Positions 1-48,183 are shown, counted from the stretch's first letter. The stretch: DNA of 48,183 nucleotides from Clostridiales bacterium (GCA_016278505.1 JADQBQ010000031.1:1-48183); one strand, 5' to 3'. Numbers and translations are program-made. Notes: generated by a model from the letters alone, not told the origin.

Positions 1-55
1 GGTTGGTTTTATTGTACCAGCCATTTACCGTGTCCATCAAACTGGGGTATAGTCA

Positions 56-88
56 ATCCCTTTAACCATTGGTTAGGGATCTTTTTTG
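56..88 (+). terminator. Rho-independent terminator of an upstream gene
   Basis: ATCCCT pairs with AGGGAT, extended by an inner AACC/GGTT pair, and a run of six T follows. It probably ends a gene that lies left of the window. The same terminator-then-box arrangement recurs at 19864-19990. Confidence 0.6.
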
Positions 89-180
89 TCGATAAATATT
101 TGCCACAGGACAATACGCTGTCAGTCTTCACCCTTATACTTTGAGGCAGTCAGTAGCAGCTGCCTAGGATGGTGTTTTTC
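77..180 (+). repeat. Left copy of the ~100-bp element flanking the Dpd block
   Basis: The element has GGATCTTTTTT at 77, an 18-bp box (106-123, containing the GACA/TGTC dyad around ATACGC), TTATACTT at 134, a hairpin AGGCAG/CTGCCT (144-165) and GGTGTTTTT at 171. The right copy at 19886-19990 has the same blocks at spacings of 29, 28 and 66 nt (29, 28 and 65 here). The hairpin sequences differ but both can pair. It could be an RNA leader, a mobile scar or an island boundary repeat; I do not recognise a known class. Confidence 0.6.
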
Positions 181-419
181 AACGGTTATTTAAATGTGTT
201 ACTTAACTAATTTGCAAAAATATAAGTTTTAACAAGGAAAGTACTAAATTTTGTTGAAAATACTTGATTGGGATAATATTACTCCATTGCAACAATAAAC
301 CACCAAAATGTGATAGAATTCGACAATTGTATCATTATGAATTACTTATGATAAATAATACTTAAAATGGTCTTTGATAATAAGTTAATGCTACAAGACC
401 CTTAGTTCAGGGGCCTTGA
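181..419. other. AT-rich non-coding stretch
   Basis: No open frame or clear structure is seen. The sequence is AT-rich and ends where the ZorA-like reading frame appears abruptly, after an in-frame TGA at 417-419. It may contain the deletion junction that removed the start of that gene. Confidence 0.4.
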
Positions 420-1065
420 TTAGAGACTGTATTGGCCAAGCAAATAAAGTGGACGCAGCTCCAGGAGGAGACAGCGGCCGGGATGCGGGATATGCAAAAT
501 AACGTCCAGAATTCGCTGCATGAATTTAGTGAGCAACACTTGCAGGCTGTAGGCTCATACCTGCAAGGATACCAAGAAAAATTGGAAAACTTAGCTGACA
601 GGCAAAATGCAGCCCTTGCTGAGCAGTGGCGCATGGCCAATGATTCTGGCGGATAAGCATGAGGGGATAATTACCGGCCATGGGAAAATGGAGGAAAAAT
701 ACCGTGAGCTTATGGATAACATTAGCACCGCGGTAAACACAATGTCTCATGAAAGCATAGAGGCAAGTGTGGGCTTGCTGAAGGATACTTTAGAAGAGTT
801 TAAGCAGAATTTCCGGCACGACATGGATAAAATTATGAATAATTTTGATGAAAAGACATTCAACGAGATCCACAGGTATGTAAAAACCATCACTAATGTA
901 GTGGAAAACAAGTTTGATAAGAGCTTAGATTTATTTGCCAGTTATGTTAAAGGGCTTAATTACCAAGTTACAAGCATAGACCCGGCCATCGAAGACTTAA
1001 GTAAGGCCCTGCAGGAAAATGCACAGTGGACTAGACAATTGGCGAAGAAGCGAGAGCCTGCATAA
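420..1065 (+). pseudogene. Truncated, frameshifted ZorA-like (MotA-type) tail
   Basis: Two reading frames (about 420-656 and about 640-1065) together encode a helical, charged, coiled-coil-like tail of about 210 residues ending in KALQENAQWTRQLAKKREPA. Zorya ZorA proteins have an N-terminal MotA-like membrane domain followed by a long coiled tail. Here the membrane domain is absent and a one-base shift near 640-660 breaks the tail. The next gene is ZorB-like, which supports the assignment. No intact start is seen. I infer a dead relic. The sequence of the tail alone would not identify the family. Confidence 0.55.
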
Positions 1066-1097
1066 AAAGTAGGCATTACCCCAAAGGGGGATAAGAA

Positions 1098-1800
1098 ATG
1101 TATAGTAAATATAAAAGAACCTTAAATATCGAGACTGAAGAAGGGAACTACTGGCCCAGTTTCACTGATCTGCTTAGCGCTATTTTACTATTCTTCCTTC
1201 TTTTTCTTATAATAACTAACACCATCAAGAACCATAAGATAGAAGAGCTTGAGCAGGTTGCACAAGACGTGGTTGATGTTAGGGCAAGCCTAATATCTAA
1301 ATTACAAGAAAATTTTAGTGACTCTGGCATGAAAATTATAATAGATGAGGAAACCGGTGCCATAACATTCCCCGATGACAAGAACGTACTCTTCAGAACG
1401 GGGCAGGCTGCCATACGGCCCCAATTTATAAGAGAGCCTTCATGAATTCGTTCCCCTTTATATCGAGGTAATCCTAGGGCCGCAATTCCGAGGTCAAGTT
1501 GCTGAGGTAGTGGTAGAGGGACATACAGATGAGCGGGGATCATATATGTATAACTTAGACCTTTCTCAGCAAAGGGCGTTTAGCGTTGTGAAATACATAC
1601 TAAGCGATAGATTTCCAAATTTCAAGTACAAAGATCGCCTGCAGGTCAAAATATCTGCCGTTGGCAGATCGGAAAGCATACCGTTACTTGATGAAAGTGG
1701 TAATCCAGATTGGGAGCGATCTCGGAGGGTAGAGTTCAAGTTCCGCCTGGAGGACGAGAAGCGTTTAAAGAAAATTGCCGAAAAGTTGGATCAACTTTAA
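1098..1800 (+). pseudogene. ZorB-like MotB/OmpA protein, single frameshift
   Basis: The N-terminal part has one membrane helix beginning YWPSFTDLLSAILLFF, with the MotB-type aspartate at its start, then a short coiled segment. The C-terminal part is a peptidoglycan-binding OmpA domain (VEGHTDERG, NLDLSQQRA, ending NPDWERSRRVEFKF). The two parts are in different frames. Removing one A in the run near 1425-1432 restores a continuous protein of about 234 residues reading FIESLHEFVPLY across the break. ZorAB proteins form a proton-driven motor in the membrane in Zorya defence. The lesion is either a recent mutation or a sequencing error. The ribosome site AAAGGGGG precedes ATG 1098. Confidence 0.65.
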
Positions 1801-1962
1801 ATTTAATGTCTGTAATTATATAAGAAGAGTGTCCTAATCAAGGCCTCACCCTTCTGAAATTGAAACCTGAAAATAGGCTAAATGTAGGCTGTTTTAAAAT
1901 CTAAATGAATTGTTTATGTCCTGAGACATAAGAATTATGTATTTACCTTAGGAGTTTTTAAA

Positions 1963-4900
1963 ATGCCTAAAACTATCGATATTGGTTGTTTTGTAAGTGC
2001 CCAGTCAAATGATTTGGGGCCAGGCAAAGTTGTTGAAATAATAGACTCTAAATCTGTAAGTGTTGAGTATTTTTATTCAGTTGCCAGGCAGGAAACACGA
2101 GTTCTTAATATTTATGACCTTGAGCGGGGGACACTTACACCTAAAACCCGCTGCTATTTCGCAGACCAGGATCAGAATTACTGGCAGTCCGGGATTGTTT
2201 GTAATTGGGAAGAAAAACAAAAAGAGATTATCTATAAGATTAGAAAAACTGATGGCCAAACCATTCGACTGCCGGAATCAGATGTTTTTATAAAGTGCGG
2301 CGGGCCAACTATTAACCCCATAGATTTACTTAGCTCAAAGGCTTACGATACAGGGTTTAACCATACAAGAAGATCGAATTTTCTTATGTCACTGCTAGAG
2401 TTGAGGTCAGCAGCAAGGGGTATGACAGCTGTGTCTTCATCAAAGATTGCTTTACTCCCACACCAGGTTGAGGTGGTACGTAGGGTGGTTGAAGACCCCG
2501 TGCAAAGATACCTGCTTGCTGATGAAGTTGGCCTTGGGAAAACGATTGAGGCAGGTGCTATAATTCGCCAATATTTACTGGACCACTCTAAAGGGTCAGT
2601 TTTAGTATTCGTCCCACCTCTGCTCATTGAGCAATGGCAAAAAGAACTAAGCGAAAGATTTCACATTAATGGATATCATAAGGGCAGGGTACATATTTAT
2701 TCAGTTAATGATGTTAAAAGGATTAGGAAAAAGAATTATGGCCTGATTGTAATGGACGAGGCACACCATGTTGCACAAATGGCCTTTTCCAGGTGGCAAG
2801 ATGAGAGAAGTTGGTTTGAGGCCTTTGCTAAACTTGCCCATAGGGCAGACCGCTTACTTCTATTATCCGCCACCCCTGTTTTAAACAATGAGCACAGCTT
2901 TTTAGCCATGCTTAACCTTTTGGACCCAGACATATATAGGCTCTCAGATATCAATAAGTTTATTCATATTGTCCAAAAACGTCAGGACATAGGACAACTA
3001 CTTCTAAGCTTTAAAGAGGAAAAAGGGGCATTTATATTAAAAAAGAGCCTGGAGAAAATGAGGCAGCTATTTCCAAATGACAAAGATTTAGAAAATCTCT
3101 TAATTGACTTAGAAAAAAATTTATCAAGCGGTGAGCCTAAGAGCGGATATGCTCAAATCATTAGGGCAATTCGAGTGCACATTACTGAAAATTATCGCCT
3201 GCACCAGCGGATAATGATGAATAGAAGGGAAAACGTTGATGCTCTCACTGGCCGGTACCATAGGGGTGGGCAAGATAATCAATTAATTTGCCAATATGAC
3301 GAGGACAGTCACTCTGAATACATTTATGATTTGCTAAACGAGTGGCGTGAGACAGCTGTAGGGCAGCTATATCAGCAGTATGAGTCCTTTAACCAAAAGA
3401 TTGCACAGAAGAAGCTCGGCCAGTTAACTAAAATATTTTTTTTGCTGCTTGAAAGTTCGGTTACCTGGGAAGGACATTTCCAAAATGTCCTAACGTCTCG
3501 CTTAAAGGGCACCTACATAATTGCGTTTGAGAAAGAGATGGAGGAGGACACGTACCACCTTTTACGCGAAGTTCCGCTATTTGAGGGTGAAAAAGAATTA
3601 TTGGAAAGTATGCTTCAGGCGATTAAAGGCCGAGGGTCAGCATGGGGGCGGCTAAAGAATCTTATAACATTTCTGGAAGCCAATAAAAAACAAAGCCTTA
3701 GTTTAGGTGAGGGTTTGCAAAAATGTGTAATTTTTACGAGCTACACCAGCACCTGCCGTGAAATTGTTCGTCAGTTAGCTGGATATTTCGGCAAGAAGGC
3801 TGTTTCAAAATTTCACATGGGCATCTCTGCAGATGCTATTGAAAGAGAAATTTTTCGCTTTCGTAATGACCCTGAGTGCTTCATTCTTGTTTGCGACTGG
3901 AGTGGAGAGGAGGGGCGAAATCTTCAATTTGCCGATATAATAATACATTTTGACCTACCTTGGGCCCCAAACCGAATTGAGCAGAGGATTGGCCGACTTG
4001 ACCGCATAGGCCGGAATAAAGCTTTAAATACATATGTATTCACAGGGCCACAGGGCTCACATTCACTGCACGAGGCCTGGTTTAGTACATTAGATGAGGG
4101 GTTTGGCATTTTTAATAATTCCATCGCCTCGCTTCAATTTTTTACAGATGAGAAAATGCCCCAAATTCGCCGATTGGCTTTTATGAAAGGTGCCGGTGGT
4201 GTTTTAGATACTATTGCCTCTATCCAAGAAGAAATAAAAAGTGAAAAGGTTAAAATTTATGAGCAGTACGCCCTAGATGAAATAAATGTACTTGAGAAGT
4301 TTGATATAGGATACTTTGATACACTGCAAAAGGTTGACCAAAACCATTTTAAGATTCAGCAAGGGGTGGAGCCCTGGCTTTGTGAAGTTCTTGGCCTTGA
4401 AAAGGAGCCGGATGCCCTTCACCCAGACATTGTTAAATACCAGGGTGGCAGCAAAACTATGGTGCCTGCATCGATACTTTCAGCATTAGATCCTTATATA
4501 AGCAAGCCCGGAACATACAGCCGTGAAGTGGCGGAAAGTACACCGGAATGTGATTTGTACCGCACTGGGCAAGGCCTTTTTGACATTATCGAGAATTATA
4601 CAAAACTAGATGACAGGGGAAAAACATTTATCATTTGGCGCCACGATGCTAATTGGGATATGGCTGAGTGGGCAGGGTTTCGCTTTGATTTTATTATTGA
4701 GGCAGACATCCGACTGGCTAAAAAAATACTCAAATCTAATCATAGTACTTTAAATTTAAAGGCATTGCGTAATCAGGCCGAAGCTTATTTCCAGCCGAAG
4801 TATAAAACTATTTACGTTGATATTGAGATGAGTAAGACAGAAGACACTGCCATAATAGATGTCCTAAATAGGCCTTTTAAGGGTATATCTGAAGGCGGTA

Positions 4901-5226
4901 ATGATTTTGACCTTACCGGTGGGCGTCTCCATCTGCTTGAGGAGTTTGTCGACCAGGGGTGTTGGGCCGATTTATGCCACGATGCCCTAAGGGCCTCAAA
5001 GACCTTTTTACAAGATACGTCTTTTATCAATAAATGCAATGAGGCAGGCGATAAGGCGTCCAGAGAATTAGAGTCCCGGGTGGAAAAGCTGCACGTTAGG
5101 GAAAGCAAGGGGGCGGAAATGGAGCAAAAATTAGCCAGGGCACTTGTAGAGGGAATCCGTGCACCTATGATACGGCTTGATTCTGCTGGATTTATAATCC
5201 TATCTGCAAGATATCCCCTTAAGTGA
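1963..5226 (+). CDS. dpdE: SNF2-family helicase, DpdE-like
   Basis: A 1087-residue superfamily 2 translocase. Visible motifs are ADEVGLGKTIEAG (Walker A, about residue 186-198), MDEAHH (about 264-269), LLSATP (about 300), and the C-terminal helicase block with DLPWAPNRIEQRIGRLDRIGR (about 665-685). The first 100 residues look like an SH3/Tudor-like beta region. It begins the operon after a 160-bp gap with AGGAG ahead of the ATG. The following genes match DpdF to DpdK and DpdD, so I call it DpdE, a DNA translocase of the restriction module that acts on DNA lacking deazaguanine marks. Zorya ZorD is also a SNF2 protein of about this size and the neighbours are ZorAB-like, so ZorD is the main alternative. 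Confidence 0.72.
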   Translation: MPKTIDIGCFVSAQSNDLGPGKVVEIIDSKSVSVEYFYSVARQETRVLNIYDLERGTLTPKTRCYFADQDQNYWQSGIVCNWEEKQKEIIYKIRKTDGQTIRLPESDVFIKCGGPTINPIDLLSSKAYDTGFNHTRRSNFLMSLLELRSAARGMTAVSSSKIALLPHQVEVVRRVVEDPVQRYLLADEVGLGKTIEAGAIIRQYLLDHSKGSVLVFVPPLLIEQWQKELSERFHINGYHKGRVHIYSVNDVKRIRKKNYGLIVMDEAHHVAQMAFSRWQDERSWFEAFAKLAHRADRLLLLSATPVLNNEHSFLAMLNLLDPDIYRLSDINKFIHIVQKRQDIGQLLLSFKEEKGAFILKKSLEKMRQLFPNDKDLENLLIDLEKNLSSGEPKSGYAQIIRAIRVHITENYRLHQRIMMNRRENVDALTGRYHRGGQDNQLICQYDEDSHSEYIYDLLNEWRETAVGQLYQQYESFNQKIAQKKLGQLTKIFFLLLESSVTWEGHFQNVLTSRLKGTYIIAFEKEMEEDTYHLLREVPLFEGEKELLESMLQAIKGRGSAWGRLKNLITFLEANKKQSLSLGEGLQKCVIFTSYTSTCREIVRQLAGYFGKKAVSKFHMGISADAIEREIFRFRNDPECFILVCDWSGEEGRNLQFADIIIHFDLPWAPNRIEQRIGRLDRIGRNKALNTYVFTGPQGSHSLHEAWFSTLDEGFGIFNNSIASLQFFTDEKMPQIRRLAFMKGAGGVLDTIASIQEEIKSEKVKIYEQYALDEINVLEKFDIGYFDTLQKVDQNHFKIQQGVEPWLCEVLGLEKEPDALHPDIVKYQGGSKTMVPASILSALDPYISKPGTYSREVAESTPECDLYRTGQGLFDIIENYTKLDDRGKTFIIWRHDANWDMAEWAGFRFDFIIEADIRLAKKILKSNHSTLNLKALRNQAEAYFQPKYKTIYVDIEMSKTEDTAIIDVLNRPFKGISEGGNDFDLTGGRLHLLEEFVDQGCWADLCHDALRASKTFLQDTSFINKCNEAGDKASRELESRVEKLHVRESKGAEMEQKLARALVEGIRAPMIRLDSAGFIILSARYPLK

Positions 5227-5244
5227 GAGGAGGGAAGTATAACG

Positions 5245-7812
5245 TTGTTTGACCAATTTCAGGTAATGAGGGAAATAATAAGCGGTCATCAACCGCTTCC
5301 GGAACAGAATGAATTTAGAGAGAGTTGCTACAGAAGGCTTTATTACGCTCTGTGTGATTTTGAAAAGGTTGGCGCTGGGGACATTGCCTCCCTGGTTCGC
5401 CATGTCCTGCGGGGGGAGATGGAAAAGCAGGGAGGGATAGCCCAAAGCATGCTTGTTCCCGCTACCCCCCCATGGCCAGATGCTGATGAGTGGGCAATGG
5501 CCGGGATCACAATCTTGGATAGCCGGGACAATTTTCTTCTTATACAGGCTGACGAATGGAAACCCCGGTGGCTATCTCACAATGATGCTTATTATCCAGA
5601 AAAACCACTTTTTGCTTTAGATAAGAGAGCAAATTATACACCTGTTCCAGGTGATCCATTTCTTGATGCATTAAATATAAAGACTTATTTAACCCCCGGC
5701 CAGCGCGAGGCAGTGCGCTCGGTCTTAATGTCGCCTCCTGGCTCAACGCTTATTGTTAATCTTCCTACGGGCTCGGGTAAAAGCCTGTGCGCCCATTTAC
5801 CTGGCATTCTTTTTTCCCAAGGGGGCGGATTGACGGTTGTAGTTGTGCCTACCACTGCGCTGTGCATTGACCAAGAGCGCTCGGTTGATCCATTTATACA
5901 GCACCCAGCCGCATACTATGGTGGGACAACTTCTAAAGAAAAGGAGCGCAACGCCGGGATTAGAGAAAGGATCAGGAATGGTAGCCAAAGGATTGTTTTT
6001 ACATCACCGGAAAGTCTTACTCAATCTTTAATAGGGCCAATCTATGCTGCCGCAGAACGCGGATATCTGAAATTGCTAGCAATCGATGAGGCCCACATTG
6101 TTAATCAATGGGGTGATGAGTTTCGCTCCTCGTTTCAGGAGATAGCGGGGATTCGCAGGGACCTTTTACGGGCCTGCACAGATAACCCATTTATAACTCT
6201 TCTTTTATCCGCAACCATAACTGAGGCCTGCCTTGATACGTTAGAAACACTCTTTGGCCACCCGGGCCCAGTAGGTATGGTATCGGCAGTTCAGCTCCGG
6301 CCAGAGCCCTCTTACTGGTTTTCACACTGCTCTGATATGGAAGCCAAGGCTCAAAGGGTACTTGAAGCTTTACACCACCTCCCCCGTCCGCTGATTCTTT
6401 ACACAACAAAGGTAGATGAGGCTGAGGCATGGGCCCAAGTACTTAAGAACATGGGCTATTTGCGCTGCGAAGTTGTTACCGGTAAAACCGGGCCTGGAGA
6501 GCGGCTAAGAATTGTGCAGCAGTGGCGGGAGCAGCAGGTGGACATTATTGTTGCCACATCGGCCTTCGGGCTTGGTGTGGATCAGCCTGATGTTCGTACT
6601 GTATTACACGCCTGCATACCCGAGAGTCTTGACCGCTATTACCAAGAAGTGGGTAGGGGTGGACGTGACGGAAGGGCGAGTCTTTCTCTGGTAATTTACA
6701 TAGATGAGGATCTTGAGGTCGCTCACTCTCTGAATAAAAAGAAAATCATAACCGTTGAGCGTGGCCTGCAGCGCTGGAATAGTATGTTTGATAATAAAGA
6801 GAGCCTGGGTCAGGGCAAGTATCGTGTGCCGGTTAACGCGGTGCCAAGCAATGATCCTGGGGACATTGATATGGATAATAAGCTGAACCTGGCCTGGAAC
6901 GTTCGTACTTTGACACTTATGACCCGGTCTGGGCTTATTGAGCTGGACTCAGAGGACCCACCCCAGTGGGGGCATGACGGCGAGGAGTTGGATGCTGACG
7001 ATCTAGCGCAAATATACCAGGAAAAGTTACAAAATTATTCAAATCACCGAGTGGTGAGTGTTGTTAATAATGATCACCTTAAGCTGGAAACTTGGCAGCG
7101 CTTAGTTGAGCCAGTACGCAAGCTAACAAACCAATTTGCCAAAAAAAGTATGCAGCTTATGGTGGAATTACTTTTAGGGGACCGCTGTGTTTCGGAGGTC
7201 TTTGAAGGAATTTATACCATAGAAAAATGTGATTCATCTGCATGGCGAAGGCCGGTAATAGTGTCCAAAAGCTGTGGCGGGTGCCCAGCTTGCCGCAGTG
7301 GGCAAATTAGCCCCTATGCGGGCTTTGTTCCATCCTCCCTCCCAATTTGGCCGCCATCTAATGAAATTGGCAATGAACTAGAACGGTTGCTCGGGGGCAG
7401 GAAGGTATTAGCAATTTTTTACGAAACTTTCAGCGTAGAGGAGAAAAGGGAATTGCGAAAGTGGAGCACATTGATTAGCTGGCTAGTATCACAGGAAACA
7501 CAAAATTTAATTGCACCCAAAGAATTATTGGAACAATTTCGTAAGGCAGTCAAAAAAGTCCCAGATGCTTATGTGTTCTTTCACCAGGAATTTAAGCCTT
7601 TATTTATACCAAAAGTTCCCTCGCTAGTTATACACATGGAAGGTGTACCTGTACCAGATAATTATTACCGTGCTAAGGTCTTTTCATCACCACGTATATT
7701 ATTGCTACCTGCAAGTGCAGTGGACCCGGCTAAGGGGCACTGCCTCTTAGTGGACACCATTCCATGTAAAAAGTACTCATTAGAAGAATTTTGCATGGAG
7801 GTTGGCCTATGA
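5245..7812 (+). CDS. dpdF: RecQ-like helicase, DpdF-like
   Basis: An 855-residue helicase. The start is TTG 5245, placed well after AGGAGGG. Motifs are NLPTGSGKS (Walker A, about 171-179), IDEAHIVNQWG (about 279-289), LLSATIT and GLGVDQPDVRTV with YYQEVGRGGRDGR (about 435-475), typical of RecQ. Near residues 655-690 a cysteine group C...CGGCPACRSG resembles the RecQ zinc site. In the Dpd system of Salmonella, DpdF is one of several helicases needed for restriction of unmodified DNA but not for modification. It lies 18 bp after dpdE and overlaps dpdG by four bases (ATGA), so it is co-translated. Confidence 0.75.
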   Translation: MFDQFQVMREIISGHQPLPEQNEFRESCYRRLYYALCDFEKVGAGDIASLVRHVLRGEMEKQGGIAQSMLVPATPPWPDADEWAMAGITILDSRDNFLLIQADEWKPRWLSHNDAYYPEKPLFALDKRANYTPVPGDPFLDALNIKTYLTPGQREAVRSVLMSPPGSTLIVNLPTGSGKSLCAHLPGILFSQGGGLTVVVVPTTALCIDQERSVDPFIQHPAAYYGGTTSKEKERNAGIRERIRNGSQRIVFTSPESLTQSLIGPIYAAAERGYLKLLAIDEAHIVNQWGDEFRSSFQEIAGIRRDLLRACTDNPFITLLLSATITEACLDTLETLFGHPGPVGMVSAVQLRPEPSYWFSHCSDMEAKAQRVLEALHHLPRPLILYTTKVDEAEAWAQVLKNMGYLRCEVVTGKTGPGERLRIVQQWREQQVDIIVATSAFGLGVDQPDVRTVLHACIPESLDRYYQEVGRGGRDGRASLSLVIYIDEDLEVAHSLNKKKIITVERGLQRWNSMFDNKESLGQGKYRVPVNAVPSNDPGDIDMDNKLNLAWNVRTLTLMTRSGLIELDSEDPPQWGHDGEELDADDLAQIYQEKLQNYSNHRVVSVVNNDHLKLETWQRLVEPVRKLTNQFAKKSMQLMVELLLGDRCVSEVFEGIYTIEKCDSSAWRRPVIVSKSCGGCPACRSGQISPYAGFVPSSLPIWPPSNEIGNELERLLGGRKVLAIFYETFSVEEKRELRKWSTLISWLVSQETQNLIAPKELLEQFRKAVKKVPDAYVFFHQEFKPLFIPKVPSLVIHMEGVPVPDNYYRAKVFSSPRILLLPASAVDPAKGHCLLVDTIPCKKYSLEEFCMEVGL

Positions 7813-8678
7813 GTGTACTAAAACAGGTTGCCGCCACCCCAAGCCGTGTAAGGGGTATCTACCGATATTTGCTGTCGCTTGAGGGGCAAAGTGAGGCTCG
7901 GGACATTTTAGAGCGCACCATGTCACCGCACACTCTCATAAAAGAAAGTAAAAAAAGAACTATGATTCATGACACTGTAGGAGAGTGTATAAAAATGGGC
8001 CTCTTAATTGAAGAAAGCGATACCGTTGCCATTAACCCCAATTTGCCAGATCCGGCCCGGAATCCGCAAACAGGTGACTTAATTCTGCCTATTGCTTTAT
8101 CAAATTTGTTTTTTTCGGAAAAAAATGAGGAAAACCATAATCTTGGGAGGGTAATATCCTGGTATCTTAGCCGGGATATCTATGATGCCCCGGGCAATTG
8201 GAAGGAAGTTGAGGAGGCATTTCGGGAGCAGGCTATTACCGATAAATTGGGAGTTACAAGTGACGCTAGGTACGGGCAGTTTGAGGACTGGATTTGCTAT
8301 CTGGGGTTTGCCTGGTGCCATTCCCGTAAAAGGGAAAAGATGCTAATGCCTGATCCCACTGCCCACATAAGGGACAGATTAGCCCAGCTTTTTGGGGATA
8401 AGGAGTCACTTCCTATTGCGGATGCTGTGAGGAGACTGGCCGAAGCCTGCCCTGTGCTAGAGGGCGGCACGATGCGCAAAGAAATCGAAAAGAATTATGC
8501 AGAGCGTGATGAGAGATCGTTATCTAGCTCTACGTCACATGCCTGGTTTAGGCTTCAAGATGAGGGTATCGTAAAGCTTGTAGAGAAGTCTGATGCAGAA
8601 ATGCTTATTTTTATAGACGGTGGCACTAAAAGGCGCTACTCTGAGATAAAGTGGCTGGGAGGTGACCTTAAGAAATGA
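7809..8678 (+). CDS. dpdG: DpdG-like protein
   Basis: A protein of 289 residues. I prefer ATG 7809 (MSVLKQVAATPSR) because it overlaps the dpdF stop as ATGA and has GGAGG seven bases upstream; ATG 7791 in the same frame is the longer alternative. It has no catalytic motif that I recognise. The helical content and the segment VRGIYRYLLSLEG resemble winged-helix or adaptor domains. The assignment rests on position between RecQ-like and ATPase genes in Dpd order. It ends overlapping dpdH by four bases. Confidence 0.65.
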   Translation: MSVLKQVAATPSRVRGIYRYLLSLEGQSEARDILERTMSPHTLIKESKKRTMIHDTVGECIKMGLLIEESDTVAINPNLPDPARNPQTGDLILPIALSNLFFSEKNEENHNLGRVISWYLSRDIYDAPGNWKEVEEAFREQAITDKLGVTSDARYGQFEDWICYLGFAWCHSRKREKMLMPDPTAHIRDRLAQLFGDKESLPIADAVRRLAEACPVLEGGTMRKEIEKNYAERDERSLSSSTSHAWFRLQDEGIVKLVEKSDAEMLIFIDGGTKRRYSEIKWLGGDLKK

Positions 8679-11600
8679 CAGATGAAGGCACCAACTTTAA
8701 GAATTGTATCTGCTGGAATAGTGATATGGTTTCCCGGGTTATGGATACTGATGCCCTTCAGGTGCAAGACCATATCTTTCTTGCCACCCACCACCCCATT
8801 AAAATGTATCAGCAGATCTTAGATGGGTCAAAGATAGAATATGATGAGGAAACGTTTTTAAAAGATTTTCTAAGCCCGAAAGATTATATTCTTACCGCAA
8901 TCTTGGGGACTGCGGGCACAGGCAAATCCCACCTTGTTCGGTGGCTTAAGGCGAATATTCCCGAAACAAAAAATAGGCGGGTGCTTCTTATACCAAAGGT
9001 CGGCACTAATTTAAAGGGAATAGTAAATATCATCTTGGAGGGTATGGAAGGGAAAAAATTTGACGAATACCGTGAGCGCCTTGAAAAGTCAACGGAGTAC
9101 CTTTCAGAAGAGCAGGCCAGGGAAATGCTGCTTGACTCTCTAGCTATGAATGTAGGCCCAAACGGCCCTCACGGCATGGATAACCTTAGTGAGGTGGAAG
9201 AAAACCTTGCCCAAAGTTTGCCCAACTTACTTCATGACCCGCACTTTCGCGGTGACTTGCTAAAGGATGGGGGAATCATTCACAGGCTCACAACTCACAT
9301 AATTGGGGATTTAAACCGTGTGGAGCGCATTGAGGAAAAGAGCCAATTTAAGGTGAGTGACTTACCATTGAGTATAACTGATTTTATGCAGGCAAGCAAA
9401 ATGGCCCAAAATTGCTATCAGGATCTAATGACCTTTCCTGAGCTTCAGCAGCAGGCAGTGGATTGGATGAATAAGAACTTAAATGAGGCAGTGGCAAAGG
9501 TATTAAACTTAAATGGTGAAAACCTCTTAAACCTGATGAATGATGTCAGGGAGTCTTTGGCAGAGCAAAACGTAGAGCTAATTTTGTTAATTGAGGACTT
9601 CGCTAAGCTGCAGGGTATTGACAACCAGTTATTGGAGGCATTATTGGTAAGACCAAATCAGCCTGGCAGAAAGCGCCTATGCGCCCTGCGCACAGCCTTT
9701 GCCGCTACTGAGGGATACTTTGATAATTTGGTTCAAACTGTGCGCGATAGAATTAAATTTAGGGTTAATCTTAATGTGGGGCAGGCAGGGAAGAAAGGTT
9801 TCGTAACCTTAAATGATGTGGAGAGCCTGGTGGCGCGCTACATTAATGCAGCCAGGCAGAATGATTCAAGCTTAATAGAATGGCATAGACAAAATCTTAC
9901 CCAGGGCAACGGGGAAAGTATACCCGCCCCGTCAGCCTGCCATCAGAAGGGGTGCCCCCACCTAGATGCCTGCCACTCCGCCTTTGGCCACAGAGAAGGT
10001 ATGGGGCTATACCCATTTACCCGAGAGGCAATTACAAATATGTTTGACCGTGCGTGCTCAAATGACTTTAACCCACGCAAAATCATTGATAAAATAATTA
10101 AACACACACTGGAGAATTATAGTGACCACTTGGCTAATGGAGAATTTCCCCCGCGGGCGCTGTCACAACACTTTGGCGGACTGAAAATGCGTGCCGCGCT
10201 GCAAACAAAACTTCGTGACATGGACCCGGTGAATTACCAGCGAAGGCAAGTTTTATTAGAATTATGGTCCGATCATTCAGAGCCAGAGGATTTGGACCCG
10301 GTTATACACGAAGCTTTTAGCCTGCCCCCCCTTGGCCTAGAGGGCATAGACGGGCCTCCGGATGATGAAGACGAGGAAGAAGGGGGCGGGGGGGGGCCAG
10401 AAGAGCTGTTTCCCAAAGAACTTGAGAATAAACTCAAGCTCATTGACGAGTGGTTCAATGGAGGAGAATTGCCCCAAGGGCTTGCGAGTGAATTACGTGA
10501 GATTGTTTTTCATGCTGTATCAAGCAGAATTGACTGGGACTCGGAACTTCTTCTTGCCAATCAATTTAGGGGGTCAACAAGGGCATTTAAGCAAACAAGT
10601 GTTAATTTCATTAGGCAGGCAACAAAGGCTGCAAAAACTGAAACAAAGTTATTAATTCCAATAGATGACAAATTTAGCGATGCAGCAGTTGCCCTACAGG
10701 GAATGCTTGCCTACAGTCATTTTGGAAACTGGAACTTTAGGGATGGCGGGTACCACCTAAGAGCTTACTCCAGGATGATAGAGGAGTGCGCTCAGCACGT
10801 TTTGCAGCAGGTAAAGCAGCCCATCGAGTACAGTGATTGGAGCCCGGTTCCCGCAGCAGTAGAGTTACTGGCCATCGGGGCTAGAATGGCAGGACACCCA
10901 AGTGAAAGTGATCCTTCTGAAGATATGTTGACCGCCTCACTCTTTGCAGATATCAGTGAAGTCAATTTGTCCGGGCGCTCTCAGGCCTGGAGGGAACTTT
11001 TAAAGCTATTTGTTAAGCACCGCAAGGAATTAACAGACATAGTTTTATCCAGGGCATCCTGCACAAAGGGTGCCTCAGCACAAGTTCAAATAATTGATGC
11101 TGTACAGATAATTAAACCTATTAGGGATTTATTATCCAGCGACTGGCAGCCAAAAGCTGTCTTACCAAAAGAGTTTAAACAAAAGAATATTCTCAAGCTT
11201 CGAGATAAAACTAACGGCCAGCTAAGTGACGCCATTTCCGGGGAAAAGGATCGCTGTCAAAAGTGGTATAAAAATGTTCAAGATAATATTGGTGATATCG
11301 ATTCCAGGCAAGAGGTGATAGATGCTTTACGCCAGGCTGTGGAAAGGGCCCGTGCCGAGGGTGCCCTTGCTGGCGCCCAGCCTAATGAAATAGAGGAAGC
11401 TATAACTGGGCTTGATACACCAGGCCTTAAAAAATGCTACAGTGCTGCCAATGTTGAAGGGCTAAGTAATAATGGGCAATTGCTTGGTGCGATTGGGCAG
11501 ACGGATGCAAAAATTATGCAGAATGTGGATAATTTTATTGATACAGCCACCAATTTCCTGGAGCAGTCAGCCAGACGCGCTCAAAATGAGGTTGATGAGC

Positions 11601-11719
11601 TTAGGGGAAGGGGCGGAAAAGACCTAGAGGTTATTTTAGAAGACATTGGCCAGGGCTTGGATGAACTAGAAAAATTAAATAAACAGCTGCAAGGAGGGGG
11701 GGAAAGTCATGATCATTGA
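8675..11719 (+). CDS. dpdH: AAA-type ATPase, DpdH-like
   Basis: A 1014-residue ATPase. Walker A is GTAGTGKSH (about 77-85) and the Walker B-like segment is LILLIEDFAKL (about 303-313). A zinc-type cluster CHQKGCPHLDAC lies at about 421-432. A linker rich in Asp/Glu and Gly (about 563-580) separates the ATPase half from a helical C-terminal half. The linker is encoded by a tract with G5-C-G9 (10382-10396), an unusual slippage-prone run. The start ATG overlaps the dpdG stop and the end overlaps the next gene by 11 bases. In Dpd clusters DpdH is the large ATPase of the restriction set; it probably couples ATP hydrolysis to target recognition. Confidence 0.72.
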   Translation: MTDEGTNFKNCICWNSDMVSRVMDTDALQVQDHIFLATHHPIKMYQQILDGSKIEYDEETFLKDFLSPKDYILTAILGTAGTGKSHLVRWLKANIPETKNRRVLLIPKVGTNLKGIVNIILEGMEGKKFDEYRERLEKSTEYLSEEQAREMLLDSLAMNVGPNGPHGMDNLSEVEENLAQSLPNLLHDPHFRGDLLKDGGIIHRLTTHIIGDLNRVERIEEKSQFKVSDLPLSITDFMQASKMAQNCYQDLMTFPELQQQAVDWMNKNLNEAVAKVLNLNGENLLNLMNDVRESLAEQNVELILLIEDFAKLQGIDNQLLEALLVRPNQPGRKRLCALRTAFAATEGYFDNLVQTVRDRIKFRVNLNVGQAGKKGFVTLNDVESLVARYINAARQNDSSLIEWHRQNLTQGNGESIPAPSACHQKGCPHLDACHSAFGHREGMGLYPFTREAITNMFDRACSNDFNPRKIIDKIIKHTLENYSDHLANGEFPPRALSQHFGGLKMRAALQTKLRDMDPVNYQRRQVLLELWSDHSEPEDLDPVIHEAFSLPPLGLEGIDGPPDDEDEEEGGGGGPEELFPKELENKLKLIDEWFNGGELPQGLASELREIVFHAVSSRIDWDSELLLANQFRGSTRAFKQTSVNFIRQATKAAKTETKLLIPIDDKFSDAAVALQGMLAYSHFGNWNFRDGGYHLRAYSRMIEECAQHVLQQVKQPIEYSDWSPVPAAVELLAIGARMAGHPSESDPSEDMLTASLFADISEVNLSGRSQAWRELLKLFVKHRKELTDIVLSRASCTKGASAQVQIIDAVQIIKPIRDLLSSDWQPKAVLPKEFKQKNILKLRDKTNGQLSDAISGEKDRCQKWYKNVQDNIGDIDSRQEVIDALRQAVERARAEGALAGAQPNEIEEAITGLDTPGLKKCYSAANVEGLSNNGQLLGAIGQTDAKIMQNVDNFIDTATNFLEQSARRAQNEVDELRGRGGKDLEVILEDIGQGLDELEKLNKQLQGGGESHDH

Positions 11720-12410
11720 ACGGTCTAAAAGTTTAATTGAATTACTAGATCAAAAAAAATCACTAAAAGGCAATTTAAATAAGATTAAAGGGTTTAGAAC
11801 TCGCCGTGACGAGATAATTAAGATAAACAAACGACTTAAGCCCCTTGCAACAACTAGCACTGCATTTCGCACAAAGAACATTGGCTCAGCTGATGTTGAA
11901 GGCCGGTCAGTGGAATTAGAGGAAACCATCCTTAATGCTGCTAAGACCCTAAAAGAAAATCCCGAGGACTTTACGCGTGCCCATAACTTTAAAAAACTAC
12001 AAGAAGGTGCAGCAACCTTATCAAATGATCTTGAGGTTAAGCTAAATAATATGTGGTTTAATTATACTAGAAGTTTACTTCCTGATGAAAATACTGAGCT
12101 GTTAGATGTGCTTGACCGGCTGCCGTCGTTTTCCAGCTCGGTCAGGCAAATCCGTCAAATAAATTCAGAAATCGCCACGTTTAGGGATGGGTGGCCATTA
12201 ACAGAAGAAGATATAGAAAAGTTTAACGGGCTAGCCGATAAAATGAAAACTGTTTGGGATGGCATTGAGGCTGTCCCCCCAGACATACTTGCTTTCCTGC
12301 AAAATGCGGTTTCGAGCTCAGGGGCGTCAATTGATTTATTAACTGATGAAGTTAGGAAATGGCTTGCAGAATATAAGATTAATGCATCTTTTAAAGTACG
12401 GCTATCCTAG
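11709..12410 (+). CDS. dpdI: DpdI-like helical protein
   Basis: A 233-residue, mostly helical protein rich in Lys, Glu and Leu with no recognised domain. The N-terminal 40 residues and the region after residue 130 look coiled-coil. It starts inside the end of dpdH (11-base overlap, with AAGGAGGGGGG upstream), which ties its expression to the ATPase. The name is given by position only: in Dpd clusters a small protein sits between the DpdH ATPase and the DpdJ helicase. It could be an adaptor. Confidence 0.5.
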   Translation: MIIERSKSLIELLDQKKSLKGNLNKIKGFRTRRDEIIKINKRLKPLATTSTAFRTKNIGSADVEGRSVELEETILNAAKTLKENPEDFTRAHNFKKLQEGAATLSNDLEVKLNNMWFNYTRSLLPDENTELLDVLDRLPSFSSSVRQIRQINSEIATFRDGWPLTEEDIEKFNGLADKMKTVWDGIEAVPPDILAFLQNAVSSSGASIDLLTDEVRKWLAEYKINASFKVRLS

Positions 12411-12432
12411 CTAAGTTGATAGGGTGTGTAAT

Positions 12433-15400
12433 ATGGATAACTATCTTGAAATATTAGTGCGTGACTTTCTTGACATTCTGGAAGGCCAAGAGGCAAAGCT
12501 TTTAACCTGGGGCTTTGTTGATGGCGGGTTCTCGGAAGATGAAATCTATGATCAGGCAGAAACCTTTTTAGATGAAATAAGTTCAGATGAGGACCCGGAT
12601 GACCTTGTGGAGGAAATGATTGAGCGCCGGCTGCTATTCGAAATAAATATAGGCGGAAGGAAAGTTTGGAGAACCCGCATGGCAGAGTCGGTAAGGCTTT
12701 TAGCACGCCTTCGGCAAATCTTTCAAAACCAGAAATGGCAGATAGCGCCCACATTAGTTGCTGACTTTAGGTTTGCGCTACGCCCACGCACCTACCCAAG
12801 GCGACATATATCACCGGACAATGTGTTACTAAGTCTTGAGGACCTAAATTTGCCCTCTTTTAAGAAAGAAATGCTCTTGTCAATGCTTAAGTCTGCCGGC
12901 AGGGAAGGCTTCCTTCTTTCAGACTTTCAGATGCGCTCTACATGGAGGATGCTGGCAGACATTGGGGCAAAATATAGCCGTGGAATGATTGTTTGTGCCG
13001 GAACTGGTACAGGAAAAACTCTAGCCTTTTATCTGCCTGCCCTAACCCACGTATCCAATGAGGTGGAAAGGAACTCCTACTGGACGAAGGCCGTTGCCAT
13101 ATACCCGAGGAATGAGCTACTTAAGGACCAGTTTTCAGAAACTTATGCGGAGGCCAGAAGAATAGACGGGAAGCTCAGGCCAAAAGCAGGGCGCAAATTG
13201 ATTATTGGCGCCTTTTTCGGGGCAGCGCCAAGATACTGCTCCCCTGAAGAATTTAAATATAAGGGGTGGGCCCCCCATAGGGATGGGTTTATTTGCCCCT
13301 ATCTTTTGTGCCCCAAGTGTGGGGGAACTTTAGCCTGGCAAAAAAAAGACATTCAAAGCAAAACTGAAAGACTACACTGCACCAGGCAGGGCTGTGGTGC
13401 CATTGTCAGAGAGGACGAAGTTATCCTTACCCGCCAGCGAATGGCCGCCTCGCCTCCTGATATTCTGTTTGCAACCACAGAAACATTAAACCGGAACCTT
13501 AGTGACTCCAAATATCAGCATGTTTTTGGCGTGGGCAGCAAAAGGCGCCCACAGATTGTGCTGCTGGATGAAGTGCACACTTACGCCGGTATTCACGGCG
13601 CCCAGGTTGCACTACTTTTACGCCGCTGGCGTCACGCTGTAGGTACCAAAATGCACTTTACAGGGCTTTCTGCAACGCTGCAGGATGCAAGGGAATTTTT
13701 TAGCCAGCTTGTCGGGCTAGGCCCCTCACATATTGAGGAAATAGGTGCCGGTGACGACCTTGTTCAAGAAGGCATGGAATATTTATTAGCCCTTCGCGGC
13801 GATCCTGTTTCAGCAACTAGCCTTTTGTCTACAAGCATTCAAGCGGCAATGCTTTTGAGACGAATTCTGGAGCCGGGAGATGAAATGCCCGCGCAGGGGC
13901 TTTATGGTAGGCGTGTATTCATATTTACGGATGACTTAGATGTCACTAACAGGCTGTTTCATAATATTCAAGATGCAGAGGGGCTGGACAGTAGGGGCAA
14001 CCAGCTGCCCAGTAAAAAGCCACTTGCATCATTGCGCTCGAGGGGGGCAGCGGAGAATGCCCGGCGGATGACAGCGGGCCAGTCCTGGCACCTATGTGAG
14101 GAAATAGGGCACCCTGAGGGCCTGGGAGTGCCCCTTAAAATTGGGCGGACAAGCTCTCAAGATATTGGCGTAGATAAAAAAAGTGATGTTATTGTGGCCA
14201 CAGCAACACTTGAAGTTGGCTTTAATGACCCTGAGGTAGGGGCTGTTCTGCAGCATAAGGCGCCGCACAGCATGGCCTCATTCTTACAGCGCAAAGGGCG
14301 TGCAGGGCGCAATAAAAAAATGCGCCCCTGGACAATTGTAGTACTATCTGACTATGGCAGGGACCGGCTGGCCTACCAGGGCTATGATATTTTATTTAAT
14401 CCAGTTATAGAAAGGAGGGCCCTGCCTGTATCCAATAGGTATGTTCTTAAAATGCAGGCAGTCTTTGCCCTTATAGACTGGATTGCAGCCCAGCTTCCCG
14501 AAGACTGTCCAAAAGGTAGCATTTGGATTGACCTGTCTGGCCCGCCGCTTGTGCTATATAAACAAGAGTCAGTAAAAAATGATATAAGAAAGCGCCAGGC
14601 CGCCGAGGCTAAGATTATTAGAAGACTTCTCGAGGACCGGAATTATGCTCAAAACATAGAGGCTTATTTGGAAAAGGCCCTTAAGGTAGTTACCGAAGAG
14701 GCAAAGGTGCTTTTATGGGAGCCACCCCGCCCAATTATGACGGCAGTTCTGCCAACAATTCTGCGTAGGCTGGAAACTAGTTGGCTAACATTTAATTCTA
14801 GGGGTGGAGAGGGTGACCTGGAATACCACCAAAGATTTATCCCTCTGCCAGAGTTTATACCACCAAACTTATTTAGCGACTTAAATCTGCCTGAGGTGAA
14901 TATAATTACACCGCCTGAATTTAAGGGTAAAGAGCACGGCCAGCACCCAATGCCTATTTTACAGGCATTAAATACCTTTGCTCCGGGTAGGGTAACACGC
15001 AGATTTGGTATTGGGCACGCCAGCATAAGTCACTGGGTCTCTCCTGAAAAATTGGACGTTGCCAGGCAAGATCTTGCCATAGAAAAGTTTTGTAAGGATT
15101 ATAAGGAAATGGGAACATTTCAGCTATGGGAGGACGAGAAGCCCACAGATATTAGATGCATTCGCCCATGGGCACTGCACGTTACCAAGCCACCCCACAA
15201 TGTGTTGATAACATCTAATGCCCAACTGCAGTGGCACAGTCAAATAATGCCGGGTGGAGATGGGGTAGAGGCAGACCTGCCCATAGGGTCAAAGTGGAGT
15301 GATCTTATTAATGAAATAAAATTTTACAGCCACAACAACCGTCATAATGTTACTGTTAGGCGCTTTGCCACCGGATCAAAAATGAATTTGCGCTTTAAGG

Positions 15401-17007
15401 GCGGCGGCGAGCTGGAGAGTAACCTGCGCTATATCCAGGGTGACTCAGGAAAGCCTGTTAGCATAGGCTTTCTACAAGAAGTTGATGGAATTGCCATTCG
15501 CTTTCGGGTGCCAAAGGAATTTAATATTAGCCCAAGCGATGCCAATCAGCAAAAGGTGCGCTCTTTCCGCACAGCGTACTTACGCCACCGCATACTAAAT
15601 GATCCACGGTTAGACGGTCTGGCCAATCTATTTCAGCGAGACTGGCTATTCCAAATATTTTGTTCGGCAATTGTATCTAATGCCCTTATTAAAAACATTT
15701 CTCTTTGTGATTCTCATGCGGATCTTGCATCGGGTGACTTGTCGGGGGAAATGGCCAAAGTACTTAATACAATTTTTCAGGTAATTTCCAATGACCAGCA
15801 GGCCCAAGAGGGGCAAGAGGAACAGGGGGAAGAGTCTGAAACGCATCGCCAAAAGGTTCATGATACGTTGGCTGATTTTTGCCGCAGCAGCAAAGTGTTA
15901 GAGGTATTAAATGATTTGGCCCGGATACTATGGGAGGACCCAGACGAGGGGTGGAAAAACTGGGCGACTCTCCGCTTAAAGTCAACACTTGGGACAGCAC
16001 TACTACAGGCAGCATCACAGGTCTCTTCTCAGTTTGATTCCGGTGACCTGCTACTGGATATCGAATCTGGCCCCAGGTCACCTTATATGCCTACTTTTCC
16101 CGACGGGATAGAGGAATTATGGATAACAGAGACTACCTCAGGGGGCGGGGGAATGGTAGAAGAAATCTTTCGCCGCTATAATGAAGATCCCCGCAGGTTT
16201 TTCCGCCTTGCTGAAAGTGCGCTGGGTCCCTCAGACTTTGAGCTAGTTGACTCTGAGCTTTCTAACTTGTTAGATCTTGCTGCCGCTGATGATAGTATTA
16301 AGTCAGCCTTTGCAGCTGTAAGGTCAGCGGACGGCTTTAAAGAGCTGCAGCAGGCTACAGGGAATTTGAAAAACATACTAAACTCAGGTGGAATTCTACT
16401 TACCCATCCTGTTCTTAGTGCAATAAATACACGCATTTTAAGGGCTGGAAGTTCACCGCAAAGTGACACTCTAATTCGTACTATGATACAAATGTGGAAA
16501 CAAGAGGAGGAGCGCCTAGGCGTAGAAATAGACGCCAGGGTCTTTGCCTATGTTGGTAGTACCAGCCATCACCTTGACCACGCCCTTGCACACATAGGAC
16601 AGGCACAGCTTGACGACTTAAACTGGAGATTCCAGGTTATCTATGGCCTGCTGTGGCCCCGGGGTAGCTTGGTGCGCTCACAGGGGCTGTCAACTTATAA
16701 CCCCTTTGCCCCATTGCCTGATCCAGACAGAGAGATTCTTAAGGATATATTAATTATAGATGATAATGTAATCATGCTTGAAGATCAAAACTGGCGGGAC
16801 AAGGTGGTAGGTGCTCTTGCACAATTTGGCACGGCCCGCATTTATGCCCCTGTTTCAAAAAGAGAGGATCTTAAAAAGAATATCCAAGACTTAATGGTTG
16901 AGCCAATGGAGATTGGATTTTTAAATCTATATCCCAGAATTGAAAGCCTGCAGCGGGATAAAGATGGTTATTATGCAACACTAGACATCAGGGAGGCAAT
17001 CCAATGA
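12433..17007 (+). CDS. dpdJ: Giant DEAD/DEAH-type helicase, DpdJ-like
   Basis: About 1524 residues from ATG 12433, with AGGG upstream; GTG 12424 is the in-frame alternative. Motifs are CAGTGTGKTLAFYLPA (about 190-205), LLDEVHTYAG (about 380-389), GLSATLQD (about 413-420) and the C-terminal helicase block ATLEVGFNDPEVG with FLQRKGRAGRNK (about 593-635). A zinc-ribbon insert CPYLLCPKCGG...CTRQGCG lies at about 293-335, between Walker A and the DEVH box. The last 800 residues are unassigned. The order helicase, PLD protein, DpdD is the Dpd order. It probably translocates on target DNA for the DpdK nuclease. It overlaps dpdK by four bases. Confidence 0.72.
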   Translation: MDNYLEILVRDFLDILEGQEAKLLTWGFVDGGFSEDEIYDQAETFLDEISSDEDPDDLVEEMIERRLLFEINIGGRKVWRTRMAESVRLLARLRQIFQNQKWQIAPTLVADFRFALRPRTYPRRHISPDNVLLSLEDLNLPSFKKEMLLSMLKSAGREGFLLSDFQMRSTWRMLADIGAKYSRGMIVCAGTGTGKTLAFYLPALTHVSNEVERNSYWTKAVAIYPRNELLKDQFSETYAEARRIDGKLRPKAGRKLIIGAFFGAAPRYCSPEEFKYKGWAPHRDGFICPYLLCPKCGGTLAWQKKDIQSKTERLHCTRQGCGAIVREDEVILTRQRMAASPPDILFATTETLNRNLSDSKYQHVFGVGSKRRPQIVLLDEVHTYAGIHGAQVALLLRRWRHAVGTKMHFTGLSATLQDAREFFSQLVGLGPSHIEEIGAGDDLVQEGMEYLLALRGDPVSATSLLSTSIQAAMLLRRILEPGDEMPAQGLYGRRVFIFTDDLDVTNRLFHNIQDAEGLDSRGNQLPSKKPLASLRSRGAAENARRMTAGQSWHLCEEIGHPEGLGVPLKIGRTSSQDIGVDKKSDVIVATATLEVGFNDPEVGAVLQHKAPHSMASFLQRKGRAGRNKKMRPWTIVVLSDYGRDRLAYQGYDILFNPVIERRALPVSNRYVLKMQAVFALIDWIAAQLPEDCPKGSIWIDLSGPPLVLYKQESVKNDIRKRQAAEAKIIRRLLEDRNYAQNIEAYLEKALKVVTEEAKVLLWEPPRPIMTAVLPTILRRLETSWLTFNSRGGEGDLEYHQRFIPLPEFIPPNLFSDLNLPEVNIITPPEFKGKEHGQHPMPILQALNTFAPGRVTRRFGIGHASISHWVSPEKLDVARQDLAIEKFCKDYKEMGTFQLWEDEKPTDIRCIRPWALHVTKPPHNVLITSNAQLQWHSQIMPGGDGVEADLPIGSKWSDLINEIKFYSHNNRHNVTVRRFATGSKMNLRFKGGGELESNLRYIQGDSGKPVSIGFLQEVDGIAIRFRVPKEFNISPSDANQQKVRSFRTAYLRHRILNDPRLDGLANLFQRDWLFQIFCSAIVSNALIKNISLCDSHADLASGDLSGEMAKVLNTIFQVISNDQQAQEGQEEQGEESETHRQKVHDTLADFCRSSKVLEVLNDLARILWEDPDEGWKNWATLRLKSTLGTALLQAASQVSSQFDSGDLLLDIESGPRSPYMPTFPDGIEELWITETTSGGGGMVEEIFRRYNEDPRRFFRLAESALGPSDFELVDSELSNLLDLAAADDSIKSAFAAVRSADGFKELQQATGNLKNILNSGGILLTHPVLSAINTRILRAGSSPQSDTLIRTMIQMWKQEEERLGVEIDARVFAYVGSTSHHLDHALAHIGQAQLDDLNWRFQVIYGLLWPRGSLVRSQGLSTYNPFAPLPDPDREILKDILIIDDNVIMLEDQNWRDKVVGALAQFGTARIYAPVSKREDLKKNIQDLMVEPMEIGFLNLYPRIESLQRDKDGYYATLDIREAIQ

Positions 17008-17531
17008 TAAAGGGCCGCTATATTCATACACGTGCAAGCAGCAGGCAGGTCCCGGACCTATTGCAGGCAATCTTTGCATCTGAGCTAGTTTCAAAAAGCA
17101 GGTGTATTTGGGTAATTTCTCCTTGGATCACTGACATTCCGGTTATTGATAATAGGGCTAATCAATTCCTATCCATGGAGCCCTTGTGGGCTGGACGCCA
17201 TGTTCGCCTCTCTGAGGTTATCCATAAATTGCTTAGTCTTGGAACAACAGTACAAATAGCCACCCGCCCTATCGAGCACAATAAAAATTTTATTGACATT
17301 ATAAAGATAGCCCGCAAGGAGGGTCTCCCTGCCCAAATACACATCGCGTCTGAGCTACATGAAAAAGGAATTTTGGGTGATTATTATTACCTTAGCGGGT
17401 CAATGAATTTTACCTACAATGGGATATCCCTTAATGAGGAGTCTGTTCACTATGACACCAACAAAAATATAGTTGCAGAAAACAGGGTGGTTTTAGCTAA
17501 CCGGTGGGGGTCTGAAATTAATGTTGGATAA
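17004..17531 (+). CDS. dpdK: Phospholipase D-like nuclease, DpdK-like
   Basis: A 175-residue protein with one PLD active-site motif: His-Glu-Lys (HEKGILGDYYYLSGSMNFTYNG), matching HxK(x4)D(x6)GS/N at about residues 121-142. Single-motif PLD nucleases normally work as dimers. The N-terminal half (CIWVISPWITDIPVID) is the usual PLD beta-strand core. It is the best candidate for the DNA-cutting subunit of the operon. It starts on the dpdJ stop (ATGA) and its end overlaps dpdD by 11 bases. Confidence 0.75.
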   Translation: MIKGRYIHTRASSRQVPDLLQAIFASELVSKSRCIWVISPWITDIPVIDNRANQFLSMEPLWAGRHVRLSEVIHKLLSLGTTVQIATRPIEHNKNFIDIIKIARKEGLPAQIHIASELHEKGILGDYYYLSGSMNFTYNGISLNEESVHYDTNKNIVAENRVVLANRWGSEINVG

Positions 17532-19788
17532 CGCTAGTTTAGAAGTTAATGAATATCTTAATGTCTTTTTTGGCGAAAAAAATGATTTTAAGCTCGAACA
17601 GGTCTTAACTGAAGGCTCTGAGCGTGCTGGTAAAATTCGCCCCTGGGTTGAATATCTTTTAGGAGATAGCCCTGGCCCCACTGTACTGCCGCGCTGGGTG
17701 AAAAATAACGGGGTAGAGTGGTACGCCCTTGCATTTAATGAGCTGCAGTATAAAAAATTAGGTGAAGAGCTGGTATCCTTTGTTGGGCCATCGTATTCAA
17801 CATTTAGGGGGCGGCAGGCAGAACTAAATCCAGAAGATCCCATTGATGCGGCCGCCGACAAGTTAACAGGCGGGTATGTTTATAAATTTTTTGGCGATCC
17901 AGCCCGAATTTGGAGTGCATTGGAGCTGATGAGGCATGTGTGGACAAATCGCCCTGCAATAGTACGTGAAAGGCCCCGCTCTTTTGGAAGGGTGCTGCGT
18001 GATTTCTATATGGCAATTCAGGCTGGGAATCGCACCTCGGCAGAGGAGCAACTTAGTTACCTACATAATCATTATTATCTGGATGCCTTAAATGCATCAT
18101 TCCTTAAAGTCCAAATGCTAGCTGAGCTAGGGCTTTGGGGAGAGCTATTGGGCCTGCCCTCACTGCCAGACCTTATTCACTCCCGGCGCCCGCTAGAAGT
18201 TACACGGGCGATTATAAAGGCAATTTATTATAGGGAGCTCGAAGGCTTTGAGGAAAAGGGAGACCATATTGGTGCCGTTGAGCATTTTAAAGAGGTTGTT
18301 ATGCCCCTCTATAGCAATGTTTTTAGCTCACGCTCCGGCCTAAGTGACTCTGAGGCCATCAAATGCTTTATGATGCTCGCTGTCAACTCCAGCCCACCGA
18401 GACCTGATTTGCGCGATAAACTTTTATTGTCGGGTAACTTATCAGACGGAGAAAGGGATTATTTGCAGCAAATTGCGATGCTACTGCCTGAGCAAGCCCC
18501 GCAGCCAGGCGGCAGCCCAATCGACTTAGCCTTCAATGCCACTGCAGAGGGAGATTATGATAAGGCATTTGATTATGCCACTGTAGCCCCGCCATCCAGA
18601 ACCCGGGCAAAGATTCTTATAGAGTGTGCCTATGAGCTCCAAACTCTAGCCTCTAAAAAGGAGGCCGTAGATGCTGTTTTAGGTCTGCCCACAGACGAGA
18701 AAGAGGCTTTACTTAACTCACGGCAGCTCAGAATGCTGTGGCAATATTTAAATGAGGAAAGCGGAGATCAGGTATCGCAGACAGCCGTGGAAAATACTCC
18801 GAAGGACTGGATAACTTGGCTTTCCTACCTTGAGCAGCCTGAATTCTGTGACCGTGCCCTTGCTATAGCCCGCACCGGGGCGGTGGAGTGGAAGGTGGAT
18901 GACCTACTCGAAAGCCCTGGGGCAATTGGCAAATTGGAAGAGTTCCTTCAGGCGCCTCCCCATGCAGCAGCAGAGGACGTCCTATATAACGCCTTACCAC
19001 ACCTGCTTGCATTTTTCCAAAGGGACGAGAAGTGGCCACGCAGACAATTTTTAAATGTGTATGCAATCATTCTAGATTTGTTGGTCATGAGCACTGAGGG
19101 AGGCGATGATGACTTAATTATTTTCAACGACCTGCTTCAGGCCCTTCTTACCCTGGGTGTCGGCCGAGATAAATATAAAGATTCAATAGGCTATGCTGTG
19201 GAGCTGTGGAATAAGTATGCCTCACCTGCAAAATTAGACTGGGCTCTAGACTTAGCTGATTTACTAATCATTTATCCATGTCCATCTGAAAAAATTCGCC
19301 AAAACTTTCTCTTTGTTGTTTCAGGTCAAATTGGAAAGTTTGTTAGGAGGATTAGCGCTGGCCAGCTAAATTTTATACAGCAGCTGCATGGTGACATTGG
19401 CCAGGCGGAGGCCTTTAATGAGCTTATTGACTCATACGGCCTAGCCCCAAAAGAGATTACGAGGGATGCGCAAGATGTGTTTGTGAAATTAAGCAGCAAG
19501 ACAGTAGCAATTTATACCCTCACGGAAAGAGTGGCAAAGAGGGTTAAGAATGCGCTCGAGGCCCGGTGCAATGATATAAATGTACACATCAGTAATGATA
19601 AGGCCGGAACAGACCGCCTGCGCCAGCTTGCCAGAAATGTAGATATTTTTGTGATGGCAACGGCCAGCGCCAAACATGCTGCGACGGAATTCATTGAGGC
19701 AAACCGGCCTAAAGAGCTGCCGATACTTAGGCCCCAGGGAAAGGGCAGCGCTAGCATGATGGAGGCTATTTATAATTTTTTACAATAA
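17521..19788 (+). CDS. dpdD: DpdD-like protein with DUF2325-like C-terminus
   Basis: A 755-residue protein ending the operon. Most of it is helical and repeat-like, with no motif that I can name. The last about 95 residues (VAIYTLTERVAKRVKNALE ... NVDIFVMATASAKHAATEFI) form an alternating alpha/beta unit with a late Ala-Lys-His segment, similar to the DUF2325 Rossmann-like fold. DpdD is needed for restriction in characterised Dpd clusters. The start at ATG 17521 lies inside dpdK; a TTG one codon later is also possible. No further gene overlaps it, and a terminator follows. Confidence 0.65.
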   Translation: MLDNASLEVNEYLNVFFGEKNDFKLEQVLTEGSERAGKIRPWVEYLLGDSPGPTVLPRWVKNNGVEWYALAFNELQYKKLGEELVSFVGPSYSTFRGRQAELNPEDPIDAAADKLTGGYVYKFFGDPARIWSALELMRHVWTNRPAIVRERPRSFGRVLRDFYMAIQAGNRTSAEEQLSYLHNHYYLDALNASFLKVQMLAELGLWGELLGLPSLPDLIHSRRPLEVTRAIIKAIYYRELEGFEEKGDHIGAVEHFKEVVMPLYSNVFSSRSGLSDSEAIKCFMMLAVNSSPPRPDLRDKLLLSGNLSDGERDYLQQIAMLLPEQAPQPGGSPIDLAFNATAEGDYDKAFDYATVAPPSRTRAKILIECAYELQTLASKKEAVDAVLGLPTDEKEALLNSRQLRMLWQYLNEESGDQVSQTAVENTPKDWITWLSYLEQPEFCDRALAIARTGAVEWKVDDLLESPGAIGKLEEFLQAPPHAAAEDVLYNALPHLLAFFQRDEKWPRRQFLNVYAIILDLLVMSTEGGDDDLIIFNDLLQALLTLGVGRDKYKDSIGYAVELWNKYASPAKLDWALDLADLLIIYPCPSEKIRQNFLFVVSGQIGKFVRRISAGQLNFIQQLHGDIGQAEAFNELIDSYGLAPKEITRDAQDVFVKLSSKTVAIYTLTERVAKRVKNALEARCNDINVHISNDKAGTDRLRQLARNVDIFVMATASAKHAATEFIEANRPKELPILRPQGKGSASMMEAIYNFLQ

Positions 19789-19863
19789 AAATTAATAAAA
19801 AAATTTTGTTTTCATTATGAACAATATCCTTCGTCGATGATTGGATACTTGCTTATGATGCAA

Positions 19864-19896
19864 AGGTCCTTTTTTCATAAAAATAGGATCTTTTTT
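19864..19896 (+). terminator. Terminator after the Dpd-like operon
   Basis: AGGTCC pairs with GGATCT (one G-T pair), followed by six T. It sits about 75 bp after the dpdD stop and just before the right flanking element. Confidence 0.5.
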
Positions 19897-19990
19897 CATG
19901 TTATTTTTTCGTACCAGGACAATACGCTGTCACGCCGCCTTTTTATACTTAAGGTACACATTGAGCCCCGGCTTAAGGGAGGTGTTTTTT
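19886..19990 (+). repeat. Right copy of the flanking element
   Basis: It carries the same ordered blocks as 77-180: GGATCTTTTTT (19886), the identical 18-bp box (19915-19932), TTATACTT (19943) and GGTGTTTTT (19981). A CTTAAG/CTTAAG pair plus AGCC/GGCT replaces the stem of the left copy. It ends about 45 bp upstream of the lipoprotein start, so it could be a 5' leader of that gene. Confidence 0.6.
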
Positions 19991-20035
19991 AGGAAATTAG
20001 CTGTGGGTTCTTGTTCAAACATTAGGGGGTATTGC

Positions 20036-20554
20036 ATGATTAAAAGATTAAATGCGCTAATTTTATTGTTTATAATCCTTTCCGTTATTGCCACTGGGTG
20101 CGGCGAAACAACTACTCCTGAAAAGATGGACCCAGAATCCAGCGCTCAGTCTAATGAAGTCCAGTCACAAGAAGTGTTTTCGGTGGGCGAAACGGTTAAA
20201 CTGGGAGATTTACAGTTTTCGGTAAATGAAGTGAGAACATCAGCCGGTGATGAATTCTTCAAGCCTGAGCAGGGCAATGTCTACTTCATAGTGGACAGTA
20301 CTATTTCAAACCTTGCCACTGAGTCAGCCAGTATTAGCTCTCTTTTAATGTTTAAGCTGGTGGATGACGAGGGGTACAATTATCAAATTACCCTTGGCCC
20401 TAATACCAAGGGCTCGTTGGATGGCGAGCTGGGCCCCGGCCGGAAAATGAGAGGGGAGCTTGCCTTCGAGGTGCCGGAAAATGCCCAGGGAATGGAGCTT
20501 ATATTTGAGCCCAATGTCTTCGGCTTTGGACAGGCAATTTACAAAGTAAAATAG
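20036..20554 (+). CDS. Lipoprotein with DUF4352-type domain
   Basis: A 172-residue protein. The start ATG 20036 follows AGGGGGT and gives a classic lipoprotein signal: MIKRL, a hydrophobic stretch and lipobox ATGC with the lipidated Cys at residue 22. After a Ser/Glu-rich linker, residues about 55-172 have the beta-sandwich pattern of DUF4352 (VGETVKLGDLQFSVNEVR; YFIVDSTISN; FKLVDDEGYNY), commonly found on surface lipoproteins of Gram-positive bacteria. Its function is unknown. It is probably co-transcribed with the membrane protein 6 bp downstream. Confidence 0.8.
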   Translation: MIKRLNALILLFIILSVIATGCGETTTPEKMDPESSAQSNEVQSQEVFSVGETVKLGDLQFSVNEVRTSAGDEFFKPEQGNVYFIVDSTISNLATESASISSLLMFKLVDDEGYNYQITLGPNTKGSLDGELGPGRKMRGELAFEVPENAQGMELIFEPNVFGFGQAIYKVK

Positions 20555-20560
20555 AGGGAG

Positions 20561-20962
20561 GTGCCGCTTATCAAAGTAGTTGCTCTTATTATAGGTATAC
20601 TAGGCGGACTCGCCGGGCTTGGCGGGGCGGTATTTGCCTTATTTTTAGGCGGTGTCGGAGAGGCATTTAATGCCCAAGATGCGTCAGCGGTGATGGGCCT
20701 TGGCCTTGCGGCTATTCCCTTGGCTATAGTAGGTGTGGTTGGCGGGGCACTTACTTTAGCCAAGCCTAAGCTTGCTGGCATTCTTATGTTAATAAGTGCT
20801 GTTGGTGGGACAATAGCTATTTCTGCTGGCTATATTATTGCCGGGCCGATGCTGCTTATCGCAGGTATTATGGCTCTAATGGTCCATAGGACGGAGCAAA
20901 TGGAAGATACTTATCAATTAAGCAGAAACAACATTGATCTATCAAAGGACCTTAACCGCTAA
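20561..20962 (+). CDS. Small glycine/alanine-rich membrane protein (DUF4064-like)
   Basis: A protein of about 133 residues with four hydrophobic segments (roughly 4-30, 45-70, 72-95 and 97-118) and a short charged tail, resembling DUF4064. The start is odd: GTG 20561 overlaps the ribosome site GGGAGG. The codon at an ideal distance, in frame, is ATC at 20570, so a non-canonical start is possible. It is paired with the upstream lipoprotein and ends at a strong shared terminator. Confidence 0.7.
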   Translation: MPLIKVVALIIGILGGLAGLGGAVFALFLGGVGEAFNAQDASAVMGLGLAAIPLAIVGVVGGALTLAKPKLAGILMLISAVGGTIAISAGYIIAGPMLLIAGIMALMVHRTEQMEDTYQLSRNNIDLSKDLNR

Positions 20963-20973
20963 ATATTGTTGAT

Positions 20974-21024
20974 TAAGAAAAGGGATCCCCGTGGACATCG
21001 AATCCACGGGGATCCCTTTTCTTA
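20974..21024. terminator. Bidirectional terminator, perfect 22-bp stem
   Basis: Arms 20974-20995 and 21003-21024 are perfectly complementary around a 7-nt loop, with A and T tracts at the ends. It separates convergent genes and can stop transcription from both sides. Confidence 0.9.
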
Positions 21025-21423
21025 CGACATCCAGGCCGCACCACCTTCAAAACAGCCCTTACCACAAAGCGGGCAACTTTGACCCTCTAAGTCTCCCAGA
21101 TATAACGGCCCGCCGCAATCAGGGCAGCAAGGTGCAGTTTTATACTTTGGTAAAACTGTTACCTTACGCGCCCAAACCTTAAAGCTGTTCTCCACCGGCC
21201 TCACATATTCCTCAAGGATTATTTTCTCTGTTTTATTGCACGAGGGGCAAAACACATCACCTAAAAGTCCCCATACCCCTGCCTTCTCTGCCTCCTCAGA
21301 AAAAGGGACAGGGTGCCCGTAGGGCTGTACCTTCCCCTGGGAGTCCCGGTAGAATTCCCATGGGCCGCTGGTGCCCACCGTATGACCGCAGTGACTGCAG
21401 GCAAATGTATAGCCTGTGGCCAA
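21022..21423 (-). CDS. Zinc-ribbon protein of unknown function
   Basis: A 133-residue protein with paired cysteines: CSHCG near the start, CPSCN in the middle, then CCPDCGG and CPLCGKGC near the end. This suggests two treble-clef or zinc-ribbon modules (first+second, third+fourth). The start is TTG 21423 with GGAGGTGG upstream on the minus strand. There is no enzymatic motif. It runs convergent to the membrane protein; the shared terminator overlaps its stop. Confidence 0.7.
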   Translation of the reverse strand: MATGYTFACSHCGHTVGTSGPWEFYRDSQGKVQPYGHPVPFSEEAEKAGVWGLLGDVFCPSCNKTEKIILEEYVRPVENSFKVWARKVTVLPKYKTAPCCPDCGGPLYLGDLEGQSCPLCGKGCFEGGAAWMS

Positions 21424-21522
21424 GATTAACCACCTCCACTTGACTTTCTTTATATTGTAAGCCCGGCGGCGGTCAGCGGCCTGTCATTAAAATTTTTCTA
21501 TATGTATGTTATGGCAAATGTC

Positions 21523-21536
21523 GATTCTTTAGAATC
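21523..21536. promoter_or_regulatory. Possible operator dyad GATTCT-TT-AGAATC
   Basis: A perfect 6-bp inverted repeat in the 214-bp divergent gap between the zinc-ribbon gene and the WYL regulator. WYL proteins often regulate their own promoters. The assignment is position-based only. Confidence 0.3.
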
Positions 21537-21637
21537 TATGTTGAATATACACCATCTTGTCTGCTTAGTGTGATATAAATAGAATAAAGTAAATATTTGG
21601 CGTTAGTTGTATCCTATTACTTTTTAGTAATTCGGAG

Positions 21638-22885
21638 GTGGGTTTTATTAAAACTGGGCTTATAAATAAACTAGACCCAGGAAAGTTAATGGACACCATT
21701 TATCAACGTCCGGGAATCGACATCCATGAACTGATAGATATCTTAGATGTGGAGGCCCTTGAGCTTTATAGAGCGCTAAAAGACTTGCAGGAGGAAAGCA
21801 GGATCTGCCGTGATGGCGTTTTCAAGATCAATACTATTGACGGCCCGCTTACGTCTGAGCGGCTGGATGCTATTTTAGAAGAGGCCGTGATGAGGCGGGG
21901 CGATATTTCTAAGGCGGTGCGCCTTAGTATAGTTCTAAACACCCTGAATACAAAAACTCCCTATGGTGGGGTAACCCTGAAAGAGCTGGCCGAGAGGTGC
22001 GGCGTAGTTGAAAAATCAGTCCGGCGGTATATCGAAACCTTAGAGCAGGAAATGAAGATAAAAGTGATTCGCACTGAAAGGCCCGGACGTTCTACGCTAT
22101 TTCTTCTGGACCGGGTTTTCCTTCCATCAATTAGCCCCGAAAAGGCCTTTATTATTTTCCTTAGCCTGCTGCAGCAAAAGGGCTCAGCCCTTACGGGGCA
22201 CGTTAATGCCATTAAGGATGCACTTGTGGCCCAGCTTTTTAAAAACCGGTATACAGCTGATAGCCTTGGGGTGGAGGAACTGCAGGGGCGCATTCATATT
22301 GTTGAGGAAACCCTGAGTGATCCAGTAGGGGTTGGAGAGATTTTCGGCAAGCTATTCATTGCGCTAAAGGATAACCACCGGGTAAAGATATGGTACTTTA
22401 CCGCATACCGGGGAGAGGAAACTGAGCGGGTGGTAGAGCCCTACGGCCTTGTTTGCAAGCGGCAGAACTGGTACCTGGTAGGATACTGCCAAAAGGCCAG
22501 CCAGGTGCGCACCTTCCGTGTTGACAGGATTAGGAGAGTTCATCTTTATATCTATGAAAGATTTCAATACCCGGCAGACTTTTCTATCCGGGAGTATATG
22601 GGCCAGGCCTGGGGCGTAATAAGAGACGGTGATACATATCAAGTAAGGATAAAGTTTAACGCGGCAATTGCCCATTTACCAAGAACAGTAGTTTACCATC
22701 CAACTCAAAAGATAGAAGAGGAAATGGATGACGGGTCCATAGTTGTAAGCTATGAAGTCTGCGGCCTGGATGAGCTAAAAACCTGGGTAATTCAGTGGGG
22801 TGAGGGCGCGGAGGTTTTGGAGCCGGAAATCCTGCGGGAAAAGGTGCGGGAAACTGCAGTGCGAATAGCCGGGCTTTACGGGTAA
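21638..22885 (+). CDS. WYL-domain transcriptional regulator
   Basis: A protein of about 415 residues. Residues 70-145 hold a winged helix-turn-helix (LKELAERCGVVEKSVRRYIETLEQEM). Residues about 235-330 form the WYL domain (ALKDNHRVKIWYFTAYRGEETERVVEPYGLVCKRQNWYLVGYC as pattern, with RTFRVDRIRRV), followed by the usual WCX tail (EVCGLDELKTWVIQWG). WYL proteins bind nucleic-acid-type ligands and often regulate defence genes. The start is uncertain: GTG 21638 overlaps GGAGG, while ATT 21647 in frame sits at normal distance. It may control the neighbouring VWA gene or the nearby defence cassettes. Confidence 0.85.
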   Translation: MGFIKTGLINKLDPGKLMDTIYQRPGIDIHELIDILDVEALELYRALKDLQEESRICRDGVFKINTIDGPLTSERLDAILEEAVMRRGDISKAVRLSIVLNTLNTKTPYGGVTLKELAERCGVVEKSVRRYIETLEQEMKIKVIRTERPGRSTLFLLDRVFLPSISPEKAFIIFLSLLQQKGSALTGHVNAIKDALVAQLFKNRYTADSLGVEELQGRIHIVEETLSDPVGVGEIFGKLFIALKDNHRVKIWYFTAYRGEETERVVEPYGLVCKRQNWYLVGYCQKASQVRTFRVDRIRRVHLYIYERFQYPADFSIREYMGQAWGVIRDGDTYQVRIKFNAAIAHLPRTVVYHPTQKIEEEMDDGSIVVSYEVCGLDELKTWVIQWGEGAEVLEPEILREKVRETAVRIAGLYG

Positions 22886-22899
22886 AAATCTTTTTACCC
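22880..22899 (+). terminator. Hairpin terminator after the WYL gene
   Basis: GGGTAAAAA and TTTTTACCC pair perfectly around a 2-nt loop, overlapping the stop region. It is A/T rich, so moderate strength is expected. Confidence 0.45.
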
Positions 22900-22961
22900 C
22901 TGACAACCAGCTGTCAACCCTCTGACTTATTCTATAAGAAAGGATCAAGGGGGTTTTTTTT

Positions 22962-24227
22962 ATGCCAGAAAAAATTTGGACAGAAACAATGGTTGATAGG
23001 AAATATCTTGCACCAGGCAAGAGCGAAAAGGCTTATGTGATGGTGCGGCTTAGCGCACCGGTGCAGGAAGTAAAAAATGAGAACCGAACTGTGCAAAACC
23101 TCGGCTTTGTCATCGACCACAGCGGATCAATGGCCGGCCCAAAACTTAGCCATGCCAAAAGGGCTGTTAATTTTGCCGCTGGACACCTTAACGGCGGCGA
23201 TTATATCTCGGTGGTGGCCTTTGACGACCGAATTACCACCGTGCTGCCCAGCACCAGGGCAGAAAATAAGGATTTGATTAAGGCTGCCGTTAACCATATT
23301 GAGGACGGTGGAACTACCAATTTAAGCGGCGGAATGCTCGCCGGCTTCAAAGAAGTGCAAAAACAGGTCATCCCCGGCCAGACTAACCGGGTGCTGCTGC
23401 TGACCGACGGCTGGGCCAATGAGGGCATAACAGACCATGATCAGCTGGTGGAAATGGCTGGCAAGCTAGTCTCCGGTGGGGTAACTTTATCAGCCTTAGG
23501 GCTGGGAGAAGGCTTTGAGGAAGATCTGCTGATTAGAATGGCGGATACCGGCAGGGGGAATTTTTATTATATTGAGAGCCCGGACTTAATACCGGGTATT
23601 TTTGAGCAGGAATTAGACGGCCTGCTAAGCATCATGGCTCAAAATGTTCAGCTCAAATATGTGCCAGGCCCCAGCGTTACATCAGCCCGTGTGATGGGCT
23701 ACCCGTCCGAATTTGAAAATGGGGCAATAAGATTGAGTCTGCCCGACGTTTATTGTGGTGAGGAAAAAATAATTCTATTCGAGCTGCACCTAGCACCCCA
23801 AGAGGCAGGGGCCTGCCGCCTGGGATCTTTGGAACTTGAGTATGCCGACGTTCGCGATGAGCTGGCAATGGTATCGTTAAAGATAGACATAAAGCTATCA
23901 GTTACCGATAGCCCGGAATTAGAAGGGCCGCTGGAAAACTATGAAGTGATCAAGCAGGTTGAACTTTACCGTGCCGCAGAGGCCAGGGAAGAGGCAGTAC
24001 GGCTAGCAGACCAGGGTGACTTTACCACCAGCCAAGCTGTGCTGGAAAGCCAATTTAATAAATTAGCAGTTATGGCTGATGAGTTTGGAGATTCAGACCT
24101 CATGGCGGAGGCATCTGAAATAAAAGAAAACCTGGAGCAGGTAGACGGGGCGGCATACAACTCTGTTTCCCGCAAGAGGATGGTGTACCAGAGCTATAGG
24201 AATAAGCGCAGCAGGCGGGGGAAGTAG
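22962..24227 (+). CDS. VWA-domain (CoxE/TerY-like) protein
   Basis: A 421-residue protein. The von Willebrand A domain occupies about residues 45-220 with the metal-site motif DHSGS (DxSxS), a downstream GGTTNLSGG loop (MIDAS Thr) and LLTDG. After a beta region (about 225-315), a helical tail (about 325-410) ends in a basic stretch RKRMVYQSYRNKRSRRGK. No signal peptide is seen, so it is cytosolic. Such proteins are scaffolds or co-chaperones, but the partner is not evident here. AAGGGGG precedes ATG 22962. Confidence 0.8.
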   Translation: MPEKIWTETMVDRKYLAPGKSEKAYVMVRLSAPVQEVKNENRTVQNLGFVIDHSGSMAGPKLSHAKRAVNFAAGHLNGGDYISVVAFDDRITTVLPSTRAENKDLIKAAVNHIEDGGTTNLSGGMLAGFKEVQKQVIPGQTNRVLLLTDGWANEGITDHDQLVEMAGKLVSGGVTLSALGLGEGFEEDLLIRMADTGRGNFYYIESPDLIPGIFEQELDGLLSIMAQNVQLKYVPGPSVTSARVMGYPSEFENGAIRLSLPDVYCGEEKIILFELHLAPQEAGACRLGSLELEYADVRDELAMVSLKIDIKLSVTDSPELEGPLENYEVIKQVELYRAAEAREEAVRLADQGDFTTSQAVLESQFNKLAVMADEFGDSDLMAEASEIKENLEQVDGAAYNSVSRKRMVYQSYRNKRSRRGK

Positions 24228-24561
24228 TTGTTCCCTTTTTTCTTGCTAACCAAAGTAAAGGCCTGCAAGCTGGTGCAGACAATAAGACATTAAACTAATA
24301 AGCTTATTTCTATGTGCCCAAGCATGTATTTTACTATGTTGGTAAAAAAGGAAACAATATCATGGACAAAGAAAATATGGTAGTAGTTAGAAAAGGATGT
24401 AGCGCTGAACTCTTGGCAAAAGCCGATAATAAATTATTACTCCATGATTGATCTAATAAGAGTATTAAGATCGTTATTGATTGACCATATGCTCAGCGTG
24501 CAGTCCCTTTATATACCTCACCGGGGATAAGAAAAAACAAATTTTCAGAATGGGGGTCAAT
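24228..24561 (+). other. Intergenic region before the ATPase cassette
   Basis: A 334-bp gap. A 29-codon frame (ATG 24363 to TGA 24452, preceded by AAAGGAA) would encode MDKENMVVVRKGCSAELLAK... but has no known relative and may be chance. The rest is AT-rich and probably carries the promoter of the ATPase operon. GGGGGT at 24551 is the ribosome site for ATG 24562. Confidence 0.4.
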
Positions 24562-25947
24562 ATGCTACAAAGTTATTCTCTCAAAAATTTCAAGGCCTTT
24601 AAGGAATTGAAGAACTTTCCGGTAAAGCCAATAACAGTGCTCTGTGGGGCAAATAGCTGTGGTAAGAGCTCATTTTTGCAGAGTTTGCTTCTTTTAAAGC
24701 AAACATCAGCAAGCACTGACAATACTAAGTTGCTGGTATTAGATGGAAAGCTCACGCGGCTTGGAACCACAGAGAACATTCTTTTTCGAGAAGACTTAAG
24801 GGGCCAAGACAAACCAAGTGCCAGCACTAATCAATTTGAAATCGACTGCATTTTGCAAGGTCAAGGAGAACACTTACAGCGCTATAACATATCTCTTGAA
24901 AGTGAAAATGGGAAGACCGTTATAGCGAAGGTATTAATTGAAAAGGGGCAAGGCCAGGAATCCTTAACAATTAGGAGGGTTATTGACCAAACTTACCGTC
25001 TTAGCTACAGCGGTCACGCTGCCCATCACTTTGCCCATATTAACTCCATGACATCTCTTGTTCCTGATGTAACACTTTATTACAGTCCATCAGGTACTCC
25101 GCCTACCCATACATTTCAATTAAAAAGAGATCTGAATACCTTTTTAAAACAAATTCGGGCAGATTTGCGGGATATTTTCGACTCTTTTACATATATTGGC
25201 CCTTTCCGCGTTCCACCCTTGCGGCGTTATAACTTAAATGATGAGATTTCGGAAATTGGCAGTCAAGGGGAAAATGCCCCCGGGATATATGAGGCCAACA
25301 GTAATAAACTCATTCCTAATTGTTTTTACTGTGATGATAATTCAGGGCTTTCACAAGTATTTCAGAGGCGAACAGAAATTACCTTAGAAAACGCGGTCAA
25401 AGAATGGCTTGATTCGATGCACTTTGAGGGATTATCAATTCGAAAACTGGAAGAGCTTTTCTCCTTAACAGTTGATTCCAGGTCTTCCGGCCACGCCCAG
25501 GTTAACATCTGTGATATAGGCTTTGGCTTTAGCCAGGTTTTCCCCATTATTTTGGAGGGACTCAGAATGCCCAAAGAACATACTCTCATTCTAGAGCAAC
25601 CGGAAATTCACCTGCACCCAAAACTACAGATGCAACTATCGGACTATTTCCTTGCCATGGCTCTTTCAGGTAAGCGGTTCATAATCGAAACTCACAGTGA
25701 GCATATGATTAATCGATTAGTAAGACGTATCGTTGAGGATAAAAGCGGGGAGCTAAAAAACTTAGTAGGTATTAATTTTTTAACTTCAGGCCTGGAGGGC
25801 GCAGAGGTGCAGGAGGTAAAAATAGACGACTCCTTTGGAATTGTAAACTGGCCCCGTGGCTTTTTCGACCAGGCTGTAGATGAAAAGGAGCGCACCTTTT
25901 TGTCCAGCCTGCAAAAGAGAAGGGCCCAGCATAAGGAGGGAAATTGA
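24562..25947 (+). CDS. ABC-class AAA ATPase, DUF3696 (COG4938/OLD-like)
   Basis: About 461 residues from ATG 24562, chosen for the GGGGGT ribosome site and the conserved beginning SYSLKNFKAFKELKNFPVKP. Walker A is GANSCGKSS (about 31-39). The signature/Q region follows, then LEQPEIHLHPKLQ (Walker B with D-loop, about 345-357) and IIETHSEHMINRL (H-loop). The C-terminal GIVNWPRGFFDQ is the DUF3696 hallmark. There is no TOPRIM nuclease domain, so it needs a partner effector. It overlaps the next gene (TGATG). In phage defence, similar ATPases (Septu PtuA, OLD/Gabija GajA) sense invasion and control a nuclease. The HNH gene in this cassette fits that role. Confidence 0.85.
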   Translation: MLQSYSLKNFKAFKELKNFPVKPITVLCGANSCGKSSFLQSLLLLKQTSASTDNTKLLVLDGKLTRLGTTENILFREDLRGQDKPSASTNQFEIDCILQGQGEHLQRYNISLESENGKTVIAKVLIEKGQGQESLTIRRVIDQTYRLSYSGHAAHHFAHINSMTSLVPDVTLYYSPSGTPPTHTFQLKRDLNTFLKQIRADLRDIFDSFTYIGPFRVPPLRRYNLNDEISEIGSQGENAPGIYEANSNKLIPNCFYCDDNSGLSQVFQRRTEITLENAVKEWLDSMHFEGLSIRKLEELFSLTVDSRSSGHAQVNICDIGFGFSQVFPIILEGLRMPKEHTLILEQPEIHLHPKLQMQLSDYFLAMALSGKRFIIETHSEHMINRLVRRIVEDKSGELKNLVGINFLTSGLEGAEVQEVKIDDSFGIVNWPRGFFDQAVDEKERTFLSSLQKRRAQHKEGN

Positions 25948-26891
25948 TGGATACCTTGCTTGACCCAGAAATGTTGCTGGTTTCCGACAAAAATTGGAAG
26001 GATGAAGCGTCTAGGGAAGAATTCTTAGCCCACTTAATCACGCATATTCAAATGATCAGAAATTATAATCTCACAAAGATTTGCCGAACCGATAAAATGG
26101 ACGCACTTCTATGGAGTCACCAGGAATGGCTTCCCTGGCTATCTGATCATTTCGGGCGCAGAGAGCAGCTTGCAGAGAGCATATTTAACTTTTTAAACTC
26201 TTATCGGGTTGACGTAGCTGAGCCTGAGGAATATGAACCCTGTAATGTAAATCCTGATATGAGTTTCAGCGGCGAAAATGTTCGGGACACTTTTCTAGAG
26301 ACGCTACATTGTTTGGGTGCCAGGCCGGAAAGATTTTTTCTATTGCCTGGAAAAAACAATTTACCTCTAAGTGGTGAGGTTTATAAATTTTCCTGCAACT
26401 GCCACCGATTGCTCGAACAGCCTGTTGTCATTAAGGATACGGATGACTGGCTGGACCATATAGACTTGACCAATGATTACTGGCCTCTGGGATCTGGAAT
26501 AACCGAGCAAGAAAAATTTATTACGGCTCTAGAAATTTATGCAAAGCGGAACTACCCTGATTTTAATGGTAATTTCCTATACGAAAATATTCATTGTACA
26601 GGCAATTTTATGAAAGGTATCGCAAGCGAGAAAGATTACAGAAACAGTATACTCAAATCTGTTTCTTTGCGACTCAAATTATCCAGAAATGAATCTGTAA
26701 GGCACACGTCACTTAAGGATGAATTCGTTAATGAGTCCTGGTCATTTAGGGTAACTAGGGGTGCCAGAATAGATTACTCCCTTAGAGGTAAAAAGACAAT
26801 AATTTTCGAAAGGTATGAGCCTGATCATGATAAAAGTCGAAAAAAGGGTAAAGTTAGGCGACATGCCACAGAGCAAGGGCGTAATCTATAA
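25947..26891 (+). CDS. Unrecognised partner of the DUF3696 ATPase
   Basis: A 314-residue soluble protein. The start ATG 25947 overlaps the ATPase stop, with AAGGAGGG ideally placed. I do not recognise a domain. Conserved-looking features are an acidic and Trp-rich middle (DDWLDHIDLTNDYWPLGSG) and a basic C-terminus with a strand-rich FRVTRGARIDYSLRGKKTIIFERYE segment that resembles RelE-fold or small nuclease-like strands. The strict coupling to the ATPase suggests the two form a complex. Confidence 0.7.
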   Translation: MDTLLDPEMLLVSDKNWKDEASREEFLAHLITHIQMIRNYNLTKICRTDKMDALLWSHQEWLPWLSDHFGRREQLAESIFNFLNSYRVDVAEPEEYEPCNVNPDMSFSGENVRDTFLETLHCLGARPERFFLLPGKNNLPLSGEVYKFSCNCHRLLEQPVVIKDTDDWLDHIDLTNDYWPLGSGITEQEKFITALEIYAKRNYPDFNGNFLYENIHCTGNFMKGIASEKDYRNSILKSVSLRLKLSRNESVRHTSLKDEFVNESWSFRVTRGARIDYSLRGKKTIIFERYEPDHDKSRKKGKVRRHATEQGRNL

Positions 26892-26903
26892 GGGGGAATA
26901 TGT

Positions 26904-28040
26904 TTGAGATACTTTGTTAATGTAAAAATAAAAAAGTCGGTTTTACTAGAAAGAAACGGAGTTAGTATCCTCCAAAATAAAAAGGAGGAGTTAGAAAAAA
27001 GTTTAGAAAGGCAAATAAGCAAAGCCAATGAGCAGGAAAAAGGTATAAAAAAAGGTCTTTTTTATTTTGATATGCAAAAAGGTTACTTCATTATAGATTT
27101 TTTAGTCGATGGTACCTTAGGGGATAGGGATATTGCTATTGAAATGAATACCATTTTAAAAGGTTTATATGTAGATGAGGGGTGGAGGTGGCTCATAAAT
27201 GATGAGCTTGCTCATCAGGAAAGTAAAGAAGAATTTATAAAAAGTAAAACAGGTTATTCTGAAGAGGCATATGCCGAATCAATGGCAGACATTGAGGCGG
27301 AAAAGAAGTATGATGAATGGCAGGAAAAACAACTCATGAAGTTTAAAAATAAAAATTTCCATAAAGAATTTGATGCCGAAAACTGTCCTTATCTGATACC
27401 TAAAAAATTAGTAAGCAAACGAATTAACAATACTAACATTAACCGCCCACATATAGGCATAAATGAATCGTCAGATGAAAAATATAACCCAACATTTGAT
27501 GATCCTGAGCCTCACTGTGAACCCCCTGAGATAAAACATGCAGAGGAGTTAAAGGAAAAAATCAAACAGGTAAAAATAGATATGGAGCAGCAAATTTTTC
27601 TTTTTAGTGTTATTACCTATGAAGTTACTGAAAATGAAGAAGACAATTTTATTCTAGGCCTAATTAAGGACAATTATTTATTTTTTAATTATGGGAAAGA
27701 AGGGGAATGCAGGCATGATTATAATAGGGGTAACATATTGCGCCTAGTGGCAATGATTAATCAGGATCATAAAGAAATAATTAATATTTTGGTTAGAGGG
27801 GATTGTCGGGAAACCGGTGGTGAATATACTCAGGAACAACTCGATAGGAGCTTAAGAACAATTATTAAAGAAAATTTATTAAAGGAAGTTCAGGGGCGTT
27901 ATACAGATGAAAATGAGACCATCATCTTCGTTAGACTCGCCCCCGGTTTAGCGCTCCCATCCTGGTTTAAAGAACAGTGTCTTGCTTCGTTCAAAGGACC
28001 GGCAATTTTAGAGTTGGTAGAGGAATATACCCCCAATTAG
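26904..28040 (+). CDS. Unrecognised third protein of the ATPase/HNH cassette
   Basis: A 378-residue protein. The start is TTG 26904 after GGGGGAA; the nearby ATG 26900 is in another frame and meets a stop at once. It is charged with no membrane segment. Residues 20-50 and 210-240 look coiled-coil, and a low-complexity linker rich in Asn, Pro and His (about 175-210) divides two parts. The C-terminal part (FLFSVITYEVTENEEDNF...) is strand-rich. I assign no function. It is 12 bp after the second gene and clearly in the same operon. Confidence 0.65.
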   Translation: MRYFVNVKIKKSVLLERNGVSILQNKKEELEKSLERQISKANEQEKGIKKGLFYFDMQKGYFIIDFLVDGTLGDRDIAIEMNTILKGLYVDEGWRWLINDELAHQESKEEFIKSKTGYSEEAYAESMADIEAEKKYDEWQEKQLMKFKNKNFHKEFDAENCPYLIPKKLVSKRINNTNINRPHIGINESSDEKYNPTFDDPEPHCEPPEIKHAEELKEKIKQVKIDMEQQIFLFSVITYEVTENEEDNFILGLIKDNYLFFNYGKEGECRHDYNRGNILRLVAMINQDHKEIINILVRGDCRETGGEYTQEQLDRSLRTIIKENLLKEVQGRYTDENETIIFVRLAPGLALPSWFKEQCLASFKGPAILELVEEYTPN

Positions 28041-28057
28041 AGTGTGGCTATTATGCA

Positions 28058-28087
28058 ATATGGATATTATGGTTAAAATATCCATAT
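28058..28087 (+). promoter_or_regulatory. Perfect 10-bp inverted repeat before the HNH gene
   Basis: Arms ATATGGATAT (28058-28067) and ATATCCATAT (28078-28087) pair perfectly around a 10-nt loop, in the only sizeable gap of the cassette. No T-run follows. It could be an operator or an RNA hairpin that limits expression of the nuclease. Confidence 0.5.
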
Positions 28088-28115
28088 AAATTTTATGTGG
28101 TACGGTGGTTTTATT

Positions 28116-28931
28116 TTGATAAAAAAAATAGGCAAGGGATTAGGTGCTACGGCTGGTTTTATTCTGTCTATGCCCATTACGGCAGCAGGACATGTAACTG
28201 GCATAAAGACCTTAAAAGATGCGGGGAGCGCCACATACCATGCCACTAAGAAAACAGGGGCAGTTGCTGGGAAGGTAGTGGACGGGAGTTTTAACGTGGC
28301 AAGGGGAATATGGGGCAGTGATGAGTCTCGAAGAAGGGGTGGCTATAGGGAGATATGTGGTGCTATGAAAGAAACTATTTCTGGTATAGCCGGCGGTATA
28401 AAATATACAACTGTCAGTGGTCTAAAAGTTGGCAGGGGGGTTGTGCGCCGGGATGGCAATAGCTTAAGGGAAGGTGCAAGCAATTTATTTAAAGTTGGCA
28501 TTGTAGGCGCTGTGGGTATGACAGTTGCTGATATGACTGGAGCTGTAGATATAAATGGTGATGCAACCCCAGTTTATACCTTGCCTGTAAGTGATATGTA
28601 CACTTCCCTTGATGAATTTATGCCATCCTTAGCGGTAAATGAAATCCCAGGTGTGTATAACGGAATAGCCACCTCGTCATCTACCGGTGAGCTGATTGAA
28701 GTTGGGTGCATGGAAAATACTAACCACATAGAAGATCCGCACCGCAGCGGAGTTATGGAGCAATTATTTTTAAGGCGCTACGGCCTAACTGAGGGGCCGG
28801 ATGGATATGAAATTCATCATGTGGTCCCTTTGTCCGAAGGTGGGCCTGACCATCCTGATAATATGGTCCTAGTTACAGAAGCAGAACATCAAAAAATAAC
28901 ATTAGCACATAGAAATTTCTATAGATGGTAG
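28116..28931 (+). CDS. HNH nuclease with helical N-terminus (candidate effector)
   Basis: About 271 residues from TTG 28116 (GGTGG upstream); ATG 28095 is in frame and adds seven residues. The last 40 residues are an HNH module: YEIHHVVPLSEGGPDHPDNM...H, with the His-His pair, the DN and a late His of the metal site. The N-terminal about 170 residues are rich in Gly/Ala/Val with hydrophobic segments (GLGATAGFILSMPITAAG; FKVGIVGAVGMTVA), which could contact membrane or oligomerise. It resembles toxin-type architectures (delivery or oligomer domain followed by nuclease). Context suggests a nuclease effector licensed by the upstream ATPase. Confidence 0.75.
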   Translation: MIKKIGKGLGATAGFILSMPITAAGHVTGIKTLKDAGSATYHATKKTGAVAGKVVDGSFNVARGIWGSDESRRRGGYREICGAMKETISGIAGGIKYTTVSGLKVGRGVVRRDGNSLREGASNLFKVGIVGAVGMTVADMTGAVDINGDATPVYTLPVSDMYTSLDEFMPSLAVNEIPGVYNGIATSSSTGELIEVGCMENTNHIEDPHRSGVMEQLFLRRYGLTEGPDGYEIHHVVPLSEGGPDHPDNMVLVTEAEHQKITLAHRNFYRW

Positions 28932-29360
28932 AGTGAATAATAGCTGGGTTGAAGGAAGTCTCCCGATTGGGGAATCTCATCTCAACCATGATACCGAGGC
29001 GGAGCGTTACCTATAATTATAAGTATGCTTGTAACGGCAAAGCCACTTATATTTTAGGTCAATAGTAAGTCGTCAGTTACCCGTTCATACATAATATTAG
29101 TAACATACTCCTTCAGACAATCTCCCTTTACTTATCTAGGGCGATCTTTATAATTTTGTAGTTGGTAAAAGAGCACTGTTGTGATTAACTTAAACTTTAG
29201 ATACTTGCAAATATGGAATTAAACCATATTTGATTTAATTTGCTAGATATTTTGTGTGTTGTTGTTGGTTATTACTAGATTAGTTTGGCCCTTAAGTAGT
29301 TAAAATTATCAGGCGTGTCCAGCCTTTCTAGCCGGGCTGACTGTGAATGGAGTGCGGTGA
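28932..29360. other. Non-coding gap with two hairpins
   Basis: A 430-bp stretch without a credible gene. GGTTGA/TCAACC with an inner CTCCC/GGGGA stem (about 28958-28996) may end the HNH operon or be a small RNA. AAATATGG/CCATATTT (about 29210-29229) is a perfect dyad upstream of the SRAP gene and could be an operator. Confidence 0.4.
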
Positions 29361-30032
29361 ATGTGTGGACGTTACACCTTAACGGTTAATATTGATTACC
29401 TTGCAGAGCATTTCGAACTTAGAGATACTGAGCTTAAATACCACCCCAGATATAATATTGCCCCGGGTCAAAATGTGCCTGTTATCGGCCTGAATCGAGG
29501 GGCCAAGGGCCTTGCATTTATGCGCTGGGGATTAATTCCACAATGGGCCAAAGATGCATCTATAGGATATAAGATGATAAATGCCCGGGCGGAAACTGTG
29601 GATAAGAAACCGGCCTTCCGTGCTTCTTTTTATAATAATCGCTGTCTAATTCCTGCCGACAGCTTCTTTGAATGGCAAAAAATTAAGGATAAAAAGCACC
29701 CGGTAAGATTTGTATTACCTGATAACCCGGTTTTTGCCTTTGCGGGATTGTGGAGCTTAGGGCATACACCGGAAGGTGAAAAGGTTTTAACGTGCAGCAT
29801 TATCACTACCACGTCCAACAATTTCATGAAAACTATTCACGAGAGAATGCCGGTCATACTGGCTGATAAAGATGCGCAGGATAAATGGCTTACATTGTCC
29901 GAGGTTGACAAACTCAAAAGCTTACTCCGGCCTTATCAGGGTAAAATGCACTCCTATGCGGTTTCAACCAGGGTTAATTCGCCCCATAACGATAGCCCTG
30001 ATTGTATTCAAGAAGTGGCAATTTCCGAATAG
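29361..30032 (+). CDS. SRAP domain abasic-site protein (YedK/HMCES family)
   Basis: A 223-residue protein covering a full SRAP domain. Cys2 follows the initiator Met (MCGRYTL); after Met removal it forms the DNA-protein link at abasic sites. Other hallmarks are YNIAPGQ (about 39-45), the conserved WGLIPQWAK, NARAET, FFEW (Glu in the active site) and the conserved His in TIHERMPV. It shields abasic sites in single-stranded DNA. It is a chromosomal gene at the edge of the mobile region. Confidence 0.93.
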   Translation: MCGRYTLTVNIDYLAEHFELRDTELKYHPRYNIAPGQNVPVIGLNRGAKGLAFMRWGLIPQWAKDASIGYKMINARAETVDKKPAFRASFYNNRCLIPADSFFEWQKIKDKKHPVRFVLPDNPVFAFAGLWSLGHTPEGEKVLTCSIITTTSNNFMKTIHERMPVILADKDAQDKWLTLSEVDKLKSLLRPYQGKMHSYAVSTRVNSPHNDSPDCIQEVAISE

Positions 30033-30085
30033 GTGAGACATGTACTTCGGAATTATAATCTGGATTCTCCCTAGTATTTATCCTA

Positions 30086-30246
30086 CCAGACAGTTCTTTT
30101 GTATCCTGACATTACATATGGCAGTTATCCAGGGTTTTACAAATCTGGCTGTGCAGCCAAGGCGCTCTGATACTACCATCGGGTGAACCCTTGCTTTAAA
30201 AGGGGGTTGCATGGGCAGCACGGAGATCATAAAAGCGGATGTGCTG
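30086..30246 (-). pseudogene. Tyrosine integrase C-terminal relic 1
   Basis: Read on the minus strand, frame-jumping, this gives DLRAAHATP... KGVHPMVVSERLG HSQICKTLDNC: the end of a phage-type integrase (HxxR-type box HAT, VHPxVVSERLGHSSI, TLDTYSH). Frameshifts lie after HATP and after ERLG, and the catalytic Tyr position is Cys/His. It is a dead fragment. Confidence 0.7.
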
Positions 30247-30689
30247 CAATTTATTTTTTTCCAGCATAGTATTAAAGCAGCTGGAAAATGTGGCCGGGTG
30301 CCAAGGGGTACCATCCTTTAAACAACAGATTAGATCATGGTCGTGATATAATGATCAATCCACTATAATTGTTTTTTCTCTGCTGCAGCCATGTGCAAAA
30401 AATTAGCAACAGAAACTGGTAAAAGTCTGCTGGTTTTTTGTCTCATTTAATGAAGATGTTTCAATGACAATGGATGACTTAAAATCATTATCATCAAGAC
30501 ATTATTTGGCGTTTATGAAAATATAGGAACCTTCTGCATAGGCTTTTAGGGGAAAAATCTGGGCTGGTGTGACCGGCACAATAAAATTAACAAATTTAAA
30601 CAAACAACATTCACTATAAAGTACCAGTTTCGGTGTGTTTGAGCTACAGAGGATTAATCATACGAAGGAAGGTATAAGGTGAATAGGAA
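30247..30689. other. Non-coding gap after integrase relic 1
   Basis: TTTTCCAGC/GCTGGAAAA (about 30258-30287) is a terminator-like hairpin. The rest has no credible frame. A ribosome-site-like GAAGGAAGG near 30664 precedes a GC-rich frame that I regard as part of the structured repeat, not a gene. Confidence 0.4.
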
Positions 30690-30699
30690 AGTAGAAATG

Positions 30700-31420
30700 G
30701 ATACCCCGGGCCGGCTTCGCCCGCCCGGGCTTCGATTGAAACCGGCCGGCGCGGCCGTCCGTCCAGGGTCGGGCAGACTGACGGCCGCAGGTTATTTTAG
30801 TTATCATCAATTATTCCTGACCAAAAGGCCGTCAGACTGCCCAGCTCTTGGGTCAATGGTCGCGTCGCCCGGGATGTGGTGGCTGGGGCAGCAGCTGCAG
30901 CTCTTTAGTATTTACTGCTGCTGCACCGGTTAAAACCGCCTACCTTAGTGCATTATCCGGCGCACACTGGCCCGGGCGCTATTAGGTCATAAATTATGGG
31001 TCTGCCCGGCCCAGAGTGCGCCTAGCCGGGAGATAATACCATAGCCTTTTACCGTATTAGCAGGTCGGCCGCATACTGGGCTAAACTTTGGGTAATATTT
31101 TGGGGTCAGCCCAGAATGCGGCCAGCTCTGGGGTCTAAGGCCGCAGGCCGCCTTTGTTTACCTTTCTAAGCTGCCCCTTACCATAATAAAGACAAACTCT
31201 AAAGTCCTCAACCCTAGGCTGAAAAGGCCGGCCGCCCAGGCCTTGCATGCCACTGCGTTACGGGTCCTTTGTCCGCACCGCCGCGCCCAGGCACTTTGGG
31301 GTTATGTTTTGGGCCAAGCCTGGTCACGGCCGTGCTTGGTCAGGCTCACGGGTCATCAGCCCCCACCCTCCCAACCCTCCGCCCCCACTCATGGGGGCCG
31401 GAGGGCTTTACATTTTCGGC
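30700..31420 (+). repeat. Structured GC-rich element, copy E (large variant)
   Basis: The longest copy of a five-member family (others at 32161, 33339, 34340 and 40577). It has stems CCCGGGC/GCCCGGG (about 30705-30730), a 16-bp stem (30771-30786 with 30827-30842, one mismatch), CAGCAG/CTGCTG, outer pair CCCAGAG/CTCTGGG (31010-31016 with 31126-31132) and a 16-bp stem GGCCGCAT.../...ATGCGGCC (31067-31082 with 31108-31123). It ends with CCCTCCG-CCCCCA/TGGGGG-CGGAGGG near 31375-31410. The middle part aligns with copies A and B, with stems kept by paired changes. Confidence 0.7.
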
Positions 31421-31595
31421 TGGTTGCTTTGCCACTCCTGTTCTTTTCATTATACCGGCGCCTTGCCCCGGCCCGAGCCAGGTTTTACCTAGCGCAGATG
31501 CTTCTGCCGGTGGTCGGGGGGCGGGCTTTAGGCCCGCTCAGCGCCGTAGAAAACTGTAGCTCCGCGCCCTACCGCGCGAGGGCCCGGCCCGGGGC

Positions 31596-31702
31596 ATGCC
31601 GGGCGTCAAGGGTTCATTCCACAAAATTTTTTGAGCTTAAAAGTAATACTTTTGGGTCCAAAAAAAATTTTGCTCCATCCTGCGGCCCTTGACTCCCGGC
31701 AT
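31596..31702. repeat. ~107-bp long hairpin upstream of the SWIM gene
   Basis: Outer arms 31596-31612 and 31686-31702 match over 17 bp with one mismatch. Inner CAAAATTTTTT and AAAAAAATTTTG pair, and AAAAGTA/TACTTTT closes the tip. It lies 43 bp before the SWIM gene start. It is not followed by a T-run, so it is unlikely to be a simple terminator. Confidence 0.65.
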
Positions 31703-31744
31703 CGGCGCCGGTGGTGGGATGAAAGAAAAAGGAGTGGATGAGAG

Positions 31745-32059
31745 ATGTTGCGTAAGTTGCTGGGTAAGGTTGACGATGGTAGATTCGGAAGGGCCGTTGC
31801 GGGGATGCAGGCCGGGTGGCAGTGGGAGTGCAGGGAGCGGCATGAGGGTTGGGTTGTGGGGTTTGTGCGCTACGGGCGCAAAGAGTTCTACGTTGTCATT
31901 GAGCAGCGCGGCCGCCGGGGGCTTGCCCGGTGCAGCTGCTACGACGTGGTGCACCGCGGGGTACTTTGCAAGCACATAGCCTTCGCGGCCATGTCGGAGC
32001 TGGGGTTGGCTGCCGCGGCGCGCAGCGCGCACCGGGAGTTACCGGAGCTGGGGCGTTAA
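31745..32059 (+). CDS. Small SWIM zinc-finger protein
   Basis: A 104-residue basic protein. The SWIM motif CxCx(n)CxH is visible as CSCYDVVHRGVLCKH (about 73-87), preceded by the typical strand-rich VVGFVRYGRKEFYVVI. SWIM modules bind DNA or proteins in transposases, helicases and recombination factors. AAAGGAG precedes ATG 31745. It lies between structured copies E and A and shares their high GC, so it probably belongs to the same mobile unit. GGGGC/GCCCC with T7 ends it. Confidence 0.8.
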   Translation: MLRKLLGKVDDGRFGRAVAGMQAGWQWECRERHEGWVVGFVRYGRKEFYVVIEQRGRRGLARCSCYDVVHRGVLCKHIAFAAMSELGLAAAARSAHRELPELGR

Positions 32060-32075
32060 GCCCCGGCTTTTTTTG
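32046..32075 (+). terminator. Terminator of the SWIM gene
   Basis: AGCTGGGGC pairs with GCCCCGGCT across the stop codon, followed by seven T. Confidence 0.75.
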
Positions 32076-32160
32076 GTCGTTGCTGGGGGCGGGGATATGG
32101 CCGGCAGTTGTCGGGCTGAGCGGTTTAGAGCCGCGGCTGCAGCCGAAGTTTATGCCCGAG

Positions 32161-32560
32161 GGCCGGAGTGCACCAGGCTAATACATAAGAAGGTATCTTT
32201 TTCTATATTGCTTTTGTCGGCCGCACATCGAGCAGAGACTTAGGGGCATACTCTGGGGTCCGGCTCGAAGTACGGCCAGATCCGGGGTCCGCTCATAGGG
32301 TCATCCTTAAGGGTCTCTAATAAGGAACGGCCGGGAAGTGCACCTGGTAAAAAAACGCACCAGGCGCACCTCCCGGCCTCATTGAAACGCCGCCGGCTAT
32401 CGCCCGCGGCATAGGCACGTAAGCTATCTTTATCTTCCCCCACCCCACCCCTGTGAGCCTAGTTCTTCGTAGTGAATTTTAATTCCCACGGTTGCCTTTT
32501 AGGGCAGGGCCAGGCAGTAGTCCGGCGGGGTCAGCCTGCCGCAGCTGCGGCAGGATAATT
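32161..32560 (+). repeat. Structured GC-rich element, copy A
   Basis: Hairpins in order: P1 CCGGA/TCCGG (32163 with 32281); P2 GGCCG-AC-TCGAGC with its complement (32219-32233/32263-32277); P3 GGCCGGGA/TCCCGGCC (32329/32371) with inner CCTGGT/ACCAGG; P4 GCCGC/GCGGC (32389/32406); P5 TAGGC/GCCTA (32412/32457); P6 CCAGGC region; P7, a perfect 20-bp palindrome (32535-32554), then GATAATTA. P2, P3, P5 and P7 vary in sequence but not in pairing among copies. Confidence 0.8.
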
Positions 32561-32576
32561 ATGCTTATTATTTTGA

Positions 32577-32883
32577 TTATGACTCTAACATAGCAAACAG
32601 TTCCAATAAATTCTTTTTTAGAACAGGAACTTTATTTTTTGTAACATCCCAAATGATGACCACATCGATACCAAAATACTCGTGAATCAAAATATCCCTT
32701 AACCCTGCTATTTTTCTCCATTCAACCTCTGGCTTTTGTTTTTTTATATCTTTTGGGATCTTCTTTACCGCTTCACCGATAATTTCTAAATTTCTTGCCA
32801 CACCGTCCTGTACCAATTCGTTTTGTAAAAACTCTTGAAAGGACATGTTGTGGGTGTACTGCCGCCTTAAAATCCCTGGGCAT
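32577..32883 (-). pseudogene. hepT: HepT (HEPN, DUF86) toxin with internal deletion
   Basis: The true start appears to be ATG 32883 (MPRDFK, overlapping the end of mntA as usual). Within six codons the frame breaks and resumes as [19 protein letters not shown], so about 20 codons of helix 1 are missing. The rest is intact, including the RNase motif RDILIH (Rx4-6H) and the following Tyr. HepT is an RNase toxin neutralised by AMPylation by MntA. With the deletion it is probably inactive. A shorter product from ATG 32846 could be made but would lack helix 1. Confidence 0.8.
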
Positions 32884-33169
32884 ATCGCACACTCCTCGTA
32901 ATACTTGCTTTTAAATGAGGTTTAATTGCTTCAGATATTATCAGGTCTACTTTTCGATCCAATAGGTCTTCCAAGAAAAACTTCAAGTCCATGTAATTAT
33001 CAAATGTTTTTTGGTTTTTACGAAATTCAATTACAATATCTATATCACTGGTATCAGTTTGTTCTCCTCTGGCGAAGGACCCAAACAGTCCTATTTTTTT
33101 TACTCCAAAATCCTTTATTGCAGGCATGTTTTTTTCTATTTCAAGTAATATAAAATTTGCATTTTGCAT
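32867..33169 (-). CDS. mntA: MntA-type nucleotidyltransferase antitoxin
   Basis: About 100 residues from ATG 33169, chosen for its GGAGGAATTAGA ribosome site; an upstream in-frame start adds 12 unconvincing residues. The MNT signature [20 protein letters not shown] carries the metal-binding DxD. MntA transfers AMP to a HepT tyrosine and thereby blocks the toxin. It overlaps the broken hepT gene. The antitoxin looks intact while the toxin is damaged, the usual order of decay. Confidence 0.9.
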
Positions 33170-33338
33170 TCTAATTCCTCCAGTAAGGAAATATAGATGT
33201 CCCACTTATTGTATGTATTTTAACATGTTATGGAAATTTAAATCAAACCCTTTAAAACTTCCTTATAACAAGTGTAGAAGTATAAAACCACCGGTGTTAA
33301 ACCGGTGCCCAATATATCATGGGGTTCATACTTTCAGG

Positions 33339-33735
33339 TCCGGGCCGGAGTGTGCCAAGCTTAGTTATAAAATGTTTCCCTTACCTGTATAGTACTTCTG
33401 TCGGCCGTATATCAAGCCAAACTATGGTAATACTTTGGGCTCTGACTTGAAGTGCGGCCAGCTCCCGGGTCATAGTAAAGGGTCAACCTTACAGGTCCCC
33501 AAGGGGAACGGCCGGGAAGTGCACCTAGTAAAAAACGCACTAGGCTCACCTCCCGGCCTCATTGAACAGCCGCCGGCTTCGCCCGCGGCATAGGCTCGTA
33601 AGCTATCTTTACCTGCCCGCACCCCGCCCCCTGCGAGCTTGGGTTTTCGTAACAGGTTTTAATTCCCACGCTGCCAATAAGGGCAGACCGGGCAGATGCC
33701 CGGTGGGGTATTCCTTCCGCTGTAGCAGAAGGATA
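33339..33735 (+). repeat. Structured GC-rich element, copy B
   Basis: The same order as copy A: P1 CCGGAG/CTCCCGG; P2 GGCCGTAT-TCAAG with CTTGA-GTGCGGCC (33403-33416/33446-33459); P3 GGCCGGGA/TCCCGGCC (33510/33551) with inner CCTAGT/ACTAGG (copy A has CCTGGT/ACCAGG); P4 GCCGC/GCGGC; P5 TAGGCTCG/CGAGCTTG; P6 CCGGGC/GCCCGG (33688/33698); P7 CCTTCCGCT/AGCAGAAGG (33713-33732). It is followed 110 bp later by an integrase arm-site array and a tRNA scar. Confidence 0.8.
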
Positions 33736-33852
33736 ATTACCTTTTTGTTTAAAGACGATACTCAAGCTTTTTTAGTTAAGGATAAAGACATTTTATTCAC
33801 TGAGGGGAGGATTCTCTGGGGTCTTAAGTCTTTTGAAAAATAAGATGGCACT

Positions 33853-33900
33853 GGTGCCGAACTGGTGCCCGATTGGTGCCCAAATCATTAAAATGGTATC
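33853..33900. promoter_or_regulatory. Phased GGTGCC array (integrase arm sites), copy 1
   Basis: GGTGCC occurs at 33853, 33864 and 33875 (exactly 11-bp steps) and a variant GGTATC at 33895 (20 bp further). The same spacing occurs at 40862-40909, and the last two sites recur at 34117 and 34137. One-turn phasing beside a tRNA scar suggests arm-type binding sites of a tyrosine integrase or its excisionase. Confidence 0.6.
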
Positions 33901-33995
33901 AAATTTCAATGATATTAGCTTAAAATTTAAAACCCATCAACCCGCATAAATACTACTTTATTAATACATCACTACATTAGGTTAAATCAAACATT

Positions 33996-34045
33996 AGGCA
34001 CTCGTAATGCTTAGGTCAGGGGTTCAAGTCCCCTCGCCGGCTCCA
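33996..34045 (+). pseudogene. tRNA-Thr(CGT) 3' fragment: att scar
   Basis: The anticodon arm with loop CTCGTAA (anticodon CGT), the T arm GGGGTTCAAGTCCCC and an acceptor 3' half ending in encoded CCA are present. The D arm and 5' acceptor strand are missing; the left side is element DNA. This is the usual product of integration into the anticodon loop of a tRNA gene. AACCCCGC/GCGGGGTT (34049-34080) is the original tRNA terminator. Confidence 0.85.
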
Positions 34046-34048
34046 GCT

Positions 34049-34084
34049 TAACCCCGCGTCCGGCAAGGGATGGCGGGGTTTTGT
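34049..34084 (+). terminator. Terminator following the tRNA-Thr fragment
   Basis: AACCCCGC pairs with GCGGGGTT, followed by a T-rich stretch. It fits the terminator of the tRNA gene from which the scar derives. Confidence 0.7.
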
Positions 34085-34116
34085 AGTTTTTGAAAAAGGG
34101 GCCTAAAACGCGAATT

Positions 34117-34142
34117 GGTGCCCAAACATTTATAACGGTGTC
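34117..34142. promoter_or_regulatory. GGTGCC/GGTGTC pair (arm sites), copy 2
   Basis: Two sites 20 bp apart, matching the last two positions of the arrays at 33875/33895 and 40884/40904, but located on the other side of the tRNA-Thr scar. This suggests a second related element joined at the same tRNA. Confidence 0.5.
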
Positions 34143-34339
34143 ATACTGAATCATATAGTATAGAACTAATAATCCATTTGCCCTGTATTTTGATTGTTTA
34201 TTTATCATAAATTTAACGGCATTAATGTAAGGAATGCACCGTCCGAGCCCTGGTATTCTTTTGGGGTATGTGCCGGCACCGGTGCCTATGATTGAAATCT
34301 TGATGTCAGGCAGACTACCGGTCATGCTTACCATGGTTA

Positions 34340-34840
34340 AAATTCGGGGTTATGCATGCCCGGCAGAATGCCTTTGCTTATGGGGCTGGCGGGTAGCTGC
34401 CAGCCTTTTGCTTGCAGGGCATTCTGGTTTTATGATCGCTGCTGCAGCCTTTTCATTATCCGGCTGCAGCAGCCGGGGATTATTCCGGTAGTTTTATCGC
34501 TTTACTGGTGTACACCGGCCCGAGCTTTGATGTTGCTCACTTATGTCCGCCCCGGAGTGAGTCCAGCTTTGGGGTCCTGGCCCTTGGGTCATCCTAACGG
34601 GTCTTCAAATGGAACGGTCAGGAAGTGCCCCGGCAAAAACCATGCCGGACGTACATCCTGACCTCATTGAACGCCACCAGCTTTGCTCGCGGCATTGCCC
34701 GTGCGGTCATTTTATCTGCCCCCGCCCCGCCCCACGGGCTTATTTTCTCTGCATCAGGCCTGGTTTCCCAGGCTTATTTTTTAGCAGGCCGGGCTGTGGC
34801 CCGGTGTGGTCACCCTTCCGCTGTTGCGGAAGGGTAATTA
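34340..34840 (+). repeat. Structured GC-rich element, copy C
   Basis: It has an extra 5' part with CAGAATGCC/GGCATTCTG (34364/34418) enclosing GGCTGGC/GCCAGCC (34384/34399), then GCTGCTGCAGCC/GGCTGCAGCAGC (34438/34462), comparable to the 5' part of copy E. The core follows: P3 GGTCAGGA/TCCTGACC (34616/34656) with inner CCGGC/GCCGG, P5 GCCCGTG/CACGGGC (34697/34733), P6 CCGGGC/GCCCGG and P7 CCCTTCCGC/GCGGAAGGG (34813/34826). P3 and P5 differ from A and B at many positions yet pair fully. Confidence 0.8.
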
Positions 34841-34878
34841 CCCAATTAATAGTCACGGCAAAAAAGGACATGTACAGA

Positions 34879-35000
34879 TCACTTCAATAATTCTTCCAAC
34901 TTTCTTGCCACCTCGGACTTGCATCCAGGGCATTAAGTGAGAGTAAATATCATAGGTGATTCTGATGCTGCTGTGGCCCAGGCGCTCAGATATTATTTTT
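34879..35000 (-). pseudogene. Tyrosine integrase C-terminal relic 2
   Basis: The minus strand reads KIISERLGHSSIRITYDIYSHLMP, with the second HxxH/R-box His and the catalytic Tyr in place, then after a frameshift SEVARKLEELLK and stop. The N-terminal part is gone. It lies just beyond copy C. Confidence 0.8.
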
Positions 35001-35103
35001 AGGGGATAGATAAACTAGCATAAGAGGCCGCGGGCCAAAAACGTTAACCTAGATATTAGTTCGGGGTATACCCTGCTTTGCTATAATCAAAAAAATGAAA
35101 AAA

Positions 35104-35149
35104 CCCCCAAGATCCGGCATATCTATTAAGGAGCCGGAATAAAGGGGGG
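35104..35149 (+). promoter_or_regulatory. Leader hairpin that can mask the ribosome site
   Basis: CCCCC (35104-35108) can pair with the GGGGGG ribosome site (35144-35149) of the next gene, with an inner CCGGC/GCCGG stem (35114/35133). It could reduce translation or sense temperature. Confidence 0.4.
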
Positions 35150-35155
35150 ATTTAG

Positions 35156-35653
35156 GTGCGGTATGAAACTCATTTAGCATTTAGTGCAGCGATTTCCCAG
35201 GTGGTAGCTATTTTTGTTGGAGAACCGGTTTCCTTATTGTTAACTTCAATGTTGGGCTCAATATTGCCCGACATTGATCATCCGAATTCTTTTATTGGCA
35301 GGCGAGTACCTTTGGTGCCAACCATGATACGAAACAAATTTGGGCATCGAACCGTAACTCATTCTTTACAGGGGCTATTTGGGGTAACTGTCATTACTTT
35401 GGTAGTATTGTTGGTTTTACAGACTTCTTTGAAATTATCTATATCGTTTCTACATCTTGTATTAGGTATCGTCCTGGGTTATGGATCTCATATTTTGGCT
35501 GATGCATTTAATCCCACAGGAATTTGCCTGTTATATCCAAAACCTAATAGATATTCTTTAGGAAAAATTCGTCTTAACAGCCCTCAGGAAACATATTTTT
35601 GCTTAGTATCACTATGTTTTACCGCCCTGTTAGTTAGGGTTAATTTCTGTTGA
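35156..35653 (+). CDS. YdjM/DUF457-family membrane metal-dependent hydrolase
   Basis: A 165-residue membrane protein starting at GTG 35156. Features of the family are the early HLAFS, LGSILPDIDHP (metal ligands), HRTVTHSLQG and GYGSHILADAFNPTG, with about four hydrophobic helices between them. These proteins are LexA-linked in enterobacteria and of unknown substrate. Here it stands alone between an integrase relic and the convergent SNF2 gene pair. Confidence 0.88.
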   Translation: MRYETHLAFSAAISQVVAIFVGEPVSLLLTSMLGSILPDIDHPNSFIGRRVPLVPTMIRNKFGHRTVTHSLQGLFGVTVITLVVLLVLQTSLKLSISFLHLVLGIVLGYGSHILADAFNPTGICLLYPKPNRYSLGKIRLNSPQETYFCLVSLCFTALLVRVNFC

Positions 35654-35673
35654 CAACTTATTTTTTATTTAAC

Positions 35674-37317
35674 CTATCCTGTTTTTCGATTAAATAAACG
35701 ATACTTTTGCACAACTATGACCTGTTTTTGTTGTATATCAAAACATAACAGAAATGATTTGAACAAACGTCCTTTACCAAGAATGTATAACCGGTTTCCC
35801 TTCATATAAGACTCATAATTTCGAGCAGATAATTCGGTTAAACCTAATGCCTTCTGTATCAAAGGTGATAATTGCTTTAATGGCTCAAGATTTCTGCAAT
35901 ATTCACAAAGCTCGTCAGCAATACATGTTTTACAATAAGTTTGCCCACACGACGAGCAGTTACTAAATTCCGTAATGCCAACATTATTAAGACAGCATTG
36001 ACATTGCTTAATATGATTCTGGCAAAAACTCTTCTCGCTGAAACTTGAAAGATATAAACAATCCGAACATAAAGCACAATGACAAACCTGACATTCTTGA
36101 CTATCGGGAAGACATTGTCCGCAAAATAACTGATTGCACTTACCACCACATTCCCTTACCTCGTGAATGCCTACGATTTCTTTACAACTCCGACACTCTC
36201 TACTGTGCTCAACACATATACTGTTGCCGGAAATATATGAAGTTTTTACACAGTCCAAACACATGTCTTTCTGGCAAGCCGCACAGGATTGAATTCTTTC
36301 GTTATCACGTAGTTTCCCACACCAATTACATTCTGTAGTCTGATCTTGAAGAACAATTAAGTTATCTGAGGTAACTGTGAAAGGACCGGTCTTATCCTGG
36401 GTTCTTTTACATAAAAGTTTTGGTTTAACACCAGCTAGTACTTCAAATTGCGAACTGCCAAACTTATTTTGTACTTTAACCCATGCCCGCTCAATTTCAT
36501 TACGTAAGAACAGTAAAGCAATCGGCTCAAAAAATAGCCCTTCCTTTGACACAGCATATTTTTTTTTCAATTGGTCGATTAGGTTCTCCCTTTCGTGCTC
36601 CAATAATCTTAATTCTTCTTGATCCGCCTGAGTTGTCCCCTTTTGGGCCTTTAAATGTCGGTAATAATCATTGATACGTTTTACTTCTTCACGAAGTTTA
36701 ATATCGATTTTATCCTTCTTATTATTCCAGAACTGCTCTGCTTTCTTTTCCGCAAAATTTTGTATTTTATCAAAAGCGGATTCAAAATCATTCGAGGGCA
36801 AACTGGAAATATTAGCTTCTGTGATTTGCTCAAAGGTATTAATTGCATCTTCCGGCAATAGCTCAATCGACTGTTTGGAAAACGAATATTTGAAACCAAT
36901 AAGATTTTCCTCAATAAAATAGCCTCGAAGCATTAATTTGTACCATACTAAAAGTTCATCGTTTCTATCAGGTGTGTATTGTTGATAGCTCAGCTTGCAA
37001 CCCTTGGAAAATATGGCAGCAAGATAGCTTTTTGTATCGTCTAGCGTGGTCGTCTTGAGACCGGTACTAACTCCTGTGGCTCGCTGTGCAACTAAATCAG
37101 CCATTTTTTGTAAAACAAATGATTCGGGTGTTAAGTAAGTAATGTCTTGATCCTTTACTTTGTGAAACGCAATATGGATGATGCTATGACCAAACTCGGT
37201 TTTCAATTCCGAAGGAATATTTAATGTAAAGCACTGTTGGTTTTCCATTTCCATTACCATAATATTTAAGAAATGGCAGCAGTCAAAAACAAATTGTTTT
37301 AAATCTTTTTTTTCCAT
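35674..37317 (-). CDS. YqhG-like protein with long cysteine-rich zinc region
   Basis: A 547-residue protein translated from ATG 37317, which overlaps the stop of the upstream helicase gene (TAATG). Residues about 90-320 resemble the layout of Bacillus YqhG (partner of the YqhH helicase), including the helical segment before KKKYAVSKEGLFFEPIALLFL. Residues about 335-475 hold many CxxC pairs in tandem (CNWCG, CAACQKDMCLDC, CRSC, CQVCHCALCSDC, CQCC, CSSCGQTYCKTC, CEYC) with interspersed His, like stacked B-box/RING-type fingers. The last 70 residues are strand-rich. It is likely a DNA or protein recognition partner of the helicase. Confidence 0.7.
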   Translation of the reverse strand: MEKKDLKQFVFDCCHFLNIMVMEMENQQCFTLNIPSELKTEFGHSIIHIAFHKVKDQDITYLTPESFVLQKMADLVAQRATGVSTGLKTTTLDDTKSYLAAIFSKGCKLSYQQYTPDRNDELLVWYKLMLRGYFIEENLIGFKYSFSKQSIELLPEDAINTFEQITEANISSLPSNDFESAFDKIQNFAEKKAEQFWNNKKDKIDIKLREEVKRINDYYRHLKAQKGTTQADQEELRLLEHERENLIDQLKKKYAVSKEGLFFEPIALLFLRNEIERAWVKVQNKFGSSQFEVLAGVKPKLLCKRTQDKTGPFTVTSDNLIVLQDQTTECNWCGKLRDNERIQSCAACQKDMCLDCVKTSYISGNSICVEHSRECRSCKEIVGIHEVRECGGKCNQLFCGQCLPDSQECQVCHCALCSDCLYLSSFSEKSFCQNHIKQCQCCLNNVGITEFSNCSSCGQTYCKTCIADELCEYCRNLEPLKQLSPLIQKALGLTELSARNYESYMKGNRLYILGKGRLFKSFLLCFDIQQKQVIVVQKYRLFNRKTG

Positions 37318-39029
37318 TAGGAACCGACCCCGATCTCATTCAAAATTTTTTGGGATCTAGCGTCTTCGGTCTCCAAATCTCCCTTGGCCCGTAAAATTCT
37401 GTCGCCCAATTCCTCTAACCTTTTTTTAATTTCTTTAGGATCCCTATGCGTTAAAAGAATCTTACCAATACGGTAATCCATAGATGAATCCTCATCTAAA
37501 ACATAGCTGATTATAGTATCCAGACCCCCGATCACCGTTTCAAAAAGATTAACCTTTGCTGTTAATAAATAAAGAATGTACTCATCCAAAGTTCCCTTGG
37601 TGGCTAAATTATAAATCTCCACTTCACTTCTTTGCCCATAGCGGTGGATGCGGCCGATGCGCTGCTCAATGCGCATTGGGTTCCAAGGTAAATCATAGTT
37701 TATAAGCTTATGACAGTTTTGTAGGTTTAACCCCTGTCCGCCGGCTTCTGACGAAATAAGCACTCTTACTTCTCCATTTCTGAAGGTTTCTAAAGCCGAC
37801 ACTCTGGCCAGCCTAGGTAATTGTCCGTGATAAAGTGTGAACTCGATATTATTTTCCTTCAAAATTGTTTTCAACATATCAATTGTGGTAAGATATTCTG
37901 AATATACTATGACTTGGTCATCAAAACTTTTTATCATCTTTAAACATCGATTGGCCTTGCTCGGAGTACGAATAGACTCCCCTAAATGCAACAAATCCCT
38001 ACAACGTTGTTCTAAATGCGTTTCGGTCAATTTAGGAAGAGTAACATCATTTAATGTTTTGATAACCGATTGGGGACTGCTGCAATTTTGTTTTAATAAG
38101 CGAATCAAGGTAAGCAGAGGACTTTCCTCTTTTCTTAAGTCCCGGTAAATATCTTGAGCAAGTTCGATTACACCGTCAAAGAACCTACGTTCATCTTCGT
38201 TTAACTCAACCTTTTCGTCTTTAACAATACGCCTTGGCATTTCAACCAGAGTATTCGCCCGCCGGTTGCGAATCATAACTTCGGATAAAAATTGTTTCAA
38301 TTTAGGTACGTTTTTAGGCTTAAACTTGTTAACGAGATATTGATCACAAAAAGATTTTCTGCTTTTCAAGAGCCCGGGTTTGATAATGTTAACCAAGTTA
38401 AATAGTTCGTTTAAGTCGTTTTGAACAGGGGTTGCGGACAACAAAAGAGTGTTTCTCTTTTGCAAGCCAAAAACGAATTTATAAGTTTTGTTGGTATTTC
38501 TTTTCAAGCGTTGGGCTTCGTCTATAATTAATACATCAAAAGACCATTGGCTTAGTGTTTCTTTTCTTGGAGACCTGATGGCTGCATCAATAGAACAAAT
38601 TAACAAAGGATTATTTTCCCACTTATTTTCCCGCACGTCTTTAAGTATAATATTGAACTTTTCTTTCATCTCTTCTTTCCACTGCTCAACCAAGGAAGCT
38701 GGTACTAATACTAAAACGGAATGGATTAAGTCACGAACTAACAGTTCTTTCAGAATTAATCCTGCCTCAATCGTTTTTCCTAAACCCACTTCATCAGCTA
38801 AGATAGAGCTTCCTTGCATATCTCTAAGAGTCTTTAAGGCTGCTTCCGTCTGCCAGGGTTTTGGTTCTATGCTAATTTGACTAAGGCAGGAGAGCCGGTT
38901 AAAACCTTTTTGGAGACAAATAGCGTGGGATAGTAATTTAAGTTTCAGATGGCTCAAGGGCAGTTTCGTCTGAGTCAATATTTCTTTTGGGTTAGGGGGT
39001 ATGGATGTGATTTGCAGCAGCGCCACCAC
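37317..39029 (-). CDS. SNF2/RapA-like helicase (YqhH type)
   Basis: 570 residues, starting at GTG 39029. Motifs are LADEVGLGKTIEAGL (residues about 78-91), IIDEAQRLK (168-176), LLLSATP (195-201), and SSEAGGQGLNLQNC with DLPWNPMRIEQRIGRIHRYGQ in the second RecA lobe (about 425-465). It is short for a SNF2 enzyme, with little beyond the motor. The length and the coupled partner match the Bacillus YqhH/YqhG arrangement. The pair lies inside a decayed mobile region yet both genes are intact, so it may be a retained cargo function such as defence. Confidence 0.85.
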   Translation of the reverse strand: MVALLQITSIPPNPKEILTQTKLPLSHLKLKLLSHAICLQKGFNRLSCLSQISIEPKPWQTEAALKTLRDMQGSSILADEVGLGKTIEAGLILKELLVRDLIHSVLVLVPASLVEQWKEEMKEKFNIILKDVRENKWENNPLLICSIDAAIRSPRKETLSQWSFDVLIIDEAQRLKRNTNKTYKFVFGLQKRNTLLLSATPVQNDLNELFNLVNIIKPGLLKSRKSFCDQYLVNKFKPKNVPKLKQFLSEVMIRNRRANTLVEMPRRIVKDEKVELNEDERRFFDGVIELAQDIYRDLRKEESPLLTLIRLLKQNCSSPQSVIKTLNDVTLPKLTETHLEQRCRDLLHLGESIRTPSKANRCLKMIKSFDDQVIVYSEYLTTIDMLKTILKENNIEFTLYHGQLPRLARVSALETFRNGEVRVLISSEAGGQGLNLQNCHKLINYDLPWNPMRIEQRIGRIHRYGQRSEVEIYNLATKGTLDEYILYLLTAKVNLFETVIGGLDTIISYVLDEDSSMDYRIGKILLTHRDPKEIKKRLEELGDRILRAKGDLETEDARSQKILNEIGVGS

Positions 39030-39397
39030 CTCGTATTGCTTTACTTATGTTATAAATAGTTTTACCCTAAATTTTTTATTACAAAATACTTTAACCGGGA
39101 TTTTACGGCATAATCTATATTAGAGTAATGACACGGGTCTGCTTCTGAAAAATTTCTAAATATACAAATGATTGCGCTGCAGAAACCCTATTTTCTTATA
39201 AATCAACTAATATATAACCGTCAAAGATTTGCGCTTAACTATATATGGACGACAATCATCGCTTAAATTTGGACTTTTCGCAGTGGACTCACAAATATGA
39301 TGGGGCAAATTCTGCCCAGACAATAACCAATCTTGCTCATATGTTATTTGGGTAAAAAAAATCTGATGCGAGAACTAAATGCCCTGGGGTGGGGCAT
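39030..39397. other. Non-coding gap
   Basis: No credible frame or strong structure is seen. It probably holds the promoter of the minus-strand helicase gene near its left end. Confidence 0.35.
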
Positions 39398-39630
39398 GGG
39401 ATCACTAGCGTTGCACAAAGAAGCCGGTGTAGGTGCTTACTTAAAGCACCTACACCGGCTTCTTTCACAAACTGCTGGACTAAATCTTTAAACAGCGTCT
39501 GTGTAATTTCTACGGGCAGGTCAGCTAGCCTACGTGATATTTGAGTAAGGCTACTCATTTTGTGGCCATTTTTGCATGTTTTTGAGGTTTGACAAGTTGT
39601 TGATTCTGTTTGTGCAACGCTAGTGATCCC
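39398..39630. mobile_element. 233-bp MITE with 21-bp inverted ends, from an IS4-like element
   Basis: Terminal repeats 39398-39418 and 39610-39630 are perfect 21-bp inverted copies beginning GGGATCACTAGCG. The minus strand near the right end encodes MSSLTQISRRLADLPVEITQ...LVQQFVKEAG, like the N-terminus of IS4-family transposases; the rest is deleted. A 22-bp perfect hairpin (39417-39438/39444-39465) fills the left part. No target duplication is evident. Confidence 0.8.
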
Positions 39631-39749
39631 TCTTATTAAATTTCACTTTAACAATTTGGCGCTTATTAAAAAAACAAGCTTCAAACTTTAATAAAAATCA
39701 AAAAGTGGTATGCTTATTTAGAGAACCTTTAATAAAGAGGACGTAAACA

Positions 39750-40431
39750 GTGCAAGAGAGGGCTGGGCTCTATATTAAACAACCATATAATTATAAGGCT
39801 TTCATACCAAACCCTTTGCCGCCCGATCCACCTATAAATTTTGACTCTGAACTAATTAACTTTCTTACTAGAGCTGATAGGGAGCTGGGATTAGATGGGG
39901 CAGCGGAAGTATTGCCAAATCCTGATCTTTTTGTCAGCATGTATGTTAAAAAGGAAGCTGTTTTGAGTTCGCAAATAGAAGGAACGCAGGCTTCTTTGGC
40001 CGATGTTATTAAATTCGGTTCTGAGAATGCGAGACATTTACCCGCAGATGTACTATAACTGGATAATGAGGGTTCGGAACAAAGGTGATTGGGAAGGTTG
40101 GCTAAAGTTTTTCTTGCGTGGGCTGATAGAGGTTTATAGGCAAGCCGTTTCCACAGCTAGGCCAATAATAGATCTTCAGAATTATCACATGTCTATGGTT
40201 ATGCATGATATTAACACTCCCAATGCTATGAAACTATTAGACATGCTATTTATGCAGCCGGTATTATCAATAACAGATGCACAAAAAGGGGTTGATATTT
40301 CTTATCCAACGGCAAGCAATTTAATCACTAAGTTTGTTGAAGTAGGAATTCTGCAGGAGAAAACGGGGCAGCAAAGGAATAGGTCATTTGCATATACCGA
40401 GTACCTTAATATTCTCAATGATAATGTATAA
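39750..40431 (+). pseudogene. Fic-family protein lacking its catalytic core
   Basis: The N-terminal part from GTG 39750 has the Fic_N region with the inhibitory helix SSQIEGTQASLADV. Then, near 40035, the frame changes and the sequence resumes as YYNWIMRVRNKGDWEGWLKFFLRGL, typical of the region after the Fic core, and ends with a winged-helix domain (SYPTASNLITKFVEVGILQE). The HPFxDGNGR motif and about 150 residues are missing. It cannot AMPylate. It is a deletion pseudogene. Confidence 0.85.
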
Positions 40432-40576
40432 TGCATTAAGAACGGTATCAGGTATATTCTCCCTTACGCGCCAATTGCTGACCTCTGGGGGCATGTATAA
40501 CCGCAGACTGCCAGGTATAGAGGGGTTTTCGATATGTGCGGTAAAAATATCCGGTTTACCCCTTGACCTAATTTAC

Positions 40577-40735
40577 AGCCGCTGGCTTTGCTCGCGGCAA
40601 AGGTAAGTAATTGTAACCAACCCCACCCCTGAGAAACTTAGTTTTTAAAATAAGTGTTTGACTTCCTCTCGGTTTCTTTTTGAGATGCCGGGCAGTAGCC
40701 CGGTGGGGTCGCCCTTCCGCTGTTGCGGAAGTATA
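40577..40735 (+). repeat. Structured GC-rich element, copy D (3' half)
   Basis: It retains P4 GCCGC/GCGGC (40578/40594), a weak P5 TAAGT/ACTTA, P6 CCGGGC/GCCCGG (40688/40698) and P7 CCCTTCCGC/GCGGAAG (40712/40725), ending GTATAATCAT. The 5' hairpins P1-P3 are not present. An arm-site array follows 120 bp later, exactly as after copy B. Confidence 0.75.
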
Positions 40736-40861
40736 ATCATCTTTACTTTTCTAAAAAAATAAGACTTAAAATAATCATGAGTTATAGGTTAAGATAGTTT
40801 AAAACGATTGAAATAATACTCTCTGAGGCCTTAATCTTTAATAAAATATTGTGTTTGCACT

Positions 40862-40909
40862 GGTGCCGAACCGGTGCCCGATTGGTGCCCAAATCATTAA
40901 AATGGTGCC
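40862..40909. promoter_or_regulatory. Phased GGTGCC array (integrase arm sites), copy 3
   Basis: GGTGCC at 40862, 40873, 40884 (11-bp steps) and 40904. About 50 bp around it are nearly identical to 33850-33900, and weaker similarity continues up to the tRNA scar. Confidence 0.6.
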
Positions 40910-41005
40910 AAATCTAATGATAGTACTTTTAAATATAAAACCCATAAACCCGCAAGAATACTGACTTTATTGTACCTAATTATATTTGGTTAAATTCGTT
41001 AGTTA

Positions 41006-41053
<48 letters not shown>

Positions 41054-41061
41054 AGAAAACC

Positions 41062-41096
41062 CTTACAGCCGCAAAGGTTGTAGGGATTTTTATTTT
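41062..41096 (+). terminator. Terminator following the tRNA-Arg fragment
   Basis: CCCTTACA pairs with TTGTAGGG, then a T-rich run. Confidence 0.65.
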
Positions 41097-41203
41097 TCAC
41101 TCGAATTTCACTGAAAGGGTGAATTGGGAGCAATTTGGGAGCAAACACAAACCATTTTACCTAATTCCACAGTACAAAAAAAGAAAGGCGGCCTGGTGGC
41201 CGT

Positions 41204-41416
41204 CTATTTTTGTACTTCTGTTTTTTCGCTACCGTTGAAGAGGTGGTCAAGTTTATCTGCAGCCACTTCAACGGCACTTTTTAGGAAGTGAACGTAAATA
41301 TTCATTGTGGTTCCTATGTTGGCGTGACCAATGGTGGCTGATGTTCTTGTCAGGCGGGGGTAAAAAGAGCGGGTGGAAATTATGATTAACCGCCTAAGCC
41401 TAGCAAGGAAATCCAT
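41204..41416 (-). pseudogene. Tyrosine integrase C-terminal relic 3
   Basis: The minus strand encodes ...SATIGHANIGTTMNIYVHFLKSAVEVAADKLDHLF, the last part of a phage integrase with the catalytic Tyr in MNIYVH. The preceding residues are scrambled and the catalytic Arg region is absent. It faces the tRNA-Arg scar, as a functional integrase would face its att site. GGGAGCAA repeats at 41127-41145 may be its own arm sites. Confidence 0.8.
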
Positions 41417-41466
41417 ATAAGGATCAAGAAATATATAAAATGACTATGATGACAGGGGATGAAAAC

Positions 41467-41835
41467 GTGAAAATAGCGCTGGACTTTGATGAAAAGGACT
41501 CCATCCTGGACGCTTTGAACGTGGCCAGGTACTTTTATGAGAAACTCAACCGCATAGACGATGCCCGCAAGGTAGAGCGTCTACAGCATTTACTAATTGG
41601 CCTGAAAGGAATAACAGTAGACATCAACCTGGACGGCCTGACCAAAGAGGGACGCATCTGGTTTGACGAGACCCTGCGCAAGCGCGAGGCGATACTGCAC
41701 GGAACAGGCGGGGAAGTTGTTGAATTGTACCGCCCCCTGCCCATAGATGAAGATGACCCCAACGAGGTTAGCGCCGAGCGGGAAGTTGCCAGAATTGCCA
41801 GGGAGTATGCCCGGGATATGAAAAAAGATAAGTAG
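41467..41835 (+). CDS. Hypothetical acidic protein
   Basis: About 122 residues from GTG 41467 (MKIALDFDEKDSILDALNV), which has GGGGATG at a normal distance; ATG 41440 in frame gives 131 residues. It is helical and charged with no recognised domain. The middle (KGITVDINLDGLTKEGRIWFDETLRKREAILHG) looks like a small alpha/beta unit. It stands alone between the integrase relic and the Crp/Fnr gene. Confidence 0.6.
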   Translation: MKIALDFDEKDSILDALNVARYFYEKLNRIDDARKVERLQHLLIGLKGITVDINLDGLTKEGRIWFDETLRKREAILHGTGGEVVELYRPLPIDEDDPNEVSAEREVARIAREYARDMKKDK

Positions 41836-41966
41836 GTTTAGGGTTAGAAAGTTTTTTACTACATATGGTTTCTGCACTTCAAGGTTGGCAAATAGCAAAC
41901 AGAAGGTTACCCCTCGGCCCTGGCAGGGGAAAAAATTTGTGGAATGCCAATTGAATTGTATATTTG

Positions 41967-42000
41967 TTCTGTAACGGTTATAATATAAGTACTTACAGAA
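41967..42000 (+). promoter_or_regulatory. Promoter of the Crp/Fnr gene with flanking dyad
   Basis: TTCTGTAA (41967-41974) and TTACAGAA (41993-42000) are perfect inverted arms around a TATAAT -10 box (41979-41984). The arms contain the TGTA/TACA core also seen in the downstream operators, so autoregulation is plausible. Confidence 0.45.
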
Positions 42001-42012
42001 ATAGGTGATAAT

Positions 42013-42732
42013 ATGGTTTCTAATCAAAAAGAGCTTATAGAACATATAACAACATCTATGGTGTTTGATGAAACCATTTTAGAGCACGAAGGTTTGGCCT
42101 CGAGTATATGGGACAAGTACCTATCCTTGGGACATAAGAGTGTAGTTGAAAAAGGAACCTATTTACTTCGAATAGGTGATTTTCTAGATGGATTTTATTT
42201 AATTAAGAAAGGGAAGATTCAAAGTATCTTTTTAGGCAAAGACGGTATTATGAAAATGTTTTTAGTTACCGGTGAAGGGTGCTTGTATGGCGAACAGTTT
42301 ATATTCCATAGACAGCCAGGGCTCTTTGATGGACTTGTAGTAGAGGATGCAGTGTTGTATTATTTTAATAAAGGTATTATTTATGATATGATGAAAAATG
42401 ATTTTGAAGTATGTTTGTATATTATGAAAGTACTTGCTATCAAATCAAGAATGCTTGCTATTCAAGTAGAAGATATGAGTTTACGTAATAACTTACAAAA
42501 AGTTTGCAGGGTATTATATAGTTTGTGCTGCATTGAAGAAAAAAAAGGAAATAATGAAGAAAATATTGTATTAAATTTATCTCACCAAGATATAGCAAAT
42601 ATGCTGGCATCTCATCGTGTAACCATAACAAACAATCTTGCCAAATTGAAAAAACAGGGTATTTTAGATTATAAGTACGAGAAAATAATCATAACAGATA
42701 AATGTGGATTAAAAGAAGTAGCTTTTGAATAA
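42013..42732 (+). CDS. Crp/Fnr-family regulator (CprK-like)
   Basis: A 239-residue protein with a cyclic-nucleotide-type beta-roll (about 25-125: KGTYLLRIGDFLDGFYLIKKGKI...GEGCLYGEQ), a long dimer helix (about 130-165) and a C-terminal winged helix (LSHQDIANMLASHRVTITNNLAKLKKQGILD, about 190-220). There is no N-terminal cysteine set for an Fe-S cluster. The effector pocket lacks the canonical cAMP-binding sequence, so it more likely binds an organic effector as CprK does. It lies directly upstream of the sulfotransferase operon, whose promoter carries two matching dyads. Confidence 0.88.
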   Translation: MVSNQKELIEHITTSMVFDETILEHEGLASSIWDKYLSLGHKSVVEKGTYLLRIGDFLDGFYLIKKGKIQSIFLGKDGIMKMFLVTGEGCLYGEQFIFHRQPGLFDGLVVEDAVLYYFNKGIIYDMMKNDFEVCLYIMKVLAIKSRMLAIQVEDMSLRNNLQKVCRVLYSLCCIEEKKGNNEENIVLNLSHQDIANMLASHRVTITNNLAKLKKQGILDYKYEKIIITDKCGLKEVAFE

Positions 42733-42764
42733 GAGCAGTAAAATAAAATCAACCTCCCCCCAAA

Positions 42765-42794
42765 GACCGGTATAATGCTACCGGTCATTTTTTA
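42765..42794 (+). terminator. Terminator of the regulator gene
   Basis: GACCGGTA pairs perfectly with TACCGGTC around a 6-nt loop, followed by a T-rich run. Confidence 0.85.
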
Positions 42795-42842
42795 TTGTTT
42801 AATAGAATAATCTACCAGGTTAGATGATAAAGTTTTTATATT

Positions 42843-42935
42843 AATTGTAGTGCCGGCTACAATTATTTTTATTTTAACTAAAAAAATTTACATTGTAGCT
42901 TGGGCTACAGGCTAAAAAGCTTGTGTGAATATAAT
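42843..42935 (+). promoter_or_regulatory. Sulfotransferase operon promoter with two Crp/Fnr operators
   Basis: Operator 1 is a perfect dyad AATTGTAG-N6-CTACAATT (42843-42864). Operator 2 is TTGTAG-N6-CTACAG (42893-42910). TATAAT lies at 42930-42935, so a start near 42942 puts operator 2 at about -40.5 and operator 1 at about -88.5. The first is the classical class II activator position, replacing a -35 box. The spacer length fits the TTGAN6-type sites of the family. Confidence 0.75.
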
Positions 42936-42983
42936 ATTACATTATGAACAACATTAGCACAGCGAATAAAGGGGGAGAAGTTT

Positions 42984-44867
42984 GTGAGAAAATTTCTGGA
43001 AACTGAAAAACATCTAATAACTTTGCAATACGAATCTGAGAAAAAGTTTTTAGCTAAATTCAGAGCAGGAAACTATAACTTAGAAAATCCATATGTAATC
43101 AAAAACCCGTATCTGATCAATCCACTTGCAGCTGTTATTTGTTTTAATACCGAAGAAGAAGCTACTGTGGAAGTAAATGTGAAAGGGAAAGCTAAAGAAG
43201 GTGACCAGATACATGTCTTTGATGCTAAGAAAGAACATGTGTTGCCCATTTATGGGCTATACGATAATTATGAAAATACAGTGGTTTTAACACTCGGGAA
43301 CGGGAAAACTTCTGAAGTTAAAATTGATATCGAGGAGCTTGATGTTAATAAGGCTTTATATTGCAATACAACGTATGATTACTTTCAAAAGGATATTATG
43401 ACCATTTCAACTGCCACTCCTTTAATCAAATCTGCAAATACTTGCGGTTTTGATTATGCCGGTGATTTAAGATGGCTTATGACTGAAAAAGCCAGTTGGG
43501 ATATTAAACAATTAACTAATGGAAGACTTTTGGTAACGTCCTACAGATCAATGGAAAAGCCTTACTATACCGCAGGCCTTATGGAAATGGACTTTTGTGG
43601 TAAGATCTATGCCGAATATAGATTACCGGGTGGGTATCACCATGATGCGGTAGAGTTGGAAAATGGCAATTTATTAGCCGCCTCTGACAATGACTTTGAT
43701 GAATCAGTTGAGGACTACATCGTCGAGATTGATAGGGAAACCGGTGAGATAGTTAAATCGTGGGACTTGCTTGGGATATTGCCGCGGGAACAAGGTAAAG
43801 CAGGAGACTGGAATCACCATGATTGGTTCCATAATAACTCCGTTTGGTATGACAAAGCCACTAATTCAATTACAATGTCAGGCCGGCACCAGGATGCAGT
43901 CATAAATTTTGATTATGACACATCTGAGCTCAACTGGATTCTTGGTGACCCTGAAGGCTGGGAAGAAGAGTGGCAAAAGTATTTCTTTAAAAATGTAACA
44001 AAAGGTGATTTTGACTGGCAATATGAACAGCATGCTGCAAGAATTTTACCGAATGGTGATGTATTTCTTTTTGATAACGGTACTTACAGGTCCAAAACTG
44101 AGGAAAACAGAGTGCCGCCAAATGAAAACTTTTCCAGAGGCGTTATCTATAGTATAGACATAGACAAAATGGAAATAAAGCAAGTGTGGCAGTATGGTAA
44201 AGAAAGAGGAGCAGAATTTTATTCTCCATATATCTGCAATGTAGAGTACTACGCTGATGGACACTATATGGTTCACTCCGGTGGTATTTCAACATATAGG
44301 GGGAATCATACAGATGAACTAGGCGCAATGCAGGTAAATAAATATAAGGACGAGCACATCCATTTAAGTTTAGAATCAAAGACTGTTGAATTGTTAAATG
44401 ATGAAATTAAATATGAATTGAACGTTAAGGGTGGTAATTATTACAGAGCCAGAAGACTTGCTTTGTACGATGAAAAAACTAACTTTGCGCTGGGTGAAGG
44501 TAAGTTTTTAGGTGGGTTTGGTGTCAATCCGGAATATGGCATGAAAGTTAGATTTAAAGATGCTGGTGAGTTGCTACCTGATAAGTATAACGTTTCTTTA
44601 ATACTTGAGGAAGATAGGTTGGCACTTCGTGGAACATTTTTAGAAGGTTCCCAAGTTCTTCTGGAATTAAAAGGCGAAGGTGAATCAAAAATTTACTCGG
44701 TGCCAACAGATGTTCATGACATTACAGCTGCTTGTATATCGTTTGAAGAACAGAATGAAAATGACGTGCAATTTTATATTAGTAGAGAAGGATTAGCAGG
44801 AAAATTTGATATCTATTTTAATATCGATAACTTGAAATATGATACCAATTACTCAATCGAGTTATAA
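42984..44867 (+). CDS. Aryl-sulfate sulfotransferase, cytosolic (ASST)
   Basis: A 627-residue, PAPS-independent arylsulfotransferase that moves sulfate between phenolic esters through a sulfo-histidine. The N-terminal domain (about 20-110, NPYLINPLAAVICF) precedes the propeller domain with many conserved His: GYHHDAVEL (about 218-226), DWNHHDWFHNNS (about 276-287), SGRHQDAV (about 299-306) and YEQHAARILPNGD (about 346-358). I cannot tell which His is the nucleophile. No signal peptide is seen, unlike the periplasmic enterobacterial enzyme that needs DsbL. It starts with GTG 42984 after GGGGGAG and leads an operon with thioredoxin genes. Confidence 0.88.
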   Translation: MRKFLETEKHLITLQYESEKKFLAKFRAGNYNLENPYVIKNPYLINPLAAVICFNTEEEATVEVNVKGKAKEGDQIHVFDAKKEHVLPIYGLYDNYENTVVLTLGNGKTSEVKIDIEELDVNKALYCNTTYDYFQKDIMTISTATPLIKSANTCGFDYAGDLRWLMTEKASWDIKQLTNGRLLVTSYRSMEKPYYTAGLMEMDFCGKIYAEYRLPGGYHHDAVELENGNLLAASDNDFDESVEDYIVEIDRETGEIVKSWDLLGILPREQGKAGDWNHHDWFHNNSVWYDKATNSITMSGRHQDAVINFDYDTSELNWILGDPEGWEEEWQKYFFKNVTKGDFDWQYEQHAARILPNGDVFLFDNGTYRSKTEENRVPPNENFSRGVIYSIDIDKMEIKQVWQYGKERGAEFYSPYICNVEYYADGHYMVHSGGISTYRGNHTDELGAMQVNKYKDEHIHLSLESKTVELLNDEIKYELNVKGGNYYRARRLALYDEKTNFALGEGKFLGGFGVNPEYGMKVRFKDAGELLPDKYNVSLILEEDRLALRGTFLEGSQVLLELKGEGESKIYSVPTDVHDITAACISFEEQNENDVQFYISREGLAGKFDIYFNIDNLKYDTNYSIEL

Positions 44868-44897
44868 TTTATTAGTCTTGTTATTAGGAGGGCTAAA

Positions 44898-45218
44898 ATG
44901 GCGATAACGAAAATTGATTCTAACCGTTTTAATGATGTAATTTATGACAATAGTGAGGCCTGCGTAGTTGCATTTACTAGAAAAGATTGTCGTGTATGCA
45001 AAGAAGTGGTGCCTAAATTGGAAGAAGTAGCAGGAAGTTATGATGGTAAACTTACCTTTTATAATGTAGATATGGAAGAAGAAAAAAGTTTATTTAAGAA
45101 GTTATCCCTTAAGGGTGTGCCCCAACTGTTATTTTTTAAAGATGGAGAGCTTTATGGAAAATTAGCAGGCGATGTTGAGGAAGAAGACATTGAAGAAAAA
45201 ATTGATGACATGATATAG
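44898..45218 (+). CDS. Thioredoxin-like protein (CRVC)
   Basis: A 106-residue thioredoxin fold with active site DCRVC (Cys31, Cys34) instead of WCGPC, and the conserved cis-Pro in GVPQLLFF. The Trp before the first Cys is Asp. It has AGGAGGG upstream and lies 30 bp after the sulfotransferase. It is reduced presumably by the next gene product. The atypical motif suggests a dedicated partner, perhaps the sulfotransferase. Confidence 0.88.
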   Translation: MAITKIDSNRFNDVIYDNSEACVVAFTRKDCRVCKEVVPKLEEVAGSYDGKLTFYNVDMEEEKSLFKKLSLKGVPQLLFFKDGELYGKLAGDVEEEDIEEKIDDMI

Positions 45219-45231
45219 GAGATGCATTATT

Positions 45232-46446
45232 ATGGGCAATTACGATATCGTTATCATTGGCGGTGGACCGGCGGGTTTAACTGCTGCCATTTACGGTGCC
45301 AGAGCCAGATTAAAAACTTTAATTATAAATAAAGGAGCTGTAGGTGGACTGGCGGATACCACGCGGGAGATAGTAAACTTTCCCGGCTATGGACAAACAA
45401 GTGGTCCTGAGTTAATGAAAGACTTCAAGGAACATGCAGAAAGTTTTGGAGCGGAAATTGTTAAGGGTGAAGTTGTGGAAGTAGATTTTTCCCAAGAAGA
45501 AAAAGTGATTAAAACCAAAAAAGGGAAAGAGTATGCAGCAAAGGCCGTAATTATAGCAAGTGGTACCAAACCAAGACTTTTGAATATCCCCGGTGAAAAA
45601 AGATTAAGGGGCAGTGGTGTAGCATTTTGCGCCACCTGTGATGCTGAATTCTTTGAAGGTGAAGATGTAGTTATAATCGGTAGTGGAGACCAGGCAATTG
45701 AAGAGGGTATATATATTACTAAATACGCAAACAAAGTAACTGTTATTGTGCTGCATGACGAGGGAATGCTTGACTGTAACAAACTTAGTGCTGAAAAAGC
45801 GTTTAAAAACGAGAAAATAGAATTTATCTGGAATTCAACTATTGAAGAAGTATTAGGAAAACAAAGTGTTGAGGGTGTTAAAGTTAAAAATATTAAGACA
45901 GGAGAAAGTACTGAACTTGCCTGTCAGGGTGCTTTCTTCTTTGTAGGAATGATCCCATCAACTGATTATTTGCAAAATAGTAAAGTGGAACTGGATCAAA
46001 GAGGTTACATTCCGGTTAACGAGTTGATGGAAACCAACATTGAAGGTATTTATGCTGTTGGTGACAATAGGATTAAATATTTGAGGCAAATTGTATCGGC
46101 TGCCGGTGATGGTGCAACTGCAGCGGTCGCAGCTGAAAGATATATTGAAGAGTTGAATGATTTTAGAGTCGACGTGTTAGAAAGTGAAAAGCCTGTTATA
46201 CTCTCTTTCTTTAATCCTATGGTGGAAGAAAGCATAGCCTTTAATACGGTTTTGGAAAAAGCGGTTAGTGAAAGTGGATATAATTATAAAATAGTTAAAG
46301 CGGATATTTCAAGGAAAAAGACATTGGCGGAAAAATATGGTGTCGGGGAAGTACCTGCAGCAGTTGTTTTAGAAAAAGGTGAAGTAATAAAACAATTGGA
46401 TTGTTCAATGGATAAAGAACAATTAGAAGCTCAATTGCTAGGATAG
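45232..46446 (+). CDS. Thioredoxin reductase-like flavoprotein with thioredoxin-fold tail
   Basis: A 404-residue protein. The FAD site is IIGGGPAGLTAA (about 8-19) and the redox centre is CATC (Cys133, Cys136). The second dinucleotide site GSGDQAIEEG is followed by VIVLHDEGMLD where NADPH-dependent enzymes have HRRDxLRA, so NADPH is probably not the donor. Ferredoxin-type or other flavin reductases lack the same motif. FAD/dimer motif GDN(R) is at about 277. Residues about 315-404 form an extra thioredoxin fold without CxxC. It is 14 bp after the thioredoxin gene. Confidence 0.88.
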   Translation: MGNYDIVIIGGGPAGLTAAIYGARARLKTLIINKGAVGGLADTTREIVNFPGYGQTSGPELMKDFKEHAESFGAEIVKGEVVEVDFSQEEKVIKTKKGKEYAAKAVIIASGTKPRLLNIPGEKRLRGSGVAFCATCDAEFFEGEDVVIIGSGDQAIEEGIYITKYANKVTVIVLHDEGMLDCNKLSAEKAFKNEKIEFIWNSTIEEVLGKQSVEGVKVKNIKTGESTELACQGAFFFVGMIPSTDYLQNSKVELDQRGYIPVNELMETNIEGIYAVGDNRIKYLRQIVSAAGDGATAAVAAERYIEELNDFRVDVLESEKPVILSFFNPMVEESIAFNTVLEKAVSESGYNYKIVKADISRKKTLAEKYGVGEVPAAVVLEKGEVIKQLDCSMDKEQLEAQLLG

Positions 46447-46470
46447 ACATCAACCAAGCATCCAAAGTCC

Positions 46471-46541
46471 TGAAAAGGCACCCCGCGTATTAGTTTCAAC
46501 TAGCGGGTCAACGTCATAACATGCGCGGGGTTTACTTTTCA
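46471..46541 (+). promoter_or_regulatory. Attenuator-like alternative hairpins before the transporter
   Basis: TGAAAAG...ACCCCGCG (46471-46487) pairs with CGCGGGGT...CTTTTCA (46524-46541). The same CCCGC can instead pair with GCGGG at 46503-46507, with an inner TAGTT/AACTA stem. The two folds exclude each other. No long T-run follows, so a pure terminator is not certain. Confidence 0.5.
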
Positions 46542-46563
46542 GACTTGGGTTAGGAGGAGTGTA

Positions 46564-47910
46564 ATGAATAAGCAACTGCAATGGGCTATAGCAATTTTAT
46601 TACCGCTTTTAGTTTACATGATCCCAACATCTGAAACAGGTTTCACTCCAGAAATAAAGTTGTTTTTCGTTTGTACATTATTCCCAATACTTTTAGCAGC
46701 ATTTGAACTGGTACCAATGGTTGTTTACGCGCTGGCGTTTCCACTTATGTATATCTTCGTGGGGAAGGTGCCTGCTGAAGCGGTTTTCGGGCCATTCGCA
46801 GTTCACATACCATATGTTATCGTCGGTGGTATGATGCTGGCATTAGCGTTAGAAGAGACAAAGCTTTTAAAAAGAATTTCATATGGTATTTTATCAATAA
46901 CAGGTAAAAGTTATCCAGGATTAATTTTCGGAATTATGTTGATAGGTTTTGTTCTGTCATTCGTAATCACAGATATAGCAACCCGGGCAATCATAATGGT
47001 AACCTTTGTCTATGGATTATGTATGTCATTGGAGATACCCAAAGGATCAAAATTAGGTGCCGGTCTAATGGTTACTGCCTCATTTGCAGCGCTAAACACG
47101 TCATTGAACCATTACCTTAACCAGGCTTTCTTTGGCTTTGGGGTAGCTGAATCCGCAATAGGTTTTTATGAATATGCGCAATTTTTCTTTTTGCCAAATG
47201 CAATTTACTTCTTTGCTACTACACTTGTGGTGTTATACTTCTTTAAACCCGAAAAAGCATTTGAAGGCAAGGAATACTTTAGGAATCAGTTGAAAAGCTT
47301 GGGTAAATTTACGTGGCAAGAAGTCTTTGCATTATTTATTATCCTAGGGGCTTTGTTTGCATGTTCACAAGCTACAGACAAGGCAGGTTGGATATTTGTA
47401 ATAGCCGGTTCAATATTCTATATTCCGGCGCTAAAAATTGGTAAAGCAGAAAAGCTAAAACAGGTTAACTATCCATTATTCCTATTTGTAGCCGGTTGTA
47501 TGGCTATCGGAGCGGCCGGCAATTTTACGGGCGGCGGAAAATATTTGGCTGACTTGTTCTACCCGATACTTGCCGGTTCTAAAGTATATACTCTGGGAAT
47601 GTTGTGGACTTTTGGAATGTTAACAAATTTCGTATTAACACCACTTGCAGGTACCGCATCACTTTCCGTTCCGGTTGTAGAAGTTGCTAAATCTGTCGGC
47701 TTAAATGCTGATATCGGTCTGTGGGCATTTTTGCAAGGAATAGAGCAAGTATTAATGCCATATGAGTATATCTTAGTATTATTAGTTTTCTCGTATGGAT
47801 ATCTGAATCTCAAAGATTTTGTTAAAGCATTCGGTGGTAAGATGCTATTGAATTTTATAATGGTTATGACTGTAGGTTTGGGTTGGTGGGCCATTATTGG
47901 CGTGTTCTAA
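46564..47910 (+). CDS. DASS/SLC13-type anion transporter
   Basis: A 448-residue membrane protein with about 11-12 hydrophobic helices and the two-fold repeat of the DASS family. The first signature reads FVITDIATRAIIM, where SNTAT-type sequences occur in sodium-dicarboxylate or sulfate carriers. The second half has TNFVLTPLAGTASLSVPVV at the equivalent place. The Asp in place of Ser-Asn suggests a different ion or substrate. Its position after the sulfotransferase and redox genes suggests transport of sulfate or of a sulfated/organic anion. AGGAGGAG precedes ATG 46564. Confidence 0.82.
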   Translation: MNKQLQWAIAILLPLLVYMIPTSETGFTPEIKLFFVCTLFPILLAAFELVPMVVYALAFPLMYIFVGKVPAEAVFGPFAVHIPYVIVGGMMLALALEETKLLKRISYGILSITGKSYPGLIFGIMLIGFVLSFVITDIATRAIIMVTFVYGLCMSLEIPKGSKLGAGLMVTASFAALNTSLNHYLNQAFFGFGVAESAIGFYEYAQFFFLPNAIYFFATTLVVLYFFKPEKAFEGKEYFRNQLKSLGKFTWQEVFALFIILGALFACSQATDKAGWIFVIAGSIFYIPALKIGKAEKLKQVNYPLFLFVAGCMAIGAAGNFTGGGKYLADLFYPILAGSKVYTLGMLWTFGMLTNFVLTPLAGTASLSVPVVEVAKSVGLNADIGLWAFLQGIEQVLMPYEYILVLLVFSYGYLNLKDFVKAFGGKMLLNFIMVMTVGLGWWAIIGVF

Positions 47911-47961
47911 ATAACCCCTTGATTTGCCTTGCATTTAATTTGACCCCGCTTAAACGTGGAT

Positions 47962-48005
47962 AAAAAACCGTCATCCTGTAGTTATGGGGTTGGCGGTTTT
48001 TATTA
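47962..48005 (+). terminator. Terminator of the transporter gene
   Basis: AAAAACCG pairs with CGGTTTTT, with partial pairing inward, ending in a T-rich run. Confidence 0.6.
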
Positions 48006-48183
48006 TGAACCCGCCTTAGAAGCAAATAATTACCACTTGAACAAAAGGACCAAACCTGATAGAATTACTTCTTGCCGGCGAAAATCGGCACTGAGAAATA
48101 GAAAGCAAACAGCTAGTAAGTAATGATTAGGAAACAAATACCACTTGCCAAACAGCAAGAAACCGCGTATAATAGATTCTTGT
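48006..48183. other. Right end of the window, non-coding
   Basis: I see no gene or clear structure in these 178 bases. Confidence 0.3.

Follow-up and report, generated by a model that had tools for sequence, protein, structure and literature searches.

How does a bacterium survive with a full set of Dpd restriction genes and no visible means of marking its own DNA? The question is raised by a contig (C33) from the draft genome of a Clostridiales bacterium, analysed here over its whole length of 48,183 bases (the window, both edges of which are contig ends), on which eight open reading frames occupy positions 1963-19788. A preliminary description of this DNA had recognised in them the Dpd restriction set, had argued that restriction without the matching mark should be lethal, and had left two ways out, namely that the mark is made elsewhere or that the operon has been re-purposed to recognise something else. 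The rest of the genome resolves this apparent paradox, and we put at roughly 80% the probability that the organism carries a two-locus, DpdB-less variant of Dpd, with its restriction half in the window and its modification half on another contig, C8. This reading is built on gene content, protein families, active-site motifs and co-localisation in relatives, all of which were observed.

A complete Dpd restriction operon

The eight genes lie on the plus strand in the canonical order E-F-G-H-I-J-K-D. The first, dpdE (1963-5226), encodes an SNF2-type helicase of 1087 aa (NF041062, 927 bits against a cut-off of 500; PADLOC DpdE, 715 bits) and is followed by dpdF (5245-7812), specifying a RecQ-like helicase of 855 aa (NF041063, 924 bits, cut-off 550), by dpdG (7791-8678; 295 aa; NF041064, 150 bits, cut-off 80) and by dpdH (8675-11719), whose product is a P-loop ATPase of 1014 aa (NF041065, 878 bits, cut-off 450) with the Walker A motif GTAGTGKS at residue 78. 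Beyond dpdI (11709-12410) come dpdJ (12424-17007), encoding a giant YprA-type helicase of 1527 aa (NF041067, 1886 bits, cut-off 800), dpdK (17004-17531), encoding a phospholipase D-like nuclease of 175 aa (NF041068, 194 bits, cut-off 100) with HxK at residue 119, and dpdD (17521-19788; 755 aa; NF041061, 541 bits, cut-off 300). DpdD is predicted to form an alpha-solenoid scaffold whose C-terminus is a small alpha/beta domain; its AlphaFold model has a pLDDT of 87, and Foldseek returned weak matches only, to helical-repeat proteins. Walker A and DEAH-type boxes are intact in DpdE, DpdF and DpdJ, as are Walker A in DpdH and HxK in DpdK. From dpdE to dpdD, neighbouring frames are spaced by +18, -22, -4, -11, +13, -4 and -11 bases; the genes, initially described as overlapping, do so at five of the seven junctions and are separated by short gaps at the other two.

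Family assignments were made with NCBIfam models and their curated cut-offs and cross-checked with PADLOC. Seven of the eight proteins exceed the NCBIfam cut-offs, several by large margins and with DpdF, DpdH, DpdJ and DpdK all among them, and PADLOC gives the same names to these seven. The exception is DpdI, a divergent member of 233 aa that scores 52 bits (E 8e-14) against the NF041066 cut-off of 150 and has no PADLOC match, yet its alignment covers model positions 6-239 of 239, and profile comparison aligns window-type DpdI with canonical proteobacterial DpdI over 233 columns at 100% probability. Its structure model (pLDDT 91) is predicted to be all-helical, and a fold search with it gave no match. 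For the DISARM helicase DrmD, DpdE reaches 201 bits against a cut-off of 610. The operon is a Dpd restriction set, far beyond chance and in the order originally proposed, and by its sequence adds a new member to this restriction family.

The same eight genes in the same order make up the restriction part of the canonical Dpd island, for example in Salmonella Montevideo and on Enterobacter plasmid pPOL9A. On pPOL9A, however, the genes after dpdD run convergently to it and are dpdB, dpdA and one more that occupies the place of dpdC, whereas C33 has none of these. Whole-genome searches placed no DpdA or DpdB match on C33, a Pfam scan of the larger window ORFs detected no que, TGT or DpdC-type domains, and no other DNA-modification gene was seen among the window ORFs scanned. 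In these searches the window thus yielded no dpdA, dpdB, dpdC or que gene, in line with the preliminary description.

Modification genes on a second contig

The only DpdA in the genome that exceeds the cut-off is encoded on C8 (496-498 bits, cut-off 200), as part of a 675-aa DpdC-DpdA fusion (DpdCA) in which residues 1-280 are DpdC-like and residues 282-671 correspond to DpdA. The N-terminal domain matches DUF6884 at 33.7 bits, over the Pfam cut-off of 30, and PADLOC DpdC weakly (27 bits). The TGT part aligns over its full length with the solved DNA-guanine transglycosylase 7ui4 (E 1e-92) and carries the active-site motifs GDCGAF, FDSA and CxCxxC...HN. The same contig encodes the only QueC in the genome over its cut-off (221 bits), alongside QueD and QueE, both over cut-off, and a YhhQ-type transporter for the queuosine precursor preQ0 (TIGR00697, 192 bits). 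Because DpdCA, the three Que proteins and the transporter are all encoded on C8, the genome holds, as far as sequence can tell, the apparatus to make preQ0 and insert it into DNA, and the suggestion that the mark is made elsewhere is supported.

Three further C8 products are candidates for completing this apparatus. One, TGT2, is a second transglycosylase of 302 aa, encoded in divergent orientation, which may be active since it retains the usual transglycosylase motifs (DSGA, FDSS and CxCPxC...HN); the others are a 247-aa protein and H', a 1210-aa ATPase whose relationship to DpdH is confined to its N-terminus. Of the genes that the preliminary description proposed to look for genome-wide, dpdA, a dpdC-like domain and queC, queD and queE were found and dpdB was not: no match to DpdB was obtained anywhere in the genome with NF041060, PDLC02812 or the DGQHR model TIGR03187. 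The first of these models detects DpdB over its cut-off in 13 other genomes, and an overlooked DpdB was rejected on the negative outcome of all three.

DpdCA is also surrounded by what resembles a second restriction arm, comprising a helicase of UvrD type, a PD-(D/E)xK protein resembling Cas4, a TPR-like protein of 836 aa that weakly matches the DpdD C-terminus (D'), a DpdK-like PLD protein (K') and J', a DpdJ-like helicase of 1903 aa (DpdJ 497 bits, best DruE 48). The mark made from C8 probably protects against the window operon and this second arm alike.

The same parts in relatives

In four genomes of Paenibacillaceae (Bacillota; G136, G137, G139 and G142), a single locus carries the transporter, DpdCA, a 265-aa protein, TGT2, a 247-aa protein and H' in this order upstream of dpdE-F-G-H-I-J-K-D; que genes are nearby in most of the four, and in Bacillota they lie directly before dpdE. 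DpdB exceeds the cut-off in none of these four genomes, one of which has a 40-bit match on a different contig. The same DpdB-less module occurs on Paenibacillus plasmid pART37, with the restriction part rearranged. In G029, which belongs to the same order as the genome studied here, one 33-kb contig carries queD, queC, H', a 259-aa protein, TGT2, dpdD-K-J-(227 aa)-H-G-F-E, dpdA and a dpdC-like ORF, with dpdA directly upstream of dpdE. DpdCA, TGT2, the protein of about 247 aa, H', que genes and/or the transporter, and the E-D genes are thus common to the Paenibacillaceae loci, G029 and the present genome. The differences are that dpdA and the dpdC-like ORF are separate in G029 and fused here, and that C8 has in addition the UvrD/PD-(D/E)xK/J'/K'/D' arm. 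What here occupies two contigs thus lies in one locus in G029 and the Paenibacillaceae. A more divergent version is found on a Deinococcus taeanensis plasmid.

Phylogenetic analysis places the C8 DpdA as sister to that of G029, its nearest relative (support 99/98); the fusion clade is separate from the clade of DpdB-linked DpdA (100/100). The H' protein of C8 is likewise nearest to G029. The restriction half has other affinities: J, E and F of the window are nearer to cyanobacterial homologues than to those of G029, with dpdJ sharing 53% identity with Nostoc C057 and 33% with G029. The two halves were probably acquired separately and would cooperate via a shared mark. The window's DpdH groups with Bacillota (SH-aLRT 91), which counts in favour of the two-locus variant.

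Three cyanobacterial loci (G126, G147 and G141) combine a single DpdCA with both an E-D operon and a J'-K'-D' arm, an arrangement that supports, without proving, the idea that one C8 mark covers both arms. These loci also encode a DndB/DGQHR-type protein. In cyanobacteria, a protein labelled f7 was noted beside DpdCA; profile comparison relates it to DpdA at 95% probability, and it is a degenerate TGT at most.

Proposed mechanism and alternative readings

The chemistry, the replacement of DpdB and the sharing of the mark are what we infer, and the system would operate as follows. preQ0 would be synthesised by QueD, QueE and QueC, with import by the YhhQ-type protein also possible; the TGT domain of DpdCA would exchange guanine in DNA for preQ0, which the N-terminal DpdC-like domain would convert to the amide (dADG), and the role of DpdB would be taken by TGT2, the 247-aa protein and the ATPase H'. 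Unmarked DNA would be engaged by the helicases DpdE, DpdF and DpdJ together with the ATPase DpdH and cut by the PLD nuclease DpdK, with DpdG, DpdI and DpdD as putative scaffolds. A single mark would then stand against two cutters, the window operon and the C8 arm.

Several observations weigh against a two-locus variant. The canonical modification set includes DpdB, which was not detected; nor was the 265-aa neighbour of the Bacillota DpdCA, although that search had no positive control. The different histories of the two halves mean that co-evolution between them may be lacking, and C8, with a restriction arm of its own, could be self-contained. It could also be a contaminant of the draft, a possibility countered by the completeness and contamination figures of 100/1.93 and by stretches of 94-97% identity that C8 and C33 have in common. 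If the two contigs were independent, C8 would be a complete Dpd-like system and the window operon would depend on a modification gene absent from the draft. The UvrD, PD-(D/E)xK, J', K' and DpdD-like proteins of C8 and the differing nearest relatives of the two halves fit such independence; we nevertheless regard it as unlikely, given a single DpdA over cut-off in a draft listed as 100% complete, the service of one DpdCA to loci with both arms in the three cyanobacteria, and the company that C8-type modules keep with the E-D operon in G029 and Bacillota.

Somewhat better odds, still well short of even, are given to an assembly break, in which C8 and C33 are neighbours in one long Dpd locus; this concerns layout rather than mechanism and overlaps with the two-locus variant. 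C8 begins with queC/queE/queD and C33 begins 2 kb before dpdE, and a join of their left ends would be syntenic with the Bacillota que-dpdE arrangement. Against it, no terminal k-mer shared by the contig ends was found for any k tried in the range 15 to 127, by which joining them was rejected, and DpdCA would lie at least 26 kb from dpdE even after such a join. The least credible is that the operon was re-purposed and responds to another mark or to no mark at all. An E-F-G-H-I block is indeed retained in at least 13 genomes, almost all of them from cyanobacteria, in which neither DpdA nor DpdB nor DpdJ was detected, and G027, likewise without DpdA, has an E-F-G-H block close to a complete dndBCDEA operon; these cases, however, lack J, K and D, whereas the window operon is complete and no other DNA-modification gene was seen among the window ORFs scanned. 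For the genome studied here, re-purposing is rejected because it has the DpdC-DpdA fusion and the que genes.

E-I blocks in genomes without a detected DpdA

Fifty genomes whose dpdH resembles that of the window were surveyed; DpdA exceeds its cut-off in 25 of them and DpdB in 13. Many cyanobacteria have neither, and most of these retain only E-F-G-H-I, with no DpdJ anywhere in the genome. Split or truncated dpdJ was found in four more of them (G119, G125, G131 and G145). When the 50 are counted genome by genome, DpdA and an intact dpdJ are strongly linked (Fisher p 6e-6; for cyanobacteria alone 0.0045), but this link is a trend only, as it falls short of significance over the 5-6 phylogenetically independent pairs. 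A tidy rule that J never occurs without DpdA is broken by four cyanobacterial drafts (G124, G129, G134 and G143) with intact dpdJ and no DpdA detected; they are not explained by the model and speak against the lethality of an unmarked full operon as a general rule. In G027, also of the same order, the E-F-G-H block is some kilobases from the phosphorothioation operon, with an IS21 element between them. No methyltransferase motif recurs beside the E-I-only loci.

These observations suggest that E-I is able to function without a deazaguanine mark. A broader model, which we offer tentatively and would not back at even odds, holds that the Dpd operon comprises two separable machines: E-F-G-H-I would be a mark-agnostic sensing and translocation unit that could pair with other marks (phosphorothioation in G027), and J-K-D a deazaguanine-dependent cutting arm, with DpdB replaced by TGT2, the protein of about 247 aa and the ATPase in DpdB-less lineages, and with one mark serving two cutting arms.

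Relation to known systems and implications

The present genome differs from canonical Dpd in that DpdB was not found and that its DpdA carries a DpdC-like domain as a fusion partner. The GATOR-GC survey required dpdA and dpdB together (PMC11888242), and because the second member of this pair was not detected, the whole system is classed as a variant rather than as canonical Dpd. BRIGADE systems (Bell et al. 2025) are hybrids of Dpd-like kind in which a deazaguanine cluster is accompanied by two helicases of the YprA type; they are reported from halophilic archaea only, and their defining component is an ARMADA-like YprA helicase (PMC12458937). The present genome resembles them in its deazaguanine cluster and two YprA-type helicases and differs in that J' is DpdJ-like. 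The BREX-Related Capture system recruits a TGT without DpdB, and its authors propose another NTPase as the DpdB replacement (PMC12839542); its PglZ, DUF6079, DUF4007 and other components were not seen among the C8 proteins scanned. Parts of the variant described here may already appear in the primary Dpd papers of 2016-2024.

The Salmonella cluster is cited in PMC5567051 as restricting an unmodified plasmid more than 1,000-fold. The present genome suggests that Dpd systems are divisible between loci, and scans in which both dpdA and dpdB must be present would therefore miss divided, DpdB-less systems. A DpdB-less module with two transglycosylases makes the role of DpdB testable, and the cyanobacterial loci may hint at which Dpd genes are concerned with cutting and which are not.

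Partial dpd loci and DpdA trios in other genomes

Blocks of dpdE-F-G-H-I that lack J, K and D, some of them clipped by the contig start, are present at loci L072-L076, L078-L081, L085, L086, L088 and L098, and DpdA, DpdB and DpdJ were not found in the genomes that carry them. DpdA, the DNA-guanine transglycosylase predicted to insert the protective mark, was also not detected in the draft genomes G124 (L082), G129 (L087), G134 (L092) and G143 (L101), all of which have an intact dpdJ. A second dpdJ, in broken pieces, lies on plasmid p057_I of Nostoc C057 (L063:1883-5723), where it adjoins an E-D operon.

On contig C64 of G027, a genome of the same order as that of the window, DpdE/F/G/H-like genes share a region with dnd genes (L210:2740-8814; L056:7116-18940; L208:1731-5472). 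There, a complete dndBCDEA phosphorothioation operon is followed by an IS21 element, beyond which lie genes for a NERD-UvrD helicase and a protein of 948 aa and then the DpdE/F/G/H-like genes; DpdA is absent from this genome. Compact trios of UvrD, PD-(D/E)xK and DpdA were identified in other genomes of this order (G002:C27, L057; G094:C28, L059; G102:C64, L058), and their DpdA ORFs, of 564-588 aa, are extended at the N-terminus.

Additional genes on C8 and in the window

Contig C8 of the window's genome encodes a third small transglycosylase, TGT3, which lacks the C-terminal zinc motif and whose gene is coupled with that of a Hel308-like helicase (G000:C8:8269-20465, L005 and L015; further loci L062 and L064). 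HerA-like and Mrr-like genes lie close by. Nostoc NIES-3756 and Picosynechococcus have plasmid-borne homologues of TGT3, the helicase and HerA. Immediately downstream of the gene for the DpdC-DpdA fusion (DpdCA) lies a pair of LeoA/LeoBC-type dynamin-like GTPases (G000:C8:20651-24251). Two stretches of the window, 30957-32079 and 41332-41845, are 94-97% identical to C8 48498-49516 and 61767-62280, one of them containing a SWIM zinc-finger ORF.

Within the window, a WYL-domain regulator (21638-22885) lies 1.8 kb downstream of dpdD; the dpd locus of Deinococcus taeanensis (L067) is likewise flanked by a WYL gene. At 35674-39029, a second SNF2 helicase (570 aa) is coupled with a protein of 547 aa that matches no Pfam family. 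The row of genes at 24481-28931 is possibly an additional defence cassette; it encodes a 488-aa AAA_15 ATPase, two proteins for which Pfam gave no match, and an HNH protein.
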